Below, in pieces: positions 1-64,000 of a stretch of 64,000 nt of DNA (positions within the stretch are counted from its first letter, which is position 1; each line of letters begins with the position of its first letter). The DNA is from Fidelibacterota bacterium (GTDB lineage: Bacteria; Pseudomonadota; Alphaproteobacteria; Rhodospirillales; Rhodospirillaceae). Location of the stretch: NCBI GenBank assembly GCA_947476275.1, contig CANJPQ010000004.1, positions 1 through 64,000 on the forward strand, read 5' to 3'. The position numbers were made by a program, and so were the translations under genes. The notes under the pieces are model-generated. The model searched no databases and was not told the DNA's origin. It worked only from the letters and a program-made list of their open reading frames with translations.

Positions 1-180
1 CCGGCCCAATTTATCGGTGATGCGCCAGTGGCGCGCCAGAAGCTGGACGGTCGCCTCGCCCTTGTTCTCGATATTGACCCGATAGGCCCATACGAAATGG
101 TCCTCGTCCGGTACCGACTGTTCCTCGAGGTAGAACGGCCGCACGGAGATGTAGATATTATTGGTCAGCTTTTCGTACAT
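1..180 (-). CDS. apaG: ApaG domain protein, N-terminal part (cut by window edge)
   Basis: About 60 residues are visible, beginning MYEKLTNNIYISVRP and including the ApaG core stretch VQLLARHWRITD. ApaG is normally about 125-130 residues with a fibronectin-III-like fold and is linked to divalent-cation homeostasis, with no firm enzymatic role. The gene follows metZ on the same strand with a 39-base gap, so it is probably the second gene of the riboswitch-controlled metZ transcript. The metZ-apaG neighbourhood is common in alphaproteobacteria. The C-terminal half lies outside the window. Confidence 0.88.
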   Translation of the reverse strand, partial: MYEKLTNNIYISVRPFYLEEQSVPDEDHFVWAYRVNIENKGEATVQLLARHWRITDKLGR

Positions 181-219
181 GGCGGCGAGTTTACCGGCGC
201 AACCGCTTTGGCACCACCA

Positions 220-1410
220 TTAAGCTTTCAGCGCCTGACCGAGATCTGCGATCAGATCGTCGGCATTTTCCAGACCCACGGACAGGCGCACGAATCCGTC
301 GGTGATTCCCACCTCTAGTTTCTGCTCATGCGTGAGCCGCTGGTGGGTCGTGGTGTATGGATGACAGATCAGGCTTTTCGCGTCGCCGAGGTTGTTGGAG
401 ATGTCGATCAGTTTGAGCTTGTTGAGGGCGCGGAACGTGGCGGACTTGCCGCCGGCGATCTCGAACGCGACAACGGAACCGCCGGCCGACATCTGCGCCA
501 TGGCGAGCTGGTGTTGCGGATGGCTCGGCAGCGCGGGGTACAGCAGGCGCGTGACGGCTTTCTGACCATCGAGGAAGTGCGCGATCTTGAGTGCGTTGTC
601 GCAGTGGCGCGCCATGCGAAGTTCAAGCGTCTCGAGCCCCTTGAGGAGTACCCACGCGTTGAAGGGCGACAGGCTCGGTCCCGTATGCCGTAGGAACGGC
701 GTCAGCTTGTCGACGATGTACGCCTTGCTGCCGAGCACGGCACCGCCCAGGGAGCGCCCCTGGCCGTCGATATGCTTGGTCGCGGAGTAGACGATCACGT
801 CCGCGCCATAGGTCAGCGGCTTCTGCAGGATTGGCGTGGCGAAGACGTTATCGACCACCACCAAGGCACCTGCTTTATGCGCGAGGTCACAGACGGCCTT
901 GAGGTCGATGACCTCGAGCCCGGGATTGGACGGGCTTTCCAGAAATACCGCCTGCGCGGGCGTGGCGAGCGCTTTGCGCCAAGCCGCCTCGTCGCGGCCG
1001 TCCACGAACTCGGTCTTGATGCCGAATCGCGGCAGCAGCTCCGCGCAGATGTACTGGCAGGACCCGAACAGAGCGCGGGACGCCACCAGCCGATCGCCGG
1101 CGCTCAAATAACACGCGAGTGCGGCAAACACGGCGGCCATGCCGCTCGCGGTGGCGCGGCAATCTTCGGCGCCTTCGATCAGCGCGAGGCGCTTCTCGAA
1201 CATATCAACTGTCGGATTCTTGAAGCGCGAATAGACAAAGCGATCCTTCTCGCCGTTGAAGGACTGTTCGGCTTCCTCGGCGCTTTCATAGACGTATCCC
1301 GAGGTCATGAAGATGGCCTCGTTGGTCTCGCCGAACTGGCTGCGTGCGGTTGCGCCGCGCACCAGCTTGGTTTGTAGGCTCCAGGCCTTTTGTTGTTCCA
1401 GATCGATCAT
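220..1410 (-). CDS. metZ: O-succinylhomoserine sulfhydrylase
   Basis: A PLP enzyme of the Cys/Met metabolism family that makes homocysteine from O-succinylhomoserine and sulfide. From the chosen start it is 396 residues. Lys212 in SATKHIDGQGR is the expected Schiff-base lysine, Tyr60-Ser-Arg lies in the active site and Asp187 should bind the pyridine ring. SQFGETNEAIF near the N-terminus is typical of MetZ rather than MetB. An in-frame ATG exists at 1464, but the ATG at 1410 has a GAGGA Shine-Dalgarno 8 bases upstream and starts where the family starts. Expression is probably controlled by the SAM-II aptamer and terminator directly upstream. apaG follows. Confidence 0.92.
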   Translation of the reverse strand: MIDLEQQKAWSLQTKLVRGATARSQFGETNEAIFMTSGYVYESAEEAEQSFNGEKDRFVYSRFKNPTVDMFEKRLALIEGAEDCRATASGMAAVFAALACYLSAGDRLVASRALFGSCQYICAELLPRFGIKTEFVDGRDEAAWRKALATPAQAVFLESPSNPGLEVIDLKAVCDLAHKAGALVVVDNVFATPILQKPLTYGADVIVYSATKHIDGQGRSLGGAVLGSKAYIVDKLTPFLRHTGPSLSPFNAWVLLKGLETLELRMARHCDNALKIAHFLDGQKAVTRLLYPALPSHPQHQLAMAQMSAGGSVVAFEIAGGKSATFRALNKLKLIDISNNLGDAKSLICHPYTTTHQRLTHEQKLEVGITDGFVRLSVGLENADDLIADLGQALKA

Positions 1411-1461
1411 CGTTCCGTCCTCGTCACTGTGCCGCAGCGGTGTCGTCGCTTGGGGCGCGGG

Positions 1462-1498
1462 CAAACAAAAAGCCCCCGACCGGATCCGGCGGGGGCTT
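1462..1498 (-). terminator. Intrinsic terminator between SAM-II aptamer and metZ
   Basis: On the minus strand AAGCCCCCG and CGGGGGCTT form a 9-bp GC-rich stem around an 11-base loop, followed by TTTTG. It lies after the aptamer and about 50 bases before the metZ start, as expected for the expression platform of a transcription-terminating riboswitch. GGGCT just upstream (1501-1505) can pair with AGCCC in the left arm, giving a possible competing hairpin. Confidence 0.8.
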
Positions 1499-1506
1499 GA
1501 GCCCTC

Positions 1507-1558
1507 GACCCTTTTAGCGGTTTTTAACGTGGCCGCAATCCGGTCTCAAATCACCACG
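1507..1558 (-). promoter_or_regulatory. SAM-II riboswitch aptamer (metA element)
   Basis: Read on the minus strand, the segment carries the SAM-II signature: CGTGG, then TGATTTG, ACCGGATTGC, a closing CCACG (1528-1532), then GTTAAAAACCGCTAAAAGGG. CGTGG at 1554-1558 pairs with CCACG to form P1. The A-rich stretch and CGCTAAA are the conserved pseudoknot strand. SAM-II RNAs occur mainly upstream of met genes in alphaproteobacteria, and metZ follows here. Only about 30 bases separate the aptamer from the stop codon of the upstream gene, so the promoter is either very close or inside that gene. Confidence 0.9.
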
Positions 1559-1589
1559 ACGTCTTTCCTACGCGTTCGAGAACGCCTCG

Positions 1590-3281
1590 TCAACCCGGCC
1601 AGCGATAGTGCTTGTAGCGGGCATGATAGCGGCCTTCCGGCTTGGATTCGTCGGGCACCGCGTCCTGATCCAGCATCTCGAATTTCTTGATTCCCGCGCT
1701 GCACCACAGGATGCCTTGATCTCCGTAGCCCAGATCCATGGCGAGATCGTCTAGGAACGTAAGGGTTGGCGCGGTACCGCACTCCTGAAGGTAGATGAAG
1801 GCCGAGAACATCGCGGCCTGGTCGATGCCCCAGAACAACTTCTTGATCCGTTGAAAATGCGCGATATAGGCCGCGACGGCACGAAAGTATCGCAGCGCAG
1901 CCGGCGTGGCGCGGGCGCCCACGATGCCGGCGCTGAATTGGTTCCATGGCTCCAGCCGGCCGGGACGTGCGCGGAATGCTGCATCGCTGACGCCGAGTGT
2001 TGCATAGAGTGCGTTTGGCGACCGATTGAACAACGCATCTACGTCCATCATCCACAGCGCGCGCCCGTGCCGGCGCAGATGCTGGAAATACCGGATGAAT
2101 CGGACGGCGTGATAGTATCCGCGGGCCTCCGGGCTGCGTTGATCGGCAAAGCCGGGCCGCTCGATCGTGACGGCGATATTCAACTTCTCGAAGCGTGCGC
2201 AGATTGCCTTGATGAGAGCGATGTCGTTGTCCCCCACCTCCATGAGGTGCAAGTGCACCTGCTCCCCAGGTCCGCGTTCCTCCAGGGAGCGCAGCATGGG
2301 CACGCCGAAGTTGTCGAAGTACGCCGAGCTGCAAGCGAGATAGATAATGTTCTCGGCCGTGAAATCCGGAATCAGAACATCGCGAACGGGCGGGAGTGCC
2401 CCGAACAGGTCGTCGTCGTCACGCGCGGCGAGATCGCGATGGAAATTGTGATCGAAGGTCGTCGCGTCCCACATCTGCCCCGGCTGGAGCGCGCGCAAGC
2501 GTTGGAGCATCGATTCTGCTTGCGGAAACTCGCGCATGCAAAAGTGAGCCAGCATCGCGCTGACCAAGGCGCCCCCATCGTTCGGTTGATCCTGGAGCGC
2601 GGCAAGCGCGGTGTTGCGGTAGTCCGCGAAGTCGGTCGCCGTGTGATTGAAGAACATCTCATCGAGCGAGGTCGCGTGATACGGCATCAAGTGCTGCTTT
2701 TTTCGCTCGCCGAATTCCTTGAGGGTCACAAGCGTGCTGAGGACGCGCAGGCGCTTGGATCGGCTGATACCCGGAATGGCGAGCAAGGCCGCCATGACCC
2801 GGCCCGGTTCATCGGCGTCGTCGTCTGCTGCCAGCGTGGCATAACGCATCGCGGCATCGATATCCCCGGGCTGTGCGGCCCAGGCCCTGCGGAACAACTC
2901 GGCCGCGCTCAGGCGATCGCCCTTTTCCTGATAAACTTCGGCCAGACCCGCAAGCGCCGGTGCGTGCTCGGGGATGCTGCCGAGGACACGGAGATATGCT
3001 TCCGCGGCTTCGTCGGCCTTTCCCATGGCCTTTAGCGTCTGTGCAAGCGCGCTCACGGTCTCCGCGTTGGGGGCAAGTGCGGCCGCTCTCCGCAAAGCGT
3101 CTTCAGCGATATCGTGGGCTCGGCGATTCGACGCAAGCATGCCCAGATTGAGAAGCGCGCGAATATTGTCTGGATCGAGCGCGAGGCATTGATTGAGCAA
3201 CGCCTCCGCCGCGGCCATGTCACCGCCATGGGCCTTTGCAACAGCCTGTTCCAACAAGCCTTGGGGTGTTTGCTCGGACAT
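1590..3281 (-). CDS. TPR protein with C-terminal GT-A-like glycosyltransferase domain
   Basis: 563 residues. About the first 200 form TPR-like helical repeats (for example GMLASNRRAHDIAEDALRRA). The C-terminal 270 residues look like a GT-A nucleotide-sugar transferase: an opening IIYLACSSAYFDNFG, a long middle part, and ALWMMDVDALF, whose Asp-Val-Asp at 413-415 would be the metal-binding DXD. WGIDQAAM and HYRWPG near the end resemble the GT8/GT77 group. The acceptor is unknown; it may be a protein, because the TPRs could hold one, as in other genes of this locus. It lies 12 bases downstream of the GSCFA gene, probably in one transcript with it. Confidence 0.75.
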   Translation of the reverse strand: MSEQTPQGLLEQAVAKAHGGDMAAAEALLNQCLALDPDNIRALLNLGMLASNRRAHDIAEDALRRAAALAPNAETVSALAQTLKAMGKADEAAEAYLRVLGSIPEHAPALAGLAEVYQEKGDRLSAAELFRRAWAAQPGDIDAAMRYATLAADDDADEPGRVMAALLAIPGISRSKRLRVLSTLVTLKEFGERKKQHLMPYHATSLDEMFFNHTATDFADYRNTALAALQDQPNDGGALVSAMLAHFCMREFPQAESMLQRLRALQPGQMWDATTFDHNFHRDLAARDDDDLFGALPPVRDVLIPDFTAENIIYLACSSAYFDNFGVPMLRSLEERGPGEQVHLHLMEVGDNDIALIKAICARFEKLNIAVTIERPGFADQRSPEARGYYHAVRFIRYFQHLRRHGRALWMMDVDALFNRSPNALYATLGVSDAAFRARPGRLEPWNQFSAGIVGARATPAALRYFRAVAAYIAHFQRIKKLFWGIDQAAMFSAFIYLQECGTAPTLTFLDDLAMDLGYGDQGILWCSAGIKKFEMLDQDAVPDESKPEGRYHARYKHYRWPG

Positions 3282-3293
3282 GACCCGCGGGCG

Positions 3294-4157
3294 CTAGGGC
3301 GCGATGTAGTAGTCTGAGAATAACGTCATGATCTCGCCCACGGTACCAGAGGACAGGTGGCGCAGGTCCTCGCCGTCCTGGCCCCAAACGGGTCCATGGT
3401 GCAGCGATGTCCAGTCGACCATCTCATACGATGGCCAGTAGTAAACGTTTTCCATCGCCGCCGCCCATACCTCGTGCAACGCGACGCGCAAAGTTGCCTT
3501 AGAGATCGCATTGGTGGGAAGCACCGGCGTCAATGTCGCAGCCAGTAGCAGCGGGATCGGCGAAAGGGTCATGACGATCGGTGCATTCGGCTTATGACGC
3601 CGTATGCAAGCGAGCGTCGCCTGAATCTGTGCAACGTTCTCAGCGACGGTGGTCTGTCGCATCGCATGCGTGCGCAACCCGCGGATGATGCCGGCGTTGC
3701 CATGGCCGCCTGCGACGTCCAGCACCATGCGCCCGGTCGCATTTTCGTACCAGCAGACCGATAACCCGAACGTCAGGATGAACGCCTCGGCTGCAGCCAG
3801 CCCGGTCGTGAACTCGCCGGTGTCGGGTTTAACCTCGCCGAGGAAGCCATCGGGAAATGGCGTCCCATCAAGCGCGCTCTCGACGAAGTGGCGCAGTGCG
3901 AAGGTCGTATTCCACCGTTCGCTAAGCCAGACGGGCGCCACCGCGCGCCCCTGTGCGGCGAGATGCCTGGTGATCTCCTGGGCAAAACAGGATCCGATGC
4001 AGCCGATCACCGCGGTGGGCGGAATTGGCGGTTCGGGCGGGGCATAAGGGCCAATCGCGCGCTTACGGAAAACCATTTCGCGCACGCCCAGCGCGTCGTG
4101 CCCCCGCGGGTAGATCAGGTCATTCAGGTCTGAAACTTGCCGCTGTGCGACCGTCAT
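3294..4157 (-). CDS. GSCFA family protein
   Basis: 287 residues with the name-giving motif GSCFA at 55-59 in CIGSCFAQEITRHL. The family is thought to have a GDSL/SGNH hydrolase-like fold in which the serine of this block would be the nucleophile. FGLSVCWYE and the Leu-Ser-Pro-Ile-Pro segment match the family core. Its biochemical substrate is not established. A GAGG Shine-Dalgarno precedes the ATG at 4157. It is divergent from the SIS gene and followed by the TPR/GT-A gene, so a role in modifying a surface glycan is plausible but inferred. Confidence 0.8.
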   Translation of the reverse strand: MTVAQRQVSDLNDLIYPRGHDALGVREMVFRKRAIGPYAPPEPPIPPTAVIGCIGSCFAQEITRHLAAQGRAVAPVWLSERWNTTFALRHFVESALDGTPFPDGFLGEVKPDTGEFTTGLAAAEAFILTFGLSVCWYENATGRMVLDVAGGHGNAGIIRGLRTHAMRQTTVAENVAQIQATLACIRRHKPNAPIVMTLSPIPLLLAATLTPVLPTNAISKATLRVALHEVWAAAMENVYYWPSYEMVDWTSLHHGPVWGQDGEDLRHLSSGTVGEIMTLFSDYYIAP

Positions 4158-4285
4158 TCATACCTCGCGCGGCAGGGCCTGGAACTCGCCACGATACCCC
4201 TCCATGTCGCAGCCGACATTGACGAGAAAGTGGTGCGAGGGCGGACTGCCTGCTATGTTGCGCCCGGAAACGGTTCAAGAGCACA

Positions 4286-4903
4286 ATGGAACATACCAGT
4301 CAATTTCGCGCTTACGCCACGGCCTTTCATCAGGTCCTGGATGCCATCGAAGTCACCGATGCGGACGGGGCGCCGCTCGCGGCGGACGCTTGGCTGGCGC
4401 GCACCCACGACACCCTGCGGCCGATCCCCCGTGGGCACAACAAAGTGATGTTCATCGGCAACGGCGGCTCCGCCGGGATCGCGGGCCATATGGCCATCGA
4501 CTTCGCCAAGAATGGGGGTGTGCGCGCCATCACGTTCAATGACGCCTCGTCGTTGACGTGCCTGGGCAACGACTTGGGCTACGATCAGGTTTTCGCCCAG
4601 CAGGTTAAGATGCAGGGCCTTAAGGGCGATGTGCTGGTCGCCATTTCAAGTTCCGGCAAGTCGGCGAACATCCTCAACGGTGTCGCGGCGGCGAAAGCGA
4701 TGGGCTGCACAATCATCACGCTGAGCGGCTTCGGGGCGGACAATCCGCTGCGGCAGGCCGGCGCGATCAATTTCTACGTGCCGGCCCGAATCTATGGCTT
4801 CGTCGAAACCGGACATCAGGCGATTCTGCACGCGATCCTCGACACGGCGATGGGCTGGACACCAGCCCGGGCAACCGAGCAGCCAACCAACCAAGTCGCC
4901 TAA
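4286..4903 (+). CDS. gmhA: SIS-domain phosphosugar isomerase, phosphoheptose-isomerase-like
   Basis: 205 residues with the GmhA-type SIS motif GNGGSAGIAGHMAIDF (58-73), the second phosphate-binding block AISSSGKSANIL, and VETGHQAILHAI near the C-terminus. GmhA converts sedoheptulose 7-phosphate to D-glycero-D-manno-heptose 7-phosphate, the first step to ADP- or GDP-heptose. Heptose supply would fit the heptosyltransferase-like modules further along, but substrate specificity within SIS proteins cannot be read from the motif alone. It is transcribed alone, divergent from the GSCFA gene. Confidence 0.75.
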   Translation: MEHTSQFRAYATAFHQVLDAIEVTDADGAPLAADAWLARTHDTLRPIPRGHNKVMFIGNGGSAGIAGHMAIDFAKNGGVRAITFNDASSLTCLGNDLGYDQVFAQQVKMQGLKGDVLVAISSSGKSANILNGVAAAKAMGCTIITLSGFGADNPLRQAGAINFYVPARIYGFVETGHQAILHAILDTAMGWTPARATEQPTNQVA

Positions 4904-4924
4904 CGATTCGCGCAGCCGTGCGCG

Positions 4925-5200
4925 CTAGCGCATCGGCTGCTGCGGGGCGCCGCCCATACCGCCGCGATTCATCTTGTTTCGCGCCTCGAGGCGATGTCCG
5001 GTGTAAACGCTGTAGGTGTGGGCGGCGGTCAAGATCACGCCCAGCACAAGGAACATGATCGCCCCGTTATAGGGAAATATCCGCGGCTTTGCCGGATTGA
5101 CGGGCTGGCGCAAGCGATAGCTGCAGAAAGCGATAGTCCCAATCTCGATCACCAACAGGGCCAGCGTGATGATCAGTTCTAACTGATTGTCGGGATTCAT
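4925..5200 (-). CDS. Small two-helix membrane protein, function unknown
   Basis: 91 residues with two predicted transmembrane helices, about 7-25 (LELIITLALLVIEIGTIAF) and 47-65 (GAIMFLVLGVILTAAHTY). The C-terminal tail is polar and rich in Gly, Met and Gln. Its ATG overlaps the stop codon of the Sel1-repeat gene (ATGA), so the two are translationally coupled at the end of the gspK-L-M-C-D transcript. I do not recognise a family. Confidence 0.6.
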   Translation of the reverse strand: MNPDNQLELIITLALLVIEIGTIAFCSYRLRQPVNPAKPRIFPYNGAIMFLVLGVILTAAHTYSVYTGHRLEARNKMNRGGMGGAPQQPMR

Positions 5201-5889
5201 GGTGCGGACCCGGGCGCCGCAATGGCGTCCTCAGGATCGCCCGGCTGCCACTTGATTGAGCCCGTCCGTATCATCGTTCGCAGCCGATCCGTAAAGGCTG
5301 GATCCTTAGAGACGGCAAATCCGCGGCGGAAAAAGCTAGCCGCCTTTTCGGTATCTTTGGTTACGCTGGAACCCGTCGCATACATGCTTCCCAGCAACAA
5401 TTGCGCCTTGACGACATCCTGCTCGGCAGCTCTCTCCAGCCACGGAACTGCCGCCGGCCCGTTGGGGAGGATGCCGCCCAAACCGTTAAGAATGGCGAAC
5501 CCGAGCATGTACTGCGAATTCTTCTCGCCTTGTTTCGCGGCGGCATCGAACAGGAGCACGGCCTGGCTTTCATCCAATTGGACGCCGGTGCCGGTCGCGT
5601 AGGCGAGGCCGAGATAATATTGGGCCGTCGGATCGCCCTTCTCGACAGGAACAGCCAGCAGATGCGCGGCCTTCAGCAAGTCTTTCTTCGCGCCGCCTTC
5701 GCCGACGCCATATCGGCGCGCAAGCTCCACTTGGGACGGTGTATCTCCCGCCTTCGCCTGGCGCTCAATCGTCTTCAGGGGCAGCCTGGCGATTTCCTCC
5801 GGCGTCGGCGCGGCAATGGCCGCGTACGACGCTTGCAGGGCGATCAATCCAATCAGGAAGGCGTTCGCAATGTGCTTGAAGTAACGCAT
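5197..5889 (-). CDS. Secreted Sel1-repeat protein
   Basis: 230 residues with a Sec signal peptide (LIGLIALQASYAAIA, cleavage near residue 27) followed by about three Sel1-like repeats, for example AQYYLGLAYATGTGVQLDESQA, each about 36 residues. Sel1/TPR-like solenoids act as protein-interaction platforms. It lies 12 bases downstream of gspD in the same direction and is coupled to the small membrane protein, so a periplasmic accessory or assembly role for the secretin is a reasonable inference. Nothing in it proves such a role. Confidence 0.75.
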   Translation of the reverse strand: MRYFKHIANAFLIGLIALQASYAAIAAPTPEEIARLPLKTIERQAKAGDTPSQVELARRYGVGEGGAKKDLLKAAHLLAVPVEKGDPTAQYYLGLAYATGTGVQLDESQAVLLFDAAAKQGEKNSQYMLGFAILNGLGGILPNGPAAVPWLERAAEQDVVKAQLLLGSMYATGSSVTKDTEKAASFFRRGFAVSKDPAFTDRLRTMIRTGSIKWQPGDPEDAIAAPGSAP

Positions 5890-5901
5890 GGCAGATTTTT
5901 C

Positions 5902-7977
5902 CTAGGGTTGAACACTCGATGTTGTTTTCGCCGCCGGACTGGGCCTGATGACTTTTGGCGGAATCTGCGCCCAGTCACCCATCTGTGAGCGGAAGGCGTC
6001 GCGCACCTGCCGCGATGTCTCCGGGCTATCGATGATGTAGGGGGTCAGCAGTACGATGAGTTCGGTCCGATCCAAGGACTTCGCCCGGTTGTTGAACAGC
6101 AATCCCAGGCCGGGAATATCCTTCAAGAACGGCAGGCCGCTAGTGTCATCGCTGTAATTTTGCGTGATCAAGCCGCCGAGCAGCACGGTTTCCCCATCGT
6201 CGAGGGAAAGCGTCGTATTGATCTGACGCTGCAAAATCGTCGGGCTCGTGATGCTCGACGTAGCGTTGGGCTGCGCCTGACTGACTTCTTGCGTCAGCGT
6301 GAGCTCAACCCGTCGGCTTGAGTTGATGGTGGGATTGATCGTCAGAATCACACCGGTATTGCGATACTGCACCGACTGCAGCAGCGTTGAGGTGCCGCCG
6401 ACCGTGGTCGTCCCAGGTCCTTGCTGCTGCTCGGTGATGATCGGGACCTGCGTGCCGACGTTGATGCTCGCTGTCTTGCCGCTGTTGGTAACCAGCCGCG
6501 GGCTCGACAAGATTTGGACCTTCTTGTCGTGGGCAAGTGCGTTGAGCTTGAGATTGAGATCGCCCATGTTGCGAATCAGCGTCGTGGTCAATCCACCGGA
6601 ACTGATGGTCACGGCCGAGCTGTTTGCGCCGACGGCGGTGTCGTTGTAGCCCAGCGTCGTACCGATATTCTGTTCCTTCCCCAGCGTCACTTCCGCCACC
6701 GTTGCTTCGATGAGGACCGCCAGCGGCGCCTTGTCCATTTGCAGCATGAGGCTGCGGAACTGCGCGTACTCCTCGGCACTGCCTTGGAAGATAAGCGCGT
6801 TATGAGCCTCGTCGACGGTGACCTTCTGGCGTCCTGCGGCGGGAGCGCTGCCCGCCTTTTGGTCCTGGGCAGCTGCCGGAGCAATCGGGCTGCCTTCCAG
6901 GATGGTCTTAACGACGTCGAGAACGTCCTTGGCCTTTGCGTTGTAGACCTGATGGTAAAATACCTGCTGCGCACCCACGGTTTGGCTCGGCTGATCAAGA
7001 TCCGCGGCCCATTGCAGCAGGTGCTGCAACGCCTCCTGGCTGGTTCCGAAAGCGATGATGGTATTCAGCGCATCAACCGGGATGAGCTTGATCGCCTTGG
7101 GCTGATTCGAACCGATTCCGATGCTGTAGCCTTCGGCCCCCAAGACTTCGACAAGCTGGTTCGCAAGCTTCCCGGCACTCCAGAACGCAGGATTTATCTT
7201 CATGCCCTGGTATCCGGACATGAAGGGCTGATCCAATGTCTGGATCGTTTCGATAGCGGCGGCGACATCCTCGGCATTTCCGAGGAGCAGCAAGCCGTTC
7301 TGGTTCGGAACCGATGACGGGCGCACGCGATCCTGGAATGCCATGGTGACCCACAGCATCATGTTATTCACGTCCACCGTGTTGATCGGCGCGTAGTAGA
7401 ACACAGGGCGCATGTCACCCGGCGCGCCCGCCACGGATCGCGAGCGGACGATCCGCGGCGACAAGGTTTTCTGGGTGGCTGACTCGATGATCCGATAGAC
7501 ATTGTTCGAGTAGACGACGGTGAGCCCGTAGTTCTGGAGAACCTCAACAACCAGCCGATAGAACTGATTGGGTGAAATCGGCTCCGGATTGCGCAGGGTC
7601 ACGCTCACGTCGCGCTGCATCACCTTGCTGTCGATCTCAAACGGAACTTTCAGCAGATCTCCGAATACGGTGTTGATCACCGCGGCCAGTCGGACGTTCT
7701 CAAAATTGACGCTGATCGGCTCGCCCTGGAGAGAGGGTGCCGGCGATGTCAGGATCGCATTGGTCGTCTGGCGCAACGCCGGCACCGGCGGCGCTACGCC
7801 GGAGGTCAATCCGTCGGGCGCTTCTTGCGACCTCTTGGTAATGATCTCGCCGCTCGCATCCTCCTTCTTACGCAGCTCGAGCGCCGGGAAGATGGACTCC
7901 TTGGGGTTGGCGATGCATGACGCGAGGAACAGCGTTAGCCCGAGCGTCAAAGTGCGGCGAATGATGTGATTGCTCAT
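5902..7977 (-). CDS. gspD: Type II secretion system secretin GspD (lipoprotein)
   Basis: 691 residues from the chosen ATG. An in-frame extension to 8292 exists but overlaps gspC. The N-terminus has a lipoprotein signal with lipobox LASC and Cys21. N-domains follow (N0 with VNFENVRLAAVI, then N1-N3), and then the secretin beta-barrel with the conserved stretches LSSPRLVTNSG, VPIITEQ and TVLLGGLI. Secretins form the outer-membrane exit channel of T2SS. The order gspK-L-M-C-D and the separate pseudopilin block identify this as T2SS rather than type IV pili. No GspS pilotin is seen; the lipid anchor may replace it. Confidence 0.93.
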   Translation of the reverse strand: MSNHIIRRTLTLGLTLFLASCIANPKESIFPALELRKKEDASGEIITKRSQEAPDGLTSGVAPPVPALRQTTNAILTSPAPSLQGEPISVNFENVRLAAVINTVFGDLLKVPFEIDSKVMQRDVSVTLRNPEPISPNQFYRLVVEVLQNYGLTVVYSNNVYRIIESATQKTLSPRIVRSRSVAGAPGDMRPVFYYAPINTVDVNNMMLWVTMAFQDRVRPSSVPNQNGLLLLGNAEDVAAAIETIQTLDQPFMSGYQGMKINPAFWSAGKLANQLVEVLGAEGYSIGIGSNQPKAIKLIPVDALNTIIAFGTSQEALQHLLQWAADLDQPSQTVGAQQVFYHQVYNAKAKDVLDVVKTILEGSPIAPAAAQDQKAGSAPAAGRQKVTVDEAHNALIFQGSAEEYAQFRSLMLQMDKAPLAVLIEATVAEVTLGKEQNIGTTLGYNDTAVGANSSAVTISSGGLTTTLIRNMGDLNLKLNALAHDKKVQILSSPRLVTNSGKTASINVGTQVPIITEQQQGPGTTTVGGTSTLLQSVQYRNTGVILTINPTINSSRRVELTLTQEVSQAQPNATSSITSPTILQRQINTTLSLDDGETVLLGGLITQNYSDDTSGLPFLKDIPGLGLLFNNRAKSLDRTELIVLLTPYIIDSPETSRQVRDAFRSQMGDWAQIPPKVIRPSPAAKTTSSVQP

Positions 7978-7988
7978 GATGGGAAAAC

Positions 7989-8564
7989 TCACTTGGCGGG
8001 GGGCTTGCCGTCGGCAGCCTGATTTTGGACGTTTGGCGCGGTGACGTCGAAGAGCTTGATGGTGCGATTCGTACCTTCTTCGGCGACGACGATTTCGCCG
8101 GGGCCGACGGACTCGATCCGGGCGCCGTTGGGCAGAACGTCGCCGACGCCGAACCGCTTTGTCGTGGAGGCGTCTACCTCGATGACCGCAACCCGGCTCG
8201 CACCTGTGGTCACGGTGCCGACGAAGCGCCATTTCGGCACAACCTTCACCGGCGCCGCAGCTTCCACCTTGGCGCCGACGGTTTCGCCCCACAGGCTCAT
8301 ATTGATCATTTCATCCCGCAAAGGGCCGGCGCGGTAAGGCTGCCATTGCACCAAGCCCCAGCGGTCTTGCGTCAGGTTCGCCGGCAACGGTGCGAAGATC
8401 GTCGCGACGGCCACGACCGCCCCGAGACCGCAGACCAAAGCCACGCCGGTCAGGTGAAAATAGAACGGCTTCAGGGCCGGCCGCCACCCGTTGACCCGGG
8501 CGCTGAACGCACCGAGCGTCGGGAGGACGCGCTCCATCAATGTCTGTTCCCCCGCGGCACTCAT
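7989..8564 (-). CDS. gspC: T2SS inner-membrane protein GspC-like (no PDZ domain)
   Basis: 191 residues: a cytoplasmic start, one transmembrane helix around 37-57 (TGVALVCGLGAVVAVATIF), a linker, and a periplasmic HR-like domain from about 105 to 165 with WRFVGTV, GDVLPNGARIESV and IVVAEEG. The HR domain contacts the secretin N0 domain and couples the inner-membrane platform to the channel. Classical GspC carries a PDZ or coiled-coil domain at its C-terminus; this protein ends with a short polar tail. The start overlaps the stop of gspM (ATGA), and gspD follows after 11 bases. Confidence 0.8.
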   Translation of the reverse strand: MSAAGEQTLMERVLPTLGAFSARVNGWRPALKPFYFHLTGVALVCGLGAVVAVATIFAPLPANLTQDRWGLVQWQPYRAGPLRDEMINMSLWGETVGAKVEAAAPVKVVPKWRFVGTVTTGASRVAVIEVDASTTKRFGVGDVLPNGARIESVGPGEIVVAEEGTNRTIKLFDVTAPNVQNQAADGKPPAK

Positions 8565-9205
8565 CGTCCTTTGTCCGGCGCGCGATAGAAGGTTGAAACA
8601 TCGATCTCCGTGCGTGCATTGCGCGCTGCGCGCACGATCAGGCGGTCGACCACGACGACGCGCTCGCTTTCGGCGATGTCGTCGAGAAAGCCGATCAAAC
8701 TCTCTTGAGTGAACGGCATCATGATCTTCGCAGTCATCCGCTCCACGTTCGCCAGCGGATCATGCGATTGCTTGTCGTTGGTCTGCGGGCTGATGGCCAC
8801 GCGGCGGACCGAGATGGATTGGGGCTCGGTCTTATATCGGGTCAGCCGATCGCGAATCCAACGCTCAAATCCTGCCTCCGCTAGACCGGGTGTATTGGCG
8901 AGCCAGAACCGCTCTTCCAGCGTGAGTTTGACGGCCTGGCTTTGGGCGCGCCGCTCCGCCCATGATCCGGTCTCGACCTGAGTTTTCAGGCGCTCATAGG
9001 CGATCTGCGCCGTGCGGTATTCACGTTTGGTGCGGTCCGCTGCGCTGGCGATGGCGATCGTGAGCGACAGCACCAGGACCAGCCCAATGCCGCCCAGCAT
9101 GAACTTGGCGCGGTCCGAGCGGGCCAGTTCCGCGCCGATGCGCTCCTCGAACTCGCGGCGCGCCTGATCAAAAAGACGCCGAAGGTTTGCAATCAACTCG
9201 TTCAT
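8561..9205 (-). CDS. gspM: T2SS assembly platform protein GspM-like
   Basis: 214 residues: a charged N-terminal helix, one transmembrane helix around 35-55 (FMLGGIGLVLVLSLTIAIASA), a helical region, and a C-terminal ferredoxin-like domain (TQESLIGFLDDIAESERVVVVDRLIV). This is the GspM/PilO architecture. Its partner should be the GspL-like protein encoded just upstream. It overlaps gspL and gspC by four bases at each end, which fits tight coupling. Recognition rests on architecture and position more than on strict sequence conservation. Confidence 0.78.
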   Translation of the reverse strand: MNELIANLRRLFDQARREFEERIGAELARSDRAKFMLGGIGLVLVLSLTIAIASAADRTKREYRTAQIAYERLKTQVETGSWAERRAQSQAVKLTLEERFWLANTPGLAEAGFERWIRDRLTRYKTEPQSISVRRVAISPQTNDKQSHDPLANVERMTAKIMMPFTQESLIGFLDDIAESERVVVVDRLIVRAARNARTEIDVSTFYRAPDKGR

Positions 9206-10320
9206 GACTCAGCTGCCGCGTTGCGCTTCACACGGGTCTTCATGCGCAACTCGCGCTCCTGGTTGGTGAGGGTACCGCTGACCTCCACGAACATGCCGCT
9301 ACGCTCGAACATCTCGATGAACGCGGAAGCATCCAGTGGGTCAGCGCCCCGCAGAATGAATTCGAGCGCACCATTGTCGTAGGTCCATTCAAGGAGCGAG
9401 ACCTTTTTATCGGCGATCAAGTTCATCGCGGTCGATACGACCACGAACTGCGACGGATAGGGTTCAAGACTCATAAAGGAGTCGATCGTGTCTCGGTCTG
9501 TCATGGCGGCCGCACGGTCTGCGCGGATCGCCTGGCTGGACGCGGTCAGCGTCGCTTGCGCACTTGCCTTGCTGGCGGCGGCAATCCCGGTGGCTACCCA
9601 TTGGGTCATGTAGAACATCAGCGGTGCGAAGACGATGACTGCCACGCCGGCCGCGATCTGGGGATTTTGCAGCATCGACCATGCATTGGCGATGGGATCT
9701 GGCGTGTCGGTCCAAGGCAGTTCGAGCATTGGCAGTTCGACCGCGGCTGGGACTTCGGAAACGCCTGGCTCGGACGGCGTGCCCGCCGAGCGCTTGAACA
9801 GCAGCCAGTCGCTCTCCGGCGGGGGCTCGGGCCACCATCGCGTCGCCACCAACAAGCCGTTGCGCCAAGCCTGTCCTTCATAGCCATCGATGGCCTTGAC
9901 CAGCCGGACGCCGTCGTCCCAGGCGGGTCGGAAAAAGGTCTCCGGCCACACGATGCATCGAGCCGGCAGATCGCCGCTCTCGGCGATGACGGTGTTGATC
10001 CGAGCCGCATCCCAGGCATAGACCGATGCCCGATGCCCGACCCAATACGCTGTGAATTTCGTTTGGGCGAACGGCGCCCAGCGCCGGACCTGAAGGTTCA
10101 GGGCCGACATACGCTTGTTTTCGGGTAACGCCGGGGGGATTTCAAACACGCCATGGCGCAGGTAACGGCGGCTCAGAATCCAGTTGGTCCGACTAGTTGA
10201 CCCGTCCAGCCGCTGTATCCCCTGACTCCCGTAGATAGACCGTCTCGGGGGCAGGGAAAGTGATTTCAGGGTTGGCGCGATCAAGTTCATCGCGTTCTTG
10301 CGGAGGGAGTCGAAACGCAT
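9202..10320 (-). CDS. gspL: T2SS assembly platform protein GspL-like
   Basis: 372 residues. The first 230 correspond to a cytoplasmic actin-like/PilM-PilN type region (YLRHGVFEIPPALP, RRWAPFAQTKFTAYWV). A transmembrane helix follows near 235-255 (AAGVAVIVFAPLMFYMTQWV), then a periplasmic ferredoxin-like domain near 290-360. GspL recruits the ATPase GspE to the membrane. The ATG at 10320 has GGCAGG six bases upstream, but this gives a 128-base overlap with gspK. An ATG at 10290 is the alternative. A later start would remove the conserved N-terminal strand. Confidence 0.75.
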   Translation of the reverse strand: MRFDSLRKNAMNLIAPTLKSLSLPPRRSIYGSQGIQRLDGSTSRTNWILSRRYLRHGVFEIPPALPENKRMSALNLQVRRWAPFAQTKFTAYWVGHRASVYAWDAARINTVIAESGDLPARCIVWPETFFRPAWDDGVRLVKAIDGYEGQAWRNGLLVATRWWPEPPPESDWLLFKRSAGTPSEPGVSEVPAAVELPMLELPWTDTPDPIANAWSMLQNPQIAAGVAVIVFAPLMFYMTQWVATGIAAASKASAQATLTASSQAIRADRAAAMTDRDTIDSFMSLEPYPSQFVVVSTAMNLIADKKVSLLEWTYDNGALEFILRGADPLDASAFIEMFERSGMFVEVSGTLTNQERELRMKTRVKRNAAAES

Positions 10321-11338
10321 AGTCGACCTGCCAGGGTTGATGGCGGCTATAGGGGAGGAGGGAGAAGGAGAACCGAACGCGCTCTCCGGTAGAGCGGTCG
10401 GTGACGTTGACGATCATGCAATTGGCCGGAAGAAAAGCGAAGAAGAACGCCTCGTTGGGGGTCAGCACAGCGGATGATTGGGCGAATTCATACTGGTTTC
10501 TGAACGGCTTGTCAGTGCGATGCCGCATGACCTCCGCCAGATTTTCCTGCGTCATGCCGACCACGTAGGCCATCATCACCGCTTCCGGCGCAGTATTGGG
10601 ATTGAAGGCACCCGCGGCGCAGGCCGTAAACAGGGGCTGCTTCCGGTCGGCCTCCCAAATCTGGGGAATTGTGTCCCAATCCAGGATGCTTTGCGCTTCG
10701 AATGGATTGAGCATCGGTGTGTTGGTTGGGGCCAATCTTCCCACCCTCTCGTAGGCATCGCGCTCTGCGCCGGACTGGTTCGTCATGTTGTCTTCGTCGA
10801 TCCAGTCGGCGAGGGTATCCACCAGGCGCTCGCGGTAGTTGTCCGGAACCTGAAATTCCGAGAGGAATCGCCGGAGATAGGGGCCGGTGATGGAATTGAG
10901 GTTGATCAAGCCGCGGGAGTCCTGAATTTGGACCAAGAAGTCGGGATCGCTCTCGAGGACATAAGGGCGGTTATCAAAAGCGATGGCTTGGGCGCTTTCA
11001 TAGGTCGCTGATGTAACCGCCTGGAAATCCAAGCGGTCAGGCCGCTTGAGACCCTGGCCGACTTCAAGACCTCGATAAGTTAACGGTCGCGTTGCGAGCA
11101 AATACGCCAGTTCGTTGCGAAAGTTCGCCACGGTAAGATCCGTTGCCGCCCGGTGTTGCAGCATGCGCGAATTCTCCACGGCGGTGGAGACCCACGCATT
11201 GATGCCTGCAATTCCCAGCCCGAGGATCGCGACGATCCACAAGGTTAAGGGAAGCACAAATCCCGCCTCGGAAGGCCGCGCGTGAGAAAGCGATACGCGT
11301 GTCGACATCGGGCCGATTTTGCCCCCACTCAGTCCCAC
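10193..11338 (-). CDS. gspK: T2SS minor pseudopilin GspK
   Basis: 381 residues, or 371 if the ATG at 11308 is used. The prepilin-like hydrophobic segment begins EAGFVLPLTLWIVAIL, lacking the usual Glu at +5, which is normal for GspK. The large helical insert of GspK is recognisable from RGLINLNS, LADWIDEDN and FNPNTAPEAV. GspK caps the pseudopilus tip with GspI and GspJ. It is the first gene of the K-L-M-C-D block and is divergent from the OGT-like gene. Confidence 0.88.
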   Translation of the reverse strand: MGLSGGKIGPMSTRVSLSHARPSEAGFVLPLTLWIVAILGLGIAGINAWVSTAVENSRMLQHRAATDLTVANFRNELAYLLATRPLTYRGLEVGQGLKRPDRLDFQAVTSATYESAQAIAFDNRPYVLESDPDFLVQIQDSRGLINLNSITGPYLRRFLSEFQVPDNYRERLVDTLADWIDEDNMTNQSGAERDAYERVGRLAPTNTPMLNPFEAQSILDWDTIPQIWEADRKQPLFTACAAGAFNPNTAPEAVMMAYVVGMTQENLAEVMRHRTDKPFRNQYEFAQSSAVLTPNEAFFFAFLPANCMIVNVTDRSTGERVRFSFSLLPYSRHQPWQVDYAFRLPPQERDELDRANPEITFPAPETVYLRESGDTAAGRVN

Positions 11339-11469
11339 AAATTCTTGCGCCGGCCAGTCGGCGGGTCGACGCTTGCCATTCTCCCGGACGCGCGCGCAAT
11401 GTATATGGGCGTTCTTGCAAGGTGAGTTAATTCGTTGTCAGGCGTCGGCCGAAAAGGCCACCTAGTATA

Positions 11470-13281
11470 TTGATAAATAATGAAAAAATAGGCCAGCAGG
11501 GCGCCGGGGAGTCGGCGCTGGCTGCGATTTCTGCCGCACGGGCTCGCATCGGGCAAGGCCGCCCCGCCGATGCGGTCGCGCTGCTTACCGAGGCGCTTGC
11601 GCGCGTGCCGGAGTCCGGCCAGATCCGGGCGACGCTCGGCGATGCGCTTTGCCGGCTCGGTCGCTATCGCGACGCGATCCCCCACCTCCAGGAAGCGCTG
11701 GCCCAAGACCCGGACCACGCGCCGAGCCACCTGTATCTTGGCGCCGCATTCCACGCGACGGAGAACGCGCAGCAGGCGTTTGTCCACCTCAAGCGAGCCC
11801 TCAAGCTTTCGCCGAAAATGACCGATGCTTACAGAATGCTGGCGTCGGTCTTGCGCGGCCAAAAGATGTTTCCCGACGCTGTCGCCGTCTTAGATGCCGC
11901 GCGCGCCAACGGGGCTGCATCGGGGCAGACCGAGGCATTGAACTTCTATCTGCGTCAGATGCTGGCTGACTGGTCTGTGTTCGAGCAGAGCGTCGCTCGG
12001 CTGCGCGCGCTCAAGGCCGAGCGGTATTCCGGCCTCGACCCCGCGGTTGCGCATACGGTGCCGGGGATTTCGCCGGCTGAACAACGCGAGATCGCGGCAG
12101 CGTACGGTCGCCTGTATGCCGGCGCGCCGCTACCGCCGCCGCAGGCGATCACGGATCCGCAGCGAAAGATCAGGCTCGGGTATTTGTCGGCTGACTTCTA
12201 CGACCATCCCGTCGGCCGCCACCTGCTCGGGATTCTGGAGAACCACGATCGATCGCGGTTTGAACTGTTCGCCTATTCCTTGAGTCCGGAACAGGACAAC
12301 GAGACCACACGGCGTTTGCGGGCTGCGCCGGAGCGGATGGCAGATCTGCGATCCCTAACCGACGACCAAGCCGCGGCGCTGATACGGCGAGACGAGGTCG
12401 AAATACTCATCGACCTTGGCGGTTATACAGAGGGGGCGCGTCCGGGTTTGCCTTCGCGCCGCGCCGCCCCCGTGCAAGCGCTGTATCTCGGCATGGGCGG
12501 TACGACAGGCCTTCCGTATCATGACTATCTGATCACCGATCGCGTGATCTCCCCACCTCACGCCCAGCCGCACTATTCCGAAACCTTCGCATATCTCCCC
12601 GAAACTCTTTTCAACGCCGATCACGGACCCGCTGTCCCCGAACGGCGCACGGATCGTAGTGCGTGGGGCTTGCGCAACGACGCGTTCGTGTTTGCGGCCT
12701 TCAACAACACCTGGAAACTGACCCCAGATGTTTTCCGCATCTGGATGGACATACTTCGCGCTGTGCCGAACAGCGTCTTGTGGATACGCAAGATGTACCC
12801 CACATCGAGCCAGCGCATGCAAAAGGAGGCGGCGGCGCAAGGCATCGATCCCCAGCGTCTGGTCTTTTGCCTGACTTCTGATCGAGAGGAGCATCTGGCT
12901 CGGTTGGCCAGCGCCGATTTATTCCTCGACACGTTGCCCTACGGTGCGGGTTCTACGGCCGCAGATGCCCTGTGGTCCGGGCTTCCGGTCTTAACATGCA
13001 CGGGCGAAGCGTATGTTTCTTGCATGTGTGCGAGCCAGGTGCTTGCCATGGGCTTACCGGATCTCGTGGTGTCGGATATGAACGCGTACCGCGCCCGCGC
13101 GATTGAGATAGCTACGCATCCGGAGCTTGTGGCGGATATACGCGGACGTTTGGCGGCGGCTCGCGCCACATCGGTGCTATTTGACAGCCGGCGCTTCACC
13201 CGAGAGCTTGAGGATGTACTCGCGGAGATGTCGCGGCGCTTCCGGGCAGGCGTTGCGCACACGACGCCGATCACTTTGTAA
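11470..13281 (+). CDS. TPR protein O-GlcNAc transferase-like (SPINDLY/OGT family, GT41)
   Basis: 603 residues. About 1-150 form TPR repeats (ALAQDPDHAPSHLYLGAAF). The remainder is an OGT-type GT-B catalytic region with the hallmarks LGYLSADFYDHPVGRH, ILIDLGGYTEG, APVQALYLGMGGTTGL, DYLITDRVISPP and LFLDTLPYGAGSTA. These enzymes O-glycosylate cytoplasmic proteins from UDP-sugars. The start is uncertain: the open frame begins at TTG 11470 and the nearest ATG (11480) is out of frame. It sits between the two T2SS blocks on the opposite strand and overlaps the end of gspJ by 11 bases. The TPRs could bind a protein substrate of the locus. Confidence 0.85.
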   Translation: MINNEKIGQQGAGESALAAISAARARIGQGRPADAVALLTEALARVPESGQIRATLGDALCRLGRYRDAIPHLQEALAQDPDHAPSHLYLGAAFHATENAQQAFVHLKRALKLSPKMTDAYRMLASVLRGQKMFPDAVAVLDAARANGAASGQTEALNFYLRQMLADWSVFEQSVARLRALKAERYSGLDPAVAHTVPGISPAEQREIAAAYGRLYAGAPLPPPQAITDPQRKIRLGYLSADFYDHPVGRHLLGILENHDRSRFELFAYSLSPEQDNETTRRLRAAPERMADLRSLTDDQAAALIRRDEVEILIDLGGYTEGARPGLPSRRAAPVQALYLGMGGTTGLPYHDYLITDRVISPPHAQPHYSETFAYLPETLFNADHGPAVPERRTDRSAWGLRNDAFVFAAFNNTWKLTPDVFRIWMDILRAVPNSVLWIRKMYPTSSQRMQKEAAAQGIDPQRLVFCLTSDREEHLARLASADLFLDTLPYGAGSTAADALWSGLPVLTCTGEAYVSCMCASQVLAMGLPDLVVSDMNAYRARAIEIATHPELVADIRGRLAAARATSVLFDSRRFTRELEDVLAEMSRRFRAGVAHTTPITL

Positions 13282-13903
13282 GGTCTTCGAGTCGTAAATC
13301 ACCGCCGAACGTATCCTGCAGTCGAACGATTCGATCATGCGGGCCGGCGACATAGGCCACGAGCGCTGAGGGAAACCCGGTGCCCATCTCGATGCGCACG
13401 GACCAGGGAGTCTGGCTCGGCCGTTCTTTCCCGATCGCTTGCGCCGGCGGCCATGCCGCAAGCCAGGGGCCCGTGCGATCCTTAAAGGTGAACCGCCCGA
13501 CATTCCCTGGCCAACTCCCAAGCTTTAGGGGCTCTCGCCCCCGTTCCTTGTAGATAAGTACCGTCTGAGAATTGTTTGCCTCATAGTCGAAATACATATC
13601 GAAGGGCACGATCGCGCCTGGTCGATTCTCGATGGCATGTGTGGTCAGGCCATGAATCTTGTTTTCGCTGCCGACGAAAATATCCGGCTTTTCAGGATAG
13701 TCGGGCACGAGGCCTTCCAGCGGCGAGAGATAGAGGCTGCGTGTCACGGCCGTCTTCTCAAGTCCCGTGATCTTATTCATAACGCTCAAGCGAATCTGAA
13801 GTACGAAGCCAAGTGCTTGCGTGAGAACCGCGGTAAGCATTCCCGTGATGATAAGCACCACGAGCACTTCCAGAAGCGTGAAGCCGCGATTGTGGGTCTT
13901 CAT
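13271..13903 (-). CDS. gspJ: T2SS minor pseudopilin GspJ
   Basis: 210 residues from the ATG at 13903. It begins MKTHNRGFTLLEVLVVLI, a perfect class III prepilin signal: cleavage after Gly7, then N-methyl-Phe with Glu at +5. Position after GspH and GspI and length near 200 indicate GspJ. With GspI and GspK it forms the pseudopilus tip. The start overlaps the gspI stop by four bases (ATGA). Its 3' end overlaps the convergent OGT-like gene by 11 bases. Confidence 0.87.
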   Translation of the reverse strand: MKTHNRGFTLLEVLVVLIITGMLTAVLTQALGFVLQIRLSVMNKITGLEKTAVTRSLYLSPLEGLVPDYPEKPDIFVGSENKIHGLTTHAIENRPGAIVPFDMYFDYEANNSQTVLIYKERGREPLKLGSWPGNVGRFTFKDRTGPWLAAWPPAQAIGKERPSQTPWSVRIEMGTGFPSALVAYVAGPHDRIVRLQDTFGGDLRLEDLTK

Positions 13904-14325
13904 GGTGTCATGCTGTGCTTTGCGTAACCCGCCTTGCGCATCTCGAACGTGAACCATGGATCGCGATCGGGACGGGCGAGGGTTACGGTCAACTTGTAAA
14001 AGCCGAATGTGAAACCCGACAAAGGGCTTCCCAATGCAACATCCTTCATCTGTGGAAGGATTTCTTCGGAGATCCAGGACACGGTCACGTCCTGATCCAG
14101 AGAGAGTGTTCCGCTTGGTTCTTCAAACGGGTTCAAGGGTTCCAGCATGGCGACGGCGGCTTGCTGCGCAAAGCTGCGTTCATTCGTCTCGGCGGCGGTA
14201 ATCAGGGCTTGCGCAGTCGCGCTGATAAACGAAAGCAAGGGGATCATCACCGCAGCCATGATGACGAGCGCCACAATCGCCTCAAGTAGCGTGAACCCAG
14301 ATGCACGGCGATTGGCGCGTATCAT
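13900..14325 (-). CDS. gspI: T2SS minor pseudopilin GspI
   Basis: 141 residues from the ATG at 14325. The N-terminus RRASGFTLLEAIVALVIMAA is a prepilin signal (Gly/Phe cleavage, Glu at +5), and the short C-terminal beta domain (TVSWISEEI, FYKLTVTLA) is typical of GspI. The longer open frame to 14460 would run through the end of gspH and puts no signal at the start. The start and the gspH stop share ATGA. Confidence 0.85.
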   Translation of the reverse strand: MIRANRRASGFTLLEAIVALVIMAAVMIPLLSFISATAQALITAAETNERSFAQQAAVAMLEPLNPFEEPSGTLSLDQDVTVSWISEEILPQMKDVALGSPLSGFTFGFYKLTVTLARPDRDPWFTFEMRKAGYAKHSMTP

Positions 14326-14825
14326 TCCGCCTCGAGCGCACACGTGGGTGGAACGAGGCGGTAGGGAAACTTTCGCCCACCGACAATGACGTCGAGACGG
14401 CCACCGCGGCAAAAGCCCGATGCGAAGAAGTAGATCGGTTCGGTCACCACGACCTGCCACTCCGGCGGAATCTTAAGCTTGGGCACCACCGGTGCGACCG
14501 GCGGAAGCAACGCAGCTTCTCCTGGAAGCGTGCGTTGCGCCGACCTCAGGCGGCGCTCCCCTTCCGTTTCTTGAGGTTCCGACGACTTCGATTCTATCAA
14601 GCCGTTGGAGTCGAAAGTGCCTTTCAGGACATAGTCCCGATTATCGCGAAACGCTTCGTACGATAGATTGCCGAGGTTCTGCTCCAGCGTGTCGCGATTC
14701 ATCGCGAATTCCATGCGGTCTTTCATCAACGGCAATCGGGGCCCGACGATCGCCGCCGTCATCCCGATGATGAACAGCACGGTGAGAATTTCGAGAAGTG
14801 TGAATCCGGATGAGCGATACGGCAT
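14322..14825 (-). CDS. gspH: T2SS minor pseudopilin GspH
   Basis: 167 residues starting MPYRSSGFTLLEILTVLFII, with prepilin cleavage after Gly7 and Glu at +5. The C-terminal globular part is beta-rich (WQVVVTEPIYFFASGFCRGGRLDV) and fits GspH/FimT. It follows gspG by 58 bases and is translationally coupled to gspI. Confidence 0.85.
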   Translation of the reverse strand: MPYRSSGFTLLEILTVLFIIGMTAAIVGPRLPLMKDRMEFAMNRDTLEQNLGNLSYEAFRDNRDYVLKGTFDSNGLIESKSSEPQETEGERRLRSAQRTLPGEAALLPPVAPVVPKLKIPPEWQVVVTEPIYFFASGFCRGGRLDVIVGGRKFPYRLVPPTCALEAE

Positions 14826-14883
14826 TCTCGATCAAGGTCCGATCCGCAAGTCGCGATGACGACCAGGTGCCGGCGCCCAAGCG

Positions 14884-15354
14884 TTAGGGCGCAGCCTGTT
14901 GCGTGGTGCCGCGCGGCAGCATGCCGACATCGGCTTCCGTTCCTTCTCCGCCTGTCTTTCCGTCGGCGCCGAAGCTGTAAAGCACGACGCTGTTGCCCTC
15001 GAGCGCGTACTGATAGGGGTTGCTCCACGGATCGGGGGGGACGCCTTCGGAGAGATAGGGCCCCTGCCAGCGTGCCGCAGCGCGGGGTTCTTTCGGCGCG
15101 AGCACGAGCATCTCCAACCCCTCTTCCTTCGACGGATAGCGGCCAATGTCGAGCCGCATGGTATCGAGCGCGCTCTTGAGAAGTTTAACTTGGGTCTGGG
15201 CAGTGGTGACTTTTGACGTCTCCACGCGGCCCATGAGTTGAGGGCCGACGAGACCGGCAATCAGTCCGATGATCACCAGGACCACCAGCATTTCAAGAAG
15301 TGTGAAACCGCGTGCCGATTTGTCGATGGTTCGATCGGTCAGAATGCGTCGCAT
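14884..15354 (-). CDS. gspG: T2SS major pseudopilin GspG
   Basis: 156 residues from the ATG at 15354. The prepilin signal is GFTLLEMLVVLVIIGLIAG. It has the GspG-specific blocks ALDTMRLDIGRYPSKEEGLE, GPYLSEGVPPDPWSNPYQY and LYSFGADGKTGGEG; the last carries the calcium-binding loop. GspG polymerises into the pseudopilus that pushes substrate through GspD. The start is one base after the gspF stop. The ORF extends upstream to 15417, but that part lies inside gspF. Confidence 0.94.
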   Translation of the reverse strand: MRRILTDRTIDKSARGFTLLEMLVVLVIIGLIAGLVGPQLMGRVETSKVTTAQTQVKLLKSALDTMRLDIGRYPSKEEGLEMLVLAPKEPRAAARWQGPYLSEGVPPDPWSNPYQYALEGNSVVLYSFGADGKTGGEGTEADVGMLPRGTTQQAAP

Positions 15355-15355
15355 T

Positions 15356-16570
15356 TCAGAGGGCCACCTGGTTGACGCTGGTGATTGCCAGCATAATGGC
15401 GGCCACGATACCGCCAACGAAGACGCCGATGAAGAGAATCGCCGCCGGTTCGAGCAGAAGCAAGAAGCGGGTCATGCGCTGGCGGCCGGTGTCTTCATAG
15501 AGTTTGGCGAGCGAGCGCAGCATATCCGGCAATTCGCCGGAATCCTCACCCACTTGAATGAGGCTGATGGCGGTGCCGGACAAGGCCCGTTGGTACGATA
15601 CGGCCGCCGATAGCGACTGACCGCCGCGCACCAGTTTGGTGACCTGCCCCAGCCGGTCGCGCAGGCTCTCAAGCGTGACGGCGTCGCGTGCCAGTCCCAG
15701 CGCGGTAATCAGGCTCACCCCGTTGCCCAGCATCGTCCCGAGCATGGAAGCCCAGCGCGCCGTTTCGGCCTCCAAAAACCACTGTCCGATCATCGGCAGC
15801 CGGCTGATCTGTTCCCGGACCTGCGCCATGCGCTTGGGATTCTTGATGGTATGCAAAACACCCGCCACCAGGGCTGCGACCACCATGGCCACCAGCAGCT
15901 TGTGGTTTGAGAGGAACATGCCGGTATTGAGCACCACCGACGACAGCCAAGGCAGGGGCTTCTTGGAGGACGCCACCATGCCTGCGAATCGGGGGACGAC
16001 CACGATGAAGATGAACAGGACCGCGCCGACGCCCACGGTGACCAGCACCGTGGGGTAAGTGAGGGCGTTGCGGATATCCTGGCGGATTCGCTGTTCGTAG
16101 GCCATCTGCGTGGCCGCATCATCGAGCGCCTCGCCGAGGTGGCCGATGGCCTCACCGGCCGCAGCGAGCTGGAAAACGTAGGATGGCAGTGTTGGCATCG
16201 CAGCCGTCAAGGCGGACGTAAAGGTTTCGCCCGACCGCAGACGCTTCTCCATTTCAGCGAAGGCAGCCGCCATCGCTGGGTGCATGGCCTGGCTGCGCAG
16301 ACTGGCGATCCCGGAAACCAGCGCGACGCCTGCTTTCAACAAAAGCGCCAGCTGCTTGAGGACGAGCACATTGTCCTGAACCGTTACGCCGCGCTGAAAG
16401 ATCACTCGGCTGGCGACGCTTGCGGCGGCTTTCGCCGGATCGAGAGCGATCACGGCGAGCCCTTGCGACTCGAGCTGCCTCTGGGCTTCTCGCTCGCTGC
16501 TGGCCTGAAGGCGCCCTTTCAGCGGGCGGCCATCGGCATCCATGGCCTCGTAGTCGAAGGAATAAGACAT
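15356..16570 (-). CDS. gspF: T2SS inner-membrane platform protein GspF
   Basis: 404 residues with the usual GspF/PilC layout: an N-terminal Phe-Asp-Tyr-Glu-Ala-Met-Asp segment, two T2SSF cytoplasmic helical bundles (about 68-190 and 270-390) and three transmembrane helices (near 165-185, 215-240 and 370-395). ALLLKAGVAL and AAAGEAIGHLGEALDDAA are characteristic. First gene of the F-G-H-I-J block. A candidate promoter lies at 16649-16677. Confidence 0.93.
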   Translation of the reverse strand: MSYSFDYEAMDADGRPLKGRLQASSEREAQRQLESQGLAVIALDPAKAAASVASRVIFQRGVTVQDNVLVLKQLALLLKAGVALVSGIASLRSQAMHPAMAAAFAEMEKRLRSGETFTSALTAAMPTLPSYVFQLAAAGEAIGHLGEALDDAATQMAYEQRIRQDIRNALTYPTVLVTVGVGAVLFIFIVVVPRFAGMVASSKKPLPWLSSVVLNTGMFLSNHKLLVAMVVAALVAGVLHTIKNPKRMAQVREQISRLPMIGQWFLEAETARWASMLGTMLGNGVSLITALGLARDAVTLESLRDRLGQVTKLVRGGQSLSAAVSYQRALSGTAISLIQVGEDSGELPDMLRSLAKLYEDTGRQRMTRFLLLLEPAAILFIGVFVGGIVAAIMLAITSVNQVAL

Positions 16571-16648
16571 TGAAATTGATGGTGGAGGCGGACCGGCGAC
16601 ACGGGCGGCTTACAGCGCGGAATGTACGCTGTCGTCCGGATGGACGGT

Positions 16649-16677
16649 ATTAAAGCTGTGTCATTGCCTGTTTTCCA
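16649..16677 (-). promoter_or_regulatory. Candidate promoter of gspFGHIJ
   Basis: On the minus strand TGGAAA and TTTAAT are separated by 17 bases. The -10 matches the sigma-70 consensus at five of six positions and the -35 at four. The segment lies 79 bases upstream of the gspF start and after the terminator of the secreted-protein gene, where a new promoter is needed. Motif evidence only. Confidence 0.38.
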
Positions 16678-16712
16678 TCGCTGGCTCAGGCAAAAGCAGA
16701 GAAACGCAGGCA

Positions 16713-16746
16713 AGAAAAAGGGGAGGGTGATTGCTCACCCTCCCCA
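16713..16746 (-). terminator. Strong intrinsic terminator of the Thr-rich secreted protein gene
   Basis: On the minus strand GGGGAGGGTGA pairs perfectly with TCACCCTCCCC around a four-base loop, followed by TTTTTC. It lies 34 bases after the stop codon at 16780. A perfect 11-bp stem with a T-run is the kind of terminator seen after very highly expressed single genes, and it insulates gspF from this gene. Confidence 0.92.
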
Positions 16747-16779
16747 ATCTCTCCGCCAGATAGGTGGCGGTTAAGTAGG

Positions 16780-18291
16780 CTAGTTCACGCCCAGGTTCGA
16801 CGTACGACGACCGGAGAAGTCGACGAACAGGTTGCCCGGGTTGCCGGTGATGTGCTGCACGTAGCCACTCGGGAGCGTGCCCGTGATGACCAGGTTGTAG
16901 CCGGCTTCGGCCGCCGTCGCGATGCCAGCGCCAGTTTCGATCTGCTTGGCAGTCAACTGGAGGGTGGAGAGACCCGGCACCGAAGCAGTGGTGAAGGTGC
17001 CCATCACCGCACCAGACGATGAGTTGTAGACCGCGATGACCGGGATGCCTGCGGTCGTACCACCGTTGGTGATGCGCACGTAGGACGCCACGACCGTGTT
17101 GGTCGACGGCAGGACGGAGTTCACCTGGACGGTGAAGCCCGCACGCGAGATTGCGCTCGCTGTTGCGTTGATCGCCGGATAGGTGGTGCCATTCGTCGTC
17201 ACGTTGGCGATATACGTCTCAGCAGTCGTGCCAGCGGCGGCCGCGGTGATGGACGTGGTGCCGTTGAACTCGACCTGGATGTAGTTGGTGCCCGAGTTGG
17301 CCGCCGAGAAGAGCGTCGCGCCGGTCAGGTTGGTCGAGGAGAACGTCGCCGTGCCCGCCAAGGTCGTGTTGGTGAAGAGAGTGCCGTCACCACGAACAAA
17401 GCGAACGTTGGCAACTGCCGGATCCGACAGAGCCGTGCTGGTCACGACCACGCCGAGGTTACCAACCAGATTGGACACGTTGCCCGTGCTGGTCAGGTCG
17501 GAGTAGAACGCGCCGGTTGCCGTGAACGCGATCTGGGTCAGAACGACCGTCAGGCCAGCGGACGCGAGGCCGGAAACGGTCTGGGTGACGTTGGTGTACG
17601 GTGTCGCGCCAACGCCGAGGCTCACAGTCGCGGTGCCCGTGGTGTTGTTAATCAACACGGTGTTCTGCGAGATGATCACCGTCGCCGCCGTCATGGTTTC
17701 GTAGGTGTTGTTCGAGTTGGCCTGTTCGACGACCGAGCCCGTCAAGACAACGGAGGCGCCCACGGTGGCGAGACCGGTAGCGGCGTTGTAAACGAGGCCG
17801 CTGAGGCCGATGCCGCTGAAGGAAGCCGACGAAGTGCCGGTCAAGCAGTTGGTGATCTGGAGCTGCGTCGACAGAACGCCGATGGAGCAACCAGCAGCAG
17901 CGCCGCTCGTGGTGTTGTTGATGGTCGAGGCGCTCTGCGTGTTCACCAGCAGCAGCGCCGCCGGTGAGCTGCTCGCCAGCGTAGTGGAGTCGAAGGTAGC
18001 GCCCGTCGGGACGATCACGATCTTCGGTCCCAGGCCCTGGGTGTAGGAGTTCGTGAAGTTCGCGAAGACGAACTGCGGGCCAATGGTCGTGCTAGCAGAG
18101 TAGCCAGTGCCGCCGAACAGCTGCGCGCCGATCTTAACAGCCGTGAAGCCGGTGGTCGGCTTGTTGTTGCCTGGAATGAAATTCGTGGTGAGGGCTGTGT
18201 AGGCGTTGAAAGTGCCTGCCTGAGCGCCGGCAGTGAGCGTGGTCGAAGCGAGCAGTGCGCCGCCAAGACCCAAAAGGTAGTTATTTCGCAT
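16780..18291 (-). CDS. Thr/Ser/Asn-rich secreted surface protein, S-layer-like (candidate T2SS substrate)
   Basis: 503 residues. A signal peptide (LLGLGGALLASTTLTAGAQA, cleavage near residue 26) is followed by a long chain extremely rich in Thr, Ser, Ala, Gly, Asn and Val and poor in Lys, Arg and His, with alternating hydrophobic residues that suggest beta-strands. Only two cysteines occur (Cys135 and Cys149), probably a disulfide. The protein ends in a basic/aromatic patch, DFSGRRTSNLGVN. Composition, its own promoter, a very strong terminator and monocistronic structure resemble S-layer or other abundant surface proteins. It lies directly beside the T2SS pseudopilin operon. I know no named family; the role is inferred from composition and context. 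Confidence 0.7.
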   Translation of the reverse strand: MRNNYLLGLGGALLASTTLTAGAQAGTFNAYTALTTNFIPGNNKPTTGFTAVKIGAQLFGGTGYSASTTIGPQFVFANFTNSYTQGLGPKIVIVPTGATFDSTTLASSSPAALLLVNTQSASTINNTTSGAAAGCSIGVLSTQLQITNCLTGTSSASFSGIGLSGLVYNAATGLATVGASVVLTGSVVEQANSNNTYETMTAATVIISQNTVLINNTTGTATVSLGVGATPYTNVTQTVSGLASAGLTVVLTQIAFTATGAFYSDLTSTGNVSNLVGNLGVVVTSTALSDPAVANVRFVRGDGTLFTNTTLAGTATFSSTNLTGATLFSAANSGTNYIQVEFNGTTSITAAAAGTTAETYIANVTTNGTTYPAINATASAISRAGFTVQVNSVLPSTNTVVASYVRITNGGTTAGIPVIAVYNSSSGAVMGTFTTASVPGLSTLQLTAKQIETGAGIATAAEAGYNLVITGTLPSGYVQHITGNPGNLFVDFSGRRTSNLGVN

Positions 18292-18368
18292 GTAGTGGGA
18301 TCCCCTTATGGATATGAACTTGAATGCCTGCAGTCAGCAAGCATCCTTGCGCCCGTCAGCGCATCTGC

Positions 18369-18397
18369 ATAACAACCCGTCCATGTTTCAAAGTCAA
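18369..18397 (-). promoter_or_regulatory. Promoter of the Thr-rich secreted protein gene
   Basis: Minus-strand TTGACT and TGTTAT with 17-base spacing (five and four of six consensus positions). Transcription would start near 18362, leaving a leader of about 70 bases. An AAGGGG Shine-Dalgarno lies about ten bases before the ATG. This is the best sigma-70-like match in the intergenic region. Confidence 0.6.
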
Positions 18398-18647
18398 GCC
18401 CTCGGCGGCCGCAAAAAGTGTCTAAGAATAGCCGCCAAGGCTAAGACTTTCTTAGGGATTTCGGCTTCGCGGGCGGTTGGGGCCGAGGCGTGATCCCTGG
18501 CGGCCCAATAGTCGCGGGCGCGCATGCCAGAATCCGCAGCAATGCGATTAAGAAATCGCCAGATTCGCATAGTGCTATTGTTTTTCCACAGCTTTTTTGA
18601 ATAAATGCGCCTCAGTTCCGCGATGCGGATTCATGCGAGGTCTCCCT
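18398..18647. other. Intergenic region between divergent genes with a nested inverted repeat
   Basis: No gene is supported here. At 18422-18455 there is a nested inverted repeat: CTAAGAA (18422-18428) pairs with TTCTTAG (18449-18455), and TAGCC pairs with GGCTA inside it. It lies about 25 bases upstream of the -35 of the secreted-protein promoter, a possible activator or operator position. The rest is AT-richer than its surroundings towards 18580-18600 and probably holds the promoter of the small plus-strand gene, but no clear -35/-10 pair was found for it. Confidence 0.45.
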
Positions 18648-18986
18648 ATGCCCAAGCTTTTGTTGCCCTTTTCACTGATCTTTGCCGGTATCCTTGCCGT
18701 CCCTGTCGCATCCGCGGCGACCTACGAGGCCCACGTCGAGAAGGGGAATACGGTCGTTATCATCGGCAAGACGAAGAAGGCTGAGCCTATGCGCTGCGCG
18801 ACCAGGGTTCTGTTCGAGTACACGGACCCGAAGGAGCCGGGAAAGCGTCAGACGGGTGTCCAGATATGCCAAGCTGGGAGGGTCATCCCCGGCAAGCCCA
18901 CGGAAATGTGCCGGATGGACTATCCCGTGGTGGACATCACCTTGAAAACCAAGGTGGAGGTCGTGAAGGATTGTTTCCCGAGCTAG
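18648..18986 (+). CDS. Small secreted protein with four cysteines, function unknown
   Basis: 112 residues from the ATG at 18648, which has GAGG eight bases upstream; open frame extends further up (to TTG 18597) but without a signal. The signal peptide LLLPFSLIFAGILAVPVASA is cleaved near residue 23. The mature part is about 90 residues with four cysteines (MRCATRV, QICQAG, EMCRMD, KDCFPS), which would allow two disulfides in the periplasm or outside. It is divergent from the Thr-rich protein gene. Its stop overlaps the stop of the convergent TPR-glycosyltransferase gene. No family recognised. Confidence 0.68.
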   Translation: MPKLLLPFSLIFAGILAVPVASAATYEAHVEKGNTVVIIGKTKKAEPMRCATRVLFEYTDPKEPGKRQTGVQICQAGRVIPGKPTEMCRMDYPVVDITLKTKVEVVKDCFPS

Positions 18987-20617
18987 GTTCTTCCGGGCGC
19001 GCAGTTTAAGGCGACGCCTGTCACGACGGAGAGTGCGTCGCGGACTGCCGCGAGCGAGTCCGACCAATCGCCTCTATCGCCACCCGCGCGAAAAATGCGT
19101 ACGGCCGGGTACCAGGGTGACTGCGTGCCATTCTCGAACCAGTACCACAGTCGTGCCCGCGCTGGCGGCACAAGAACCCAGGTCGGCACGCCGAGCGCGC
19201 CGGCCAAATGGGCAGTGGTGTTGCTCACCGTGACGACGAGATCGAGTGCCGCGATATAAGCGGCCAGCGCGTCGAGATCGCCGAACCTGTCGAATGCCGC
19301 GGTCTCGTGCAACACGGCGCCATTCGGCAATTGATCGATCTCCTCGCGCGTATCGCCATATTGCAGATTGAAGAACGCCGCCTGTGGGTCGCGCAGGTGG
19401 GGTATGAAATCCGCCAGCCGCAGGCTTTTTGCCGCGCCGTAGATCGGGTTGGCGCTTCGCCATGAAAGTCCGACCAATAGCGGCTTCGTATCGGCTTGTG
19501 CGCGCAAGTCATCGCGGAAGTTTGCAGTACGGTTGCGATCCGCCGCGAGATATATGCGGCGACTAGGAAAATCGGAAAGCGCGCGCCGCCGCCACCGTCC
19601 GAGATCCAACAGAGGCGAATGGAAATCGCACGGGCCGATATCCGGTGCCGGTGCGCTTGGTACGTAAGCGACTACCCGCGCTGCTGGGAACGAGCGCGCG
19701 AACAGCGGCGCGAGCCGCGGCTCGCAGCCGATCACGCACGCGCGCGCGGCGGCGACAATCTCCGGAACGATGCCTGCATAGAGGATGGCGTCGCCGACGC
19801 CCTGATCGTTCCAAACGAAAATATCTTTCCCGCGCAGATCTTCGCCCTGCCACTGCGGCCACGGCCACCTCACCGGCGGTGCGCGATAGGGATTTTCAGG
19901 ATCGGCGTTGCGCAGCGCATAGCCATCCCAACCGGCCGCGAGCTCGCCGCGCGCTAGGCGCGCCAGGCCGAGATTCACGCGTGGCGTGACGTAGGTTTCA
20001 CCGCCCGCCGCCGCGCTCTGCTCGAAGGCCGCGATCGCCTCGCGGCTTGCGCCGACCGCATTGAGATAGGAGCCGAGATCGTTGAGCGCCTGCGGCCAGC
20101 CTGGCTGCAGCGCAATTGCATCGCGCATGTATCCGATCGCGGCGGTGAAGTCCCCGGCGGCTGCGGCCTCGCCACCGCGGCCGAAGGGCGCGCGCGGATC
20201 TTGCGGGCAGGCGGCGGCCATACGCGCAAAGGCCGCAGCAGCTTCGTCGCGGCGGTTGTACTTACGCAAAAGCAGCGCGGCATTGAGATGTGCGTCGGCG
20301 TAATTCGCGCGTAAGCCGATCGCAAGCTCATACCCGGCAAGTGCCTCGTCGCGACGTTTGAGTGCGGCGAGCGTATTCGCGCGATTGAAGTGCGTTTCGG
20401 GAGACTCGATGCCGGATGCGATCGCACGGTCGAACAGCGCAAGCGCCTCTTCCCGCCGCCCCTCGGCATCGGCAATCACGCCCAAGAGATTCAGGGCATC
20501 CGCGTTTGCCGGATCATCGCGCAGCACGTGCGTGTAGACGGCGGCGGCATCGGCGATGCGCCCCGCTTGATGCAACGCGACAGCTCTTTCTAGAAGTTCG
20601 CGTGCATCGGAGATCAT
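18983..20617 (-). CDS. TPR-glycosyltransferase (FlmG/GT-B heptosyltransferase-like), copy 1
   Basis: 544 residues. TPR repeats cover about 1-215 (VYTHVLRDDPANADALNLLG). The GT-B-like domain covers about 235-544 with FVWNDQGVGDAILYAGIVP, LLVGLSWRSANP, FFNLQYGDTREEI and VVTVSNTTAHLAGALGVPTWV. The conserved Ser-Asn-Thr-(Thr)-His block followed by Gly-Ala and a Pro-Trp strand is the nucleotide-sugar site shared by all paralogues in this locus. Caulobacter FlmG, with this architecture, transfers pseudaminic acid to flagellin; the acceptor here is unknown. Last gene of the cluster; its start overlaps the stop of the next copy upstream (ATGA). Confidence 0.8.
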   Translation of the reverse strand: MISDARELLERAVALHQAGRIADAAAVYTHVLRDDPANADALNLLGVIADAEGRREEALALFDRAIASGIESPETHFNRANTLAALKRRDEALAGYELAIGLRANYADAHLNAALLLRKYNRRDEAAAAFARMAAACPQDPRAPFGRGGEAAAAGDFTAAIGYMRDAIALQPGWPQALNDLGSYLNAVGASREAIAAFEQSAAAGGETYVTPRVNLGLARLARGELAAGWDGYALRNADPENPYRAPPVRWPWPQWQGEDLRGKDIFVWNDQGVGDAILYAGIVPEIVAAARACVIGCEPRLAPLFARSFPAARVVAYVPSAPAPDIGPCDFHSPLLDLGRWRRRALSDFPSRRIYLAADRNRTANFRDDLRAQADTKPLLVGLSWRSANPIYGAAKSLRLADFIPHLRDPQAAFFNLQYGDTREEIDQLPNGAVLHETAAFDRFGDLDALAAYIAALDLVVTVSNTTAHLAGALGVPTWVLVPPARARLWYWFENGTQSPWYPAVRIFRAGGDRGDWSDSLAAVRDALSVVTGVALNCAPGRT

Positions 20618-22659
20618 GAAAACTTCCCTGCGGCCCAGGCGCCCAATTCGCCCGCGAGGCGCGCATCAATATCTTTCGCCCAGGCGGAGATCGGCTCGCC
20701 GGCGCTCTGCCGGAACAAGCGTGCCGACGGATACCATGGGTTATCGCTGCGCTCCGTCAGCCAATACCACAGCACACCTCTCGCATAGGGCAGCAGGACC
20801 CACACCGGTACGTTCTGCGCACCGGCGGTGTGGACTGTCGTGTTGGACGTGGAGATCACGAGATCCATCGCCGCCACCTGCGCAAACGCCGCATCCATGT
20901 CCTTCAGCGGATCGACCTCCGTGTCCTGGATTACATCGATCCCGAGCTGCTCCCTCACGGCGGCGAGATCGTCTCTGCAATCGCCATACTGGAGATTCAC
21001 GAAAGTGATTCCAGGTACCTTCAGGATCGATACGAGATCGACGAGGCGCAGACTCTTCGCAGTGCCGGTGCGCTTGGACTTGCTGCGCCACGAGATTCCG
21101 ACAAGCAGGTTGCCGGGAGTTTTTCCCAGATAACGACCGCGCAATGCTTCGACCTTGGCGGCATCCGGCTTCAAGTAGCCGACGTGCTTCGGGAAGCGCG
21201 CAAGGCTTTGCCGCAGGTGCTCGCCGAGGCTCGGCATCGCAATCTGGAAGTCGGGTTTCAAATCCTGAATCATCTTCGCGGTTTCGCTGGGGGCGAACAC
21301 TTTCGCGCCCGGGAAAGAGCGCGCAAAGATCGGCACCAGGCGATCGGAGCATTCGATCAAGCAACTCTGGGCGGTTCCGATCACGTCGCCGAGCATGCTG
21401 GCGTAGAGGATCTCATCGCCGATGCCCTGCTCGCTCCACACGAGCAACGAGCGGCCGCCAAGCGGCTCGCCCTTCCAATACGGCGGCGGCTCGGCGCGAC
21501 GCGTGAGCGTTTCCTTGGGGACGTCGAACCGCCGGTTGTAGTCGTCCCAGCCGCCTTCGAATTGACCGACGAGAAGCCGAATAATGCCGCGATAGAATCG
21601 CGTCGGCGCGTCGTTCGGCTTCAACGCCAGAGCCTTGTCGAACTGGGACAGGCTTGCCGCGAACCAACCGCGCTCAACGAACACCGCCGCGATATTCGCA
21701 TAGGCTTGGGTCAGCGTTGGGTCGAGGTCGAGCGCGGCTTCCAGCAGCTCCAGTGCGCCGTCATGATCGTCCTGGTCTTTCAGGATCAGCGCCAGGTTCA
21801 CGTAAGCCCGCACGAACGTGGGATGCGCCGCAATCAACGCGGTCAGCCGCCGCCGTGCTTCATCCTGCGCGCTGATCTTCGTCAGCGAGTCCGCAAGATT
21901 GAAATGCAGGTCCGGGTCGTCGGGCCGCAAGGCGACGGCGCTGCGCTGGGCCGCGACCGCTTCCGCGAGGCGGCCTTCGAGCTTCAGCCACTCGCCGAGA
22001 TTGCTGAACGCTTCGGGCCAGTCCGGGTTGATCTTCAACGCCACGCGCAGATGATCGATGGCATCGCGTCGCCGGCCGCGCCGTGCCAGCAGATTGGCCA
22101 GGGCGAAACGCACGTACGGATTGTTCGGCGCGAGCTGAAGGGCGCGATCGTAGGACGCCCGCGCCGCATCTAACTCGGTCTCGGTGATTGCTGCTTCCGC
22201 CAATTGATCGCCAAGGCCGTGGTGCGCGCGGGCATCGCTCGGACACGCTGCGGCCATGCGCGCGAATGCAGCGCGCGTTTCCTCGCCGCGGCCGAGCTTG
22301 CGCCGCAGCAGTGCTGCGTTGAGATGGGCATCCGCGTAAGTGGCGCGCGCTGCTATCGCGCGCTGATATCCAGCGAGCGCGTCGTCGTATCGTGCAAGCC
22401 CGGCAAGCGTGTTGGCGCGATTGAAATGTGCCTCCGGGAAGGCCGCTCGAGCCGCGATGGCCCGATCGAACAACGCGATCGCCTCTTCGCGCCGGCCATG
22501 GGCGTCGAGGATGACCGCCTTGAGATTGAGCGCGTCGGCGTTTTTGGGCTCCTTCGATAGCACGCGATCGTACAGCGTCGCGGCGTCGGCGAGCCGCCCT
22601 GCCTGATGCAGGGCTACGGCTTCGACCAGGACCTTGTGCGTATCAGCCATGACGGCCAC
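20614..22659 (-). CDS. TPR-glycosyltransferase, copy 2 (long TPR array)
   Basis: 681 residues; the ATG at 22650 is an alternative start. It has the longest TPR array of the single-domain copies, roughly ten repeats over 1-370 (for example LYDRVLSKEPKNADALNLKA). The transferase domain is about 385-681 with LLVWSEQGIGDEILYASMLGDV, LLVGISWRSKSKRTGTAKSLRL, FVNLQYGDCRDDL and ISTSNTTVHTAGAQNVPVWVLLP. Nearly the same first 130 residues are found in copy 1, so the two arose by duplication. A longer TPR groove suggests a different or larger protein partner. Confidence 0.8.
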   Translation of the reverse strand: MAVMADTHKVLVEAVALHQAGRLADAATLYDRVLSKEPKNADALNLKAVILDAHGRREEAIALFDRAIAARAAFPEAHFNRANTLAGLARYDDALAGYQRAIAARATYADAHLNAALLRRKLGRGEETRAAFARMAAACPSDARAHHGLGDQLAEAAITETELDAARASYDRALQLAPNNPYVRFALANLLARRGRRRDAIDHLRVALKINPDWPEAFSNLGEWLKLEGRLAEAVAAQRSAVALRPDDPDLHFNLADSLTKISAQDEARRRLTALIAAHPTFVRAYVNLALILKDQDDHDGALELLEAALDLDPTLTQAYANIAAVFVERGWFAASLSQFDKALALKPNDAPTRFYRGIIRLLVGQFEGGWDDYNRRFDVPKETLTRRAEPPPYWKGEPLGGRSLLVWSEQGIGDEILYASMLGDVIGTAQSCLIECSDRLVPIFARSFPGAKVFAPSETAKMIQDLKPDFQIAMPSLGEHLRQSLARFPKHVGYLKPDAAKVEALRGRYLGKTPGNLLVGISWRSKSKRTGTAKSLRLVDLVSILKVPGITFVNLQYGDCRDDLAAVREQLGIDVIQDTEVDPLKDMDAAFAQVAAMDLVISTSNTTVHTAGAQNVPVWVLLPYARGVLWYWLTERSDNPWYPSARLFRQSAGEPISAWAKDIDARLAGELGAWAAGKFS

Positions 22660-24289
22660 GCGTGCGCCATGCGGCGAAATCGGCTGCGACGCGCGGGATC
22701 ACATCATCCGCCCAGCTCATCTTCGCCGCGCCACGGTCTTGTCGGTACAACCGTGCCGACGGATACCACGGGCTGTCGGTGCGGCCGGCGAACCAGTACC
22801 ACAACAGACCCTTCGCGAACGGCAGTATTACCCACACCGGGATATTCTGCGCGCCGGCAGTATGCACGGTGGTGTTGGATATCGAGATCACCAAGTCCAT
22901 CGCCGCCACCTGCGCGGCGTACGCATCCATGTCCTTCAGCTGATCCACGTCGCCGTCGTCGATCACGTCGACTCCGAGGGACTGCTTCACATCGGCAAGG
23001 TCCGCGGCGCAATCGCCGTATTGCAAGCTCACGAAGGTCACCCCCGCCGTCTTCAACACCGGCGCGAAGTCGAGGAGCCGCAAGCTCTTGCCTGGCACCT
23101 GTCTGCTGCGCCAGGAAATGCCGACCAGCGCATTGCCCGGCGCGCGCGCGAGATACTTTTCGCGCAGTTCGGCCGTCGTGGCAGCATCGGCCTTGAGATA
23201 GCCAGCGTGCTTGGGAAAGCTTTCCATGGTGGGCCGCAGATATTGGCCCAGGCTCGCTGCTGAAATCTGCACATCGACCGACGAGGCGGGCGAGATGCGG
23301 GTTTCATAGCTTTCGTAGGCGAGCACCTGCGCAGTCGGGAACGAGCGCGCGAAGATTGGCGCCATGCGCTTGGAGCACTCGATCACGCAGTGCTTGGCGC
23401 GCGCGACGATGTCGGGCACCGCGTTGGCGTGCATGATCTCGTCGCCGGGGGATTGTTCGGTCCACACCAGGATCCGCCGGTCGCTCAGATCGCTCCCGTC
23501 CCAATACGCCGGCGGGCGGTTCCGGCGCGGGCCGGTCTCGCCCGGATTGTCGAAGCGCTGCTCGTATGCGGCCCACCCGCGTGGCAGATCGCCGCGATAG
23601 AGAAGAGCCGCGGCGTGGTCGATCTGCAGTGACTTGTCGCCGGGGCAAACCTGAAGTCCACGCTCCACTACCGCTGCCGCGGCATGCAGGCGTCCGGTCT
23701 CGCGCAAGGTTGCGGCGATATTCCGATACGCCATCGCGAGCGTTGGCAGGATAACGAGCGCGCGGTCGTAGTGCCGCATCGCCTCGTCGTAGCGTTGCTG
23801 TGCTTTGTAAAGATTGCCAAGATTCAGATGCGCGGCCACGTCGTTTGGATCGATGCGGACACATGCTTCGTAAGCCGCCCTTGCGCCGGCAGCGTCGCCT
23901 TGGAGGTCGAGCGCGTGTCCGAGTTGGAACTGCGCGCGCCCATCGCCAGCATCCATGGCGACGGCGGCGCGATAACAGTCTGTTGCGGCCGCCGCATCGC
24001 CCCGCGCTAGTTGCGCTAAGCCGAGATCGACGTGCAAGGGCGCAGTGACTGGGCCGAATTTCATGGCCCGGGTGAGCAGCTCAAGCCCCTCGTCCGCCGC
24101 CGCCATGCGCGTTCGGATCGCGCCGAGCATGTGAAGTGCCGCCGCATTCTTGGCTTCACGCCGCAGTATCTCGCGGCAGATCGCCTCGGCTTCGGGCAGG
24201 CGACCCGATGCGGCAAGCTTTGAGGCCTGTGCCAAAGCCTGCGAAATCTGCGCGGCGGTTTGAATAAGCGGCGGGCGGGCGGCGCACAT
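22643..24289 (-). CDS. TPR-glycosyltransferase, copy 3
   Basis: 548 residues. TPRs cover about 25-215 (LGNLYKAQQRYDEAMRHYDRAL). The transferase domain covers about 240-548: ILVWTEQSPGDEIMHANAVP, ALVGISWRSRQVPGKSLRL, FVSLQYGDCAADL and ISISNTTVHTAGAQNIPVWV, with LLWYWFAGRTDSPWYPS near the end. The transferase domain is close to that of copy 2. It overlaps the start region of copy 2 by 17 bases and follows copy 4 by seven, so all belong to one transcript. Confidence 0.8.
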   Translation of the reverse strand: MCAARPPLIQTAAQISQALAQASKLAASGRLPEAEAICREILRREAKNAAALHMLGAIRTRMAAADEGLELLTRAMKFGPVTAPLHVDLGLAQLARGDAAAATDCYRAAVAMDAGDGRAQFQLGHALDLQGDAAGARAAYEACVRIDPNDVAAHLNLGNLYKAQQRYDEAMRHYDRALVILPTLAMAYRNIAATLRETGRLHAAAAVVERGLQVCPGDKSLQIDHAAALLYRGDLPRGWAAYEQRFDNPGETGPRRNRPPAYWDGSDLSDRRILVWTEQSPGDEIMHANAVPDIVARAKHCVIECSKRMAPIFARSFPTAQVLAYESYETRISPASSVDVQISAASLGQYLRPTMESFPKHAGYLKADAATTAELREKYLARAPGNALVGISWRSRQVPGKSLRLLDFAPVLKTAGVTFVSLQYGDCAADLADVKQSLGVDVIDDGDVDQLKDMDAYAAQVAAMDLVISISNTTVHTAGAQNIPVWVILPFAKGLLWYWFAGRTDSPWYPSARLYRQDRGAAKMSWADDVIPRVAADFAAWRTRGRHG

Positions 24290-24296
24290 GATCGCG

Positions 24297-25991
24297 CTAC
24301 GCTCCCGCCGTGCGAGCGGCGAAGTCCGTTCCGAGCAGGGACGCGGTCTCCGCGATAACGCTGCTGCCCTCGCCGGTATCGCGCATCAATCGCATCCGCG
24401 GATACCACGGGCTGTCGTGGCGCTTGTCGAACCAGTGCCACAGCGCGCCGACACCCGACCGAACGACAGTCCACGTCGGGATGTTGAGTGCGCCTGCCAT
24501 GTGGGCCGTAGCATTGCTGGTGGTCACGACCGTATCCATCGCGCTCACCTGGGCTGCGAACGCGTCGAGGTCGGTCAGCGGATCGACGGCGGGGTCGGAG
24601 ATGATCTTGATGCCGAATGCCGCTTCCACCGCTGCAATCTCCGCCTTGCAGTCGCCGTACTGCAGGCTGACCCACGTGATGTCGGGCAGTTTGAGCAACG
24701 GCGCCCAGTCCATCAGCGGAACGGACTTGGCGGCGTTCATCTTGGCATTCGCAGACGTGCGCCAAGCAAGGCCGATGACCGTCCGTCCGTCGCGCCGATA
24801 GGCGGCGCGCATCTGCGCTGTGCGCTCCGGGTCCGCGCGCAAGTAGCCCGCGTGATTCGGAAACGCTTTGAAGTCCCGCCGGAACTGGCGCGCCGTGTCC
24901 GCGAGCGCGACCTGCGCCGCATAGGGCTCGCGGAATCGCGGGTGCGGCGGATCGGTTCGTGGGAAAAATGAGGCGCCGGGGAAAGATCGCGCAAATAGCG
25001 CGACGAGGCGCGGCTCGCATTCGACCGTAAGCTTGACGTTTTGCGCAAGGATGTCGGGGATCAGATTGGCGAACATGATCTCTTCACCGACGCCTTGGTC
25101 CGTCCAGGCGAACAAGTGTTGGCCCGGGACGACATCGCCGGTAAGGCGCGGCGCCATGAACATGCGCTGACCCAGGAAGCCCACGTCGCGGCGGTGTCGC
25201 GCCGCGTAGAGGCTCCAACCTTCGGCCAGTTGGCCGGTTTTCAACAGCGCGGTCGCGAGGCTGTAGCGGCTGATCGCGTCTTCAGGCTGAAGTTCGACCG
25301 CCGCCCGTAACTGTTCGATGGCGCCTTCCGAGCGTCCCGCGCGGTCCAACATCACACCCAAGTGTTCGCGGCTGGAGCGGTCGCTCGGATCGATTTGAAG
25401 CGCCAGCCGAAAATGCTTCTCCGCTTCGGCGATATTCGCGGCCTGCATCATCAGCACGCCGATCAAGCGAATCGCGCCGACCCGGCGCGGCTCATGACGT
25501 AAGGCTTCTTGGGCTTTCTCAAGCGCGGCATCGGGCTGGCCGAGATCCCGCAGCGCATAAGCCATCGCTTCGAGCGCATCGCCCCAGCCCGGACGCAGCG
25601 TGAGCGCCTGAGTAAACGCCTCGCGCGCAGCGGCCGGCGCGCCGAGCGCCTGGTGACAATGGCCGGTCAGGACAAGCGCTTCGGCCGACGCGGGGTTGAG
25701 TTCGAGGGCTCTGCTCAGTGCTTTGAGCGCATCGGCCGCGCGGCCGACTCGCCACAGCGAAGACCCGAGATTTACCCAGACTTCGAAGTTGGTGACCGCA
25801 GGCGTTGCCGCGCGCTCGAACAGCTCCACCGCATCGCCGATCTGGCCTTGCTGGAATGCGATCGTTCCGGCGAGGTGCAACGCGTCGCTGTTGTTCGGTT
25901 CTTCCGCCAGTCCCGCGCGATAGCCCGTCAGCGCTTCCGGCAGTTTGCCGGCGCGATGAAGTGCCATCGCTCGTTCAAAGTGCGGGTTCAT
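24297..25991 (-). CDS. TPR-glycosyltransferase, copy 4
   Basis: 564 residues from the ATG at 25991; the frame is open to 26051, but that extension overlaps the GT8-like gene. TPRs cover 1-235 (GYRAGLAEEPNNSDALHLAG). The transferase domain covers about 255-564 with LFAWTDQGVGEEIMFANLIPDI, VIGLAWRTSANAKMNAAKSV, WVSLQYGDCKAEI and VTTSNATAHMAGALNIPTW. The Ser-Asn-Ala-Thr-Ala-His variant replaces Ser-Asn-Thr-Thr-Val-His, and WHWFDKRHDSPWYPR replaces the usual Tyr-Trp block, so it is the more divergent member. Eleven bases separate it from the GT8-like gene. Confidence 0.8.
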   Translation of the reverse strand: MNPHFERAMALHRAGKLPEALTGYRAGLAEEPNNSDALHLAGTIAFQQGQIGDAVELFERAATPAVTNFEVWVNLGSSLWRVGRAADALKALSRALELNPASAEALVLTGHCHQALGAPAAAREAFTQALTLRPGWGDALEAMAYALRDLGQPDAALEKAQEALRHEPRRVGAIRLIGVLMMQAANIAEAEKHFRLALQIDPSDRSSREHLGVMLDRAGRSEGAIEQLRAAVELQPEDAISRYSLATALLKTGQLAEGWSLYAARHRRDVGFLGQRMFMAPRLTGDVVPGQHLFAWTDQGVGEEIMFANLIPDILAQNVKLTVECEPRLVALFARSFPGASFFPRTDPPHPRFREPYAAQVALADTARQFRRDFKAFPNHAGYLRADPERTAQMRAAYRRDGRTVIGLAWRTSANAKMNAAKSVPLMDWAPLLKLPDITWVSLQYGDCKAEIAAVEAAFGIKIISDPAVDPLTDLDAFAAQVSAMDTVVTTSNATAHMAGALNIPTWTVVRSGVGALWHWFDKRHDSPWYPRMRLMRDTGEGSSVIAETASLLGTDFAARTAGA

Positions 25992-26001
25992 CGATGGACA
26001 T

Positions 26002-26691
26002 TCAACCTGCGTGCAGCATCCGCTCGCGTTCGGACCGCCAAAGTTCGGCATAGCCGCAGTTCTTGAAACTCTCGAAGTAGGGTCCGCCTTCCGTGAAGTG
26101 GACGAGCGAAAGTTCCTTCGGCGGCAACGACGGATCGTAGTCGACCAGGTGATTCCAACGGTGCGGGATCTCGCCGATCAGATCGTCGTTCTCGAGCCAC
26201 TTGAACTGATGCAGCTGCAGCCCCGTGGCTGTATTTACGTACTCCGGGGTCAGCGCGGCGCATTTGGCGTTGTTGAACAGGATCACGCTCGACCAGTTCT
26301 TCTTTTCGTATTTGGTCTGCGGCTCGCCGAGGAACTTCACGGTCTCCTTCGGAACATGCTGGTGCTTCACGACCTGAACGGCAAAGCGGTCGTCGCGGAG
26401 CTTCCAAAGATTGGCGACGTCGTCGAGGGCCAGCATGTCGCAGTCGCAGAACAGGCTCCAGCCCTCGTAGCCGCTCAAATAGGGCACCAGGAACCGACTG
26501 AAAGAGAAGTCCGTGGACTGCAGCGCATTGCGCTCGCGCGTGAACAGGCCCTGCAATTCCGAGAGCATGAGCGGCGCAATGCTCACCGGCGCCGAGGCTT
26601 GACGGTAAAAGCTGTGAGCCAGCACGTGGAACGCGATCGTCTCGCGCGCATCGTAGCCGATGAAAATCCGGATCATGCCTTGCGCTGTCAT
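26002..26691 (-). CDS. GT8-like glycosyltransferase
   Basis: 229 residues with an opening RIFIGYDARETIAFHVLAHS and SLFCDCDMLAL, in which Asp-Cys-Asp (83-85) is the metal/nucleotide-binding DXD motif. The family is a single GT-A domain related to GT8 and found in surface-glycan loci. It is the only gene without TPRs in the run from 18983 to 32852, so it may extend a glycan begun by the TPR enzymes. It starts 25 bases after the stop of the 1002-residue gene; the ATG at 26676 is an alternative start. Confidence 0.8.
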   Translation of the reverse strand: MTAQGMIRIFIGYDARETIAFHVLAHSFYRQASAPVSIAPLMLSELQGLFTRERNALQSTDFSFSRFLVPYLSGYEGWSLFCDCDMLALDDVANLWKLRDDRFAVQVVKHQHVPKETVKFLGEPQTKYEKKNWSSVILFNNAKCAALTPEYVNTATGLQLHQFKWLENDDLIGEIPHRWNHLVDYDPSLPPKELSLVHFTEGGPYFESFKNCGYAELWRSERERMLHAG

Positions 26692-26716
26692 CTTGAACCC
26701 CTATCTCCTTCGTAAC

Positions 26717-29700
26717 TCAACCGGGTCTTCCTGTCGCCCACTCCGCGAGGCGTTCGGCGGCGGTGGTGATTACAGGTCTCCAGTCCGCCGCCGAGGACTG
26801 TCGCAGGAATTCTACCGACGGATACCATGCCGAGCGGGCTTGACCGCGGAACCAGTACCAGATGCGGCCCCGGCCCTCGGGCAGCAGTACCAAGGTCGGA
26901 ATCCCTAGGGCGCCGGCGGTATGCACGGTCGTGTTGCTGACGGAGACAACGAGATCCATCGCCGCGGTCTGGGCGGCGAAGGCATCCATGTCCTGCAGCG
27001 GGTCCACGGACGCATCGGTGAGGATGTTCACGCCGAGGCGGGTGCGGATATCGGCGAGATCGGCGGTGTGATCGCCGTACTGAAGATTGACGAACGTGAC
27101 GTCGGGCACCGTGAGCATGGGGGCAAGATCGGCCAGCCGCAGGCTCTTGAGGGCGCCGATCTCGGGATTGCCGCTGCCCCAGGACAGGCCCACGAGTTTG
27201 GTGCCCGGCCGCCCGGCCTGATACGTCGCGCGCAACGCATCGCGGCGCGCCACGTCTGGCAGCAGAAAGCCCACCCGCGCCGGGAAGGACTCCATGGTTG
27301 GCCTGAAGCGTACACCCAACTCCGCGACCGACATCTGCAGGTCGATCCGCCGCGGCAAAGGCTCTGCGAACGTGCCGACGTCAGCGGCGGGGAATGAACG
27401 CTTCAGCAGCGGCACCATGCGCGGCGAACAGCGGATTGTCACCGCGCGGGCGACCGCCATCAGGTCCGGCAGGATGCTTGCGGCCATCAACTCATCGCCC
27501 AGGCCCTGCTCGGTCCACACCAGCACACGTTTGCCCCTCAGGTCGTCGCCCGCCCAGCGTTTGACCGGGAACATGTCGTGGCGGACCTTGGCCGAGGGAT
27601 GCTTCAGGCGCCAATCGAATTCGGACCATCCTTCGCGCAGGCGTCCCGCCGCGAGCAGGGTGATCGCCTTGTTGTAGTGAATGTCCACGTGATCCGACCG
27701 CCGCGCGAGCACGTCGTCCATCCGCGTGACCGCTTCATCCGTGCGGCCAAGGTCGTCCAGCACGCCGGCGCTGTTCAGGGTGACCGTGTCCTTGTCTTCG
27801 ACGGTCGCGAGCGCACGTTCGAATGTCTCCAACGCTTCCGCGCTGCGGCCGCAGGCGCGCAAGGCCAGGCCGAGATTGTTCAGCACCTCGCCCTTCTCCG
27901 GCACGATGGCCAGTACGGCGGCGTAAGCGTCGACCGCTTCGGCGGGTCGTCCCAGGTTGGCGATCAGGACCGCCCTTGCATTGAGCGCATGCCAATTGTC
28001 CGGCTGCGCGGCAATGGCCTCGTCATAGATCGCGATGGCATGTTCGTAGAATTGCCGCGCGGGAATGTAGTGGGAGTGCTCGCGCTGGGCATCGCCTTGA
28101 CGCTTGGAGAGGCCGGCAATGGCCGTCAACGCCTCTGACCGAAGGCTCGGCAGCTGCGCCAGCCGGCGATAGACTTTCTCCGCGGTCGCCCAAGCCTGCT
28201 TTGACGCAGCGGTCTCACCCAGCGCGCGCAGGTAGTCGGCCGGGGTCGTCAAAGCGCCGGCAGCATGTGCCGCATCAACGATGCCGAGGGCGGCCTCGAA
28301 CAGGGCCGGCAGCCATGCGCCCTCCGCGGTCTTGCGTACGATTTGAACCGAAGGATAGGCGGAGAGAGACGCGCGATCTCCGGGCGCGCCGGCGGGCGGC
28401 GCAAGGCACACGGCCGGAACGCCCAATGCGCCGGCAAGGTGCGCCACCGTGTTGCTCGACGTGACGACGAAATCCAGCGCCGCGATTTGCGCGGCATAGA
28501 GATCGAGGTCGCCCAGCGGATTGATCGCCGCATCTTGGGTAATCGCGATGTTCATCGCCTGCGCGACCGCCTGAATTGCGGGCGCCACGGGCCCATGCTG
28601 CAGGCTGACGTAGACCGCGCCAGGCACGTTCAGTACCGGACCCCATTCCCCAAGGTTCACAGAACGCTCGCGCCCGTCCAAGGCGCCGAAGCTCTGCCAG
28701 GCAATGCCCACCCGCAGCTGCGGCGACGTCGCTGTGGCATAGCGTCCGCGCAATTCGGTGCGGCAGGCCTCATCGGCGACCAGGTACGACCGACGTTCAG
28801 GCCCAGCCGCCAAATGCACGCCCAGCGCTGCGGCCGGCGTCTGTGCCGTAAGCCCCGCGAGTTCCGCCGGCGTTGGCGCGCGGTCGATGAACGTCAGGGT
28901 CGGGAAGGAGCGGCGCAGGAGCGCGCCGATGCGTGGAGAGCAGCGCACCACAGCATTGATGCTGGCGGCAGTGAGGCAGGGGAGCAGGCGCGCGCAGGCG
29001 ATCTCTTCGCTCGGCGTGCCGTGCATCCAGATGAACAGCCCCCCACCGGCAATATCCTGGCCTTGCCACGCCGGCAACCCGGCGCCCAAGTTCGCCGGGC
29101 CGAGCAGGGCGGCATGGGCGAACGCGGTCCACCCGGCACGTTCGTTGCCGGCGGCGAATTCCGCCTCGCCGAGATCGCGCGCGAGCAGCGGTTCGGCGGG
29201 CATGACGCTCATCGCATTGCGTGCGCTGGCCAGCCATCCACTTGCGTCGCCGGCGGCGCGCAAGGACTGGCCGAGCCGCAGGTGGGCTTCAACATTCCGC
29301 GGCGCCGCGCCGACCTGGCTGCGAAACAGCGGAACAGCCTCGGCCCCACGGCCGGTCCGCAGCAGCAACAGCGCCAAGCCGGATTGGGCTTCGGCGAGGC
29401 GCCCGAACTTCAGCGCCTGTCGGTAGTGGCTTTCCGCACCCGCGATGTCGCCAAGCTGCGCCTTGATGTCGCCCAGGGTGCAGTGGGATGCGGCGAGGTC
29501 CGGCTTCACGATCAAGGCGCGCCCGAGCAGGTCTTGGGCTTTTCCGACATCGCCGCGCTGGGCGGCAAGCAGCCCCGCCATGTGCAGCAGGCCGGCGTCG
29601 CGCGGGTTCTGCTTGAGCAGCGTGTGATAGACGCGATCAGCCTCGTCCAGGGCGCCACGCTCGTGCGCGTCCATGGCCTGCTGGCGCAGACGGGCGGTCT

Positions 29701-29725
29701 TGTCGCTCATGGCGCGGGCGTCCAC
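26717..29725 (-). CDS. Tandem-fused TPR-glycosyltransferase with two TPR and two transferase modules
   Basis: 1002 residues, or 997 from the ATG at 29710. Module 1 has TPRs at about 10-200 and a transferase-like domain at about 220-475. Module 2 has TPRs at about 500-690 and a transferase domain at about 715-1002. Module 2 is canonical (VLVWTEQGLGDELMAASILPDL, FVNLQYGDHTADL, VSVSNTTVHTAGALGIPTLVLLP). Module 1 is degenerate: FIWMHGTPSEEIACARLLP replaces the Trp-Thr-Glu-Gln-Gly block, LQHGP replaces LQYGD, TSSNTVAHLAGALGVPAV lacks one residue, and the Tyr-Trp motif is missing. Module 1 may be a non-catalytic substrate-binding copy. Arose by in-frame gene fusion. Confidence 0.8.
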   Translation of the reverse strand: MDARAMSDKTARLRQQAMDAHERGALDEADRVYHTLLKQNPRDAGLLHMAGLLAAQRGDVGKAQDLLGRALIVKPDLAASHCTLGDIKAQLGDIAGAESHYRQALKFGRLAEAQSGLALLLLRTGRGAEAVPLFRSQVGAAPRNVEAHLRLGQSLRAAGDASGWLASARNAMSVMPAEPLLARDLGEAEFAAGNERAGWTAFAHAALLGPANLGAGLPAWQGQDIAGGGLFIWMHGTPSEEIACARLLPCLTAASINAVVRCSPRIGALLRRSFPTLTFIDRAPTPAELAGLTAQTPAAALGVHLAAGPERRSYLVADEACRTELRGRYATATSPQLRVGIAWQSFGALDGRERSVNLGEWGPVLNVPGAVYVSLQHGPVAPAIQAVAQAMNIAITQDAAINPLGDLDLYAAQIAALDFVVTSSNTVAHLAGALGVPAVCLAPPAGAPGDRASLSAYPSVQIVRKTAEGAWLPALFEAALGIVDAAHAAGALTTPADYLRALGETAASKQAWATAEKVYRRLAQLPSLRSEALTAIAGLSKRQGDAQREHSHYIPARQFYEHAIAIYDEAIAAQPDNWHALNARAVLIANLGRPAEAVDAYAAVLAIVPEKGEVLNNLGLALRACGRSAEALETFERALATVEDKDTVTLNSAGVLDDLGRTDEAVTRMDDVLARRSDHVDIHYNKAITLLAAGRLREGWSEFDWRLKHPSAKVRHDMFPVKRWAGDDLRGKRVLVWTEQGLGDELMAASILPDLMAVARAVTIRCSPRMVPLLKRSFPAADVGTFAEPLPRRIDLQMSVAELGVRFRPTMESFPARVGFLLPDVARRDALRATYQAGRPGTKLVGLSWGSGNPEIGALKSLRLADLAPMLTVPDVTFVNLQYGDHTADLADIRTRLGVNILTDASVDPLQDMDAFAAQTAAMDLVVSVSNTTVHTAGALGIPTLVLLPEGRGRIWYWFRGQARSAWYPSVEFLRQSSAADWRPVITTAAERLAEWATGRPG

Positions 29726-31194
29726 GCGCGCAGGCGCGCGGCAACTTCATCGATGGCCGTCGACCATTGCCCCGCGTCGGCCTGTCGGACCAAGCGTACG
29801 CCCGCGTACCACGGACTGTCGGTGCGATTCAGGAACCAGTACCAGATGCGGCCCCGGGCCGCGGGCACCATCACCCACGTCGGCAGGCCGAGTCCGCCGG
29901 CAAAATGCACCGTGGTGTTGCTGACCGAGATCACAAGATCCATCGCCGCAACCTGCGCCGCGAAGCTGTCGAGATCCGTCAGGGGATCGATCGTCGCATC
30001 GCGCCGGATTTGAATCCCGAAGCGCTGTTCGGCGTCACGCACTTCGTCCGCGCAGTCACCATACTGAAGACAGACGAACTGTATGCCGGGCGTGCGCAGG
30101 ATCGGTTCCCAGGCGGACAGGGCGAGGGATTTCTCGCCCTCCACGCCGGTCGCGCGGCTGCGCCAGGAGATGCCGACGAGTGGTGTCTGCGCGCCGCCGC
30201 GATATTGGGCGCGCAAGGCGTCGCGACGCGCGGCGTCTGCCTGCAGGAACGCGCGCGGCGCGCCGAAGCTTTCCTGTGTCGGCCGCAGGTACCGTCCGAG
30301 CTCCGACAATGACGCTTGAAAATCAAAGGCTGCCGGACTCACGTTTTCGACCTTGTCGACCACCGCGATGCCCGGGAACGACCGGCGGAACAGCGGCGTC
30401 ATCCGGGGCGAGCACAGCACTGTCACGGCGCCGCCGCGGGCGAGAAGATCGGGCAGCATGCTTGCAATCAAGATCTCGTCGCCGGGGCCTTGCTCGGTCC
30501 AGACCAGTACACGTGCCCGGTCGAGAGCTTCGCCGGCCCAATAGGGTAGGGCGAAGACGCCATGCTTCGCCGCCGTGTCCGGGCGGCGCCAGCGCCACAC
30601 ATAGTCCGCCCAGCCCTCGCCGAACCGTTCGCGGGACAGCAGGGTCAGGGCCCGATAATAGCGCGCGGTGATATTCTCGGGATCGCGGGCGAGCAGCCTG
30701 TCATAGGCAGGCAGGACGTCGTCGAAGCGACCTTCGACCTCGCAGGCAATCGCATAATTGGTGAGCCCTGTCGCAAGCTCCGGATCTAGCTGCAGCGCTT
30801 TGTCGAAGCAGACCGCCGCATCCTTGTAGCGCTGGAGCTGAAGCAAGACACCGCCGAGATTGTTCTGCGCCGTCGCGTTCTGCGGCTGCAATTTGGCGAC
30901 GGTGCGCAGGTGCCGTTCTGCGTCCGCGAATTTTCCATCGCGGATCAGGTAGGCGCTGAGATTGAAATGTGCATCGGCGAAGTTCGGGCTGGCCTTGAGC
31001 GCCTGCCCGATCAGCGCGAACGCTTGCTCATATTCGCCGCGGTCGCCGTGAATGCGGCCGAGCAGGTGCAGCGCATCGGGATGCTTGGGCTGCAGCGCCA
31101 GGATGGCGCGATAGCCGCGTTCCGCGCTCGCGATGTCGCCGCGGCGGTGATCCGCCATGGCGGCATCGAGCATGTTTTGGGCGACGGTGCTCAT
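29707..31194 (-). CDS. TPR-glycosyltransferase, copy 6
   Basis: 495 residues from the ATG at 31194, which shares ATGA with the stop of copy 7; the open frame to 31356 lies inside copy 7. TPRs cover 1-185 (GYRAILALQPKHPDALHLLG). The transferase domain covers about 205-495 with VLVWTEQGPGDEILIASMLPDL, PLVGISWRSRATGVEGEKSL, FVCLQYGDCADEV and ISVSNTTVHFAGGLGLPTWV. GRIWYWFLNRTDSPWY closes the domain. The shortest single copy. Confidence 0.8.
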   Translation of the reverse strand: MSTVAQNMLDAAMADHRRGDIASAERGYRAILALQPKHPDALHLLGRIHGDRGEYEQAFALIGQALKASPNFADAHFNLSAYLIRDGKFADAERHLRTVAKLQPQNATAQNNLGGVLLQLQRYKDAAVCFDKALQLDPELATGLTNYAIACEVEGRFDDVLPAYDRLLARDPENITARYYRALTLLSRERFGEGWADYVWRWRRPDTAAKHGVFALPYWAGEALDRARVLVWTEQGPGDEILIASMLPDLLARGGAVTVLCSPRMTPLFRRSFPGIAVVDKVENVSPAAFDFQASLSELGRYLRPTQESFGAPRAFLQADAARRDALRAQYRGGAQTPLVGISWRSRATGVEGEKSLALSAWEPILRTPGIQFVCLQYGDCADEVRDAEQRFGIQIRRDATIDPLTDLDSFAAQVAAMDLVISVSNTTVHFAGGLGLPTWVMVPAARGRIWYWFLNRTDSPWYAGVRLVRQADAGQWSTAIDEVAARLRAWTPAP

Positions 31195-32852
31195 GCGGTC
31201 CACGCCTTCAACGCAGCGGCGGCGTCCGCCAGGGCCGGTGCCCATTGGCCCGGGGCGGCTTGCCGGAACAATTTCATCGTCGGGTACCAGGGACTGTCGG
31301 CGCGGTCGCGGAACCAATACCAATGCGCCCCGTGTCCATAGGGTACTAATGTCCAAACAGGTTTGCCGAGGCCGCCGGCGAAATGGACCGTGGTGTTGCT
31401 CACCGAAATCACAAGGTCCATCGCCGCGACCTGCGCCGCGAAGCCATCCAGATCGGTGAGCGGATCGACGGTGGGATCAGTCATCACCTCGGTTCCCGCA
31501 ATCTCCGCAGCGGTGTCGCCGTATTGGAGGCTATGGAAGTGCACACCCGGCATGGACATGATCGGCTGCCAGTCAGCAAGGCGCATTGACTTGAATGCGC
31601 CGGTGGATGGGCTGCCGCTGCGCCAGGAAATGCCGATATTGCCCCCCTGCGGCAGCCGCGCCTTGATCGCCGCGACCCGCTGTGGATCGGGGGTGAGGAA
31701 TGCCTGGCGCGGTGGGAACGACGCGAAGTCGGGCCGGAGATATCTTGCGGCATCGGCCAGCGCGAACTTGAAATCGAACGCGCCGAGGTCCGTTGCCGTG
31801 TGCGGCTTGACGCTGACGCGCGGGAAGGAACGCTGGAGCAGAGCTACGAGACGCGGCTCGCACAACACTGTGCAATGCGCGGCGGCCTGGCTGAGGTCCG
31901 GCAGCAGACTTGCCGCGAGGATTTCATCGCCAAGCCCGTACTCGGTCCACACGATGACGCGCTTTCCGGAAAGTTCCTCGCCTTGCCAGCCCGTCGCATC
32001 GGCGGGGGCAAAGGCGCCGGGCTGTCCCGCGATGCGGAAGGCATAGTCCGGCCAGCCATTGGCAAAGTCACCGATGGTGAGCCGCGTATAGCCGCGACAG
32101 CCGCGGGCCTCGGGCATGTCGGGCGCCAAGCGCAGCGCGGCATCGAAATCCGCAATCGCGCCGGCGAAATCGTTCTTGAACCGCCGCGCGTTGCCGCGAT
32201 TGAGGTAGGCGAATGCGAAACTCGGATTGAGGGCGATGGCTTGGTCGTGCAGGGCGATCGCCGCATCGAGATCGCCGCGCTCCTCCTGGATGCGGCCGAG
32301 GTTGGTAACCGGCGCCGGGGCGCGGGCCTCCAACGCCATCGCTTTGCGGAACGCAGCTTCGGCGGCCGGCGCGTCGCCGCGTTTCAGCAGGACGTCGCCC
32401 AGTTGATCCCACAGGGACGTCTCGTTCGGCATCAGTGTGAGGGCCTGACGATACGCCGCGTCAGCCTCTTCGAGCCGGCCTTGGCGATGCAGGCTGTTGC
32501 CGAGGACTTGCCAAACGTGCCCGTTCTTCGGCGCGCTCTGCGTGGCGGCACGCATCACGGTTTCGGCTTCGGTGAAGCGGCCGTTCTGCCCGAGCAGCGT
32601 ACCCAGTACCAAGCTTGCACCTGTGACCATCGGCGCGCGCTGCAGACAGGCGCGTAACGCCGTCTCGGCGGCGGCATGGTCGCCGATCCGGAACAAGGCC
32701 AGGCCGAGGCCGACCATGGCGCCCACTTCGTTCGGCGCGGCGACAAGGATTTCGCGAAAGATGCCGGCAGCATCGGCGAACCGGCCCGCGTTGATCAGGC
32801 CCTCGCCGCGCTTGAGCGCCTGCGCAATGTTAGCGGGTGTGCTCATGGTCAT
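31191..32852 (-). CDS. TPR-glycosyltransferase, copy 7 (first gene of the cluster)
   Basis: 553 residues; the ATG at 32846 is equally possible. TPRs cover 1-245 (IFREILVAAPNEVGAMVGLG). The transferase domain covers about 260-553 with VIVWTEYGLGDEILAASLLPDL, NIGISWRSGSPSTGAFKSMRL, FHSLQYGDTAAEI and ISVSNTTVHFAGGLGKPVW. The Glu-Tyr-Gly block and a slightly shorter loop after LQYGD set it apart. It lies 81 bases downstream of gspE on the same strand, so the whole glycosyltransferase run may be expressed with gspE. Confidence 0.8.
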   Translation of the reverse strand: MTMSTPANIAQALKRGEGLINAGRFADAAGIFREILVAAPNEVGAMVGLGLALFRIGDHAAAETALRACLQRAPMVTGASLVLGTLLGQNGRFTEAETVMRAATQSAPKNGHVWQVLGNSLHRQGRLEEADAAYRQALTLMPNETSLWDQLGDVLLKRGDAPAAEAAFRKAMALEARAPAPVTNLGRIQEERGDLDAAIALHDQAIALNPSFAFAYLNRGNARRFKNDFAGAIADFDAALRLAPDMPEARGCRGYTRLTIGDFANGWPDYAFRIAGQPGAFAPADATGWQGEELSGKRVIVWTEYGLGDEILAASLLPDLSQAAAHCTVLCEPRLVALLQRSFPRVSVKPHTATDLGAFDFKFALADAARYLRPDFASFPPRQAFLTPDPQRVAAIKARLPQGGNIGISWRSGSPSTGAFKSMRLADWQPIMSMPGVHFHSLQYGDTAAEIAGTEVMTDPTVDPLTDLDGFAAQVAAMDLVISVSNTTVHFAGGLGKPVWTLVPYGHGAHWYWFRDRADSPWYPTMKLFRQAAPGQWAPALADAAAALKAWTA

Positions 32853-32933
32853 GGATTTTCGCGTCCCGCCCTACGCGGGTGTCAGCGTCGTGCGCCGGCG
32901 GCATGACGAGTGGCCTTATCGCCGACGTTTCGG

Positions 32934-34685
32934 TCAGGGTTCATCGACCCCGGCCTGTCCTGTCACGCGCAGCACTTCCTCGACACTTGTTTCGCCCAGC
33001 CAGGCCTTGATCAGGCCGTCTTCCATCAGGCCGCGGAAGTTGCCTTCCCGCAGGACCTTGTCCATTTCGTGGAGCGGCTTCTGGCCCAGGATCATTTCCG
33101 CGATCCGGTCATTCATCATGGCCACTTCGTAGATGCCCAGGCGGCCGCGATAGCCGGTGCGCTGGCACTGCTTGCACCCGACGGCCGCGTACCATTGCGG
33201 CTGCGCCGGCACGAACGAGGCGAATTGCCGCTGCAGAGCCTCGCTGCGCTGGCGGATCGCCAACGGCGGGTCGTGCGGCTTGCGGCAGTGCGGGCAGAGC
33301 CGGCGCACCAGGCGCTGCGCCATCACCATGCGCACGGACGAGGCCACCAGGAACGGTTCCACGCCCATGTCGATCAGGCGGGTGAACGCGGTCAGCGCAT
33401 CGTTGGTGTGTAGCGTGGAGAACACCATGTGGCCGGTGAGCGACGCCTGGACCGCGATCTGCGCGGTCTCGAGGTCGCGGATTTCGCCGATCATGATCGT
33501 GTCCGGGTCCTGGCGCAGGATCGAGCGCAGGGCGCGGGCGAAGGTGTAGCCGATCTCGGCTTTGGTCTGCACCTGCGTGACGCCGGGGATATTGTATTCC
33601 ACCGGGTCTTCGACGGTGATGATCTTGCGCTTACCGTCCTTGATGTGTTCGAGGGTCGCTTTCAGCGTGGTCGATTTGCCCGAGCCTGTCGGGCCGGTCA
33701 CCAGGATGATGCCGTAGGGCTCCTGGGCGAGTTTGGCGAAGTTGTCGAGATGGTCCTGCGCCATGCCGATCTTGGCCAGCGAGAATTCCTTATGCTCCTT
33801 CATCAGAAGGCGCATGACGATGGATTCGCCCCAGACGCCGGGCAGGCACGAGACGCGGATGTCGAGATCGCGGCCGGAGATGCGCGTGCCGATGCGGCCG
33901 TCCTGCGGGAGGCGGCGTTCCGCGATGTCCAGCCCTGAGATCAGTTTGATGCGCGACGCCACGGCATCGAAGCGAGAGCGCGGCAGTGTCAATCGGTCCT
34001 GCAGCACGCCGTCGATGCGGTAACGGATATCGAATTCGCGTTCGCGAGGCTCGACGTGAATATCCGAGGCGTTCTCATTGACGGCCTGCGCCAGCGTGTT
34101 GGCGACCAACTCGACCACGGGCGCTTCTTCCGCCAATTCACGCAGAAGTGCTACGTCGCCATCGATGTCCATGCCGTCGGTGGTCATGGCGCGACGCACG
34201 AGGTCCATCATGAGATCGAGGTCGCGGTTGCGGATCAGCCACCAGCGGATGCTTTTCTCCGCAAACGCATCACTCAGCGTCTCGCGCAAATTCGCCGAGA
34301 TCGGGTCGCGGCTGATGCAGTTCACGATGCCGTCGCTGCCGGTCCAGACCAAGGCGCTTTGGTCGACCCACCAGTCGATCCCGATGCCGGAGGCCTTGAT
34401 GCACGCGGCGTATTCCGCCGGGTCTTGCGGCAACTGTTCCGGCAGAAGTACCGGCAAGCCGAGTTGACTCGACAGCGCGGCAAGAACCACGTCTTCGGAG
34501 ACGGCGCCGATGCGTACCAGAATTGCGCCGATGCGGCCGCTGAATGAGCTTTGGAACGAGAGGGCTTTTGAGATATCGGCTTCGCTGATATCGCCGCGGG
34601 CGACCATCATCTCGCCCAGCGCCGGCTGCGGCGCAACCGGGATGGGCGATCGATCCATCTGCACCGTTTGCGCGACCGCGCTCAT
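32934..34685 (-). CDS. gspE: Type II secretion ATPase GspE
   Basis: 583 residues. An N-terminal MshEN/GspE_N domain covers about 25-160. The ATPase core has Walker A GPTGSGKSTT (331-340), the Asp box, Walker B IMIGEIRD around 398-404 and the His box FSTLHTNDA. A zinc tetracysteine module is present (CPHC at 464-467, CKQC at 504-507), typical of GspE/PilB. GspE powers pseudopilus assembly. Unlike most T2SS operons it is about 16 kb from gspF and gspD, at the head of the glycosyltransferase run and directly after the HicB-like gene (seven-base gap). Confidence 0.92.
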   Translation of the reverse strand: MSAVAQTVQMDRSPIPVAPQPALGEMMVARGDISEADISKALSFQSSFSGRIGAILVRIGAVSEDVVLAALSSQLGLPVLLPEQLPQDPAEYAACIKASGIGIDWWVDQSALVWTGSDGIVNCISRDPISANLRETLSDAFAEKSIRWWLIRNRDLDLMMDLVRRAMTTDGMDIDGDVALLRELAEEAPVVELVANTLAQAVNENASDIHVEPREREFDIRYRIDGVLQDRLTLPRSRFDAVASRIKLISGLDIAERRLPQDGRIGTRISGRDLDIRVSCLPGVWGESIVMRLLMKEHKEFSLAKIGMAQDHLDNFAKLAQEPYGIILVTGPTGSGKSTTLKATLEHIKDGKRKIITVEDPVEYNIPGVTQVQTKAEIGYTFARALRSILRQDPDTIMIGEIRDLETAQIAVQASLTGHMVFSTLHTNDALTAFTRLIDMGVEPFLVASSVRMVMAQRLVRRLCPHCRKPHDPPLAIRQRSEALQRQFASFVPAQPQWYAAVGCKQCQRTGYRGRLGIYEVAMMNDRIAEMILGQKPLHEMDKVLREGNFRGLMEDGLIKAWLGETSVEEVLRVTGQAGVDEP

Positions 34686-34692
34686 TCTCGCG

Positions 34693-35034
34693 TTAGCCTT
34701 CCGTCGAGACGGTGTTGTTGCGCCAGCTGTAATTTAACGTCCAGCCTTTGTCGCGTACGCCGATCTGGGTCGCGGGCGCCGAGGGTGGCATTGTCGCTTG
34801 CATGCGCGCGGGCAAAGCGATGCCGATCGCGGGGGTCTTGTCGTCCGTGATCGCGCCCGGTCGCCCGCCGTCGGCAAGGAACTTCGTCAAGATGTCGGCG
34901 GCATTCGAGATCAGGTTCTGGTACGCCTCTTCGGGCGTCGCACCTTCGCCACGCGGGCCGTCCGGCAGATCGACGAGGATCGCAGCGATGCGTCCATTGT
35001 CGTCCTGGCGAAGCTTCACCGCGAAATGGTACAT
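34693..35034 (-). CDS. HicB-like small protein ahead of gspE
   Basis: 113 residues from the ATG at 35034. The N-terminal half (YHFAVKLRQDDNGRIAAIL, DLPDGPRGEGATPEEAYQNL) matches the degraded-RNase-H-like fold of the HicB/UPF0150 group. The C-terminal part (about 60-113) is Pro/Ala-rich and contains WTLNYSWRNN. No HicA toxin is adjacent and no DNA-binding helix-turn-helix or ribbon-helix-helix is evident, so a toxin-antitoxin role is unlikely. It could be a regulator or partner of GspE. A candidate -10 (TATTAT, 35123-35128) lies upstream on the same strand. Confidence 0.55.
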   Translation of the reverse strand: MYHFAVKLRQDDNGRIAAILVDLPDGPRGEGATPEEAYQNLISNAADILTKFLADGGRPGAITDDKTPAIGIALPARMQATMPPSAPATQIGVRDKGWTLNYSWRNNTVSTEG

Positions 35035-35165
35035 GACGTCTCGACATCCTTGCTTTGTGCGGGCCGGCAGGGGGCCGCAGGAAACCGGGGCCAACTTAAA
35101 GCTTCGCCCTGGCTGCGGCCACATAATAGCTCCGCAAAGCATTTACAACTTCGTAAGCTTAAACA

Positions 35166-35684
35166 ATGAATTCCTTGAAAAAACCCATTGCTGCCTTGGC
35201 TCTCGGGGCAGCGCTCGCCGTTGCCTTCGGCGGCGCGGAGGCAGCGCCCACGGATCGGCTTCCTGCACCGCCGAAGGACGTCACGACCGTTGCAGGCAAT
35301 TGCGCGCGGCTGGCAGCGGCCCAGGTGGCGGGGTGGGGAAACGTCGAGCGTTGGCAGCTCATTTACCTGTGGAAGAGCAGTGTCGAGGTGCCATTCGAGT
35401 TCCAACCCACCCAAGGCTACCGCACCGAGCAATTTTGCAGCCGGCTCCGGCTCTTCCGAGCGGACCATTCCGTGACCGAGAACACGACTTTCCTCTGCAC
35501 GGTGGCGAACCGCGGCACGCCCACGGAGGTATGGTCGTTCGGCAATCGCGACCCTGCCCAGGCAATCTGTGAATTGAAGGCACAAGACGTCACCGCGATG
35601 GACCGCAGTCCGCCGCTGGCGGAAGGCGCCGTCGCGCCGGCAACGGCCACAAAACGGCCCGTTTCTGCGGGTACGAGAAAATGA
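35166..35684 (+). CDS. Secreted protein, function unknown
   Basis: 172 residues with a signal peptide (KKPIAALALGAALAVAFGGAEA, cleavage after about residue 26). Four cysteines (GNCARL, EQFCSRL, FLCTVAN, AICELK) suggest two disulfides outside the cytoplasm. WQLIYLWKSSVEVPFEF is a distinctive aromatic stretch. The C-terminus is low-complexity and ends basic. The stop overlaps the following small frame (ATGA), and another secreted protein comes 50 bases later, so the two may be co-transcribed. No family recognised. Confidence 0.65.
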   Translation: MNSLKKPIAALALGAALAVAFGGAEAAPTDRLPAPPKDVTTVAGNCARLAAAQVAGWGNVERWQLIYLWKSSVEVPFEFQPTQGYRTEQFCSRLRLFRADHSVTENTTFLCTVANRGTPTEVWSFGNRDPAQAICELKAQDVTAMDRSPPLAEGAVAPATATKRPVSAGTRK

Positions 35685-35734
35685 TACAAGCCCCCGCCCG
35701 CGCGGGCGTTCCGCGGGGCCGAGGAGAGAGTCAC

Positions 35735-36145
35735 ATGAAACCGGCCGCCGTCCTTCTTATCGTGTTCGCGCTATCGGGAATGTCCTTCGCGGCGGCGCCC
35801 GCCGCACCCGCGCGTGCAGCGAAGTGCGTGAAGATCGAACTGCTGGATCAGGACAGCTTACCTCTCCGGGAGCAGCCGGCCGTGGTGGGCCTCCTGGTCG
35901 GCGGTAAGCCGATAATTCCCGAAGGCGACTACCCGTCGCATTCAGCGCTCCGGGTGGGAGTTCCGACATCCTGCCCCCCCGCATTGGTTGAGAACGTCGC
36001 AGAGAGCTACAAGGAATCCTGCTTAACCGTGGAACGCCGCGCCCAAACTGCGCGGAACAATAATGTGTCCAACGAATCCGTTTCGGCCCAGTGTCAGACC
36101 ATCCGGGACGATCTCGGCGACAGCCTCGCCCCGTATTTGAAATAG
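35735..36145 (+). CDS. Secreted protein, function unknown
   Basis: 136 residues from the ATG at 35735, which has a GGAGAG Shine-Dalgarno; the frame is open back to 35681 without a signal. The signal peptide AAVLLIVFALSGMSFAAAPA is cleaved near residue 20-29. Four cysteines (AKCVKI, TSCPPA, ESCLTV, AQCQTI). It is not alignable by eye with the preceding protein but shares size class, export and cysteine number. No family recognised. Confidence 0.62.
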   Translation: MKPAAVLLIVFALSGMSFAAAPAAPARAAKCVKIELLDQDSLPLREQPAVVGLLVGGKPIIPEGDYPSHSALRVGVPTSCPPALVENVAESYKESCLTVERRAQTARNNNVSNESVSAQCQTIRDDLGDSLAPYLK

Positions 36146-36219
36146 CCGCCCGAGGGCCCTTCCGTCGCGGCTAGGCCTGGATGTCTTACAAGACCTACAC
36201 GCGGCCGATGGAAGCTTGA

Positions 36220-37281
<1,062 letters not shown>

Positions 37282-37296
37282 CGCATCGGGTGGGGA

Positions 37297-38349
37297 ATGA
37301 ACGCGCCCTTCCGCATCGCCAATCGCCAGATCGGTCTCGACCAGCCGCCCTACGTCATCGCGGAGATGTCGGGCAACCACAACCAGTCGCTGGACCGTGC
37401 CCTGGCGATCGTCGAGGCTGCCGCGAAGACCGGTGCCCATGCGCTCAAGCTCCAGACCTACACCCCCGACACCATGACGCTCGACATCGACGCGGGCGCT
37501 TTCCGCATCGACGCTGCCGACAGTCTGTGGAAGGGGAATTCGCTCCATAAACTGTACGGCGAAGCGATGACGCCGTGGGAATGGCACGCGCCGATCATGC
37601 AGCGCGCCAACGAACTCGGCATGGCCTGCTTCAGCACGCCGTTCGACGAGACCGCTGTCGACTTCCTCGAGACGTTGAACGTGCCCTGCTACAAGATCGC
37701 CTCGTTCGAGAACACGGACTTGCCGCTCATTCGAAAAGTAGCCGCGACCGGCAAGCCGATGATCATCTCGACCGGCATGGCCAGTATCGGCGAGCTTGGA
37801 GAAACGGTCGACACCGCGCGCGCGGCGGGCGCCAAGCATATCGTGCTGCTCAAGTGCACCAGCACCTATCCCGCGACACCCCACAACACCAATGTGCGCA
37901 CCATCCCGCACATGCGCACCCTGTTCGGTTGCGAGATCGGACTGTCGGATCACACCATGGGGATCGGCACCACGGTTGCCGCGGTCACACTGGGCGCGAC
38001 GGTGATCGAGAAACATTTCACCCTGCGCCGCGCTGACGGCGGGGTCGACAGCGCCTTCTCCATGGAGCCGGAGGAAATGGCGTCCTTGGTGACCGAAAGC
38101 GAGCGCGCCTGGCAGTCGCTCGGCGAAGTGCGCTACGGCTGCGTGGACGACGAGAAGGAATCCGCCAAGTACCGGCGGTCGATCTATGTCTCCGCCGACG
38201 TGAAGGCCGGAGAAATCCTTACCGTGAAGAACATCAAGCGCATCCGCCCCGGCGAAGGACTGGAGCCGAAGTACTGGGAGCGCGTGCTCGGCCGGCCGAT
38301 TCGCAAGGATGCCAAGAAGGGCACGCCGCTGTCCTGGGATCTTCTGTGA
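37297..38349 (+). CDS. pseI: Pseudaminic acid synthase (NeuB family)
   Basis: 350 residues. The NeuB TIM barrel covers about 20-280 with IAEMSGNHNQSL, ALKLQTYTPDTM, FSTPFDETAVDFL, YKIASFEN and IGLSDHTMGIG. A C-terminal SAF domain covers about 285-345 (RRSIYVSADVKAGEILT). The enzyme condenses phosphoenolpyruvate with a 6-deoxy-hexose to give the nine-carbon sugar. EMSGNHN is the usual PseI signature, so pseudaminic rather than legionaminic acid is favoured; PseB rather than a LegB-type enzyme next door agrees. Confidence 0.9.
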   Translation: MNAPFRIANRQIGLDQPPYVIAEMSGNHNQSLDRALAIVEAAAKTGAHALKLQTYTPDTMTLDIDAGAFRIDAADSLWKGNSLHKLYGEAMTPWEWHAPIMQRANELGMACFSTPFDETAVDFLETLNVPCYKIASFENTDLPLIRKVAATGKPMIISTGMASIGELGETVDTARAAGAKHIVLLKCTSTYPATPHNTNVRTIPHMRTLFGCEIGLSDHTMGIGTTVAAVTLGATVIEKHFTLRRADGGVDSAFSMEPEEMASLVTESERAWQSLGEVRYGCVDDEKESAKYRRSIYVSADVKAGEILTVKNIKRIRPGEGLEPKYWERVLGRPIRKDAKKGTPLSWDLL

Positions 38350-38367
38350 TTGGGGACAGGCCCTAGC

Positions 38368-39063
38368 ATGCGCGTCGCCATTATCCCGGCCCGTGGCGGC
38401 AGCAAGCGTATACCCCGCAAGAACATTCGCCCTTTCGCGGGCAAGCCTATGATCGCGCATCCCATCCTCGCGGCGAAGGCCTCGGGTGTGTTCGACCGCA
38501 TCCTCGTCTCCACGGATGACGAGGAGATCGCCCAGGTCGCGGGCGCGTGGGGCGCCGAGGCGCCGTTTCGCCGCCCTTCTGCACTCGCCAACGATTTCGC
38601 CGGCACCGGCGAGGTTATGACCCACGCCGTGCGCTGGTGCCTCGACCAGAAATGGAACATCGATGCCGTTTGCTGCGTCTACGCCACCACGCCGCTGTTG
38701 GAGCCGGCGTCCCTGCGTCGGGGCCTGGAATTGCTGACCTCGTCCGGAAAGGCCTACGCCTTTTCGGTCGCGTCCTTTCCGGCGCCGATCCAGCGCGCGC
38801 TCAAGCTGACGCCGGAAGGCGTGGAGATGTTCGAGCCCAAGCACGCCGGAACGCGCTCACAGGATTTGATCCCGGCCTATCACGACGCGGGACAGTTCTA
38901 CTGGGGCACGCCGGCTGCCTGGCTGGAGAATCGCCCGGTCTTCTCTCATGAGTCCGTTGGCGTTGTGCTGCCGCGCCACGAAGTCCAGGACATCGATACG
39001 GAAGAAGATTGGGCGTTCGCCGAAGCGCTCTATCGGCTCAACCAGACCCGCGCGCAGACATAA
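38368..39063 (+). CDS. pseF: CMP-pseudaminic acid cytidylyltransferase
   Basis: 231 residues from the ATG at 38368, preceded by GGACAGG; the frame is open to a TTG at 38350. It has the CMP-sugar synthetase signature IIPARGGSKRIPRKNI, then FAGKPMIAHPI, ILVSTDDEEIA and QDIDTEEDW. It activates the nonulosonic acid to the CMP-sugar donor used by FlmG-type transferases. The 3' end overlaps the convergent gene at 39038 by 26 bases. Confidence 0.9.
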   Translation: MRVAIIPARGGSKRIPRKNIRPFAGKPMIAHPILAAKASGVFDRILVSTDDEEIAQVAGAWGAEAPFRRPSALANDFAGTGEVMTHAVRWCLDQKWNIDAVCCVYATTPLLEPASLRRGLELLTSSGKAYAFSVASFPAPIQRALKLTPEGVEMFEPKHAGTRSQDLIPAYHDAGQFYWGTPAAWLENRPVFSHESVGVVLPRHEVQDIDTEEDWAFAEALYRLNQTRAQT

Positions 39064-39691
39064 TCGCAGCGCAGACGGCATCGACATCGTCGTCGGTTGG
39101 AGTCACCACATGCGCAGGGATGTTGCGCAATTGCGCAATCCCGGCGGCCGTGCGCGCCAGGGCGCTGCGGCCCTCCATGAGGATCATCGCGTCCGGGCGG
39201 ACATCATGAAAGAGCATCTCAAGCGCTGATGCAGCGAGATGCGCGCTGAACAGATGGCTGCCTGCGATCATCGCGGCGGTCGCTTCGCTGGGGGCGATCT
39301 CGGTGTGCAACTGCCGTGCGGCGCTGTCCGCGGCCCAGTCGCCCAGGCGCCAGTCGCCGGCGGTCGCGGTGGCGTGATCCTGCGGCTTCAGCCCGGCCAC
39401 CCACGCCCCGGCCTTCCGCGTCGCGTCTGGTGAGAGCCACCGGCCAAGCCACCGGTAGGGCATCTTCCAGGCCGCCAGCCGCCCGGCCGCGTCCGCTTGG
39501 CAGAGGAGGCATGCATCCACCGGACGTAACCCGGGCCCGAGATAAAGCTCGCATGCGCTGAACAGGCCGTCGCATAGCACCGGGGTCACGACGCTGCCAC
39601 GCAGGGTCAGCGCGTTGAGAATACGGGCAACCGCCTCGTCTGCGCTTGCCGCGAAGGGAATGAAGGCAACGATGAGCGGCGCGGCGGTCAT
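39038..39691 (-). CDS. Short paralogue of the next protein's N-terminal domain, with C-C-CxxC block
   Basis: 217 residues. It aligns with the first 200 residues of the 539-residue protein encoded just upstream: both have a CD-x4-C-(D/E) pair followed by CLxCQ (here LCDGLFSACEL and CLLCQ), then RLAAWKMPYRWLGRWLSP. It lacks the C-terminal transferase-like half. Four conserved cysteines suggest a metal or Fe-S site or structural zinc, which is inference. The start shares ATGA with the stop of the long paralogue. It overlaps pseF tail to tail. Family not recognised. Confidence 0.62.
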   Translation of the reverse strand: MTAAPLIVAFIPFAASADEAVARILNALTLRGSVVTPVLCDGLFSACELYLGPGLRPVDACLLCQADAAGRLAAWKMPYRWLGRWLSPDATRKAGAWVAGLKPQDHATATAGDWRLGDWAADSAARQLHTEIAPSEATAAMIAGSHLFSAHLAASALEMLFHDVRPDAMILMEGRSALARTAAGIAQLRNIPAHVVTPTDDDVDAVCAAIMSARGSG

Positions 39692-41307
39692 GCCGAACCC
39701 CTGAACGCGCGTGCATGTTGCAGGATGGCGGCCCTCTCGGCGGATGCGTCGCCGCCGGCGGGTGCCCGATCATCGAAAAGCGGCGTGCCGTGCATGAGCG
39801 TCGCGCAAATCCGATCCATCGCTGCGTCGCGCCCGGGCGCCAGTTCGGCCACATCGGTATACGCGGGCTCGCCAAGGAACCAGGCGGTCTGGCGCACGAG
39901 CGGGAACGGCAGCGTGAACCGGAAAAACCACACGGTGGCGAAACGCCACGCCTGCACCGTCCGCCGCTCCAAGTCCGCGTCGGATGTGCTTAGGGCCGCA
40001 GCGACTGCCGAGGAATAGGCGTCCGCTGTCGCCGCCGCAAACATGGCGTCGCAGTCTGCGAGCCATCCGCCGCCGACGTTCACGACCGGTCGGTGCGCTG
40101 CGGCCATCTCCAGGCCGATGGTTGAGTGCCACACCAAACCAAGCTGGGCGGCACCGGCAAGCGTATAGCTGCTGGTCTCCTCGTCGGACGGCACCAGCCG
40201 CACGTTGTCGGGCAAGGTTCCCGACAGGGCGGCGAACAGGGCCGCATCTTGCGGGTTGCGGCCAAGGGATCGTCGGCTGCCGGCATTCGGATGGACGCGG
40301 ATGACGAGTTGTACGTCCGGCCGGCGCTGCAGTTCCACCAGCGTCGCCTTGATCCAGGCCCCCTGATCCGGAAACGCAGCGCCATGCTCCTCGTCGAGGG
40401 TTTCGTCGAGGGACGAGGTGTAGAGCACCCACAAGGGTCGCGCGGGATCGAGCTTGAGCCGGGCGAACACGGCTGATTTTTCCTCAGCTCCCGCGCTGAA
40501 GGCGCTGATATCCCTAGAGCGGCCATACCAACGGTCGGTCAGGAGTTTCGCCAACTGCGCGATCTCGCCGGCGGCCAGCGGCGTGTGGCGCCACTGTCTC
40601 CACAAAGCATCGAAGCCCTTCAGATCGAAGCAGTGCGTATCCTCGAACAGCGTGATGCGCGTATCGACCGTGCCGCGTTCTTCGACAAGGGTGCGAATGC
40701 CGCGCAGCTTGGCCAGTTCTAGGGCGACCCGTGTGGGCGCCATGCGTCCGTTGAACAGCAGTTGGCTCGTGGGACGTTCCGCCGCGAACAGGCGCGACAG
40801 GGCAAACGCCGTCAGCAAGCCCACGCGCAAGTTGCTCACGTACGCGCTCTGCACGGCTGTGTCCGTCAGGTCGAGCGTCTGATGGCGCAGGTATGTGTGA
40901 ACGCTCGAGCGCGCCCAGGCGCCGATCTTCCAGGGCTCGCCGTCCGGCCGGCCGTCCGCCGTCGCGTCATATGTGGCGGCCGGAAACGCGCTCGGCGTGA
41001 GGGTCGCGATCCATGCATCGACGGTCGCGGCATCGCCGGGTTGCAGCCAGCGGCCCATCCATCGATACGGCATGCCCCACGCCGCCAGCCGCGCCGCAAC
41101 CGAACTCTGGCACGCCAGGCAGGTCTGCGGCCCCGGGCCGACCTTGGAGCCGGTCGACTTCTGTGTCATGTCGCAAACGTCGTAGGCCGCGTCGCAGGCG
41201 ATGTACGACACCGAACATCCGCGCAGGCGTAGCGCCTGCAGGATCGTCACCTCCCGCGCGCTGTGGATCGACCAATTGGTGTAGGGGGCGAAGCAGACGA
41301 TATGCAC
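39688..41307 (-). CDS. Capsule-biosynthesis-like glycosyltransferase with four-cysteine N-terminal block
   Basis: 539 residues, GTG start at 41307 directly abutting the gspO stop. The N-terminal region has Cys39 and Cys46 (ACDAAYDVCDM) and CLACQ near 63-66, as in the neighbouring short paralogue. The C-terminal half (about 300-480) resembles the GT-B fold of KpsC/KpsS-like capsule enzymes: VLYTSSLDE, VIRVHPNAGSR, NVRLVPSDEETSSYTLAGAAQLGLVWHS, and TIGLEMAAAHRPVVNVGGGW. A role in surface glycan assembly is likely; substrate unknown. Confidence 0.6.
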   Translation of the reverse strand: MHIVCFAPYTNWSIHSAREVTILQALRLRGCSVSYIACDAAYDVCDMTQKSTGSKVGPGPQTCLACQSSVAARLAAWGMPYRWMGRWLQPGDAATVDAWIATLTPSAFPAATYDATADGRPDGEPWKIGAWARSSVHTYLRHQTLDLTDTAVQSAYVSNLRVGLLTAFALSRLFAAERPTSQLLFNGRMAPTRVALELAKLRGIRTLVEERGTVDTRITLFEDTHCFDLKGFDALWRQWRHTPLAAGEIAQLAKLLTDRWYGRSRDISAFSAGAEEKSAVFARLKLDPARPLWVLYTSSLDETLDEEHGAAFPDQGAWIKATLVELQRRPDVQLVIRVHPNAGSRRSLGRNPQDAALFAALSGTLPDNVRLVPSDEETSSYTLAGAAQLGLVWHSTIGLEMAAAHRPVVNVGGGWLADCDAMFAAATADAYSSAVAAALSTSDADLERRTVQAWRFATVWFFRFTLPFPLVRQTAWFLGEPAYTDVAELAPGRDAAMDRICATLMHGTPLFDDRAPAGGDASAERAAILQHARAFRGSA

Positions 41308-41826
41308 TTACGGCCCCGCGAGCGGCAGCCACGAAATGCGCAAGATGCCGGCGACAAAGCAGCCGAAGATGCCGAAGGCCAATCCGGGCCCCAGCGGCAT
41401 TTCGCCCCGCCACAAGGGCCGCCGTACGATTGCGCTGGCGATGAGCGCGCCAAGCAGGGTGCCCGCGCCGCCGATGGCCATGATGTAGGGCAGGCTCCAC
41501 GGGCCGACCCAAAGCCCGCCGACGACGACCAGCCATATGTCGCCTTCACCCATGGCCTCGCGGCCCTTCCACTTGCTGACGCCCCAGCGCACGCCGGCGA
41601 AGACGATGCCATTCAGGCCTGCGCCGATCAGGGCGAGGCGCCAGCCGATTCCGGCGGGGGACCCAATGACGGCGACGATTGCCCCGGCGACGGCGAGCGG
41701 GATCTGGATCGAGAACGGCAGGAAGCCGGTGCGCAGATCGATCCATGATAGGGCGCCGAGCCCTGCCGCCAGAATGGCCAGGCAGGCCCACGTCCACAGG
41801 CTCAGTCCTAAAATGAGCGTATCCAC
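41308..41826 (-). CDS. gspO: Prepilin peptidase, A24 family (T2SS GspO)
   Basis: 172 residues, an integral membrane aspartyl protease with Asp30 in WIDLRTGFLP and Asp96 in GEGD, the two catalytic aspartates of A24 peptidases, and about six transmembrane helices. It has only the peptidase part, without the N-terminal cysteine-containing methyltransferase domain of classical PilD/GspO. It should cleave the Gly/Phe leaders of GspG, H, I, J and K encoded about 26-31 kb away. It lies between lptF and the transferase-like gene. Confidence 0.88.
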   Translation of the reverse strand: MDTLILGLSLWTWACLAILAAGLGALSWIDLRTGFLPFSIQIPLAVAGAIVAVIGSPAGIGWRLALIGAGLNGIVFAGVRWGVSKWKGREAMGEGDIWLVVVGGLWVGPWSLPYIMAIGGAGTLLGALIASAIVRRPLWRGEMPLGPGLAFGIFGCFVAGILRISWLPLAGP

Positions 41827-41859
41827 GCCGCCCCCTGTTTGCCGCCCCAGGGGCGCCGT

Positions 41860-43113
41860 TTACGCTTTTGCCCCGGCAGCGCCGCGCTTCGACGTGAGCT
41901 TCATGGAAATCGTGTGGGTGATGTCGGCCAAGGCATTCTCGAACTTGTTGAACGGCGTCATCCCGGTGCTGCGCGATGTGCTCCAGAACAGCAGCGTCGT
42001 GAGAAGCGCGAAGGCGATGAACACAAGCCAGATCGACGTCGCGGCCGGTATCTTTCCCGCGGCAGCGCCTTTGCCGGTGAACTCGAGCATCTTCTGATAG
42101 GCCAAAATCCCCAACAGCCCCACGGCGGGTCCGGCGAAGCGGCTGGAGCGCGGCGAGGTGATGCCCAAAGGTGCTGCGAAGAAGGGCATAAGCAGAATCG
42201 AAAATGCGTAGGCGATGCGCTCGTTGAGTTCGGCCGTGATGCCGGAGAAGTGGATGGTCTTCGCGTTGTCGGGAACGCCGGCGGGCAGGGTGACGCCGCC
42301 TGCGTCCCAGTCGCCGCGCAGGCCGGCCAAAAACACCCGGGCCAGTTCGTCCATCGTCAACTCGCGTTCGTCACCGCCGCGATCGCGGAAGTGCAGCAGT
42401 GTGCTGAGGTCGAACGGCAGATCGAACACGTCGAAGCTCACGACCTTTTTCGCTGGCTGGTCGACCGTCCACTCGACGCGCTCGCCTTCCTTCAGGCGCA
42501 GCACCAGGGAACCGCTCTCGAGGTTCTGCAACTCGCCCTGCTTGGCGGTGAAGGTCTCGAGATGGCCGTCCTGTGCCTCGCGCGCCACGAACACCCCGGA
42601 CAGTTCGCGCCCCTCGCGGCGGGATTCCTGAACGCGGATGGTGTAGCCGCCCGGGATCTTCACGAAGATGCCCTCGCCGATGCCGGACTCGATCACGCCG
42701 TTGGTGACGTCGAAGTACAGCAGGTTGTAGATATACCGGCCGTATGGCTCGCCATAGCCGACAAGCCCAAAGCTGACGAACAGGCCGACGACGCTGACCA
42801 CCACGGCGGAGCGCACCATCCGCAACAGGCTGACCCCGGCGGACTGCATGACGTGGAACTCGCTGTTCATTGCAATCGTGCGGAACGCGAACAGCACGCC
42901 CAGGAACAGACCCAGCGGCAGCACGAGGCGCAGGTAATTCGGCACCAGCGTAAACATCATCTTGATGGCGATCAGCGCCGACACGCCGTTGCCGATCGTC
43001 AGATTCAGCAGGGTGAGCAGCTTGTCGAGCATCAGGATCACGGCTGCGACCATGAGCGTCAGAACCATGGTCGGAATGATCTTGAACAGGAAATAGCGAT
43101 CCAGCAGCGGCAT
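41860..43113 (-). CDS. lptF: LPS export permease LptF/LptG family
   Basis: 417 residues from the ATG at 43113. Six transmembrane helices: three near the N-terminus (from FLFKIIPTMVLTLMVAAVILML) and three near the C-terminus (from SILLMPFFAAPLGI), enclosing a periplasmic beta-jellyroll (about 130-270). This is the YjgP/YjgQ layout. LptF and LptG form the LPS extraction ABC transporter with LptB. Only one of the usual pair lies here, so the partner must be elsewhere; F versus G cannot be decided by eye. First gene of the minus-strand group that continues into gspO. Confidence 0.82.
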   Translation of the reverse strand: MPLLDRYFLFKIIPTMVLTLMVAAVILMLDKLLTLLNLTIGNGVSALIAIKMMFTLVPNYLRLVLPLGLFLGVLFAFRTIAMNSEFHVMQSAGVSLLRMVRSAVVVSVVGLFVSFGLVGYGEPYGRYIYNLLYFDVTNGVIESGIGEGIFVKIPGGYTIRVQESRREGRELSGVFVAREAQDGHLETFTAKQGELQNLESGSLVLRLKEGERVEWTVDQPAKKVVSFDVFDLPFDLSTLLHFRDRGGDERELTMDELARVFLAGLRGDWDAGGVTLPAGVPDNAKTIHFSGITAELNERIAYAFSILLMPFFAAPLGITSPRSSRFAGPAVGLLGILAYQKMLEFTGKGAAAGKIPAATSIWLVFIAFALLTTLLFWSTSRSTGMTPFNKFENALADITHTISMKLTSKRGAAGAKA

Positions 43114-43305
43114 CGACCTCGACCCTCGGTTTCCTGCGGCCCTCACGTCGCCCGTTACAGAGCAACCGGCCCGATGGCGTGTAACCGCCTAATAGATTGG
43201 CATAGCAGGACAAAGATAACACTTTGCGGCGCGCGACACGGGACCTATTTTGGCGCGGTTTTGGGGCCCCCTGTCCGGGCCTCAGTGGTGGAAGAAGCCG
43301 GCCGT

Positions 43306-44043
43306 ATGACCAACGCTGCGAGAACCAAGGCCGTCATCATGGCCGCCGGCCAGGGCAGCCGTTTGCGGGAACTGGGTCCGAGCAAGCCGCTCACGCATGT
43401 CGGTGGCGTGCCGCTGATCGAGCGGGTGATCCGCAGCGCGGTTGACGGCGGCGCGGACGGCATCGTGGTGGTTGTGGGCTACCTCGGCGATCAGGTGAAG
43501 GCTTTCCTCGAGCAGCTCGCCCCCCGCGTCGGCGTGCCGATCGAGACCGCGCCCAATCCGGACTGGCAGCTCTCCAATGGGCGCTCGATCCTGGCCGCGG
43601 CCCACCTGATCGACTCACCGTTCCACATCCTGATGTCCGACCACTTGTTTGATTCGGAAATTATGCGACTGCTGCGGGCGACCCCGCTGCCGGCGGGCGC
43701 CGGACGTCTCGCCACGGATGCCAACCTCAAGAACCCGAACGTCGATCTCGACGACGTCACGCGCGTGCTGCACGACAACGGGCGCATTACCCAGATCGGC
43801 AAGACGATCGCGGACTACAACGCCTTCGATACCGGGGTTTTCTACGTCAGCCCGGCCCTGATCGATGCGATCCGGACAAGCATCGCCGAGACCGGCGACG
43901 ACTCATTGTCGGGCGGCGTGCGCCGCCTGGCGCGCGACGGCAAGATGGAAGCGGTGGATATCGGCGCACGCGAGTGGATCGATGTCGACGATCCGGCGGC
44001 CCATGGGCTCGCCTCGCAGCTGCTCGCCAAAGCGGCGGTCTAA
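43306..44043 (+). CDS. MobA-like nucleotidyltransferase, possibly inositol-1-phosphate cytidylyltransferase
   Basis: 245 residues from the ATG at 43306. The Rossmann-like NTP-transferase signature is VIMAAGQGSRLRELGPSKPL, with ILMSDHLFDSEIM (Asp for metal), VDLDDVTRVL and WIDVDDPA near the C-terminus. The pattern with Asp-His-Leu-Phe resembles the CTP:inositol-1-phosphate cytidylyltransferase/CTP:phosphocholine group rather than glucose-1-phosphate enzymes. Because myo-inositol-phosphate synthase (47796) and a CDP-alcohol phosphatidyltransferase (49655) are nearby, CDP-inositol is the favoured product; this is inference. A terminator follows. Confidence 0.7.
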   Translation: MTNAARTKAVIMAAGQGSRLRELGPSKPLTHVGGVPLIERVIRSAVDGGADGIVVVVGYLGDQVKAFLEQLAPRVGVPIETAPNPDWQLSNGRSILAAAHLIDSPFHILMSDHLFDSEIMRLLRATPLPAGAGRLATDANLKNPNVDLDDVTRVLHDNGRITQIGKTIADYNAFDTGVFYVSPALIDAIRTSIAETGDDSLSGGVRRLARDGKMEAVDIGAREWIDVDDPAAHGLASQLLAKAAV

Positions 44044-44064
44044 TTCGTCCCTCCGAAAGCAAGA

Positions 44065-44105
44065 CCGGGACCCACGTCTCCGCGGGTCCCGGCCATATGC
44101 TTTTT
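44065..44105 (+). terminator. Terminator after the nucleotidyltransferase gene
   Basis: CCGGGACCC (44065-44073) pairs with GGGTCCCGG (44084-44092), a perfect 9-bp stem; a T-run TTTTT follows at 44101-44105, eight bases after the stem. It lies between two convergent genes and probably stops both transcripts. Confidence 0.65.
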
Positions 44106-46500
44106 AGAACGATGCCGACAGGGTGACGAACACCATGCGCGGTGGGATCGGATACGTGTTGTAGGTGCCGGAGTTGGCGCCCACCACGATCGTGTTCGAG
44201 CCCTTCTCGTCGAACAGGTTGGTGACGTTTAGACGCAGGCTGGCGTCCTTCAGCCATGAGGTCGTGGCACCCAGGCGGTATTCCGCCTGCAAGCCCGCGA
44301 TGAAGTAGCTCTGCACGCTCAGGTCATTGAGGTAGGTCGCGTAGCGTTTGCCGATGTAGTTGCCCTGCAGTTCGGCGGAGAACGCGCCGAACTCGGCGCG
44401 GGCGACGAACTTGTTCATCCAGGACGGCACGTCCGGCACCAGCTTGCCGCCGGTGGCAATGACCGTGTTGGTGGCGCCCTGCACGTAGTTGTCCTTGTAG
44501 GCCGAGCGATTGTACGAGAGCGCATCATAGATCGAGAAGTGTTCGCCGAAGCGCAACGTCACCGCCGCGTCCACGCCGTCGGTCTTTACGCTGCCGACGT
44601 TGGCGAGGATCGAAGACCCCGACACCAACGATAGGATCACCGGCGTCGACGAGATTTGCAGCAGGCGATTCGAGAAGTCGACGTGGTAGTAGTTCAGCTG
44701 TCCTTCGATCCCGGTGAGCACCCCGGCATCGAGATCGCGGCGGCTGCGGATGCCCGCTTCGTAGGTCCACGAGGTTTCCGGTTTCACGGTCTGCTTGAAC
44801 AGCTCGAACGCCGCTTGGCTGCCGAGGCTCCACGGCGAGAAGCCGCCGGCGATGTAGTTGATGTACTGACGCAGGTTTTTCTGCGCGCTCACGAAGACCT
44901 GCTCATGCTCGTTCAGATTGTAGGTGGCGCCGATCTGCGGCAGGAAGCCGCGTGTCGTATTGATCTTGCCGGTCGGGTACAGCGTCGGATTCAAGTTCGT
45001 CGGCAGGTTGAGCTGCTGCACCAGCACTTTGCCCTTCGCCCATTGGAACGCCGACTTGAAGCCGGCTTGTACCGTAAGGTCGGATGTGGCGTGCCACGTG
45101 TCCTGCACATAGGTCTGCAGGTTGCGTGTGATCGCCCGCCCGGCGTACTGGGTGAAGCGCGAGTTGGTCGGGATGTCGTAAGGCGTCAGGTTCGTGTTCG
45201 CGGCCGCGAACGGATACCAGCGACGGTACTGGGTCGACTGGTTGTGCTGATACCAGGCGCCGGCTTCCAGGTCGTGATTGGCAAGGCTCGCTTTCACCGA
45301 GGTGAGCGCACCGACGCGGCGAATGGTGTATTCCGTCGTGCGCACCGCGTATCCGGTGCCGCCGAAAACGCTCTTCAGGTCCTGACCCGGGAAGTAGACC
45401 GAGAACAGGCCCGGCAGGCCCGCCTGGTTGATCGGGCCGGCGACGATGCCGCGACCGTCGTTACGGTGATAGTACGCCGTGGTCGACCAGGTGATCGCGT
45501 CGCTCAGGTTCAGTTCGTACTTGCCGTAGCCCAGCCAGTCGGTGCGCTGCGCTGCGCTGTGATAGTTCGAGAAGTTATTGCCGGCGGAGGCCGGCGGTGC
45601 GCCGCTGGCCGACAGGTAGGCGAGGGCGCCGTTGTAATCCGGGTACAGGAACGGGCGCGTATAGGGCGGGTTCGGGTCCGCCGGGCCGTGCACGATGGAA
45701 TCTTCGTTCGGCTCGACCTTGTCGTTGTAATTCAAGAACGCGGTGAACTTGCCCGCTTCGCCCTTATGCACGAACTTCGCATTGGCTTGGCCGCCGCGCT
45801 GGTGGCCGTTGAAGTCCCATGCCTTGGCGTCGTGATACAGGCCCGACGCCTGCAGATAGTTCTCGCCGGCGAAGGCGCCGCTGTCGAGACGCACGAATGT
45901 GCGGGTGGTGTTGTGGCTGCCGAGCGTCTGCTGGATGTTCGCACCACGCTCTTCTGCCGGATCGATCGAGTAGGTCTCGATCGTGCCGCCCAGGTTGCTC
46001 GATGCCGCGGTGCCGAGGTTACCCGCGCCGGACGACAACGACACGCGACCGGTGTTTTCGCTGATCAGGGCGCGCGACGGCGACAGGCCGTTCCAGTTGC
46101 CGTACTGCTGATCGCCCAGCGGCACGCCGTCCATCGTGTAGCCGAGCTGCTGCAGGCTGAAGCCGTGCACGAACAAGGTCAGGTTCTGTTCGTTGTTGCC
46201 CCACGGATCGGCGGTCTCGAAGTCGACGCCGGGCAGCATGTGGATCGCCTTCAAAGGGCTCATCCCGGGCAGCAGGCGCTGGATCGCGGCCCCGCCCAGG
46301 TCGACTTCGGATTTGATCGTGCGCTGAACGGTGACGGTGATCTCTTCGATCTCGTTGGCGGCAGTCTGCGGGGCAGCGGCCTCGCTGATCTGAACCGGGA
46401 TTTGGCGCGGCTCTTCGGCGAAGGACGTGCCGGTGGCGAGCGCGCTCACGGCGCAAGTGGTCATGAGCAAAGTCGCAAATGGATGACGCATAGACAACAC
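44104..46500 (-). CDS. TonB-dependent outer-membrane receptor
   Basis: 798 residues: signal peptide (LLMTTCAVSALATGTSFA), TonB box-like IEEITVTVQR, plug domain (about 60-190, with GVDFETADPWGNNEQNLTLF) and a 22-strand beta-barrel ending in the aromatic outer-membrane signature VFVTLSASF. No TonB-box-linked transducer domain is present. The GTG at 46500 has AAGGGG five bases upstream; an ATG at 46491 is the alternative. The substrate is unknown. It sits between a nucleotidyltransferase and a glycerophosphodiesterase, which suggests uptake of a phosphodiester or inositol compound, as inference only. Confidence 0.88.
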   Translation of the reverse strand: MLSMRHPFATLLMTTCAVSALATGTSFAEEPRQIPVQISEAAAPQTAANEIEEITVTVQRTIKSEVDLGGAAIQRLLPGMSPLKAIHMLPGVDFETADPWGNNEQNLTLFVHGFSLQQLGYTMDGVPLGDQQYGNWNGLSPSRALISENTGRVSLSSGAGNLGTAASSNLGGTIETYSIDPAEERGANIQQTLGSHNTTRTFVRLDSGAFAGENYLQASGLYHDAKAWDFNGHQRGGQANAKFVHKGEAGKFTAFLNYNDKVEPNEDSIVHGPADPNPPYTRPFLYPDYNGALAYLSASGAPPASAGNNFSNYHSAAQRTDWLGYGKYELNLSDAITWSTTAYYHRNDGRGIVAGPINQAGLPGLFSVYFPGQDLKSVFGGTGYAVRTTEYTIRRVGALTSVKASLANHDLEAGAWYQHNQSTQYRRWYPFAAANTNLTPYDIPTNSRFTQYAGRAITRNLQTYVQDTWHATSDLTVQAGFKSAFQWAKGKVLVQQLNLPTNLNPTLYPTGKINTTRGFLPQIGATYNLNEHEQVFVSAQKNLRQYINYIAGGFSPWSLGSQAAFELFKQTVKPETSWTYEAGIRSRRDLDAGVLTGIEGQLNYYHVDFSNRLLQISSTPVILSLVSGSSILANVGSVKTDGVDAAVTLRFGEHFSIYDALSYNRSAYKDNYVQGATNTVIATGGKLVPDVPSWMNKFVARAEFGAFSAELQGNYIGKRYATYLNDLSVQSYFIAGLQAEYRLGATTSWLKDASLRLNVTNLFDEKGSNTIVVGANSGTYNTYPIPPRMVFVTLSASF

Positions 46501-46732
46501 GATTACCCCTTAGGAACTGGTTTGTGGTGCGGCGCACAATTGCAGTTTTCGAAGACAGAACTGCTCACCTAAGGCGACAGAAATATGAATTCGCGCATGG
46601 TGTTGCGTTGAAATCGCAGCAAAGAAAATTCGCGCGTGATGTGCGCGTCTCCCGCTTTTTTCGCACAAGCGTAACGTTGCGCGTGATGCGCGGTGTTAGC
46701 GTCGCGCAATCACTCACCGGGATTTAGAGCAG

Positions 46733-47713
46733 ATGAAGAATTCAATGCGGATGATCGGCGCTCTCGCCTTCCTCGGGGCGAGCGGCGCGCAAGCTTTCGA
46801 TCTTGAAGCGCACCGCGGCGGCCGCGCGCTGTGGCCCGAGAACACGCTGCCGGCTTTCGCCAACGCGCTCTCCTTGGGCGTGGACACGCTGGAGCTTGAT
46901 TTGGCCGTCACAAAGGACGGCGCGATCGTGGTGTCTCACGATTCGCGGCTGAACCCCGATATCGCGCGCGATTCAAACGGCGCGTATGTTGTGCCGCCCG
47001 GCCTGCCGTTCGTGCAGCTGACATTGGACGACGTGAAACGCTACGACGTCGGCCAGATTCGCCCAGGCAGCAAGTACGCCACGACGTTCTCCGACCAACG
47101 CGCGATCCCAGGCGCCCGCATTCCGACATTGGCGGAGGTGTTCGCGCTCGTCCGGAAGTCCGGCAATACCTCCGTGCGCCTCAATATCGAGACAAAGATC
47201 AATCCGAACGCGCCGGCGGACACCGTGTCGCCCGAGGTGTTCGTGGCCCGGCTCCTCACCCTTTTGCGGGAGGAGGCTTTCGTGGACCGGGTCGTGGTTC
47301 AATCTTTCGACTGGCGCACGCTGCAGCTTGTGCAGAAACAGGCGCCGCAGATTCCCACGGTCTATCTGACCCAGCAGCAAGGCGCAGACCCGAACGTGCG
47401 CGTCGATGGCGCGACGCCGTGGACGGCCGGATTCAACCCGGCGGATCACGGCGGCTCGGTGCCCCGCACCATCAAAGCCGCGGGCGGACAGATCTGGTCG
47501 CCCCTGTTCTACGACGTCACCGCCGTTGCGGTCGCAGAGGCGCATGGTCTGGCTTTGACCGTGGTGCCGTGGACGGTGAATACGGAGGAGGACATGGGCC
47601 GCCTCATCGACATGGGCGTCGACGGGCTTATCTCGGATCGGCCGGATCTTCTGCGCAAGGTGGCGCAAGCGAAGGGCAAGACGCTGCCGGCGCCCGCGGC
47701 GGTCACGCCCTAG
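46733..47713 (+). CDS. Periplasmic glycerophosphodiester phosphodiesterase
   Basis: 326 residues with a short signal peptide (MIGALAFLGASGAQA). The GDPD domain has AHRGGRALWPENTLPAF, LELDLAVTKDGAIVVSHD (active-site His, Glu and Asp) and LRLNIETKIN-like strand features. The enzyme hydrolyses glycerophosphodiesters to glycerol 3-phosphate and an alcohol. It is divergent from the TonB receptor. Uptake of glycerophospho-compounds followed by periplasmic hydrolysis is a coherent pairing. Confidence 0.87.
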   Translation: MKNSMRMIGALAFLGASGAQAFDLEAHRGGRALWPENTLPAFANALSLGVDTLELDLAVTKDGAIVVSHDSRLNPDIARDSNGAYVVPPGLPFVQLTLDDVKRYDVGQIRPGSKYATTFSDQRAIPGARIPTLAEVFALVRKSGNTSVRLNIETKINPNAPADTVSPEVFVARLLTLLREEAFVDRVVVQSFDWRTLQLVQKQAPQIPTVYLTQQQGADPNVRVDGATPWTAGFNPADHGGSVPRTIKAAGGQIWSPLFYDVTAVAVAEAHGLALTVVPWTVNTEEDMGRLIDMGVDGLISDRPDLLRKVAQAKGKTLPAPAAVTP

Positions 47714-47719
47714 AGAATT

Positions 47720-47775
47720 CCGGGACCCACTCTTCAGCGCGTGCTGACGGGCGCGCGTTGATGAATGAGTCCCGG
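47720..47775. repeat. Terminator-like hairpin between convergent genes
   Basis: CCGGGAC (47720-47726) and GTCCCGG (47769-47775) form an outer stem, with a second GCGCG/CGCGC pairing inside. There is no T-run. The outer arm repeats the CCGGGAC sequence of the terminator at 44065, which suggests a recurring hairpin type in this region. Confidence 0.5.
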
Positions 47776-47795
47776 CCTCGCTCCGGTACAGGAGC

Positions 47796-49109
47796 TTAGT
47801 CGTAGTATTCGTGGCCCAGGTGGGTGATGAGCTCTTCGCCCTTCATCCAGCGCAGGGTATTCTTCAGCTTCATGAGCTGAATGAATAGGTCGTGCTCCGG
47901 GTACAGCTTAGGCGCAGTCATCGGCGCCTTGAAGTAAAAGCTCAGCCATTCCTGAATGCCCTTCATGCCTGCCCGCTGGGCGAGGTCGAGGAACAGCACC
48001 AGGTCAAGCACGATCGGCGCGGCCAGAATTGAGTCGCGGCACAGGAAGTCGATCTTGATCTGCATCGGGTAGTCGAGCCACCCCTTGATGTCGATGTTGT
48101 CCCAGCCTTCCTTATTGTCGCCGCGCGGCGGGTAATACTCGATGCGCACCTTGTGGTGCATGTTGCCGTAGAGCTGCGGATAGAGGTCCGGCTGCAGGAT
48201 GTGCTCGAGTGCGCCGAGCTTGGTCTCTTCCTTGCTCTTGAACGAGCCCGGATCGTCCAGCACCTCGCCATCGCGGTTGCCGAGGATGTTGGTCGAGAAC
48301 CAGCCTTCCACGCCCAGCATGCGCGCCTTGAAGGCCGGCGCGAGCACGGTCTTCATCAGCGTCTGGCCGGTCTTGAAGTCCTTGCCGGCGATGGCCACGC
48401 CTTCCTGGACGGCGAGTTTCTGGATCGCCGGGATGTCGACCGACAGGTTCGGCGAGCCGTTGGCGTAGGGCACGCCGCTGGTGACGCAGGCCCAGGCGTA
48501 GAGCATCGACGGCGCAATTGCCGCATGGTTCTTCTTCATCGCCTCGACGAACTTCTCGGGCGTCTGATGGACCGCGTGGGGCTTGATGTAGCTTTCGGTG
48601 GAGCCGCACCAGCAGGCGACCGTACGGTCGACCTTGTTGACCTTCTGGAAGTTCGCGATGTCGTCCTTGATCTGTAGGGCGAGGTCGTACTTGTTTTTGC
48701 CCTTCTTCACGTTCGGGCCGTTGATCAGCTTGACGAACGCCGGATCGAAAGCCGCCTTCATCGGCTTGATTTTCGACAGCGCCTTCTTCGACGCCGCGAG
48801 ATGTTCATGGTTGAGCACGCCGGCGTTGACCGCGGCCTGATAGGCGTCGTCCTTGAAGATGTCCCAACCGCCGAACACGATGTCTTTCATGTTGGCGAGC
48901 GGCACGAACTTGTTGATCGCGGGCGTATTGCCGTCGGTACGCTTGCCGAGGCGGATCGTGCCCAGCTGAGTCAGAGAGCCCACCGGCACGGCTTTGCCGG
49001 TGCGCGCGAGTTCAACGCCGGCCATGAAGGTGGTGGCGACCGCGCCCATGCCGGGCGTCAAGACGCCGAGCTTGCCTTTGGCCGGCGCGATCTTGGTGGG
49101 TTTTTGCAT
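47796..49109 (-). CDS. ino1: myo-Inositol-1-phosphate synthase
   Basis: 437 residues from the ATG at 49109; the frame is open to 49346 without family similarity. The NAD-binding start is GVLTPGMGAVATTFMAGVE. Further Ino1 blocks are GGWDIFKDDAYQ, VACWCGSTESYIKP, AGKDFKTGQTLMKTVLAP, WFSTNILGNRDG and IKIDFLCRDSILAAPIVLDL. It converts glucose 6-phosphate to inositol phosphate. Uncommon in proteobacteria; neighbours include candidates for the next two steps to an inositol phosphodiester or phospholipid. Confidence 0.92.
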   Translation of the reverse strand: MQKPTKIAPAKGKLGVLTPGMGAVATTFMAGVELARTGKAVPVGSLTQLGTIRLGKRTDGNTPAINKFVPLANMKDIVFGGWDIFKDDAYQAAVNAGVLNHEHLAASKKALSKIKPMKAAFDPAFVKLINGPNVKKGKNKYDLALQIKDDIANFQKVNKVDRTVACWCGSTESYIKPHAVHQTPEKFVEAMKKNHAAIAPSMLYAWACVTSGVPYANGSPNLSVDIPAIQKLAVQEGVAIAGKDFKTGQTLMKTVLAPAFKARMLGVEGWFSTNILGNRDGEVLDDPGSFKSKEETKLGALEHILQPDLYPQLYGNMHHKVRIEYYPPRGDNKEGWDNIDIKGWLDYPMQIKIDFLCRDSILAAPIVLDLVLFLDLAQRAGMKGIQEWLSFYFKAPMTAPKLYPEHDLFIQLMKLKNTLRWMKGEELITHLGHEYYD

Positions 49110-49230
49110 GTAACGGAACTCCAACGGATACGAAGATGGGCGCTTTATCCTCGAAAAGGATGAGTCCGGCAAACGTTCCGTGCTATTTATCCCATTGAGA
49201 CAAGTACGCTGAAACAATGTTAACGGCAGC

Positions 49231-49686
49231 ATGTTGCGCTTTTCCAAGAGCCAATTCGACGCATCATTTCCTGACGAACGCGCATGCTTGGCCGCGCTCA
49301 TGCAGGTGCGGCACGGCGGCACGGAGATCTGGTGTCCCGCCTGCATGACGCGTGCGCGCTTTCACCAGATGCGGCGGCGGCGGGCGTACGCGTGCCAGAA
49401 CTGCGGCCATCATCTGTTTCCCTGCGCCGAGACGATCTTCGCCAGGTCGCGCACGCCGCTTCAGACGTGGTTTCGCGCCATGTATCTGATGAGCGGTGCC
49501 CGCACAGGGGTCAGCGCGAAGACGCTCGAGCGGGAATTGGGCGTGACTTACAAAACCGCGTGGCGCATGGCGCAGCTTCTGCGGCGTCTGATGGCAACGG
49601 CGGACTATCGCGGCGCTGTTGCAGGGTTGGGGCCGGCTTTGGCTTTCGCCGCGCTTACGCGCCTTGCGACGCGAGCCACGCCCTGA
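49231..49686 (+). CDS. IS1595-type transposase zinc-ribbon protein lacking the DDE domain
   Basis: 151 residues. The N-terminal part matches the ISXO2/IS1595 transposase zinc ribbon: CPAC and CQNC pairs (near 35-38 and 54-57), then SRTPLQTWFRAMYLMSGARTGVSAKTLERELGVTYKTAWRM, quoted here only in part as SAKTLERELGVTYKTAW. The catalytic DDE domain is absent and the frame ends in an Ala/Thr-rich tail overlapping the phosphatidyltransferase gene by 32 bases. No inverted repeats or target duplications were seen. It is either an IS remnant or a domesticated DNA-binding protein. Confidence 0.65.
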   Translation: MLRFSKSQFDASFPDERACLAALMQVRHGGTEIWCPACMTRARFHQMRRRRAYACQNCGHHLFPCAETIFARSRTPLQTWFRAMYLMSGARTGVSAKTLERELGVTYKTAWRMAQLLRRLMATADYRGAVAGLGPALAFAALTRLATRATP

Positions 49687-50551
49687 TCCGGGCGGCCCGT
49701 TGATGATTCATGCTGATCAGCAGGACGAGCGCGAGATTGAGGAGCGTGACCTCCACGAGGAAGTACAGGATCGGCCGGCCCAATAGGCAGGCGAGGAAGA
49801 TCGCGATGGTACGATTGTTGGCGCTCTCCCACGACCAGCGCAGCACCGCCGTACGGAACGTGTCCGCATAGGCTGCGCCAACCGCCGCCGCAGTCTCCGC
49901 GCTCCGCGCGCCGTAAGCCTGAAGCCGCTGGGCCGTGTCTTCGTCGATGGGATGAAACGGCCGCTGAACAGCCGCGTACGACGCCGCGAAGAATCGAAGC
50001 AGTGCGAACGGGGACGCCTGTCCTTGCGTGGCGCGCTGGGCTGCCGCGGCGGCGGCGGGCGCGAACGCTTTGCCGCGCGCCCACTTATTGTATGCGGCGC
50101 GCTGCAGTTCGAAGGCAGCCGCCTGCACGATGTGGCTCAGCCCCGCGGCCACGACCAGGATCCAGATGTCGCCGCCGAGCTTCTCCGCCAGCCGCAGCGC
50201 CAGCGCGATGTAAACGAGAATGAACGTGGTGTAGTCGCAGATGCCGTCGATGACGTATCCGCTCGCGGTCACCTTGCCAGACAGCCGCGCAAGCTGGCCG
50301 TCGGCGCCGTCCATGACATGCCAGGTGATCATCAGCACAAAGCCGGCGATGGTCAGGGCGAGATGCTCGTAGCCGTAGTAGCACAGCGCCGCCAGGGCGC
50401 CCGATACGGCCCCCGCAATCGACACCGTGTTCGGATGCACATCCAGGCGATGAAACAGCGGCACGAGCCGTGCGCTGATCGGGTGGATGAGCGCGCGATT
50501 GGTGAATTCTTCGATTTCGACCGCGCGCTTGATGTCGTTTGCCGTATCCAT
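49655..50551 (-). CDS. CDP-alcohol phosphatidyltransferase, candidate inositol transferase
   Basis: 298 residues from the ATG at 50551, with AAGGATGGGG upstream; an ATG at 50557 is the alternative. The CDP-alcohol motif D-x2-DG-x2-AR-x8-G-x3-D-x3-D is complete around residues 81-106 (DGADGQLAR then GYVIDGICD). About six transmembrane helices are expected. An internal Ala-rich stretch (FAPAAAAAAQRA) and a long loop separate the helices. Given Ino1 and a nucleotidyltransferase nearby, candidate products are di-myo-inositol phosphate, phosphatidylinositol phosphate or a similar lipid. Alternative: an ordinary PgsA or Pss paralogue. Confidence 0.82.
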   Translation of the reverse strand: MDTANDIKRAVEIEEFTNRALIHPISARLVPLFHRLDVHPNTVSIAGAVSGALAALCYYGYEHLALTIAGFVLMITWHVMDGADGQLARLSGKVTASGYVIDGICDYTTFILVYIALALRLAEKLGGDIWILVVAAGLSHIVQAAAFELQRAAYNKWARGKAFAPAAAAAAQRATQGQASPFALLRFFAASYAAVQRPFHPIDEDTAQRLQAYGARSAETAAAVGAAYADTFRTAVLRWSWESANNRTIAIFLACLLGRPILYFLVEVTLLNLALVLLISMNHQRAARIRAWLASQGA

Positions 50552-50760
50552 CCCCATCCTTGGCCCGACCCCCGGGCAACGGCGGTAATCTGCTGGATCG
50601 GATTCGGGTTGTCCATCGACAGTCGTCGCGCGCGCCCCGCGCAACTGGAGGATGAGCCGGGTTTCGCGCCGAACGTGGCGCTTCCTGCGGTTTCCCCATA
50701 TGGTGATCGCAGCGGCCGGGGGGCCGCCCAACAGGCCCTAAGAGCACCGCAAACGATACC

Positions 50761-52047
50761 GTGACTGCGCAGCACGCCTCGCATCAGCGCGACCAGCGCC
50801 ACCTCTTCCGGGGGTCGCTGCTGAACATCGGCGGCTTCCTGCTGCGGATGGCCAGCCGCGTGCCGTTCCTGTTCATCGCCGGCCAGCTTTATGGGACCGC
50901 GCGCTACGGCGAGTACGTGCTCGCGACGGCGCTGATCGAATCCGCCGCGGTCATCGGCAACTTCGGCTTCAAGCTCACGCTGTTCAAATTCTTGGCCGAA
51001 GCGGAGAACGAGCGCTCCGAGGAAGAAGTCGTGCGCCACGTCCTGGCGCTCACCCTCGGCCTCGCCTTCATTCTTGCCGGCGTGCTGTGGGGCACGGCGG
51101 TGCCGCTCGCCCAACTGTTCGGCATGCCGGATGCGGCGCCGAAGATCGCGTTTCTCTCCTGGGTGATCCCGGCGATCGTCGTCACCGATCTGCTGCTGGC
51201 GGCAACCTGGGCCAAGCACGTGATCCACTTCGAGGTAATCGCCCGCAGCCTGATCGAGCCGGCGACCCTAACGATTGTCTCGGCGATTCTGTTCTACGCT
51301 GGCTTTCCACAGATGGGGCTGCCGATCGCGTTCGCGTGCGGTTTCAGCGCATCGGCGGTCGCCGCGCTGATCTCGTTCTCGCGCTGCTATTCCTTCCGTA
51401 CGCTGATGACCGGGCGGCTGCGCGTCGACTACCTCGTGCACCTCGCGCGCCGTTCGGCATCGACCTCGCTGCACGACATCATCGCGCTTCTATTCAACCG
51501 CATCGATGTGCTTGTTGTCGGCTATTTCTTCGGCAACGCCGCGGTCGGCCTCTACGGCATGGCGCAACAATTCCTCACGGTGATGGAGAAGGTCACCTTG
51601 AGTTTTTCGCCGGTTCTGATCCCCGTCTTGACCGAGGCCCTGAAAAGCCGTGACGTCCCGCGTGCGCGGCACCAGCTGTTTTCCGTCGCCCGGCGAATCC
51701 TCATGATGCAAACGCCGATCGTTGTCCTGTTCCTCGTTGGCGGTCCGTCCCTGCTGCGGCTGATCGGGCCTGGCTTTGTCGACGCCTGGGGTATCCTGAT
51801 GGTGCTCAGTCTCGGCGCCTGGGCGAACGGAGCCTTGGGGCTGACCGAATTCGCGCTTTTGAGCATCCGTCCTCTCGCCAATCCGCAAGCCTCGCTCGTG
51901 CGGCTGGCGCTCTACGGGGCGGCGATCGTGCCTTTTCAATCCATGTGGGGTCCGGTCGGCGTCGCGTGTGCCAACGTTCTTGCGACACTTGCCGCGAATT
52001 TCATTCGAACTTTGATCTGCCGCCCGGCCTTGCGCGCGCTCGCCTGA
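50761..52047 (+). CDS. Polysaccharide/oligosaccharide flippase (MATE/Wzx-like)
   Basis: 428 residues starting at GTG 50761, with about 12-14 transmembrane helices. SLLNIGGFLLRMASRVPFLF near the start and YGMAQQFLTVMEKVTLSFSPVLIPVL in the middle are typical of the Wzx/PST subgroup. Such proteins flip undecaprenyl-linked glycans across the inner membrane. It starts just after the divergent phosphatidyltransferase and precedes the Asp/Asn hydroxylase. The glycan it moves is not known. Confidence 0.78.
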   Translation: MTAQHASHQRDQRHLFRGSLLNIGGFLLRMASRVPFLFIAGQLYGTARYGEYVLATALIESAAVIGNFGFKLTLFKFLAEAENERSEEEVVRHVLALTLGLAFILAGVLWGTAVPLAQLFGMPDAAPKIAFLSWVIPAIVVTDLLLAATWAKHVIHFEVIARSLIEPATLTIVSAILFYAGFPQMGLPIAFACGFSASAVAALISFSRCYSFRTLMTGRLRVDYLVHLARRSASTSLHDIIALLFNRIDVLVVGYFFGNAAVGLYGMAQQFLTVMEKVTLSFSPVLIPVLTEALKSRDVPRARHQLFSVARRILMMQTPIVVLFLVGGPSLLRLIGPGFVDAWGILMVLSLGAWANGALGLTEFALLSIRPLANPQASLVRLALYGAAIVPFQSMWGPVGVACANVLATLAANFIRTLICRPALRALA

Positions 52048-52141
52048 ATTCCTACCTCTCGGGACTGGACGGATTCCGGAACGGAATTTCAGAATCCGTG
52101 CGGGGGGTGGGGACGGGAAAGCAGACGGGACTTGCGGCGCG

Positions 52142-52915
52142 ATGTTGGATGCGGAACGGCAGGAGACACCGCTCGGTGTGCCTCCTGAGATCGGCAGCTG
52201 GAAACGGCGCCTCACATTGGCGCTCGGTCGTGCCACCCGCCACGGCATCAGCGGGACAATCGCGCGCTACTCGGCTGTCGGCGATCCACCGATCTTTGCG
52301 AATGCGCAGTTCGCCTGGGTGAAGACCCTCGAGGACAATTGGCGCGTCATCCGCGCGGATGCCGACGCGATCCTGCGCCGCAAGGATACGGTTCCGTCCC
52401 TGGTCGAGATCTCGCCCGACCACAAAGGAATCTCCGACGGTAAGTGGAAGTCGTTTTTCCTCTGGGGATACGGCTTTCGCATCGCGGAGAACTGCGAGCG
52501 CTGTCCGCAGACCGCAGCCCTTCTCGACAACATCCCCGGCCTCCAGAGTGCGTTCTTCTCGATCATGGACCCGGGTGCGCACCTGATTCCCCATCGCGGT
52601 GTCACGAAGGCGATCTTCACCACGCATCTTGCGCTGCGTGTTCCGCGCGCGGCGGAGCGCTGCTGGATGACCGTAGACGGCCAAAAAGTGATCTGGCGCG
52701 AGGGGGAGGCCTTGCTGTTCGACGACACCTACGAGCACGAGGTGCGCAATGAAACGCCGGAGGATCGCGTTATCCTTCTCCTGCACGTGAAGCGGCCGGT
52801 GCGTTTCGCCGGCTCGCTGCTGGCGGATTTCTTCCTGTGGTGCGTGCGCTCCAGCCCGTTCATCCAGGACGCTCTGAAGAACCTGGAAGCCTGGAACTCG
52901 GGTCAGAAGCCCTAG
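52142..52915 (+). CDS. Aspartyl/asparaginyl beta-hydroxylase family (LpxO-like) dioxygenase
   Basis: 257 residues with the cupin dioxygenase signature: His151 in PHRGVTK, His199 in YEHEV and Arg209 in EDRVILLLHV, which bind iron and 2-oxoglutarate. The size fits bacterial Asp/Asn hydroxylases, which include lipid A-modifying LpxO. It may act on lipid A or on a protein; no transmembrane segment is clear except a hydrophobic stretch near residue 225-240. It follows the flippase by 94 bases. A palindromic repeat follows its stop. Confidence 0.8.
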   Translation: MLDAERQETPLGVPPEIGSWKRRLTLALGRATRHGISGTIARYSAVGDPPIFANAQFAWVKTLEDNWRVIRADADAILRRKDTVPSLVEISPDHKGISDGKWKSFFLWGYGFRIAENCERCPQTAALLDNIPGLQSAFFSIMDPGAHLIPHRGVTKAIFTTHLALRVPRAAERCWMTVDGQKVIWREGEALLFDDTYEHEVRNETPEDRVILLLHVKRPVRFAGSLLADFFLWCVRSSPFIQDALKNLEAWNSGQKP

Positions 52916-52965
52916 GCGCGCGATCAGGAAAAGCGGGTTTGCGGTTTTCCGGCCGATCGCGCGCC
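52915..52965. repeat. Palindromic intergenic repeat (alphaproteobacterial REP-like)
   Basis: GGCGCGCGATC (52915-52925) is the reverse complement of GATCGCGCGCC (52955-52965), with an inner GGAAAA/TTTTCC pair around a short loop. Palindromes of the type GATC-GGAAAA...TTTTCC-GATC recur widely between convergent genes in alphaproteobacteria. Here it lies between the convergent hydroxylase and DUF2177 genes and could act as a bidirectional terminator. Confidence 0.75.
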
Positions 52966-52976
52966 AAATTTTAGCG

Positions 52977-53396
52977 CTACTCCGTGCCGATGCGGGCGAG
53001 CACGAAGCGCGCGATGAAGAAGCCCGCGGTGCACGATACACTGCTCAAGAACGTGCCCCATGCCATGTCGACAATGGCTATGCGCGCCGGAAATTGCGCG
53101 AGCGTCGCAAGATTCGTCAGGTCGTAGGTCGCGTAAGCGAACAATCCGAACAGCGCGCCCCACAGCACCGCATGCTTCCAGGCGTTCTCGGTGAGGGCGG
53201 GGACGACCACGAACAGCGACAGTCCGACGACGTACAGCACGTAGAACGCAACGGCCACGGCGATATTCGGCCGCTCGGCCATAATTGGGCCGAGGCCATC
53301 ACGATAGAAGTTGCGCGCGATGCCGCCGATCCAAATCAAGTCGAGCGGAAATAGAATCGCCGCAGTGCAAACGTAAGCTGTAAAGAAACGAATCAT
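52977..53396 (-). CDS. DUF2177 family membrane protein
   Basis: 139 residues from the ATG at 53396. Four transmembrane helices and the family block DLIWIGGIARNFY near the N-terminus, then AVLWGALFGLFAYATYDLTNLATL and DMAWGTFLSS. Function unknown; often found near stress or photolyase genes in other bacteria. Transcribed alone. Confidence 0.78.
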   Translation of the reverse strand: MIRFFTAYVCTAAILFPLDLIWIGGIARNFYRDGLGPIMAERPNIAVAVAFYVLYVVGLSLFVVVPALTENAWKHAVLWGALFGLFAYATYDLTNLATLAQFPARIAIVDMAWGTFLSSVSCTAGFFIARFVLARIGTE

Positions 53397-53468
53397 ATGG
53401 TGCCCTCCCGCGCCAGCGGCCAAGCTATCATAGCTTGGCGGCTGGGGGCGAGAGATCGGACCGCGTGT

Positions 53469-53624
53469 CTACACGCGTCCGGTCAACAGCAACACGATCA
53501 GCACGATCAGCAGCACGCTGCCGAGCCCGCTGGGGTAATAACCCCACGCGCGGCTGTGCGGCCACGTCGGCAGGGCGCCGACGACGATCAGGATCAACAG
53601 GACCAGTAAAATGGTGCCCAACAT
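53469..53624 (-). CDS. Small DUF3309-type membrane protein
   Basis: 51 residues, too short to stand out in a long open frame to 53906. From the ATG at 53624 (GGAGAG upstream): MLGTILLVLLILIVVGALP, then WPHSRAWGYYPSGLGSVLLIVLIVLLL. Two hydrophobic segments joined by an aromatic loop match the DUF3309 family. Function unknown; such proteins are commonly stress-related. Confidence 0.75.
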   Translation of the reverse strand: MLGTILLVLLILIVVGALPTWPHSRAWGYYPSGLGSVLLIVLIVLLLTGRV

Positions 53625-53765
53625 GGCAACTCTCCAGATGCGAGCCTCTGGCCCGGTCTCGTGTGGAGGGGCGGCGAGGCGGACCTCACGAAAACGGAGA
53701 TAGGCCCCTAATAGTTGCGCGCAATCACGTTCGCGCGCCCCGCGATCCGTGGAGCCCGGTCCTGC

Positions 53766-53790
53766 GAACAATTTCCCGTGCGCAGCGTTA
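53766..53790 (+). promoter_or_regulatory. Candidate EcfG-type stress promoter
   Basis: CGAAC (53766-53770) and CGTT (53787-53790) are 16 bases apart, resembling the alphaproteobacterial general-stress sigma factor consensus GGAAC-N16/17-CGTT. It lies 84 bases upstream of the DUF883-like gene, a common general-stress target. The -35 lacks one G. Confidence 0.32.
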
Positions 53791-53873
53791 GGAATGTGCA
53801 ACGCTGCTAACCCCGGCGCCTCGGGCGCTGGGATTAGCCTTGCCAATTCATGCAACCCCCGGGAGGACGCGTC

Positions 53874-54203
53874 ATGACCCTTTCTTCGCTCAAAAAGGAA
53901 TTGCAAGGCCCCGTTGAGGATATCTCCGCGCTGGTCAGCGATATTCAGGAACTACGCAAGGACGTTGCAAAGGTGCTGCGCAAGGTTCGCGCCCAGTCGG
54001 AAGACCACATCGATACGGTGACCGAGCTTGCCGAATCCGTCACGGATGGGGCGGCCTCGTACTACAGGGACGCGCGCAAAAAAGGCATTAGGCAATACAA
54101 GGTCTGGAATCGTCGCTTGCACGACCAGCCGGCCACAGCCGTGCTGATTGCCTTCGGGGTCGGGCTCATTCTCAGCCGCTTCCTGAGCAGCGACCGGGAC
54201 TGA
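53874..54203 (+). CDS. DUF883/ElaB-YqjD-like membrane-anchored protein
   Basis: 109 residues from the ATG at 53874, with GGAGG upstream. An amphipathic helical N-terminal half (LKKELQGPVEDISALVSDIQEL) and a C-terminal hydrophobic anchor (PATAVLIAFGVGLILSRFL) match ElaB/YqjD and DUF883 proteins. Those bind ribosomes at the membrane in Escherichia coli stationary phase; the same role here is inferred. The upstream element resembles a general-stress promoter. Confidence 0.72.
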   Translation: MTLSSLKKELQGPVEDISALVSDIQELRKDVAKVLRKVRAQSEDHIDTVTELAESVTDGAASYYRDARKKGIRQYKVWNRRLHDQPATAVLIAFGVGLILSRFLSSDRD

Positions 54204-54260
54204 TCGTCCCCATAGCCGCCGATAGTCGCCCCCAGGTCGTGAAAATCCGCAGGTGCCAAT

Positions 54261-54288
54261 TTGCGCGTCCGCGCGCGCGTGGTATGAA
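54261..54288 (+). promoter_or_regulatory. Candidate promoter of tRNA-Gly
   Basis: TTGCGC and TATGAA with 16-base spacing, ending 12 bases before the first base of the tRNA. Weak -35. Position is the main support. Confidence 0.35.
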
Positions 54289-54299
54289 AGCCACGGCGC

Positions 54300-54373
54300 G
54301 CGGGTGTAGCTCAATGGTAGAGCAGAAGCTTCCCAAGCTTACGACGAGGGTTCGATTCCCTTCACCCGCTCCA
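54300..54373 (+). tRNA. tRNA-Gly (anticodon CCC)
   Basis: A full cloverleaf: acceptor GCGGGTG/CACCCGC, D-arm GCTC-AATGGTA-GAGC, anticodon loop TTCCCAA giving CCC, T-arm GAGGGTTCGATTCCCTT, discriminator T and encoded CCA at 54371-54373. The anticodon stem reads GAAGC/GCTTA with one end mismatch (G27-A43), as in many bacterial tRNA-Gly(CCC). No intron. Confidence 0.95.
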
Positions 54374-54505
54374 GCCTTCCTCCATAGTGCAGTGAAGGCC
54401 ATCGCTCCCGCCCGTGTGAATAGCCCTCGTGAATAGAGAGCGGCGATGTGATGTTGTCATCGCAGTGGCACAAATTTCGTGTCGATACTTCAACCCCCGG
54501 CTTTG

Positions 54506-54535
54506 TTGACAGGCCCCAAACCCCCGGCGCATAAC
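54506..54535 (+). promoter_or_regulatory. Candidate promoter of the gene at 54586
   Basis: TTGACA (perfect -35) and CATAAC (-10) with 18-base spacing. Transcription would start near 54542, about 44 bases before the ATG at 54586. This supports that ATG over the upstream GTG at 54553. Confidence 0.48.
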
Positions 54536-54585
54536 GCGAATCCCCGCGTGTCGTGGCTGCGCGGGAAGCAGGGTTGCAGGGTCTT

Positions 54586-55581
54586 ATGTCGCCGTCCGAT
54601 ACGGAGCAGCCGGCCGAAGGCTCACCGACGGTCGCGCCCTCCCGCAATACGCACTTCGTGTTCGAATCCCGGGTCTTCCAGGCCCCCGGCGCTAACTTCA
54701 GGTTGGTCGAGCAATTGGGTGGGCCGAAAGAGCCCATGTATGGCGTCGCAATGGCCGAAGGCGAGGCTATGCTCACGCTCAAACAACTGCGCGCCAACTT
54801 CAACATTCAAGCGGGCAGCCACGACGATCAGCTGATTGAACGGGCTGAGCAGGGCTTGAAGTATGTGCCCGACATCCGGCCTGGCGACGCCATCCCGAAC
54901 GAGATCCTCGACGGGTCCGCGTCCTGGACCGTGAGCCGCAAGCACAAGCGCATCGCCCGCGAGCGCATTCAGATTCAGCTCATCAACTGGATGGGCGGCA
55001 AACCCATGGAGTTCGCCGGTCCGGACGAACTCAAAGCGTTCCTGGAGGTGCCGTCGGTCAGGAAGCAGTTGCGCGAGGCGTTCCAGAAGGCGGCGGTGCA
55101 GCTCGGCTTGAAGGCGAACGATAGCGAAGCGGTGATCGAGCGCATCGAATCCCTGGCGCGCGAGCTGTGCTACATCGAGGCCCTGCGCGAGCGCTGCGAT
55201 CAGGTGAAGCGCATCCGTGAGATGCTCGAGGTCTTCACCAAGCAATACTACAACGATCCGCGCGCGGTCGATGAGATCGGCCGCTGCAAGAAGCTCATTA
55301 TCGAGGGCGTGCGCGAGCTGTTCACGCCGCTCGCGCTGCTCGATGTGAAGATCGCCGACGTCATGAATGCGCTTCAGACCGTCGATGAGCTGATCGGCAC
55401 CGTGCGTGAGACCCGCGACACGGTTCACTTCATCCTGATGCAGTGGGATCCGGTGATTGCCCAGTGGCAGCCGCTGGAAGCGGTGCGCAGCAAGGCGGCG
55501 GACAAGGCAATCAACGTGCTCTACAAGCTCCTCGCCAGTCGGTTCCGCACCGGCAAGAGCCTCATGAACAAGAGGAAGTAG
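54586..55581 (+). CDS. Conserved-looking helical protein, function unknown
   Basis: 331 residues from the ATG at 54586. After a variable start, a FVFESRVFQAPGANFRLVEQL-like segment is followed by about 230 residues of mostly alpha-helix with possible coiled coils (REAFQKAAVQLGL, REMLEVFTKQYYNDPR, IADVMNALQTVDELIGTVRET). No signal peptide, membrane helix or catalytic motif is evident. Codon use is like its neighbours. I do not recognise a family. Confidence 0.6.
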   Translation: MSPSDTEQPAEGSPTVAPSRNTHFVFESRVFQAPGANFRLVEQLGGPKEPMYGVAMAEGEAMLTLKQLRANFNIQAGSHDDQLIERAEQGLKYVPDIRPGDAIPNEILDGSASWTVSRKHKRIARERIQIQLINWMGGKPMEFAGPDELKAFLEVPSVRKQLREAFQKAAVQLGLKANDSEAVIERIESLARELCYIEALRERCDQVKRIREMLEVFTKQYYNDPRAVDEIGRCKKLIIEGVRELFTPLALLDVKIADVMNALQTVDELIGTVRETRDTVHFILMQWDPVIAQWQPLEAVRSKAADKAINVLYKLLASRFRTGKSLMNKRK

Positions 55582-55584
55582 CCG

Positions 55585-56775
55585 CTAGCGGCTCGAATAG
55601 ACGATCAGGTCGCGGATGAACTTCGCGCCCAATGCCAGTTGTTCCACCGCGATGAACTCGTTGGGCTGATGGGCTTGCGCGATGGAGCCTGGCCCGCACA
55701 CGCAGGTCGACAGTCCTGCCCCCTGATACTGGCCGCCTTCCGCCGCGAAACTCACCGCACGGGTCTGATTGTCGCCGGTGAGGCGGCGGCAAATTTCTTC
55801 CGCGGCGGACGTCGGCTCCGCGCGCAAGGCCGGCGTGCCGGCGCGTGGCACGGTCTCGATGTCGCAAGTTGGCGCGATCGCACGCAGGCGCGGCAGCACG
55901 TCGTCGCGGCAGTGGGCCATGAAGCGCGCGATGTATGCATCCGGATCATCCTCCGGCAGCGCTCGCACATCCCAATTGAACGTGCAGTGCCCGGCCAGGA
56001 TGTTCACCGCCGTCCCACCTTCGATCTTGTTCACGGTGATGGTGGTGTGCGGGGGATCGAACAGGGTGTTACGGACGCCGTCGGTGGCGGCTTCCTTGGC
56101 GAGGGTCTGCAGGAAGCCGATCAGTTCCGCCGCCACCATCACCGCGCTCACGCCGCGGTGCGGCTGGGAGGAATGCGCCTCGTGCCCGGTCACTGTCGTG
56201 CGTACGGCGGTGATGCCTTTGTGGGCGCTCACCACCTTCATTTCGGTCGGCTCACCGACGATCACGGCGGCGGGCGCCGGCAGTTCGGCGCTCAGCAGAC
56301 GGATGAGGGACGGCGCCCCCAGGCAACCGACTTCTTCGTCATAAGAGAACGCGAGATGCAGCGGTACCTTGAGATCGGCCTTGGTCATCTCCGGCAGGGC
56401 GGCCAGGATGACCGCCAGAAATCCCTTCATGTCGCAGGTGCCGCGGCCATGAAGCTTGCCGTCGCGCTCGGTCACTTTCCACGGGTCCGTGCGCCAATCC
56501 TGATCGTCGATCGGCACCACATCGGTATGCCCCGACAGCACCACGCCGCCCGGCACCATGGGGCCGATGGTCGCCAGCAGATTGGCTTTGGTGCCTTCGT
56601 CGTTGTGTACCAGCCGGCTGGTGATGCCGAAACCCGCCAGCAGCGCGCGGACATCGGCGATGAAGGCGAGATTCGAATTGCGCGACGTCGTGTCGAAACT
56701 GACCAGGCGGGCCAGCATGTCCTTGGCGCGGGCGAGTTCGATGTCGGGCGTTGGAGGAGGAGCGCTGGCGATCAT
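55585..56775 (-). CDS. argE: Acetylornithine deacetylase
   Basis: 396 residues, M20 family zinc peptidase: metal ligands in LSGHTDVVP (with DDQDW after), GRGTCDMKGF, YDEEVGCLG and GEPTEMK, and the dimerisation domain (about 180-290) with TGHEAHSSQP. ArgE removes acetate from N2-acetylornithine in arginine synthesis. Length fits the family. It is encoded directly after cysS in the same direction (four-base gap). Confidence 0.88.
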   Translation of the reverse strand: MIASAPPPTPDIELARAKDMLARLVSFDTTSRNSNLAFIADVRALLAGFGITSRLVHNDEGTKANLLATIGPMVPGGVVLSGHTDVVPIDDQDWRTDPWKVTERDGKLHGRGTCDMKGFLAVILAALPEMTKADLKVPLHLAFSYDEEVGCLGAPSLIRLLSAELPAPAAVIVGEPTEMKVVSAHKGITAVRTTVTGHEAHSSQPHRGVSAVMVAAELIGFLQTLAKEAATDGVRNTLFDPPHTTITVNKIEGGTAVNILAGHCTFNWDVRALPEDDPDAYIARFMAHCRDDVLPRLRAIAPTCDIETVPRAGTPALRAEPTSAAEEICRRLTGDNQTRAVSFAAEGGQYQGAGLSTCVCGPGSIAQAHQPNEFIAVEQLALGAKFIRDLIVYSSR

Positions 56776-56779
56776 GTGC

Positions 56780-58168
56780 CTACTTTACTCGCCAAGTCGG
56801 GCCGTTGGGACCATCTTCGACGATCACGCCAAACTTATCCAACTCTTGGCGAATTTTGTCTGCCTGGGCAAAGTCACGATTCTTTCGAGCTACTGTGCGG
56901 TCGGCGACCAGTTTGTCCACCAACGCCTTGTTTACGGCCACAGCCAAAGTTCCTGCAAACCAAGCGTCGGGCGACATTTGCAATACGCCGAGGAGTTCGC
57001 CGGAAGCCTTTAAGGCTCCACCCAAGGAAGCGAGTTCGGTGTGATCCGCTTCCGCTGTTTGATAAATCGCGTTTGCGATTGCGCTGAGTTCAGCCATTGC
57101 GATCGGCGTATTGATGTCGTCGTCAAGTGCTGCCAAGAATTTTTCCGATGGCTGAGTGGCCTCTGGAGCCTTGCCGATCTGCTCCTTAACCAACTCCAGC
57201 GCGCGATAGAGGCGATCCAACGTGCGCTTGGACTGACCGACAAGATCGTCCGACCAATCGAGCGGTTGGCGATAGTGCGCGGACAACAGCGCCCACCGTA
57301 GCGCTTCGCCCGGTGTGTCCTTCAGCAGGTCGTGGATCAGCGCGATATTGCCGAGGGACTTGGACATCTTCTCCTTGTCCATCGTCAGGAAGCCGTTGTG
57401 CATCCACACGCGCGCATAGGTCGCGCCATCGTGGGCGCACATGCCCTGCGCCATCTCGTTCTCATGGTGCGGGAAGATCAAGTCATGCCCGCCGCCATGA
57501 ATATCGATGGTCTTGCCCAAGTGCGTCTCGATCATGCTCGAGCATTCGATATGCCAGCCCGGACGCCCACGGCCCCACGGGCTGTCCCACCCCGGCAGAT
57601 CCGGCGTCGATGGCTTCCACAGCACAAAGTCCGCGGGGTCTTTCTTGTACGGGGCGACTTCCACCCGCGCGCCCGCGATCATGTCGTCCATATTGCGGCC
57701 CGATAGTTGGCCGTAGCCCGCGAAGGACGGCACGCTGAACAGCACATGACCTTCCGCCGCGTAGGCGTGGCCCTTCTTGATCAGCCGCGCGATCATATCG
57801 ATGATCTGCGCCACGTGGGCCGTCGCATGGGGCTCCAGCGTCGGCGTCAGCACGCCAAGGGCTGACATATCCGCGCGATAGATCGCGGCAAACTTGTCCG
57901 TGACGGTCGCGATCGGCACGCCGTCTTTCTCGGCGGCGGCGTTGATCTTGTCGTCGATGTCCGTGATGTTGCGGGCATACACCACGCCCGCGAAGCGCAT
58001 CTTCAGCATGCGGAACAGCACGTCGAACACCACCGCCGGCCGCGCATTGCCGATATGGGCGTAGCTGTAGACCGTGGGCCCGCACACGTACATCGTTACC
58101 CGGGCCGGATCGGCAGGCGTGAAGGCCTCCTTGCGGCGGGTTAAAGTATTGTACAATATCAACGACAT
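56780..58168 (-). CDS. cysS: Cysteinyl-tRNA synthetase
   Basis: 462 residues from the ATG at 58168; the longer frame to 58324 covers the intergenic region. Class I synthetase: zinc ligand and start of the Rossmann fold in [19 protein letters not shown], the NITDIDDKI motif, [16 protein letters not shown] (zinc His) and KMSKS in [10 protein letters not shown]. Charges tRNA-Cys. The divergent hisI gene follows a region with an unusual long inverted repeat. Confidence 0.94.
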
Positions 58169-58187
58169 AGGGCCGTCCTGGAACCAG

Positions 58188-58275
58188 GGGCGGGCAGCAA
58201 TTGTGCGGGCCGCCCTGATACCCCATCGGCGGCGGGATTGCAAAACGGGCCAAAAACGGGCAATTGCTCCCGCCC
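58188..58275. repeat. Long inverted repeat between cysS and hisI
   Basis: GGGCGGGCAGCAATTG (58188-58203) matches the reverse complement of CAATTGCTCCCGCCC (58261-58275) with one extra base; the arms are about 57 bases apart. It could be a paired binding site for a regulator of both divergent genes or a large hairpin. No regulator is evident in the window. Confidence 0.6.
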
Positions 58276-58335
58276 GATCTTGCGAGCCCCCTTCACCGGG
58301 GCCACATGCACCGGATCGCGACAAGGAACACGGTT

Positions 58336-58827
58336 ATGAGCGCTTCGCCTGCTACCGGCTTCGGCCCCCGCATCTCGATCGAACAGGTTGAGGAGGGGCA
58401 TACCCTTGCGCCCAAGTTCGATGAGCGCGGCCTGATCCCGGTCGTCACCACGGAAGCCGAGTCCGGCGAACTGCTCATGCACGGCTTCATGAACGCCGAA
58501 GCCCTGTCGAAGACGATCCAGACCAAAGAGGCGCACTACTTCAGCCGCAGCCGCCAGGCCGTGTGGCACAAGGGCGCCACCAGCGGTTTGACGCAAGCTG
58601 TGGTCGAGATGCGCATCGACGACGATCAGGACTCCGTGTGGCTGCGCGTGAAGGTCGCCGGCTCCGGCGCCAGCTGCCACGTTGGCTATCGTTCGTGCTT
58701 CTACCGCGCCGTCCCGCTCGGCGGGACTGTGGCCGACGCGGTCGACAAGCTGACCTTCACCGAAGACCACAAGGTCTTCGACCCGAAGGACGTCTACGGT
58801 GACGCGCCGAACCCGACGAAGCTCTAG
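58336..58827 (+). CDS. hisI: Phosphoribosyl-AMP cyclohydrolase
   Basis: 163 residues from the ATG at 58336, with AAGGAA upstream; the frame is open to 58264. Family blocks: [52 protein letters not shown] and [13 protein letters not shown], with cysteines and aspartates that bind zinc and magnesium. It opens the purine ring in histidine synthesis. No HisE domain is fused, the normal alphaproteobacterial arrangement; 163 residues is longer than the usual 130 because of C- and N-terminal extensions. Confidence 0.9.
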
Positions 58828-58830
58828 CTT

Positions 58831-59721
58831 CTACCAGCCCATTTCGAAGTAGTGATACATGCGCTCGGCCGCGCGGCCGATCTGCGCGTCGTAACCGCGT
58901 ATCGATTTGAATTCCGGCAGGTCGGTGGTCTTGATGATCTCATCGAGCGGCTTGCCCGCATCGAAGTCCTTCTTCACGGACGCCATCACCGCTTCGAGAA
59001 ATCGCCGCCGCTCCGTCATGGCCGCGCGCGGTGCCCCCGGGATGCCGTGGCCGCCGACCAGGCGTGACCAGTCGTTCCGCGCCTCCATGCGCTTCAGGCT
59101 GTCGATCCATCCCGCCGGGTCGTAGTCCGGCATGAAGCCGAGCCCGATGCTGAACGGCGTCACCAGGTCGTTCACGTACAGCATGTCGCTTCCATCCGCC
59201 TGCATCACCAGCATGCAGTCGCCGTGATTGACGCCGTAATAGAACAGCCGCAGCTGCCGCTTGCCCAGTTGCACGGCGTCGTCGCCGTTCACCGTCTTGT
59301 CGGGCCGGACGACGGCGGGATTGGGGTGGGCGTCGAAATGCGCCAGGCATTTCTCGTGGGAGATGAACGTCGCGCCTTCCTGCTTGAAGACCGCGCCGCC
59401 GCTGGCGTGGTCCCAATGCTGATGGCTGTAGACGACATACTTCACCGGCAGCGGCGTCACCGCCGCAATGGCCTTGCGGTAAGCGGCGGCGAATCCGGTG
59501 CTCACCGGGTCGGTCGCGATCACACCCGCATCCGTCACCAGGAACACGCTCCGGCGCGAGAAATTGCCGAAGGTGTAAACGCCGTTGCCCAAGTCCGTCG
59601 TTACCATGTCCCGGAATTCCTCCGGGATCGCCATGGCCTGCCCCCAGGCCTGTGTCGCAAACAACGCAAGCGCGGCGACAACCGCCCAGACGGATTTTAC
59701 GCGCGGCACTGGCGCTACCAC
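58831..59721 (-). CDS. Secreted metallo-beta-lactamase-fold hydrolase, copy 1
   Basis: 296 residues with a signal peptide (VWAVVAALALFATQAWG, cleavage near 27). The MBL zinc motif is SHQHWDHASGG (HxHxDH), with further His in NHGDCM and GHGIPG. It differs from the second copy in the following gene by roughly half its residues but shares the whole frame. Substrate unknown; the subgroup contains SoxH-like and quinoprotein-associated hydrolases. The start overlaps the stop of copy 2 by seven bases. Confidence 0.82.
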   Translation of the reverse strand: MVAPVPRVKSVWAVVAALALFATQAWGQAMAIPEEFRDMVTTDLGNGVYTFGNFSRRSVFLVTDAGVIATDPVSTGFAAAYRKAIAAVTPLPVKYVVYSHQHWDHASGGAVFKQEGATFISHEKCLAHFDAHPNPAVVRPDKTVNGDDAVQLGKRQLRLFYYGVNHGDCMLVMQADGSDMLYVNDLVTPFSIGLGFMPDYDPAGWIDSLKRMEARNDWSRLVGGHGIPGAPRAAMTERRRFLEAVMASVKKDFDAGKPLDEIIKTTDLPEFKSIRGYDAQIGRAAERMYHYFEMGW

Positions 59722-60644
59722 CCGATCCCGTAGAACGCCGTGATTCGGCGCGCGTTGTCGCGCAGGTTCTGCTCGGTGTTGCCGCGCAGGTAGGCGAACT
59801 TCGGCAGCTTGACCCGCTCGGGGATTTGCGACCGAGGAATGCCGGCGTCGATATCCGCTTTCACCGCCGCGATCAGAGCTTCAAGGTATTCGCGCCGCTC
59901 CGTCACCGCCGACTTGCTCGCCAGCGGCACGCCGTGCCCCGGCAGCACGACCGTGAAGTCCATCGCCTCGATTTGCTTCAGGCTCTTGATCCACTGCACC
60001 GGAAAATAGTCGGGCATGAAGTCCATCGGCGCGCCGCCGGGCGTCAGCAGGTCGACGATGAACAGATACTTTCCGTTCTCGATGTCGGGCCGCATCACCA
60101 CCATGCAGTCGCCGTGATTGCGCCCGAGATAGATCAGCTCGAGTTTGTGTTGGCCGAGCTTCACCGTGTAGTTGCCCTTGAACGTGATGTCCGGCATCAC
60201 CACGTCGGGATCGGGAATTTCCTTGAAGTGCGTCACGCAATTCGCGTGGCTGATGAACTTCGCACCCTCGTCCTTGAACACCTGCCCGCCGCGCACGTGA
60301 TCCCAGTGCTCGTGGCTGTACACCACATACTTCACCGGCTTCGGCGTTACCTTGCGGATCGCCTCGCGATAGGCTTTCGCCATTTGCGGGTCGCCCGGGT
60401 CCGTGGCGATTACGCCGTCCTTGGTGACGATGAAGATGCTGCGGGTTCCACCGCCGCGAAAGCTGTAAAGGTCCGGCGCGATCTCCATGGTGTCGTTGCC
60501 CGCGACCGCGAACTTGTCCCACGCCGGGTTGGGATACGGTTTCATCAGATCGTCACGGCTGGGCGCGTCCGCCGCCAGGGCGCTTGCCCCCCAAATCAGG
60601 CCCGCCCAAATCAGGTTCGCAACAACGCTCGCTGCACGGTTCAT
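59715..60644 (-). CDS. Secreted metallo-beta-lactamase-fold hydrolase, copy 2
   Basis: 309 residues from the ATG at 60644, with GAGGGGG upstream; the frame is open to 60944 across the divergent VOC gene. Signal peptide NLIWAGLIWGASALAADA. Zinc motif SHEHWDHVRGG; also NHGDCMVVM and GHGVPL. Tandem paralogue of copy 1 and co-transcribed with it. Both end in Phe/Tyr-x-Gly-Trp. Physiological substrate unknown. Confidence 0.82.
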   Translation of the reverse strand: MNRAASVVANLIWAGLIWGASALAADAPSRDDLMKPYPNPAWDKFAVAGNDTMEIAPDLYSFRGGGTRSIFIVTKDGVIATDPGDPQMAKAYREAIRKVTPKPVKYVVYSHEHWDHVRGGQVFKDEGAKFISHANCVTHFKEIPDPDVVMPDITFKGNYTVKLGQHKLELIYLGRNHGDCMVVMRPDIENGKYLFIVDLLTPGGAPMDFMPDYFPVQWIKSLKQIEAMDFTVVLPGHGVPLASKSAVTERREYLEALIAAVKADIDAGIPRSQIPERVKLPKFAYLRGNTEQNLRDNARRITAFYGIGW

Positions 60645-60722
60645 GGGTAACCCCCTCACTTGGGCGAGAAATTCTCCCGGCCGCCAGCCCTCTGGCGCTG
60701 GCCTCTCGCCCGAACGACCGCC

Positions 60723-60750
60723 ATAATAGCTTGAATCTTCAGGCTGACGA
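60723..60750 (-). promoter_or_regulatory. Candidate promoter of the MBL pair
   Basis: Minus-strand TCGTCA and TATTAT with 16-base spacing (four and five of six consensus positions), 79 bases upstream of the ATG at 60644. GCTATTATG is also found upstream of the HicB-like/gspE genes (35121-35129). Confidence 0.4.
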
Positions 60751-60765
60751 GCGAAGGGGTCTCCA

Positions 60766-61920
60766 ATGGTCGGCGCCATGCGATTGGCCACGGTCGGCGT
60801 CACCGACATGCAGCAGGCCTTGGGACTGTTCCGCGACATCATGCGCCTGAAGGTCGAGCGGCGCGGCCCGGTCCCGCGGGCGCTCCTGAAGGCCTGGCGG
60901 GTGCCCGGCACCGTGAACGCCCACATGGCCGAACTGTCCTGCAAGGGCTACCCCATGGGGCGCCTGCGCCTGGTGGAGTTCGATCCCACGCCCACCCATA
61001 AGGTCCGGCTGGATCACGGCTCCGCCAATCCGGATTCGGGCACCGACGTCGGCATCAAGGCACTCGATTTCTACGTCGCAGATCCGATCCTGCCGTCCGT
61101 GCGCAAGATCGAAGCGGCGGGGTACAGGTTCCGGTCGCGGCCGGTGAAGCACCAGATTGGCGAGAACATCAGCGAAGAGTGTCTGTTCTCCGGGCCCGAC
61201 GGCGTGCCGATCCTGATCATGGTCGGCCACAAACATGCGGCCTCGTCGCTGCGGCCCGGCTCGCCGGACGGTCCGTTCAGCGAAATCCCCACCATCTCGG
61301 TCGTCGCCGGCGATCTCGCCAAGACGCGCGCGTTCTACGAGGGCGTGCTCGGCCTCACCGCGACCACCGATGCGGAAACCGGCGATGCCTATCGCGATCT
61401 GGTCGACGATCTCACCGGTGTGCCGCACGGCACCCGCATCCATTTCCTGATGTACACGCAGAAGGGCGAGGCCAGCGGCAAGATCCTGCTGGTGCACTTC
61501 TTCGACCGCACCGGCAAGCGGCTCACGGGCCGCATGAAGCCGGGCAATCTCGGCTTCTCGCTGCTGACCCACGATACGGATGACGTCAACGCGCTCTACA
61601 CGCGCCTGCGCGCCGTCGGCGCGGACGTGGTGACACCGCCGACGCTGATCGAAGGCGATGGCGCGCCCTACCGCGTGATGCTGGCGAAAGGCCCGAACGA
61701 GGAAATGTTCGAATTCGTCCAGGCCGGCGACGGGGCCGTCGCGAAGGTGCGAAAGAAGTCCAAGGCGGCGTCCAAATCAAAGCCCAAAGCCAAAGCCAAA
61801 GCCAAAGCCAAAGCCAAAGCCAAAGCCAAAGCGCGGCCCAAGAAGGCGAAGAGCAAGTCCAAGGCTAAGCCAAAAGCAAAGGCCAAGAAGAAGACAAAGG
61901 CGAAGAGGAAGCGCCGCTAG
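60766..61920 (+). CDS. Double VOC-domain protein with histone-H1-like Lys/Ala tail
   Basis: 384 residues. Two vicinal-oxygen-chelate (glyoxalase/dioxygenase) domains cover about 5-150 and 165-320, e.g. ISVVAGDLAKTRAFYEGVLGL in the second. The last 60 residues are almost only Lys, Ala, Ser and Pro (KAKAKAKAKAKAKA then KKKTKAKRKRR), a highly basic tail like those of bacterial histone-H1-like proteins. The tail is encoded partly by a hexanucleotide repeat and may vary in length. Enzymatic substrate unknown; the tail could bind nucleic acid or another polyanion. Confidence 0.75.
   Translation: MVGAMRLATVGVTDMQQALGLFRDIMRLKVERRGPVPRALLKAWRVPGTVNAHMAELSCKGYPMGRLRLVEFDPTPTHKVRLDHGSANPDSGTDVGIKALDFYVADPILPSVRKIEAAGYRFRSRPVKHQIGENISEECLFSGPDGVPILIMVGHKHAASSLRPGSPDGPFSEIPTISVVAGDLAKTRAFYEGVLGLTATTDAETGDAYRDLVDDLTGVPHGTRIHFLMYTQKGEASGKILLVHFFDRTGKRLTGRMKPGNLGFSLLTHDTDDVNALYTRLRAVGADVVTPPTLIEGDGAPYRVMLAKGPNEEMFEFVQAGDGAVAKVRKKSKAASKSKPKAKAKAKAKAKAKAKARPKKAKSKSKAKPKAKAKKKTKAKRKRR
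61786..61833 (+). repeat. (AAAGCC)n hexanucleotide microsatellite in the VOC gene
   Basis: Seven perfect AAAGCC units run from 61786 to 61827, with an eighth (AAAGCG) to 61833, flanked by imperfect copies. Each unit encodes Lys-Ala, so copy changes by slippage keep the frame and only alter the tail length. Confidence 0.9.
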
Positions 61921-61939
61921 CGCCCACGCACATTTGTCA

Positions 61940-61973
61940 CCCCGGACAAGGCGCGGAGCGCCGCGATCCGGGG
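61940..61973. repeat. Palindromic intergenic repeat
   Basis: CCCCGGA (61940-61946) and TCCGGGG (61967-61973) flank GCGC-rich inner arms (GCGGAGCGC). CCCGGA...GCGCGGAGCGC...TCCGGG is a widespread alphaproteobacterial intergenic palindrome. It lies between two convergent genes and may terminate transcription; there is no T-run. Confidence 0.8.
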
Positions 61974-62020
61974 TCCAGGGTTGTGAGCACGGCGCGCGCT
62001 TCGCTTGGCCGGGTTGACGA

Positions 62021-63403
62021 TCAGGGCCCAGCCGCCGACTTCGCGAAAATCTTATCGGTGATCTTGCTGTAGGCGCCGTCGAAGTGGTGATCCCCCGGCA
62101 GCACCACGCTCTCGATGCGGCCGCGCGATTTTACGGGGCAGGGGCTGTCATCCTCTTCGTCGCTACGGACGCACAGCACGGGATGTTCGATGCCCGCCAT
62201 GGCCGCGGCAACGTCGGGTCCTTCGCTGGTGTCCTCGCCGATCCAGCCGCCGACGCTGATCTCGAAATCCGCCTTGGGTGAAGGCGCGAGCAGGCTCGTG
62301 AGGATCAGTTTGCGGCGCAAGTCTTCCGGCAGCCGCGGGATCAGGAACGGCAGCACGCCCGCGCCGAAGGAATAGCCGATCAGCATCACGCGCTTGCGGT
62401 TCCACGCTTCGCTGTAATGCGCGATGACGCGGGCGAGGTCCGTGGCGGAATCCTCCGGCGTTCTTTCCTTCCAGAAATATTTGAGGCTGTTGAAGCCCAC
62501 CACCGCCACGCCGCGCGCGGCAAGCGCCTCGCCAATAGACTTGTCGATGTCCGCCCAGCCGCCGTCGCCGGTCATGATGATGGCCAGGCGCTCGTCGCGT
62601 CCCGGCGCGCCGGGAATTTCGATCAGCGGCAGGTCCGCCAGGTCTGCGGCACTCACCGCCGGGGCGGTGGCAAGGCTATTGCCCGTCTGGGCGGCGACGG
62701 ACACCAGCAGGTCCACTTCCCGGTTCGGCACGGGATCGACAAGACGTGCATCGGGGATAGCATCGGTGAACGCGTCGAGATCGACGCCGGTGCATTTTCC
62801 CCCGTCCGCGATCGCGACGAACGGCGTGTTCAACTGCTTGGGCGGCGCCAGGATCGTTCCGCCCGTTGCATCGTCGGTTGCCGCCTCGCCTGCCGGGCCG
62901 CGACAAGGCGGCAGCGCGGTGAACACCCGCGGGCAAAACTCTTCCGCGATCACGCCCTCGATGCTCTTGGGTTGGCTTTGCGCTGACGCTGCCAACGCCA
63001 CGGTCCCGCCGTCGCCGAGGCCCATCACGAGCGGGGCGGGGTCGATCGGATTGTGGGTGGCCTTGCTGACCGCCTGCAGCAACTGCGGCATGCCCGCGGT
63101 GAAGTCGAGACATGCGCCGCCGCCATGATCAGCTGGCTGCAAATTCTTGAGGTAGGTCGGCAGATCGACGCCGATGACGGTGCGGTCCGGCCATGACACG
63201 CCCCAGGCGCGATCCGTCAGCGGGCCTTGCCAGCCCTCGCTGCCGGAGAACAGGATCACCACGTTGTGCTGGACGCCCTTGTGGCGGAACACGCGCACGT
63301 CGCCGTATGTCGCGACGTTCAGCTTGGTCTCGCCGGGATCGCGCTCCCCGCACGCGCCCAGCGCAAGCAGGATCAGTCCGGCGATGCAGGCGCGACGCGT
63401 CAT
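62021..63403 (-). CDS. acvB: AcvB/VirJ-type lysyl-phosphatidylglycerol hydrolase, lipoprotein
   Basis: 460 residues from the ATG at 63403, which shares ATGA with the mprF stop; the ATG at 63415 is an alternative. Lipoprotein signal with LLALGAC. Two related segments follow; the C-terminal VirJ domain has the alpha/beta-hydrolase nucleophile elbow GYSFGAG and a late His (GDHHFDGAY). In Agrobacterium AcvB hydrolyses lysyl-phosphatidylglycerol made by LpiA; the adjacent synthase gene here supports the same role. Periplasmic, anchored to the outer or inner membrane. Confidence 0.85.
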   Translation of the reverse strand: MTRRACIAGLILLALGACGERDPGETKLNVATYGDVRVFRHKGVQHNVVILFSGSEGWQGPLTDRAWGVSWPDRTVIGVDLPTYLKNLQPADHGGGACLDFTAGMPQLLQAVSKATHNPIDPAPLVMGLGDGGTVALAASAQSQPKSIEGVIAEEFCPRVFTALPPCRGPAGEAATDDATGGTILAPPKQLNTPFVAIADGGKCTGVDLDAFTDAIPDARLVDPVPNREVDLLVSVAAQTGNSLATAPAVSAADLADLPLIEIPGAPGRDERLAIIMTGDGGWADIDKSIGEALAARGVAVVGFNSLKYFWKERTPEDSATDLARVIAHYSEAWNRKRVMLIGYSFGAGVLPFLIPRLPEDLRRKLILTSLLAPSPKADFEISVGGWIGEDTSEGPDVAAAMAGIEHPVLCVRSDEEDDSPCPVKSRGRIESVVLPGDHHFDGAYSKITDKIFAKSAAGP

Positions 63404-64000
63404 GGCCTTATCCATCCCTTTACGCCGCCGGAAATCATGGTCGCGACATCCAGCAGCACCCGTGGCAGCGCCAAGCCGCCCGGGCAGGCAAGGAACTTGG
63501 GCCGCCATTCCGGATGGAACTTCTCTTTGTACTTCCGCAGGCCCTGGAAATTGTAGAACTGATCGCCGAACCTGTAGGCCAAGGCGCCAAAGCGGTACCA
63601 CACCGGCGACAAGTGCCGCGTGCCCAGCCCCGACAAGGGCGCCATGCCTAAGTTGAACCAGGCGTACCCTTGGGCCTTTCCCCACAGCATCAGTTCGACG
63701 AACAGGTAATCCATCACGCCATAGAGGTCGCCGGGGCGATAGCGCATCAGGTCGACGGACAGCTCGGCCTTATCCGCGCCCAGCCACATATTGGCGAAGG
63801 CGACGATACGGCCTTCCTTGCGCACGATCGCGCACGGGAAGTGCGACAGATAGTCCGTATCGAAGTAGCCGACCGAGAAGCCCTTCTCGGCGCCGTTGCG
63901 TTCGCTCAGCCAGGCCTCGGAGATCGCCTTCAACTCCGGCAGCAGGGCGGGCACCTGTTCCGCCGGGATCACCTCGAATGCGCCGCCTTCGCGCTGCGAC
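63400..64000 (-). CDS. mprF: Lysyl-phosphatidylglycerol synthase MprF/LpiA, C-terminal part (cut by window edge)
   Basis: About 200 residues of the C-terminal catalytic (DUF2156, GNAT-like) domain are visible, beginning QREGGAFEVIPAEQVPALL (partly before the first GTG), then AEKGFSVGYFDTDYLSHFP, ADKAELSVDLMRYRP, YAWFNLGMAPLSGLG and NFQGLRKYKEKFHP. LpiA/MprF transfers lysine from Lys-tRNA to phosphatidylglycerol and flips the product, reducing negative surface charge. The N-terminal flippase region should lie upstream, beyond base 64000. Coupled to acvB by a four-base overlap. Confidence 0.88.
   Translation of the reverse strand, partial: SQREGGAFEVIPAEQVPALLPELKAISEAWLSERNGAEKGFSVGYFDTDYLSHFPCAIVRKEGRIVAFANMWLGADKAELSVDLMRYRPGDLYGVMDYLFVELMLWGKAQGYAWFNLGMAPLSGLGTRHLSPVWYRFGALAYRFGDQFYNFQGLRKYKEKFHPEWRPKFLACPGGLALPRVLLDVATMISGGVKGWIRP

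Follow-up and report, generated by a model that had tools for sequence, protein, structure and literature searches.

Gene Content of the Locus

In the window, i.e., the whole analysed stretch of 64,000 nucleotides, seven TPR-glycosyltransferase (TPR-GT) genes and one GT8-like gene occupy the positions 18983-32852, all on the minus strand; they belong to a type II secretion (T2SS) operon, in which they lie between gspE and gspF and are followed by the gene of a Ser/Thr-rich, apparently exported protein, SUB503 (Table 1). The array neighbours are thus gspE, SUB503 and gspF, and flagellin is not among them. The T2SS set recognised by models includes E, F, G, three pseudopilins, K, M, D and the A24 peptidase; C is weak, and L is assigned by position only, its candidate (9202-10320) having no family match.

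Table 1. Features of the array and of the surrounding T2SS genes, in the order of the minus strand.
Feature	Position	Strand	Basis
gspO-like prepilin peptidase	41308..41826	-	Peptidase_A24 44.8 bits (cut-off 26.5)
gspE	32934..34685	-	T2SSE 452 bits
TPR-GT T7, 553 aa, class P1, first after gspE	31191..32852	-	Pfam TPR, GT-domain homology, positional clade
TPR-GT T6, class P2	29707..31194 (495 aa from ATG at 31194)	-	Pfam TPR, clade, AlphaFold model
TPR-GT T5, double	26717..29725	-	Pfam TPR, homology, tree, motifs
T5a, degenerate GT domain of T5 (by sequence)	28271-29080	-	motif changes
T5b, intact GT domain of T5	26720-27568	-	motifs kept
GT8-like gene, 229 aa, DCD motif	26002..26691	-	relatives; weak Pfam GT8 match
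TPR-GT T4, adjoins GT8-like gene; GEE replaces GDE	24297..26051 (true start may be ~25991)	-	Pfam TPR, tree, motifs
TPR-GT T3, sister of T2	22643..24289	-	Pfam TPR, tree
TPR-GT T2, sister of T3, longer TPR part	20614..22659	-	Pfam TPR, tree
TPR-GT T1, adjoins SUB503	18983..20617	-	Pfam TPR, tree
SUB503, Ser/Thr-rich, apparent signal peptide ~1-26 (by eye), C-terminal module ~383-497; proposed acceptor and T2SS cargo	16780..18291	-	composition, alignments, model, loci
Terminator-like hairpin after SUB503: 11-bp stem, 8 GC, then TTTTT	16720..16745	-	similar ones in relatives
gspF	15356..16570	-	T2SSF 157 bits
gspG, major pseudopilin (start chosen by analyst)	14884..15339	-	TIGR01710 164.8 bits (cut-off 88.85)
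Three further pseudopilins (gspH, I, J by order)	13271..14825	-	N_methyl matches
TPR-GT41 (OGT-type) gene, between gspJ and gspK	11470..13281	+ (opposite strand)	PF13844 276 bits
gspK	10193..11338	-	T2SSK_1st 35.8 bits (cut-off 26.2)
gspL (by position) and gspM	8561..10320	-	gspM 8561-9205: T2SSM_b 22.7 bits (cut-off 21.7)
gspC-like	7989..8564	-	weak GspC matches, below cut-off
gspD secretin	5902..8292 (ORF as listed; true start probably inside)	-	Secretin 154.7 bits

The TPRs were detected by Pfam in each of the seven array ORFs, the junctions of which are short overlaps or gaps, and the C-terminal GT domain of ~270-295 aa occurs eight times across the seven genes, T5 being double. The six single TPR-GT proteins span 495-681 aa, in agreement with the variation of the TPR parts given in the preliminary description. 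The T6 ORF itself spans 29707-31356, and a start at 31194 would make a 4-bp overlap with T7. The GT domain had no Pfam match when the seven proteins were scanned whole (E 0.001), nor did two GT domains scanned alone at E 10. The GT domains of the array have 35-53% identity to the first row of A3, and those of the window score 353-447 bits vs. at most 301 bits at any other place in the genome; as judged from sequence, their relationship is far above chance. The existence of seven tandem genes with the same plan, as described earlier, is confirmed by the Pfam TPRs, the homologous GT domains and the genome bit scores. The small inserted gene is also present and conserved, with 69-77% identity to 10 relatives, but its GT8 nature is backed by a sub-threshold Pfam match (13.7 bits, cut-off 24.3), and no convincing sequence-level relative of the protein was found in the PDB.

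Fold and Active-Site Motifs of the Transferases

The AlphaFold model of T6 (pLDDT 94) contains 12 TPR helices followed by a GT-B fold, with the structure matches over the catalytic domain to 3tov_B (Z 17.8, 258 residues, 3.4 A), 1psw (Z 16.8) and WaaC 2h1f (Z 16.2). The predicted GT fold is heptosyltransferase (GT9)-like, while at the sequence level GT9 had no Pfam match and none in the PDB sequences by phmmer or by profile, where no convincing relative of the GT domain was found. The best whole-chain Foldseek matches were the O-GlcNAc transferase/GT41 proteins (OGT, SPY). However, the GT41 catalytic domain PF13844 had no match in any of the seven array proteins, and the GT41 identity of the array was rejected on this ground; the PF13844 sites listed for the genome all lie outside the array.

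The transferase motifs, reported earlier as conserved, are real, but T5a and T4 deviate from them. Of the eight window domains, seven retain G[DE], Lys and His at the sites where the 135 domains compared are conserved, so that the inactivity of all copies, the alternative named in the preliminary description, is unlikely from sequence. The T5a domain carries SEE for GDE, Arg for Lys and LQHGP, lacks WYWF, and is degenerate by these motif changes.

Age and Inheritance of the Paralogues

A tree built from 135 GT domains, taken from 17 genomes, places six of the eight window domains in clades with the same- or neighbouring-position domains of other genera (SH-aLRT 86-99), and only T2 and T3 are sisters within the genome of the window. 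One member of the T1 clade, from the genome G060, stands at a different position. By the tree, the paralogues are mostly old. Thus, the proposed expansion by tandem duplication holds in that the paralogues form a tandem array, but it was not recent, recent expansion being rejected for six domains by the position-linked clades across genera.

For the TPR/GT comparison, 80 of the 135 domains fall in classes with a window domain, the remaining 55 being unclassed. The nearest other-genome TPR stretch belonged to the same GT class in 79 of these 80 cases, the GT half of the test being circular because the classes were taken from the GT tree. The TPR and GT distances were correlated with a Mantel r of 0.67, the maximum of 500 permutations being 0.14. 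The TPR stretch before each GT domain follows the GT class, and TPR shuffling was rejected accordingly; on these alignments the two parts are inherited together. The separate TPR and GT phylogenies, for which identical topology had been named as refuting, agree class by class, the level at which they were compared.

SUB503 and the C-Terminal Module

The mature part of SUB503 has a Ser+Thr content of 28.9% (16 non-redundant homologues) vs. 7-16% in 23 other window proteins. Its codon bias is strong, with an ENC of 33.9 vs. 41-45 for the seven GT genes, and gspE and a TonB receptor are biased as strongly. A terminator-like hairpin follows the gene in 18 of 21 loci, vs. 0.7 in shuffles. In the homologues from the whole-protein searches, the conservation of the N-terminal signal (0.63) exceeds that of the mature part (0.45), while an exported control shows the reverse (0.37 vs. 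0.52); the second control (35166-35684), with only two non-redundant rows, was uninformative. The best single conserved window in this set lies in the module (residue 477). In the alignment of the pattern-found loci, conservation over a 20-residue window peaks at residues 1-20, but this alignment is biased towards the signal peptide because its 17 named loci were found by a signal-peptide pattern. The SUB503 model is moderately confident (pLDDT 70.5), and its weak fold matches (best Z 8.5) suggest tandem Ig-like domains.

The C-terminal module of ~105 aa is beta-rich and often tandem, and 12 distinct proteins examined carry two or four copies of it at their C-terminus or close to it. Among the six module proteins scanned, an S8 domain was detected in two, trypsin in two, a sub-threshold M23 in one and none in one. 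SUB503 or the module was absent from the remaining 244 order-set genomes (E 1e-8), and in a class-wide even draw of 385 genomes at E 1e-6 they were found only in the window's own genome. The module common to SUB503 and proteases probably serves as a tag for the T2SS or for retention at the surface.

The spread of the module, found only in this family and there in 12 distinct proteins examined, some with S8 or trypsin domains, raises the alternative that the proteases and other module proteins are the acceptors, the array decorating a set of T2SS clients of which SUB503 would be merely one. This reading is nearer to the idea of an own protein acceptor for each enzyme. However, SUB503 alone among the module proteins shows linkage to the array: the 11.5-20 kb stretches examined round five others in this genome yielded no TPR-GT of the array family (GT41 genes occur near one of them, on C10), and these five contain 16-21% Ser+Thr; we therefore consider a broad set of acceptors unlikely.

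Conservation across Relatives

The arrangement was compared in 26 loci from 26 of the 40 genomes with SUB503 or its module, with G002 and the genomes without fetched loci left out, and with the term "next" referring to the genes recognised by reference sequences. The gene gspF is next downstream of SUB503 in all 26 loci (gaps of 161-343 bp), and a TPR-GT is next upstream in 25 (gaps of 28-695 bp). In G018, the upstream neighbour of SUB503 is gspK, encoded on the opposite strand; in L054, the TPR-GT beside SUB503 likewise has the opposite orientation. The SUB503-like copies of G002 lie at several contig ends, and gspF did not occur in the stretches examined there. The GT8-like gene was found in 17/17 layouts and a double or triple GT gene in 15/17, two of these layouts (G009 and G060) being partial.

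The 40 genomes derive from a census of 73 genomes of the family. The TPR-GTs accompany SUB503 or the module in 37/40 genomes vs. 2/33 without them, and GspK in 37/40 vs. 0/33, the co-distribution being confounded by descent, as the carriers fall in 8 of 23 genera, perhaps one clade. The genomes G057 (98% complete), G078 and G084 contain modules but neither such TPR-GTs nor GspK.

The array relatives carry six to nine FlmG-type TPR glycosyltransferases, and in several of them a TPR-GT lies between gspJ and gspK. This position, together with the fact that pilins are known glycosylation targets, would fit glycosylation of the T2SS parts, either pseudopilins or secretin, for the function or assembly of the machine. 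However, the fixed partner of the array is SUB503, which is not a part of the machine, short pseudopilins would hardly call for as many as six to nine enzymes, and, to our knowledge, T2SS loci elsewhere manage without such enzymes; modification of the machine itself is, accordingly, improbable.

Outside the array, the close paralogue C5 of this genome sits among unrelated genes, and another family member is found in a type I secretion run with a repeat protein of 34% Ser+Thr. Among 93 plasmid records, five regions were chosen by the analyst. The best plasmid homologue of the T6 GT domain (42% over 97%), from Roseomonas, lies directly before flagellin-flaF-flbT, a Pseudoroseomonas homologue (39%) is likewise directly before flagellin, a TPR-GT of the third region is ~3 kb from flagellin, and the two remaining regions contain a TPR-GT with neither flagellin nor a secretion partner. 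No relative of SUB503 was found in 72,556 plasmid records, and a plasmid origin was rejected.

These flagellin-associated homologues also bear on the view that the array serves the synthesis of a surface polysaccharide or lipid-linked glycan, with the TPRs only assembling the enzymes and the T2SS as a bystander. The GT fold, being that of the LPS heptosyltransferases, the sugar-nucleotide genes nearby and a polysaccharide flippase gene at 50761-52047 speak for it. Besides the flagellin neighbourhoods in three of the five regions, the co-inheritance of the array with SUB503 and T2SS speaks against it, as does the lack of a recognised flippase or polymerase among the scanned genes of the conserved block, and we regard it as quite improbable.

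Donor Sugar

The genes of PseB, PseI and PseF are adjacent in the window beside gspE, all above the cut-off; a different contig of the genome carries PseC, also above its cut-off. However, PseI was above the cut-off in 13/40 genomes with SUB503 or the module vs. 9/33 others (Fisher p 0.80), and six genomes with SUB503 or the module, TPR-GTs and GspK lacked any PseI-model match at a threshold as permissive as E 0.001. Pseudaminic acid was rejected as the general donor on both grounds, and because of these six genomes its supply is not part of the system; it is a possible donor in the window's own organism. A gmhA-like SIS gene occurs at 4286-4903 and in the loci of two relatives, all three scoring 91-114 bits vs. 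the cut-off of 209, so that ADP-heptose as the donor is only a lead.

Proposed Glycosylation and Secretion of SUB503

The best explanation of the locus is that the T2SS genes, the TPR-GTs, the GT8-like transferase and SUB503 form one inherited unit. The recurrence of the same arrangement in related uncultured alphaproteobacteria suggests a line which sugar-coats a protein and then secretes it. The balance of evidence slightly favours a glycosylation-and-secretion island, in which the cytoplasmic TPR-GTs would modify SUB503 before its export by Sec/T2SS, with the module as a probable tag.

In the scheme that we infer for glycosylation, the acceptor and its expression level, T2SS secretion and the role of the module, SUB503 would be produced in large amount, and the TPR superhelices would hold it in the cytoplasm while the GT9-like domains add sugars to Ser/Thr. 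Each position-specific TPR-GT may perform a different step or act at a different site, and the GT8-like enzyme would probably extend the glycan. SUB503 would then pass the inner membrane by Sec, fold into Ig-like domains and, as linkage and co-distribution suggest, be carried out by the T2SS encoded around it. The earlier suggestion of an own protein acceptor for each enzyme is without support because the constant companion of the array is one protein, SUB503; its other half, separate roles or positions of the enzymes on one acceptor, fits the data and is possible.

More tentatively, and as something possible rather than probable, the locus may represent a new Gram-negative glycoprotein secretion system: a T2SS with its own multi-enzyme TPR-GT line, one dedicated and highly expressed glycoprotein, the constrained signal peptide of which paces export until glycosylated, and an undescribed C-terminal beta-rich module sending or anchoring exoproteases via the same machine.

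Comparison with Known Systems

Among the matches listed from the openly licensed PMC literature, none dealt with TPR glycosyltransferases encoded in a T2SS operon, which is weak evidence of novelty. If the proposal is true, cytoplasmic O-glycosylation by TPR transferases extends past flagella to type II secretion, and Gram-negatives possess an equivalent of the accessory-Sec glycoprotein islands. The TPR-GT pairs, six to nine in number, distinct and co-inherited round one acceptor, would then be a testable case of work-sharing between several glycosyltransferases on a single protein, and the shared C-terminal module would offer a way into the open problem of T2SS cargo recognition.

The array proteins resemble FlmG, the TPR flagellin O-glycosyltransferase of Caulobacter, in the N-terminal TPR and C-terminal GT-B parts; in the passages of PMC7591256, FlmG binds flagellin via its TPR part and is needed for flagellin modification. 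At the sequence level, this likeness was assessed through the homologues of the window GT domain that adjoin flagellin genes, with 42% identity in Roseomonas. Unlike FlmG, a seven-gene array is found here, T2SS and SUB503 replace the flagellum and flagellin, and pseudaminic acid is excluded as the general donor. With OGT and SPY (GT41) the array proteins share a TPR superhelix joined to GT-B, but not the PF13844 match.

The accessory-Sec islands of streptococci, as outlined in sections of PMC7661464, likewise join in one locus a Ser-rich surface protein, the system that exports it and, in addition to the core pair, as many as eight accessory glycosyltransferases, and the serine-rich-repeat adhesins are glycosylated intracellularly before export, according to an excerpt of PMC5578698. 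These islands differ in being Gram-positive, with SecA2/SecY2 instead of T2SS and a Ser-rich repeat cargo. They also use other GT families than the array.

The autotransporter heptosyltransferase family of TibC, a GT-B enzyme likened to WaaC with Asp as the candidate base in the parts of PMC4358343 consulted, is a further case of Gram-negative glycosylation, here of secreted adhesins. TibC differs as a dodecameric single enzyme serving autotransporter secretion. We know of no TPR array in that system. Finally, GlyGly-CTERM, which works with rhombosortase and T2SS, is a C-terminal tag common to T2SS-secreted proteins kept on the surface, a role that the module may share; in the source excerpts GlyGly-CTERM is a short tripartite tail, in contrast to the often tandem, beta-rich module found here.

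Organization of the TPR-GT Array and Secretion Genes

The run of seven genes for tetratricopeptide-repeat glycosyltransferases (TPR-GT, T1-T7) with one small GT8-like gene, as first recognized by eye, was confirmed by open reading frames, Pfam TPR matches and a GT-domain search of the whole genome (4.48 Mb in 77 contigs, the window being C4:1-64000). T5 contains two TPR-GT units in one gene (T5a, the first, and T5b), giving eight GT domains in the array, which scored 353-447 bits, while two more domains of the genome reached 283-301 bits and the remainder at most 163. Since gspE lies upstream and gspF downstream, the array splits the operon of the type II secretion system (T2SS) between these two genes. 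The slot between gspJ and gspK is frequently taken in relatives by a further TPR-GT of the type of FlmG, the flagellin O-glycosyltransferase of Caulobacter, and in the window by the GT41 gene of opposite strand; the GT41 model PF13844 has 48 matches in the genome, in about 25 genes judging by frames.

Features of the window, of contig C6 and of loci with the C-terminal module
Feature	Position	Strand	Remark
TPR protein	1590-4157	-	C-terminal part with DxD-like motif; adjoins GSCFA-family gene, downstream of T2SS genes
TPR-GT41 (OGT-type)	11470-13281	+	inside T2SS operon, between gspJ and gspK
gspF, gspG, three further pseudopilins, gspK, gspM, gspD (secretin)			downstream, after SUB503
gspL			downstream set; assigned by position
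gspC			downstream set; weak match
SUB503	16780-18291		503 aa; apparent signal peptide; downstream of array
SUB503 signal peptide	18214-18291	-	codons 1-26
Small ORF	18597-18986	+	opposite strand, within 691-bp gap T1-SUB503
Array	18983-32852	-	seven TPR-GT genes, one GT8-like gene
T5	26717-29725	-	double gene
T5a domain	28271-29080	-
gspE	32934-34685		upstream of array
PseB, PseI, PseF	36244-39063	+	all above curated cut-offs; adjoin gspE
Adjacent pair	39038-41307	-	paralogue-like, no Pfam match; relatives near gspE in G003, near array in G002
Prepilin peptidase	41308-41826
Type I secretion run with TPR-GT	L077:1-6975		contig C6
Peptidases and similar proteins	L043:3163-5514, L044:10662-12809, L045:8507-10588, L046:9914-12478, L047:8586-10679		2-4 C-terminal SUB503 modules

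Conservation and Distribution of the Locus

Gene order was compared in 26 loci, drawn from 26 of the 40 genomes with SUB503 (the Ser/Thr-rich proposed acceptor) or its C-terminal module. Counting recognized genes, the next neighbour downstream of SUB503 is gspF in all 26, at a distance of 161-343 bp, and the next one upstream is a TPR-GT in 25, at 28-695 bp, on the other strand in L054; the exception, G018, has gspK on the other strand in this place. All 17 full or partial genome layouts contain the GT8-like gene, and 15 include a GT gene that is double or triple, with six to nine TPR-GT genes per locus in the 15 larger layouts, some of them cut by contig ends. The operon is reshuffled in several genomes, with the same parts retained.

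Across the 73 family genomes surveyed, SUB503 or the module was found in 40, TPR-GT (E < 1e-60) in 39 and a GspK relative in 37: TPR-GT occurred in 37/40 genomes with SUB503 or module versus 2/33 without, and GspK in 37/40 versus 0/33. The exceptions were G057, G078 and G084, with the module only, and G017 and G066, with one weaker TPR-GT each. This co-distribution could be explained in part by common descent. All 40 carriers among 317 genomes of the order belong to the window's family, and an even draw of 385 genomes of the class contained no SUB503 or module besides the window's own genome. The 17 named loci with a SUB503 relative were titled Rhodospirillaceae (8), Alphaproteobacteria (3), Rhodobacteraceae (1) and Candidatus Marinimicrobia (5, titles probably wrong).

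Properties of SUB503 and Its C-Terminal Module

Mature SUB503 contains about 29% Ser+Thr and few Lys/Arg, and its predicted model (pLDDT 70.5) consists of tandem Ig-like sandwiches with weak structural matches to adhesins, pilins and integrins. In a set chosen independently of the signal peptide (25 rows, 19 non-redundant), conservation across genera is higher in the signal peptide than in the mature part (0.63 versus 0.45). A control, another exported protein encoded in these loci, shows the usual reverse relation (0.37 versus 0.52; 13 rows, 9 non-redundant). Part of the signal-peptide evidence is biased by the way the named loci were found, which slightly lowers confidence in the main reading. 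This unusual conservation may reflect a specific export route or timing. A terminator-like hairpin lies 3' of SUB503 in 18 of 21 loci (poorer in L056), versus 0.7 for mononucleotide shuffles; the codon bias is strong (ENC 33.9) and equalled by gspE (33.7) and a TonB receptor (32.8).

The most conserved single window of SUB503 in this independently chosen set falls within the C-terminal module of about 105 aa. Among other proteins examined, 12 distinct ones, apparently exported as judged by eye, carry 2 or 4 copies of the module at their C-terminal end or close to it. The six scanned comprised two S8 peptidases, two trypsin-like peptidases, one protein with a sub-threshold M23 match and one without match; no Pfam model covered the module above cut-off. 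The module may be a tag for T2SS or the surface.

Fold, Active Site and History of the Enzymes

The GT part of the T6 model (pLDDT 94) resembles GT9 enzymes, namely 3tov (Z 17.8, 258 residues), heptosyltransferase II 1psw (16.8) and WaaC 2h1f (16.2); for the entire chain, the matches are OGT and SPY. With model residue 227 aligned to WaaC residue 1, Asp239 of the GDE motif would fall, provided no gap lies between, at WaaC residue 13, the base of that enzyme. Of the 135 domains, 102 have Asp at the acidic position, 32 have Glu (T4 among them) and one has another residue; the Lys of KS/KT is present in 134 and the His of SNTTxH in all. The sole domain lacking the Lys is T5a, which also has Ser in place of the Gly that precedes the acidic position and lacks WYWF, while Gly, Asp, Lys and His are all intact in the 10 other members of its class. 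With most of its active-site set gone and its reading frame intact, T5a is likely a pseudo-enzyme retained in the fused protein.

In a quick maximum-likelihood tree of the 135 GT domains (SH-aLRT support only, midpoint root), T7, T6, T5a, T5b, T4 and T1 each form clades with domains of other genera from the same or neighbouring place (support 86-99), the T1 clade including one G060 domain from a double gene, and T2 and T3 are sisters within the window genome. The TPR and GT parts agree class by class: among the 80 domains whose class holds a window domain, the TPR stretch matches the class of its GT in 79, and TPR and GT distances are correlated (r 0.67, against at most 0.14 in permutations). 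The inherited unit is the entire enzyme in its place, which together with the position-linked clades argues for old, distinct and retained roles. The preliminary description, tandem duplication with a separate acceptor or position for each enzyme, is supported in part: the genes form a related array, probably with distinct roles, and co-inheritance of TPR and GT speaks against swapping of the two parts.

Relatives of the TPR-GT Elsewhere

Relatives of the T6 GT domain occur in 93 plasmid records, five regions of which were examined. In Roseomonas and Pseudoroseomonas the TPR-GT directly precedes flagellin, flaF and flbT, in Azospirillum AZO_p3 flagellin genes lie about 3 kb away, and two of the five regions have no flagellin or secretion partner beside it. 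On contig C6 of the window genome, a FlmG-type TPR-GT is accompanied in its gene run by the ABC transporter of a type I secretion system (609 bits, under the model cut-off of 725.55), by a protein judged HlyD-like by eye and by a Thr-rich repeat protein with 34% Ser+Thr, truncated at the contig end; another close TPR-GT, on C5, has apparently unrelated neighbours. A TPR-GT beside a likely exported acceptor is therefore frequent, not universal.

Proposed Mechanism and Comparison with Known Systems

The best fit, to which we give slightly better than even credence, is that the TPR-GT set O-glycosylates SUB503 in the cytoplasm and that the glycosylated protein would then be exported via Sec and the T2SS, both steps being predicted from the genes and their conservation. 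With PseB, PseI and PseF beside gspE and PseC on contig C16, the organism may make pseudaminic acid; as general donor of the system this sugar was rejected, since the Pse genes show no association with the TPR-GT/SUB503 system across relatives.

A model for the array enzymes is FlmG, an experimentally known TPR-GT that, according to the excerpted text of PMC7591256, binds its acceptor through the TPR part. The gathering of many transferases and a putative dedicated exporter around a single candidate acceptor resembles the streptococcal islands, a known case of such organization in the excerpted text of PMC7661464.
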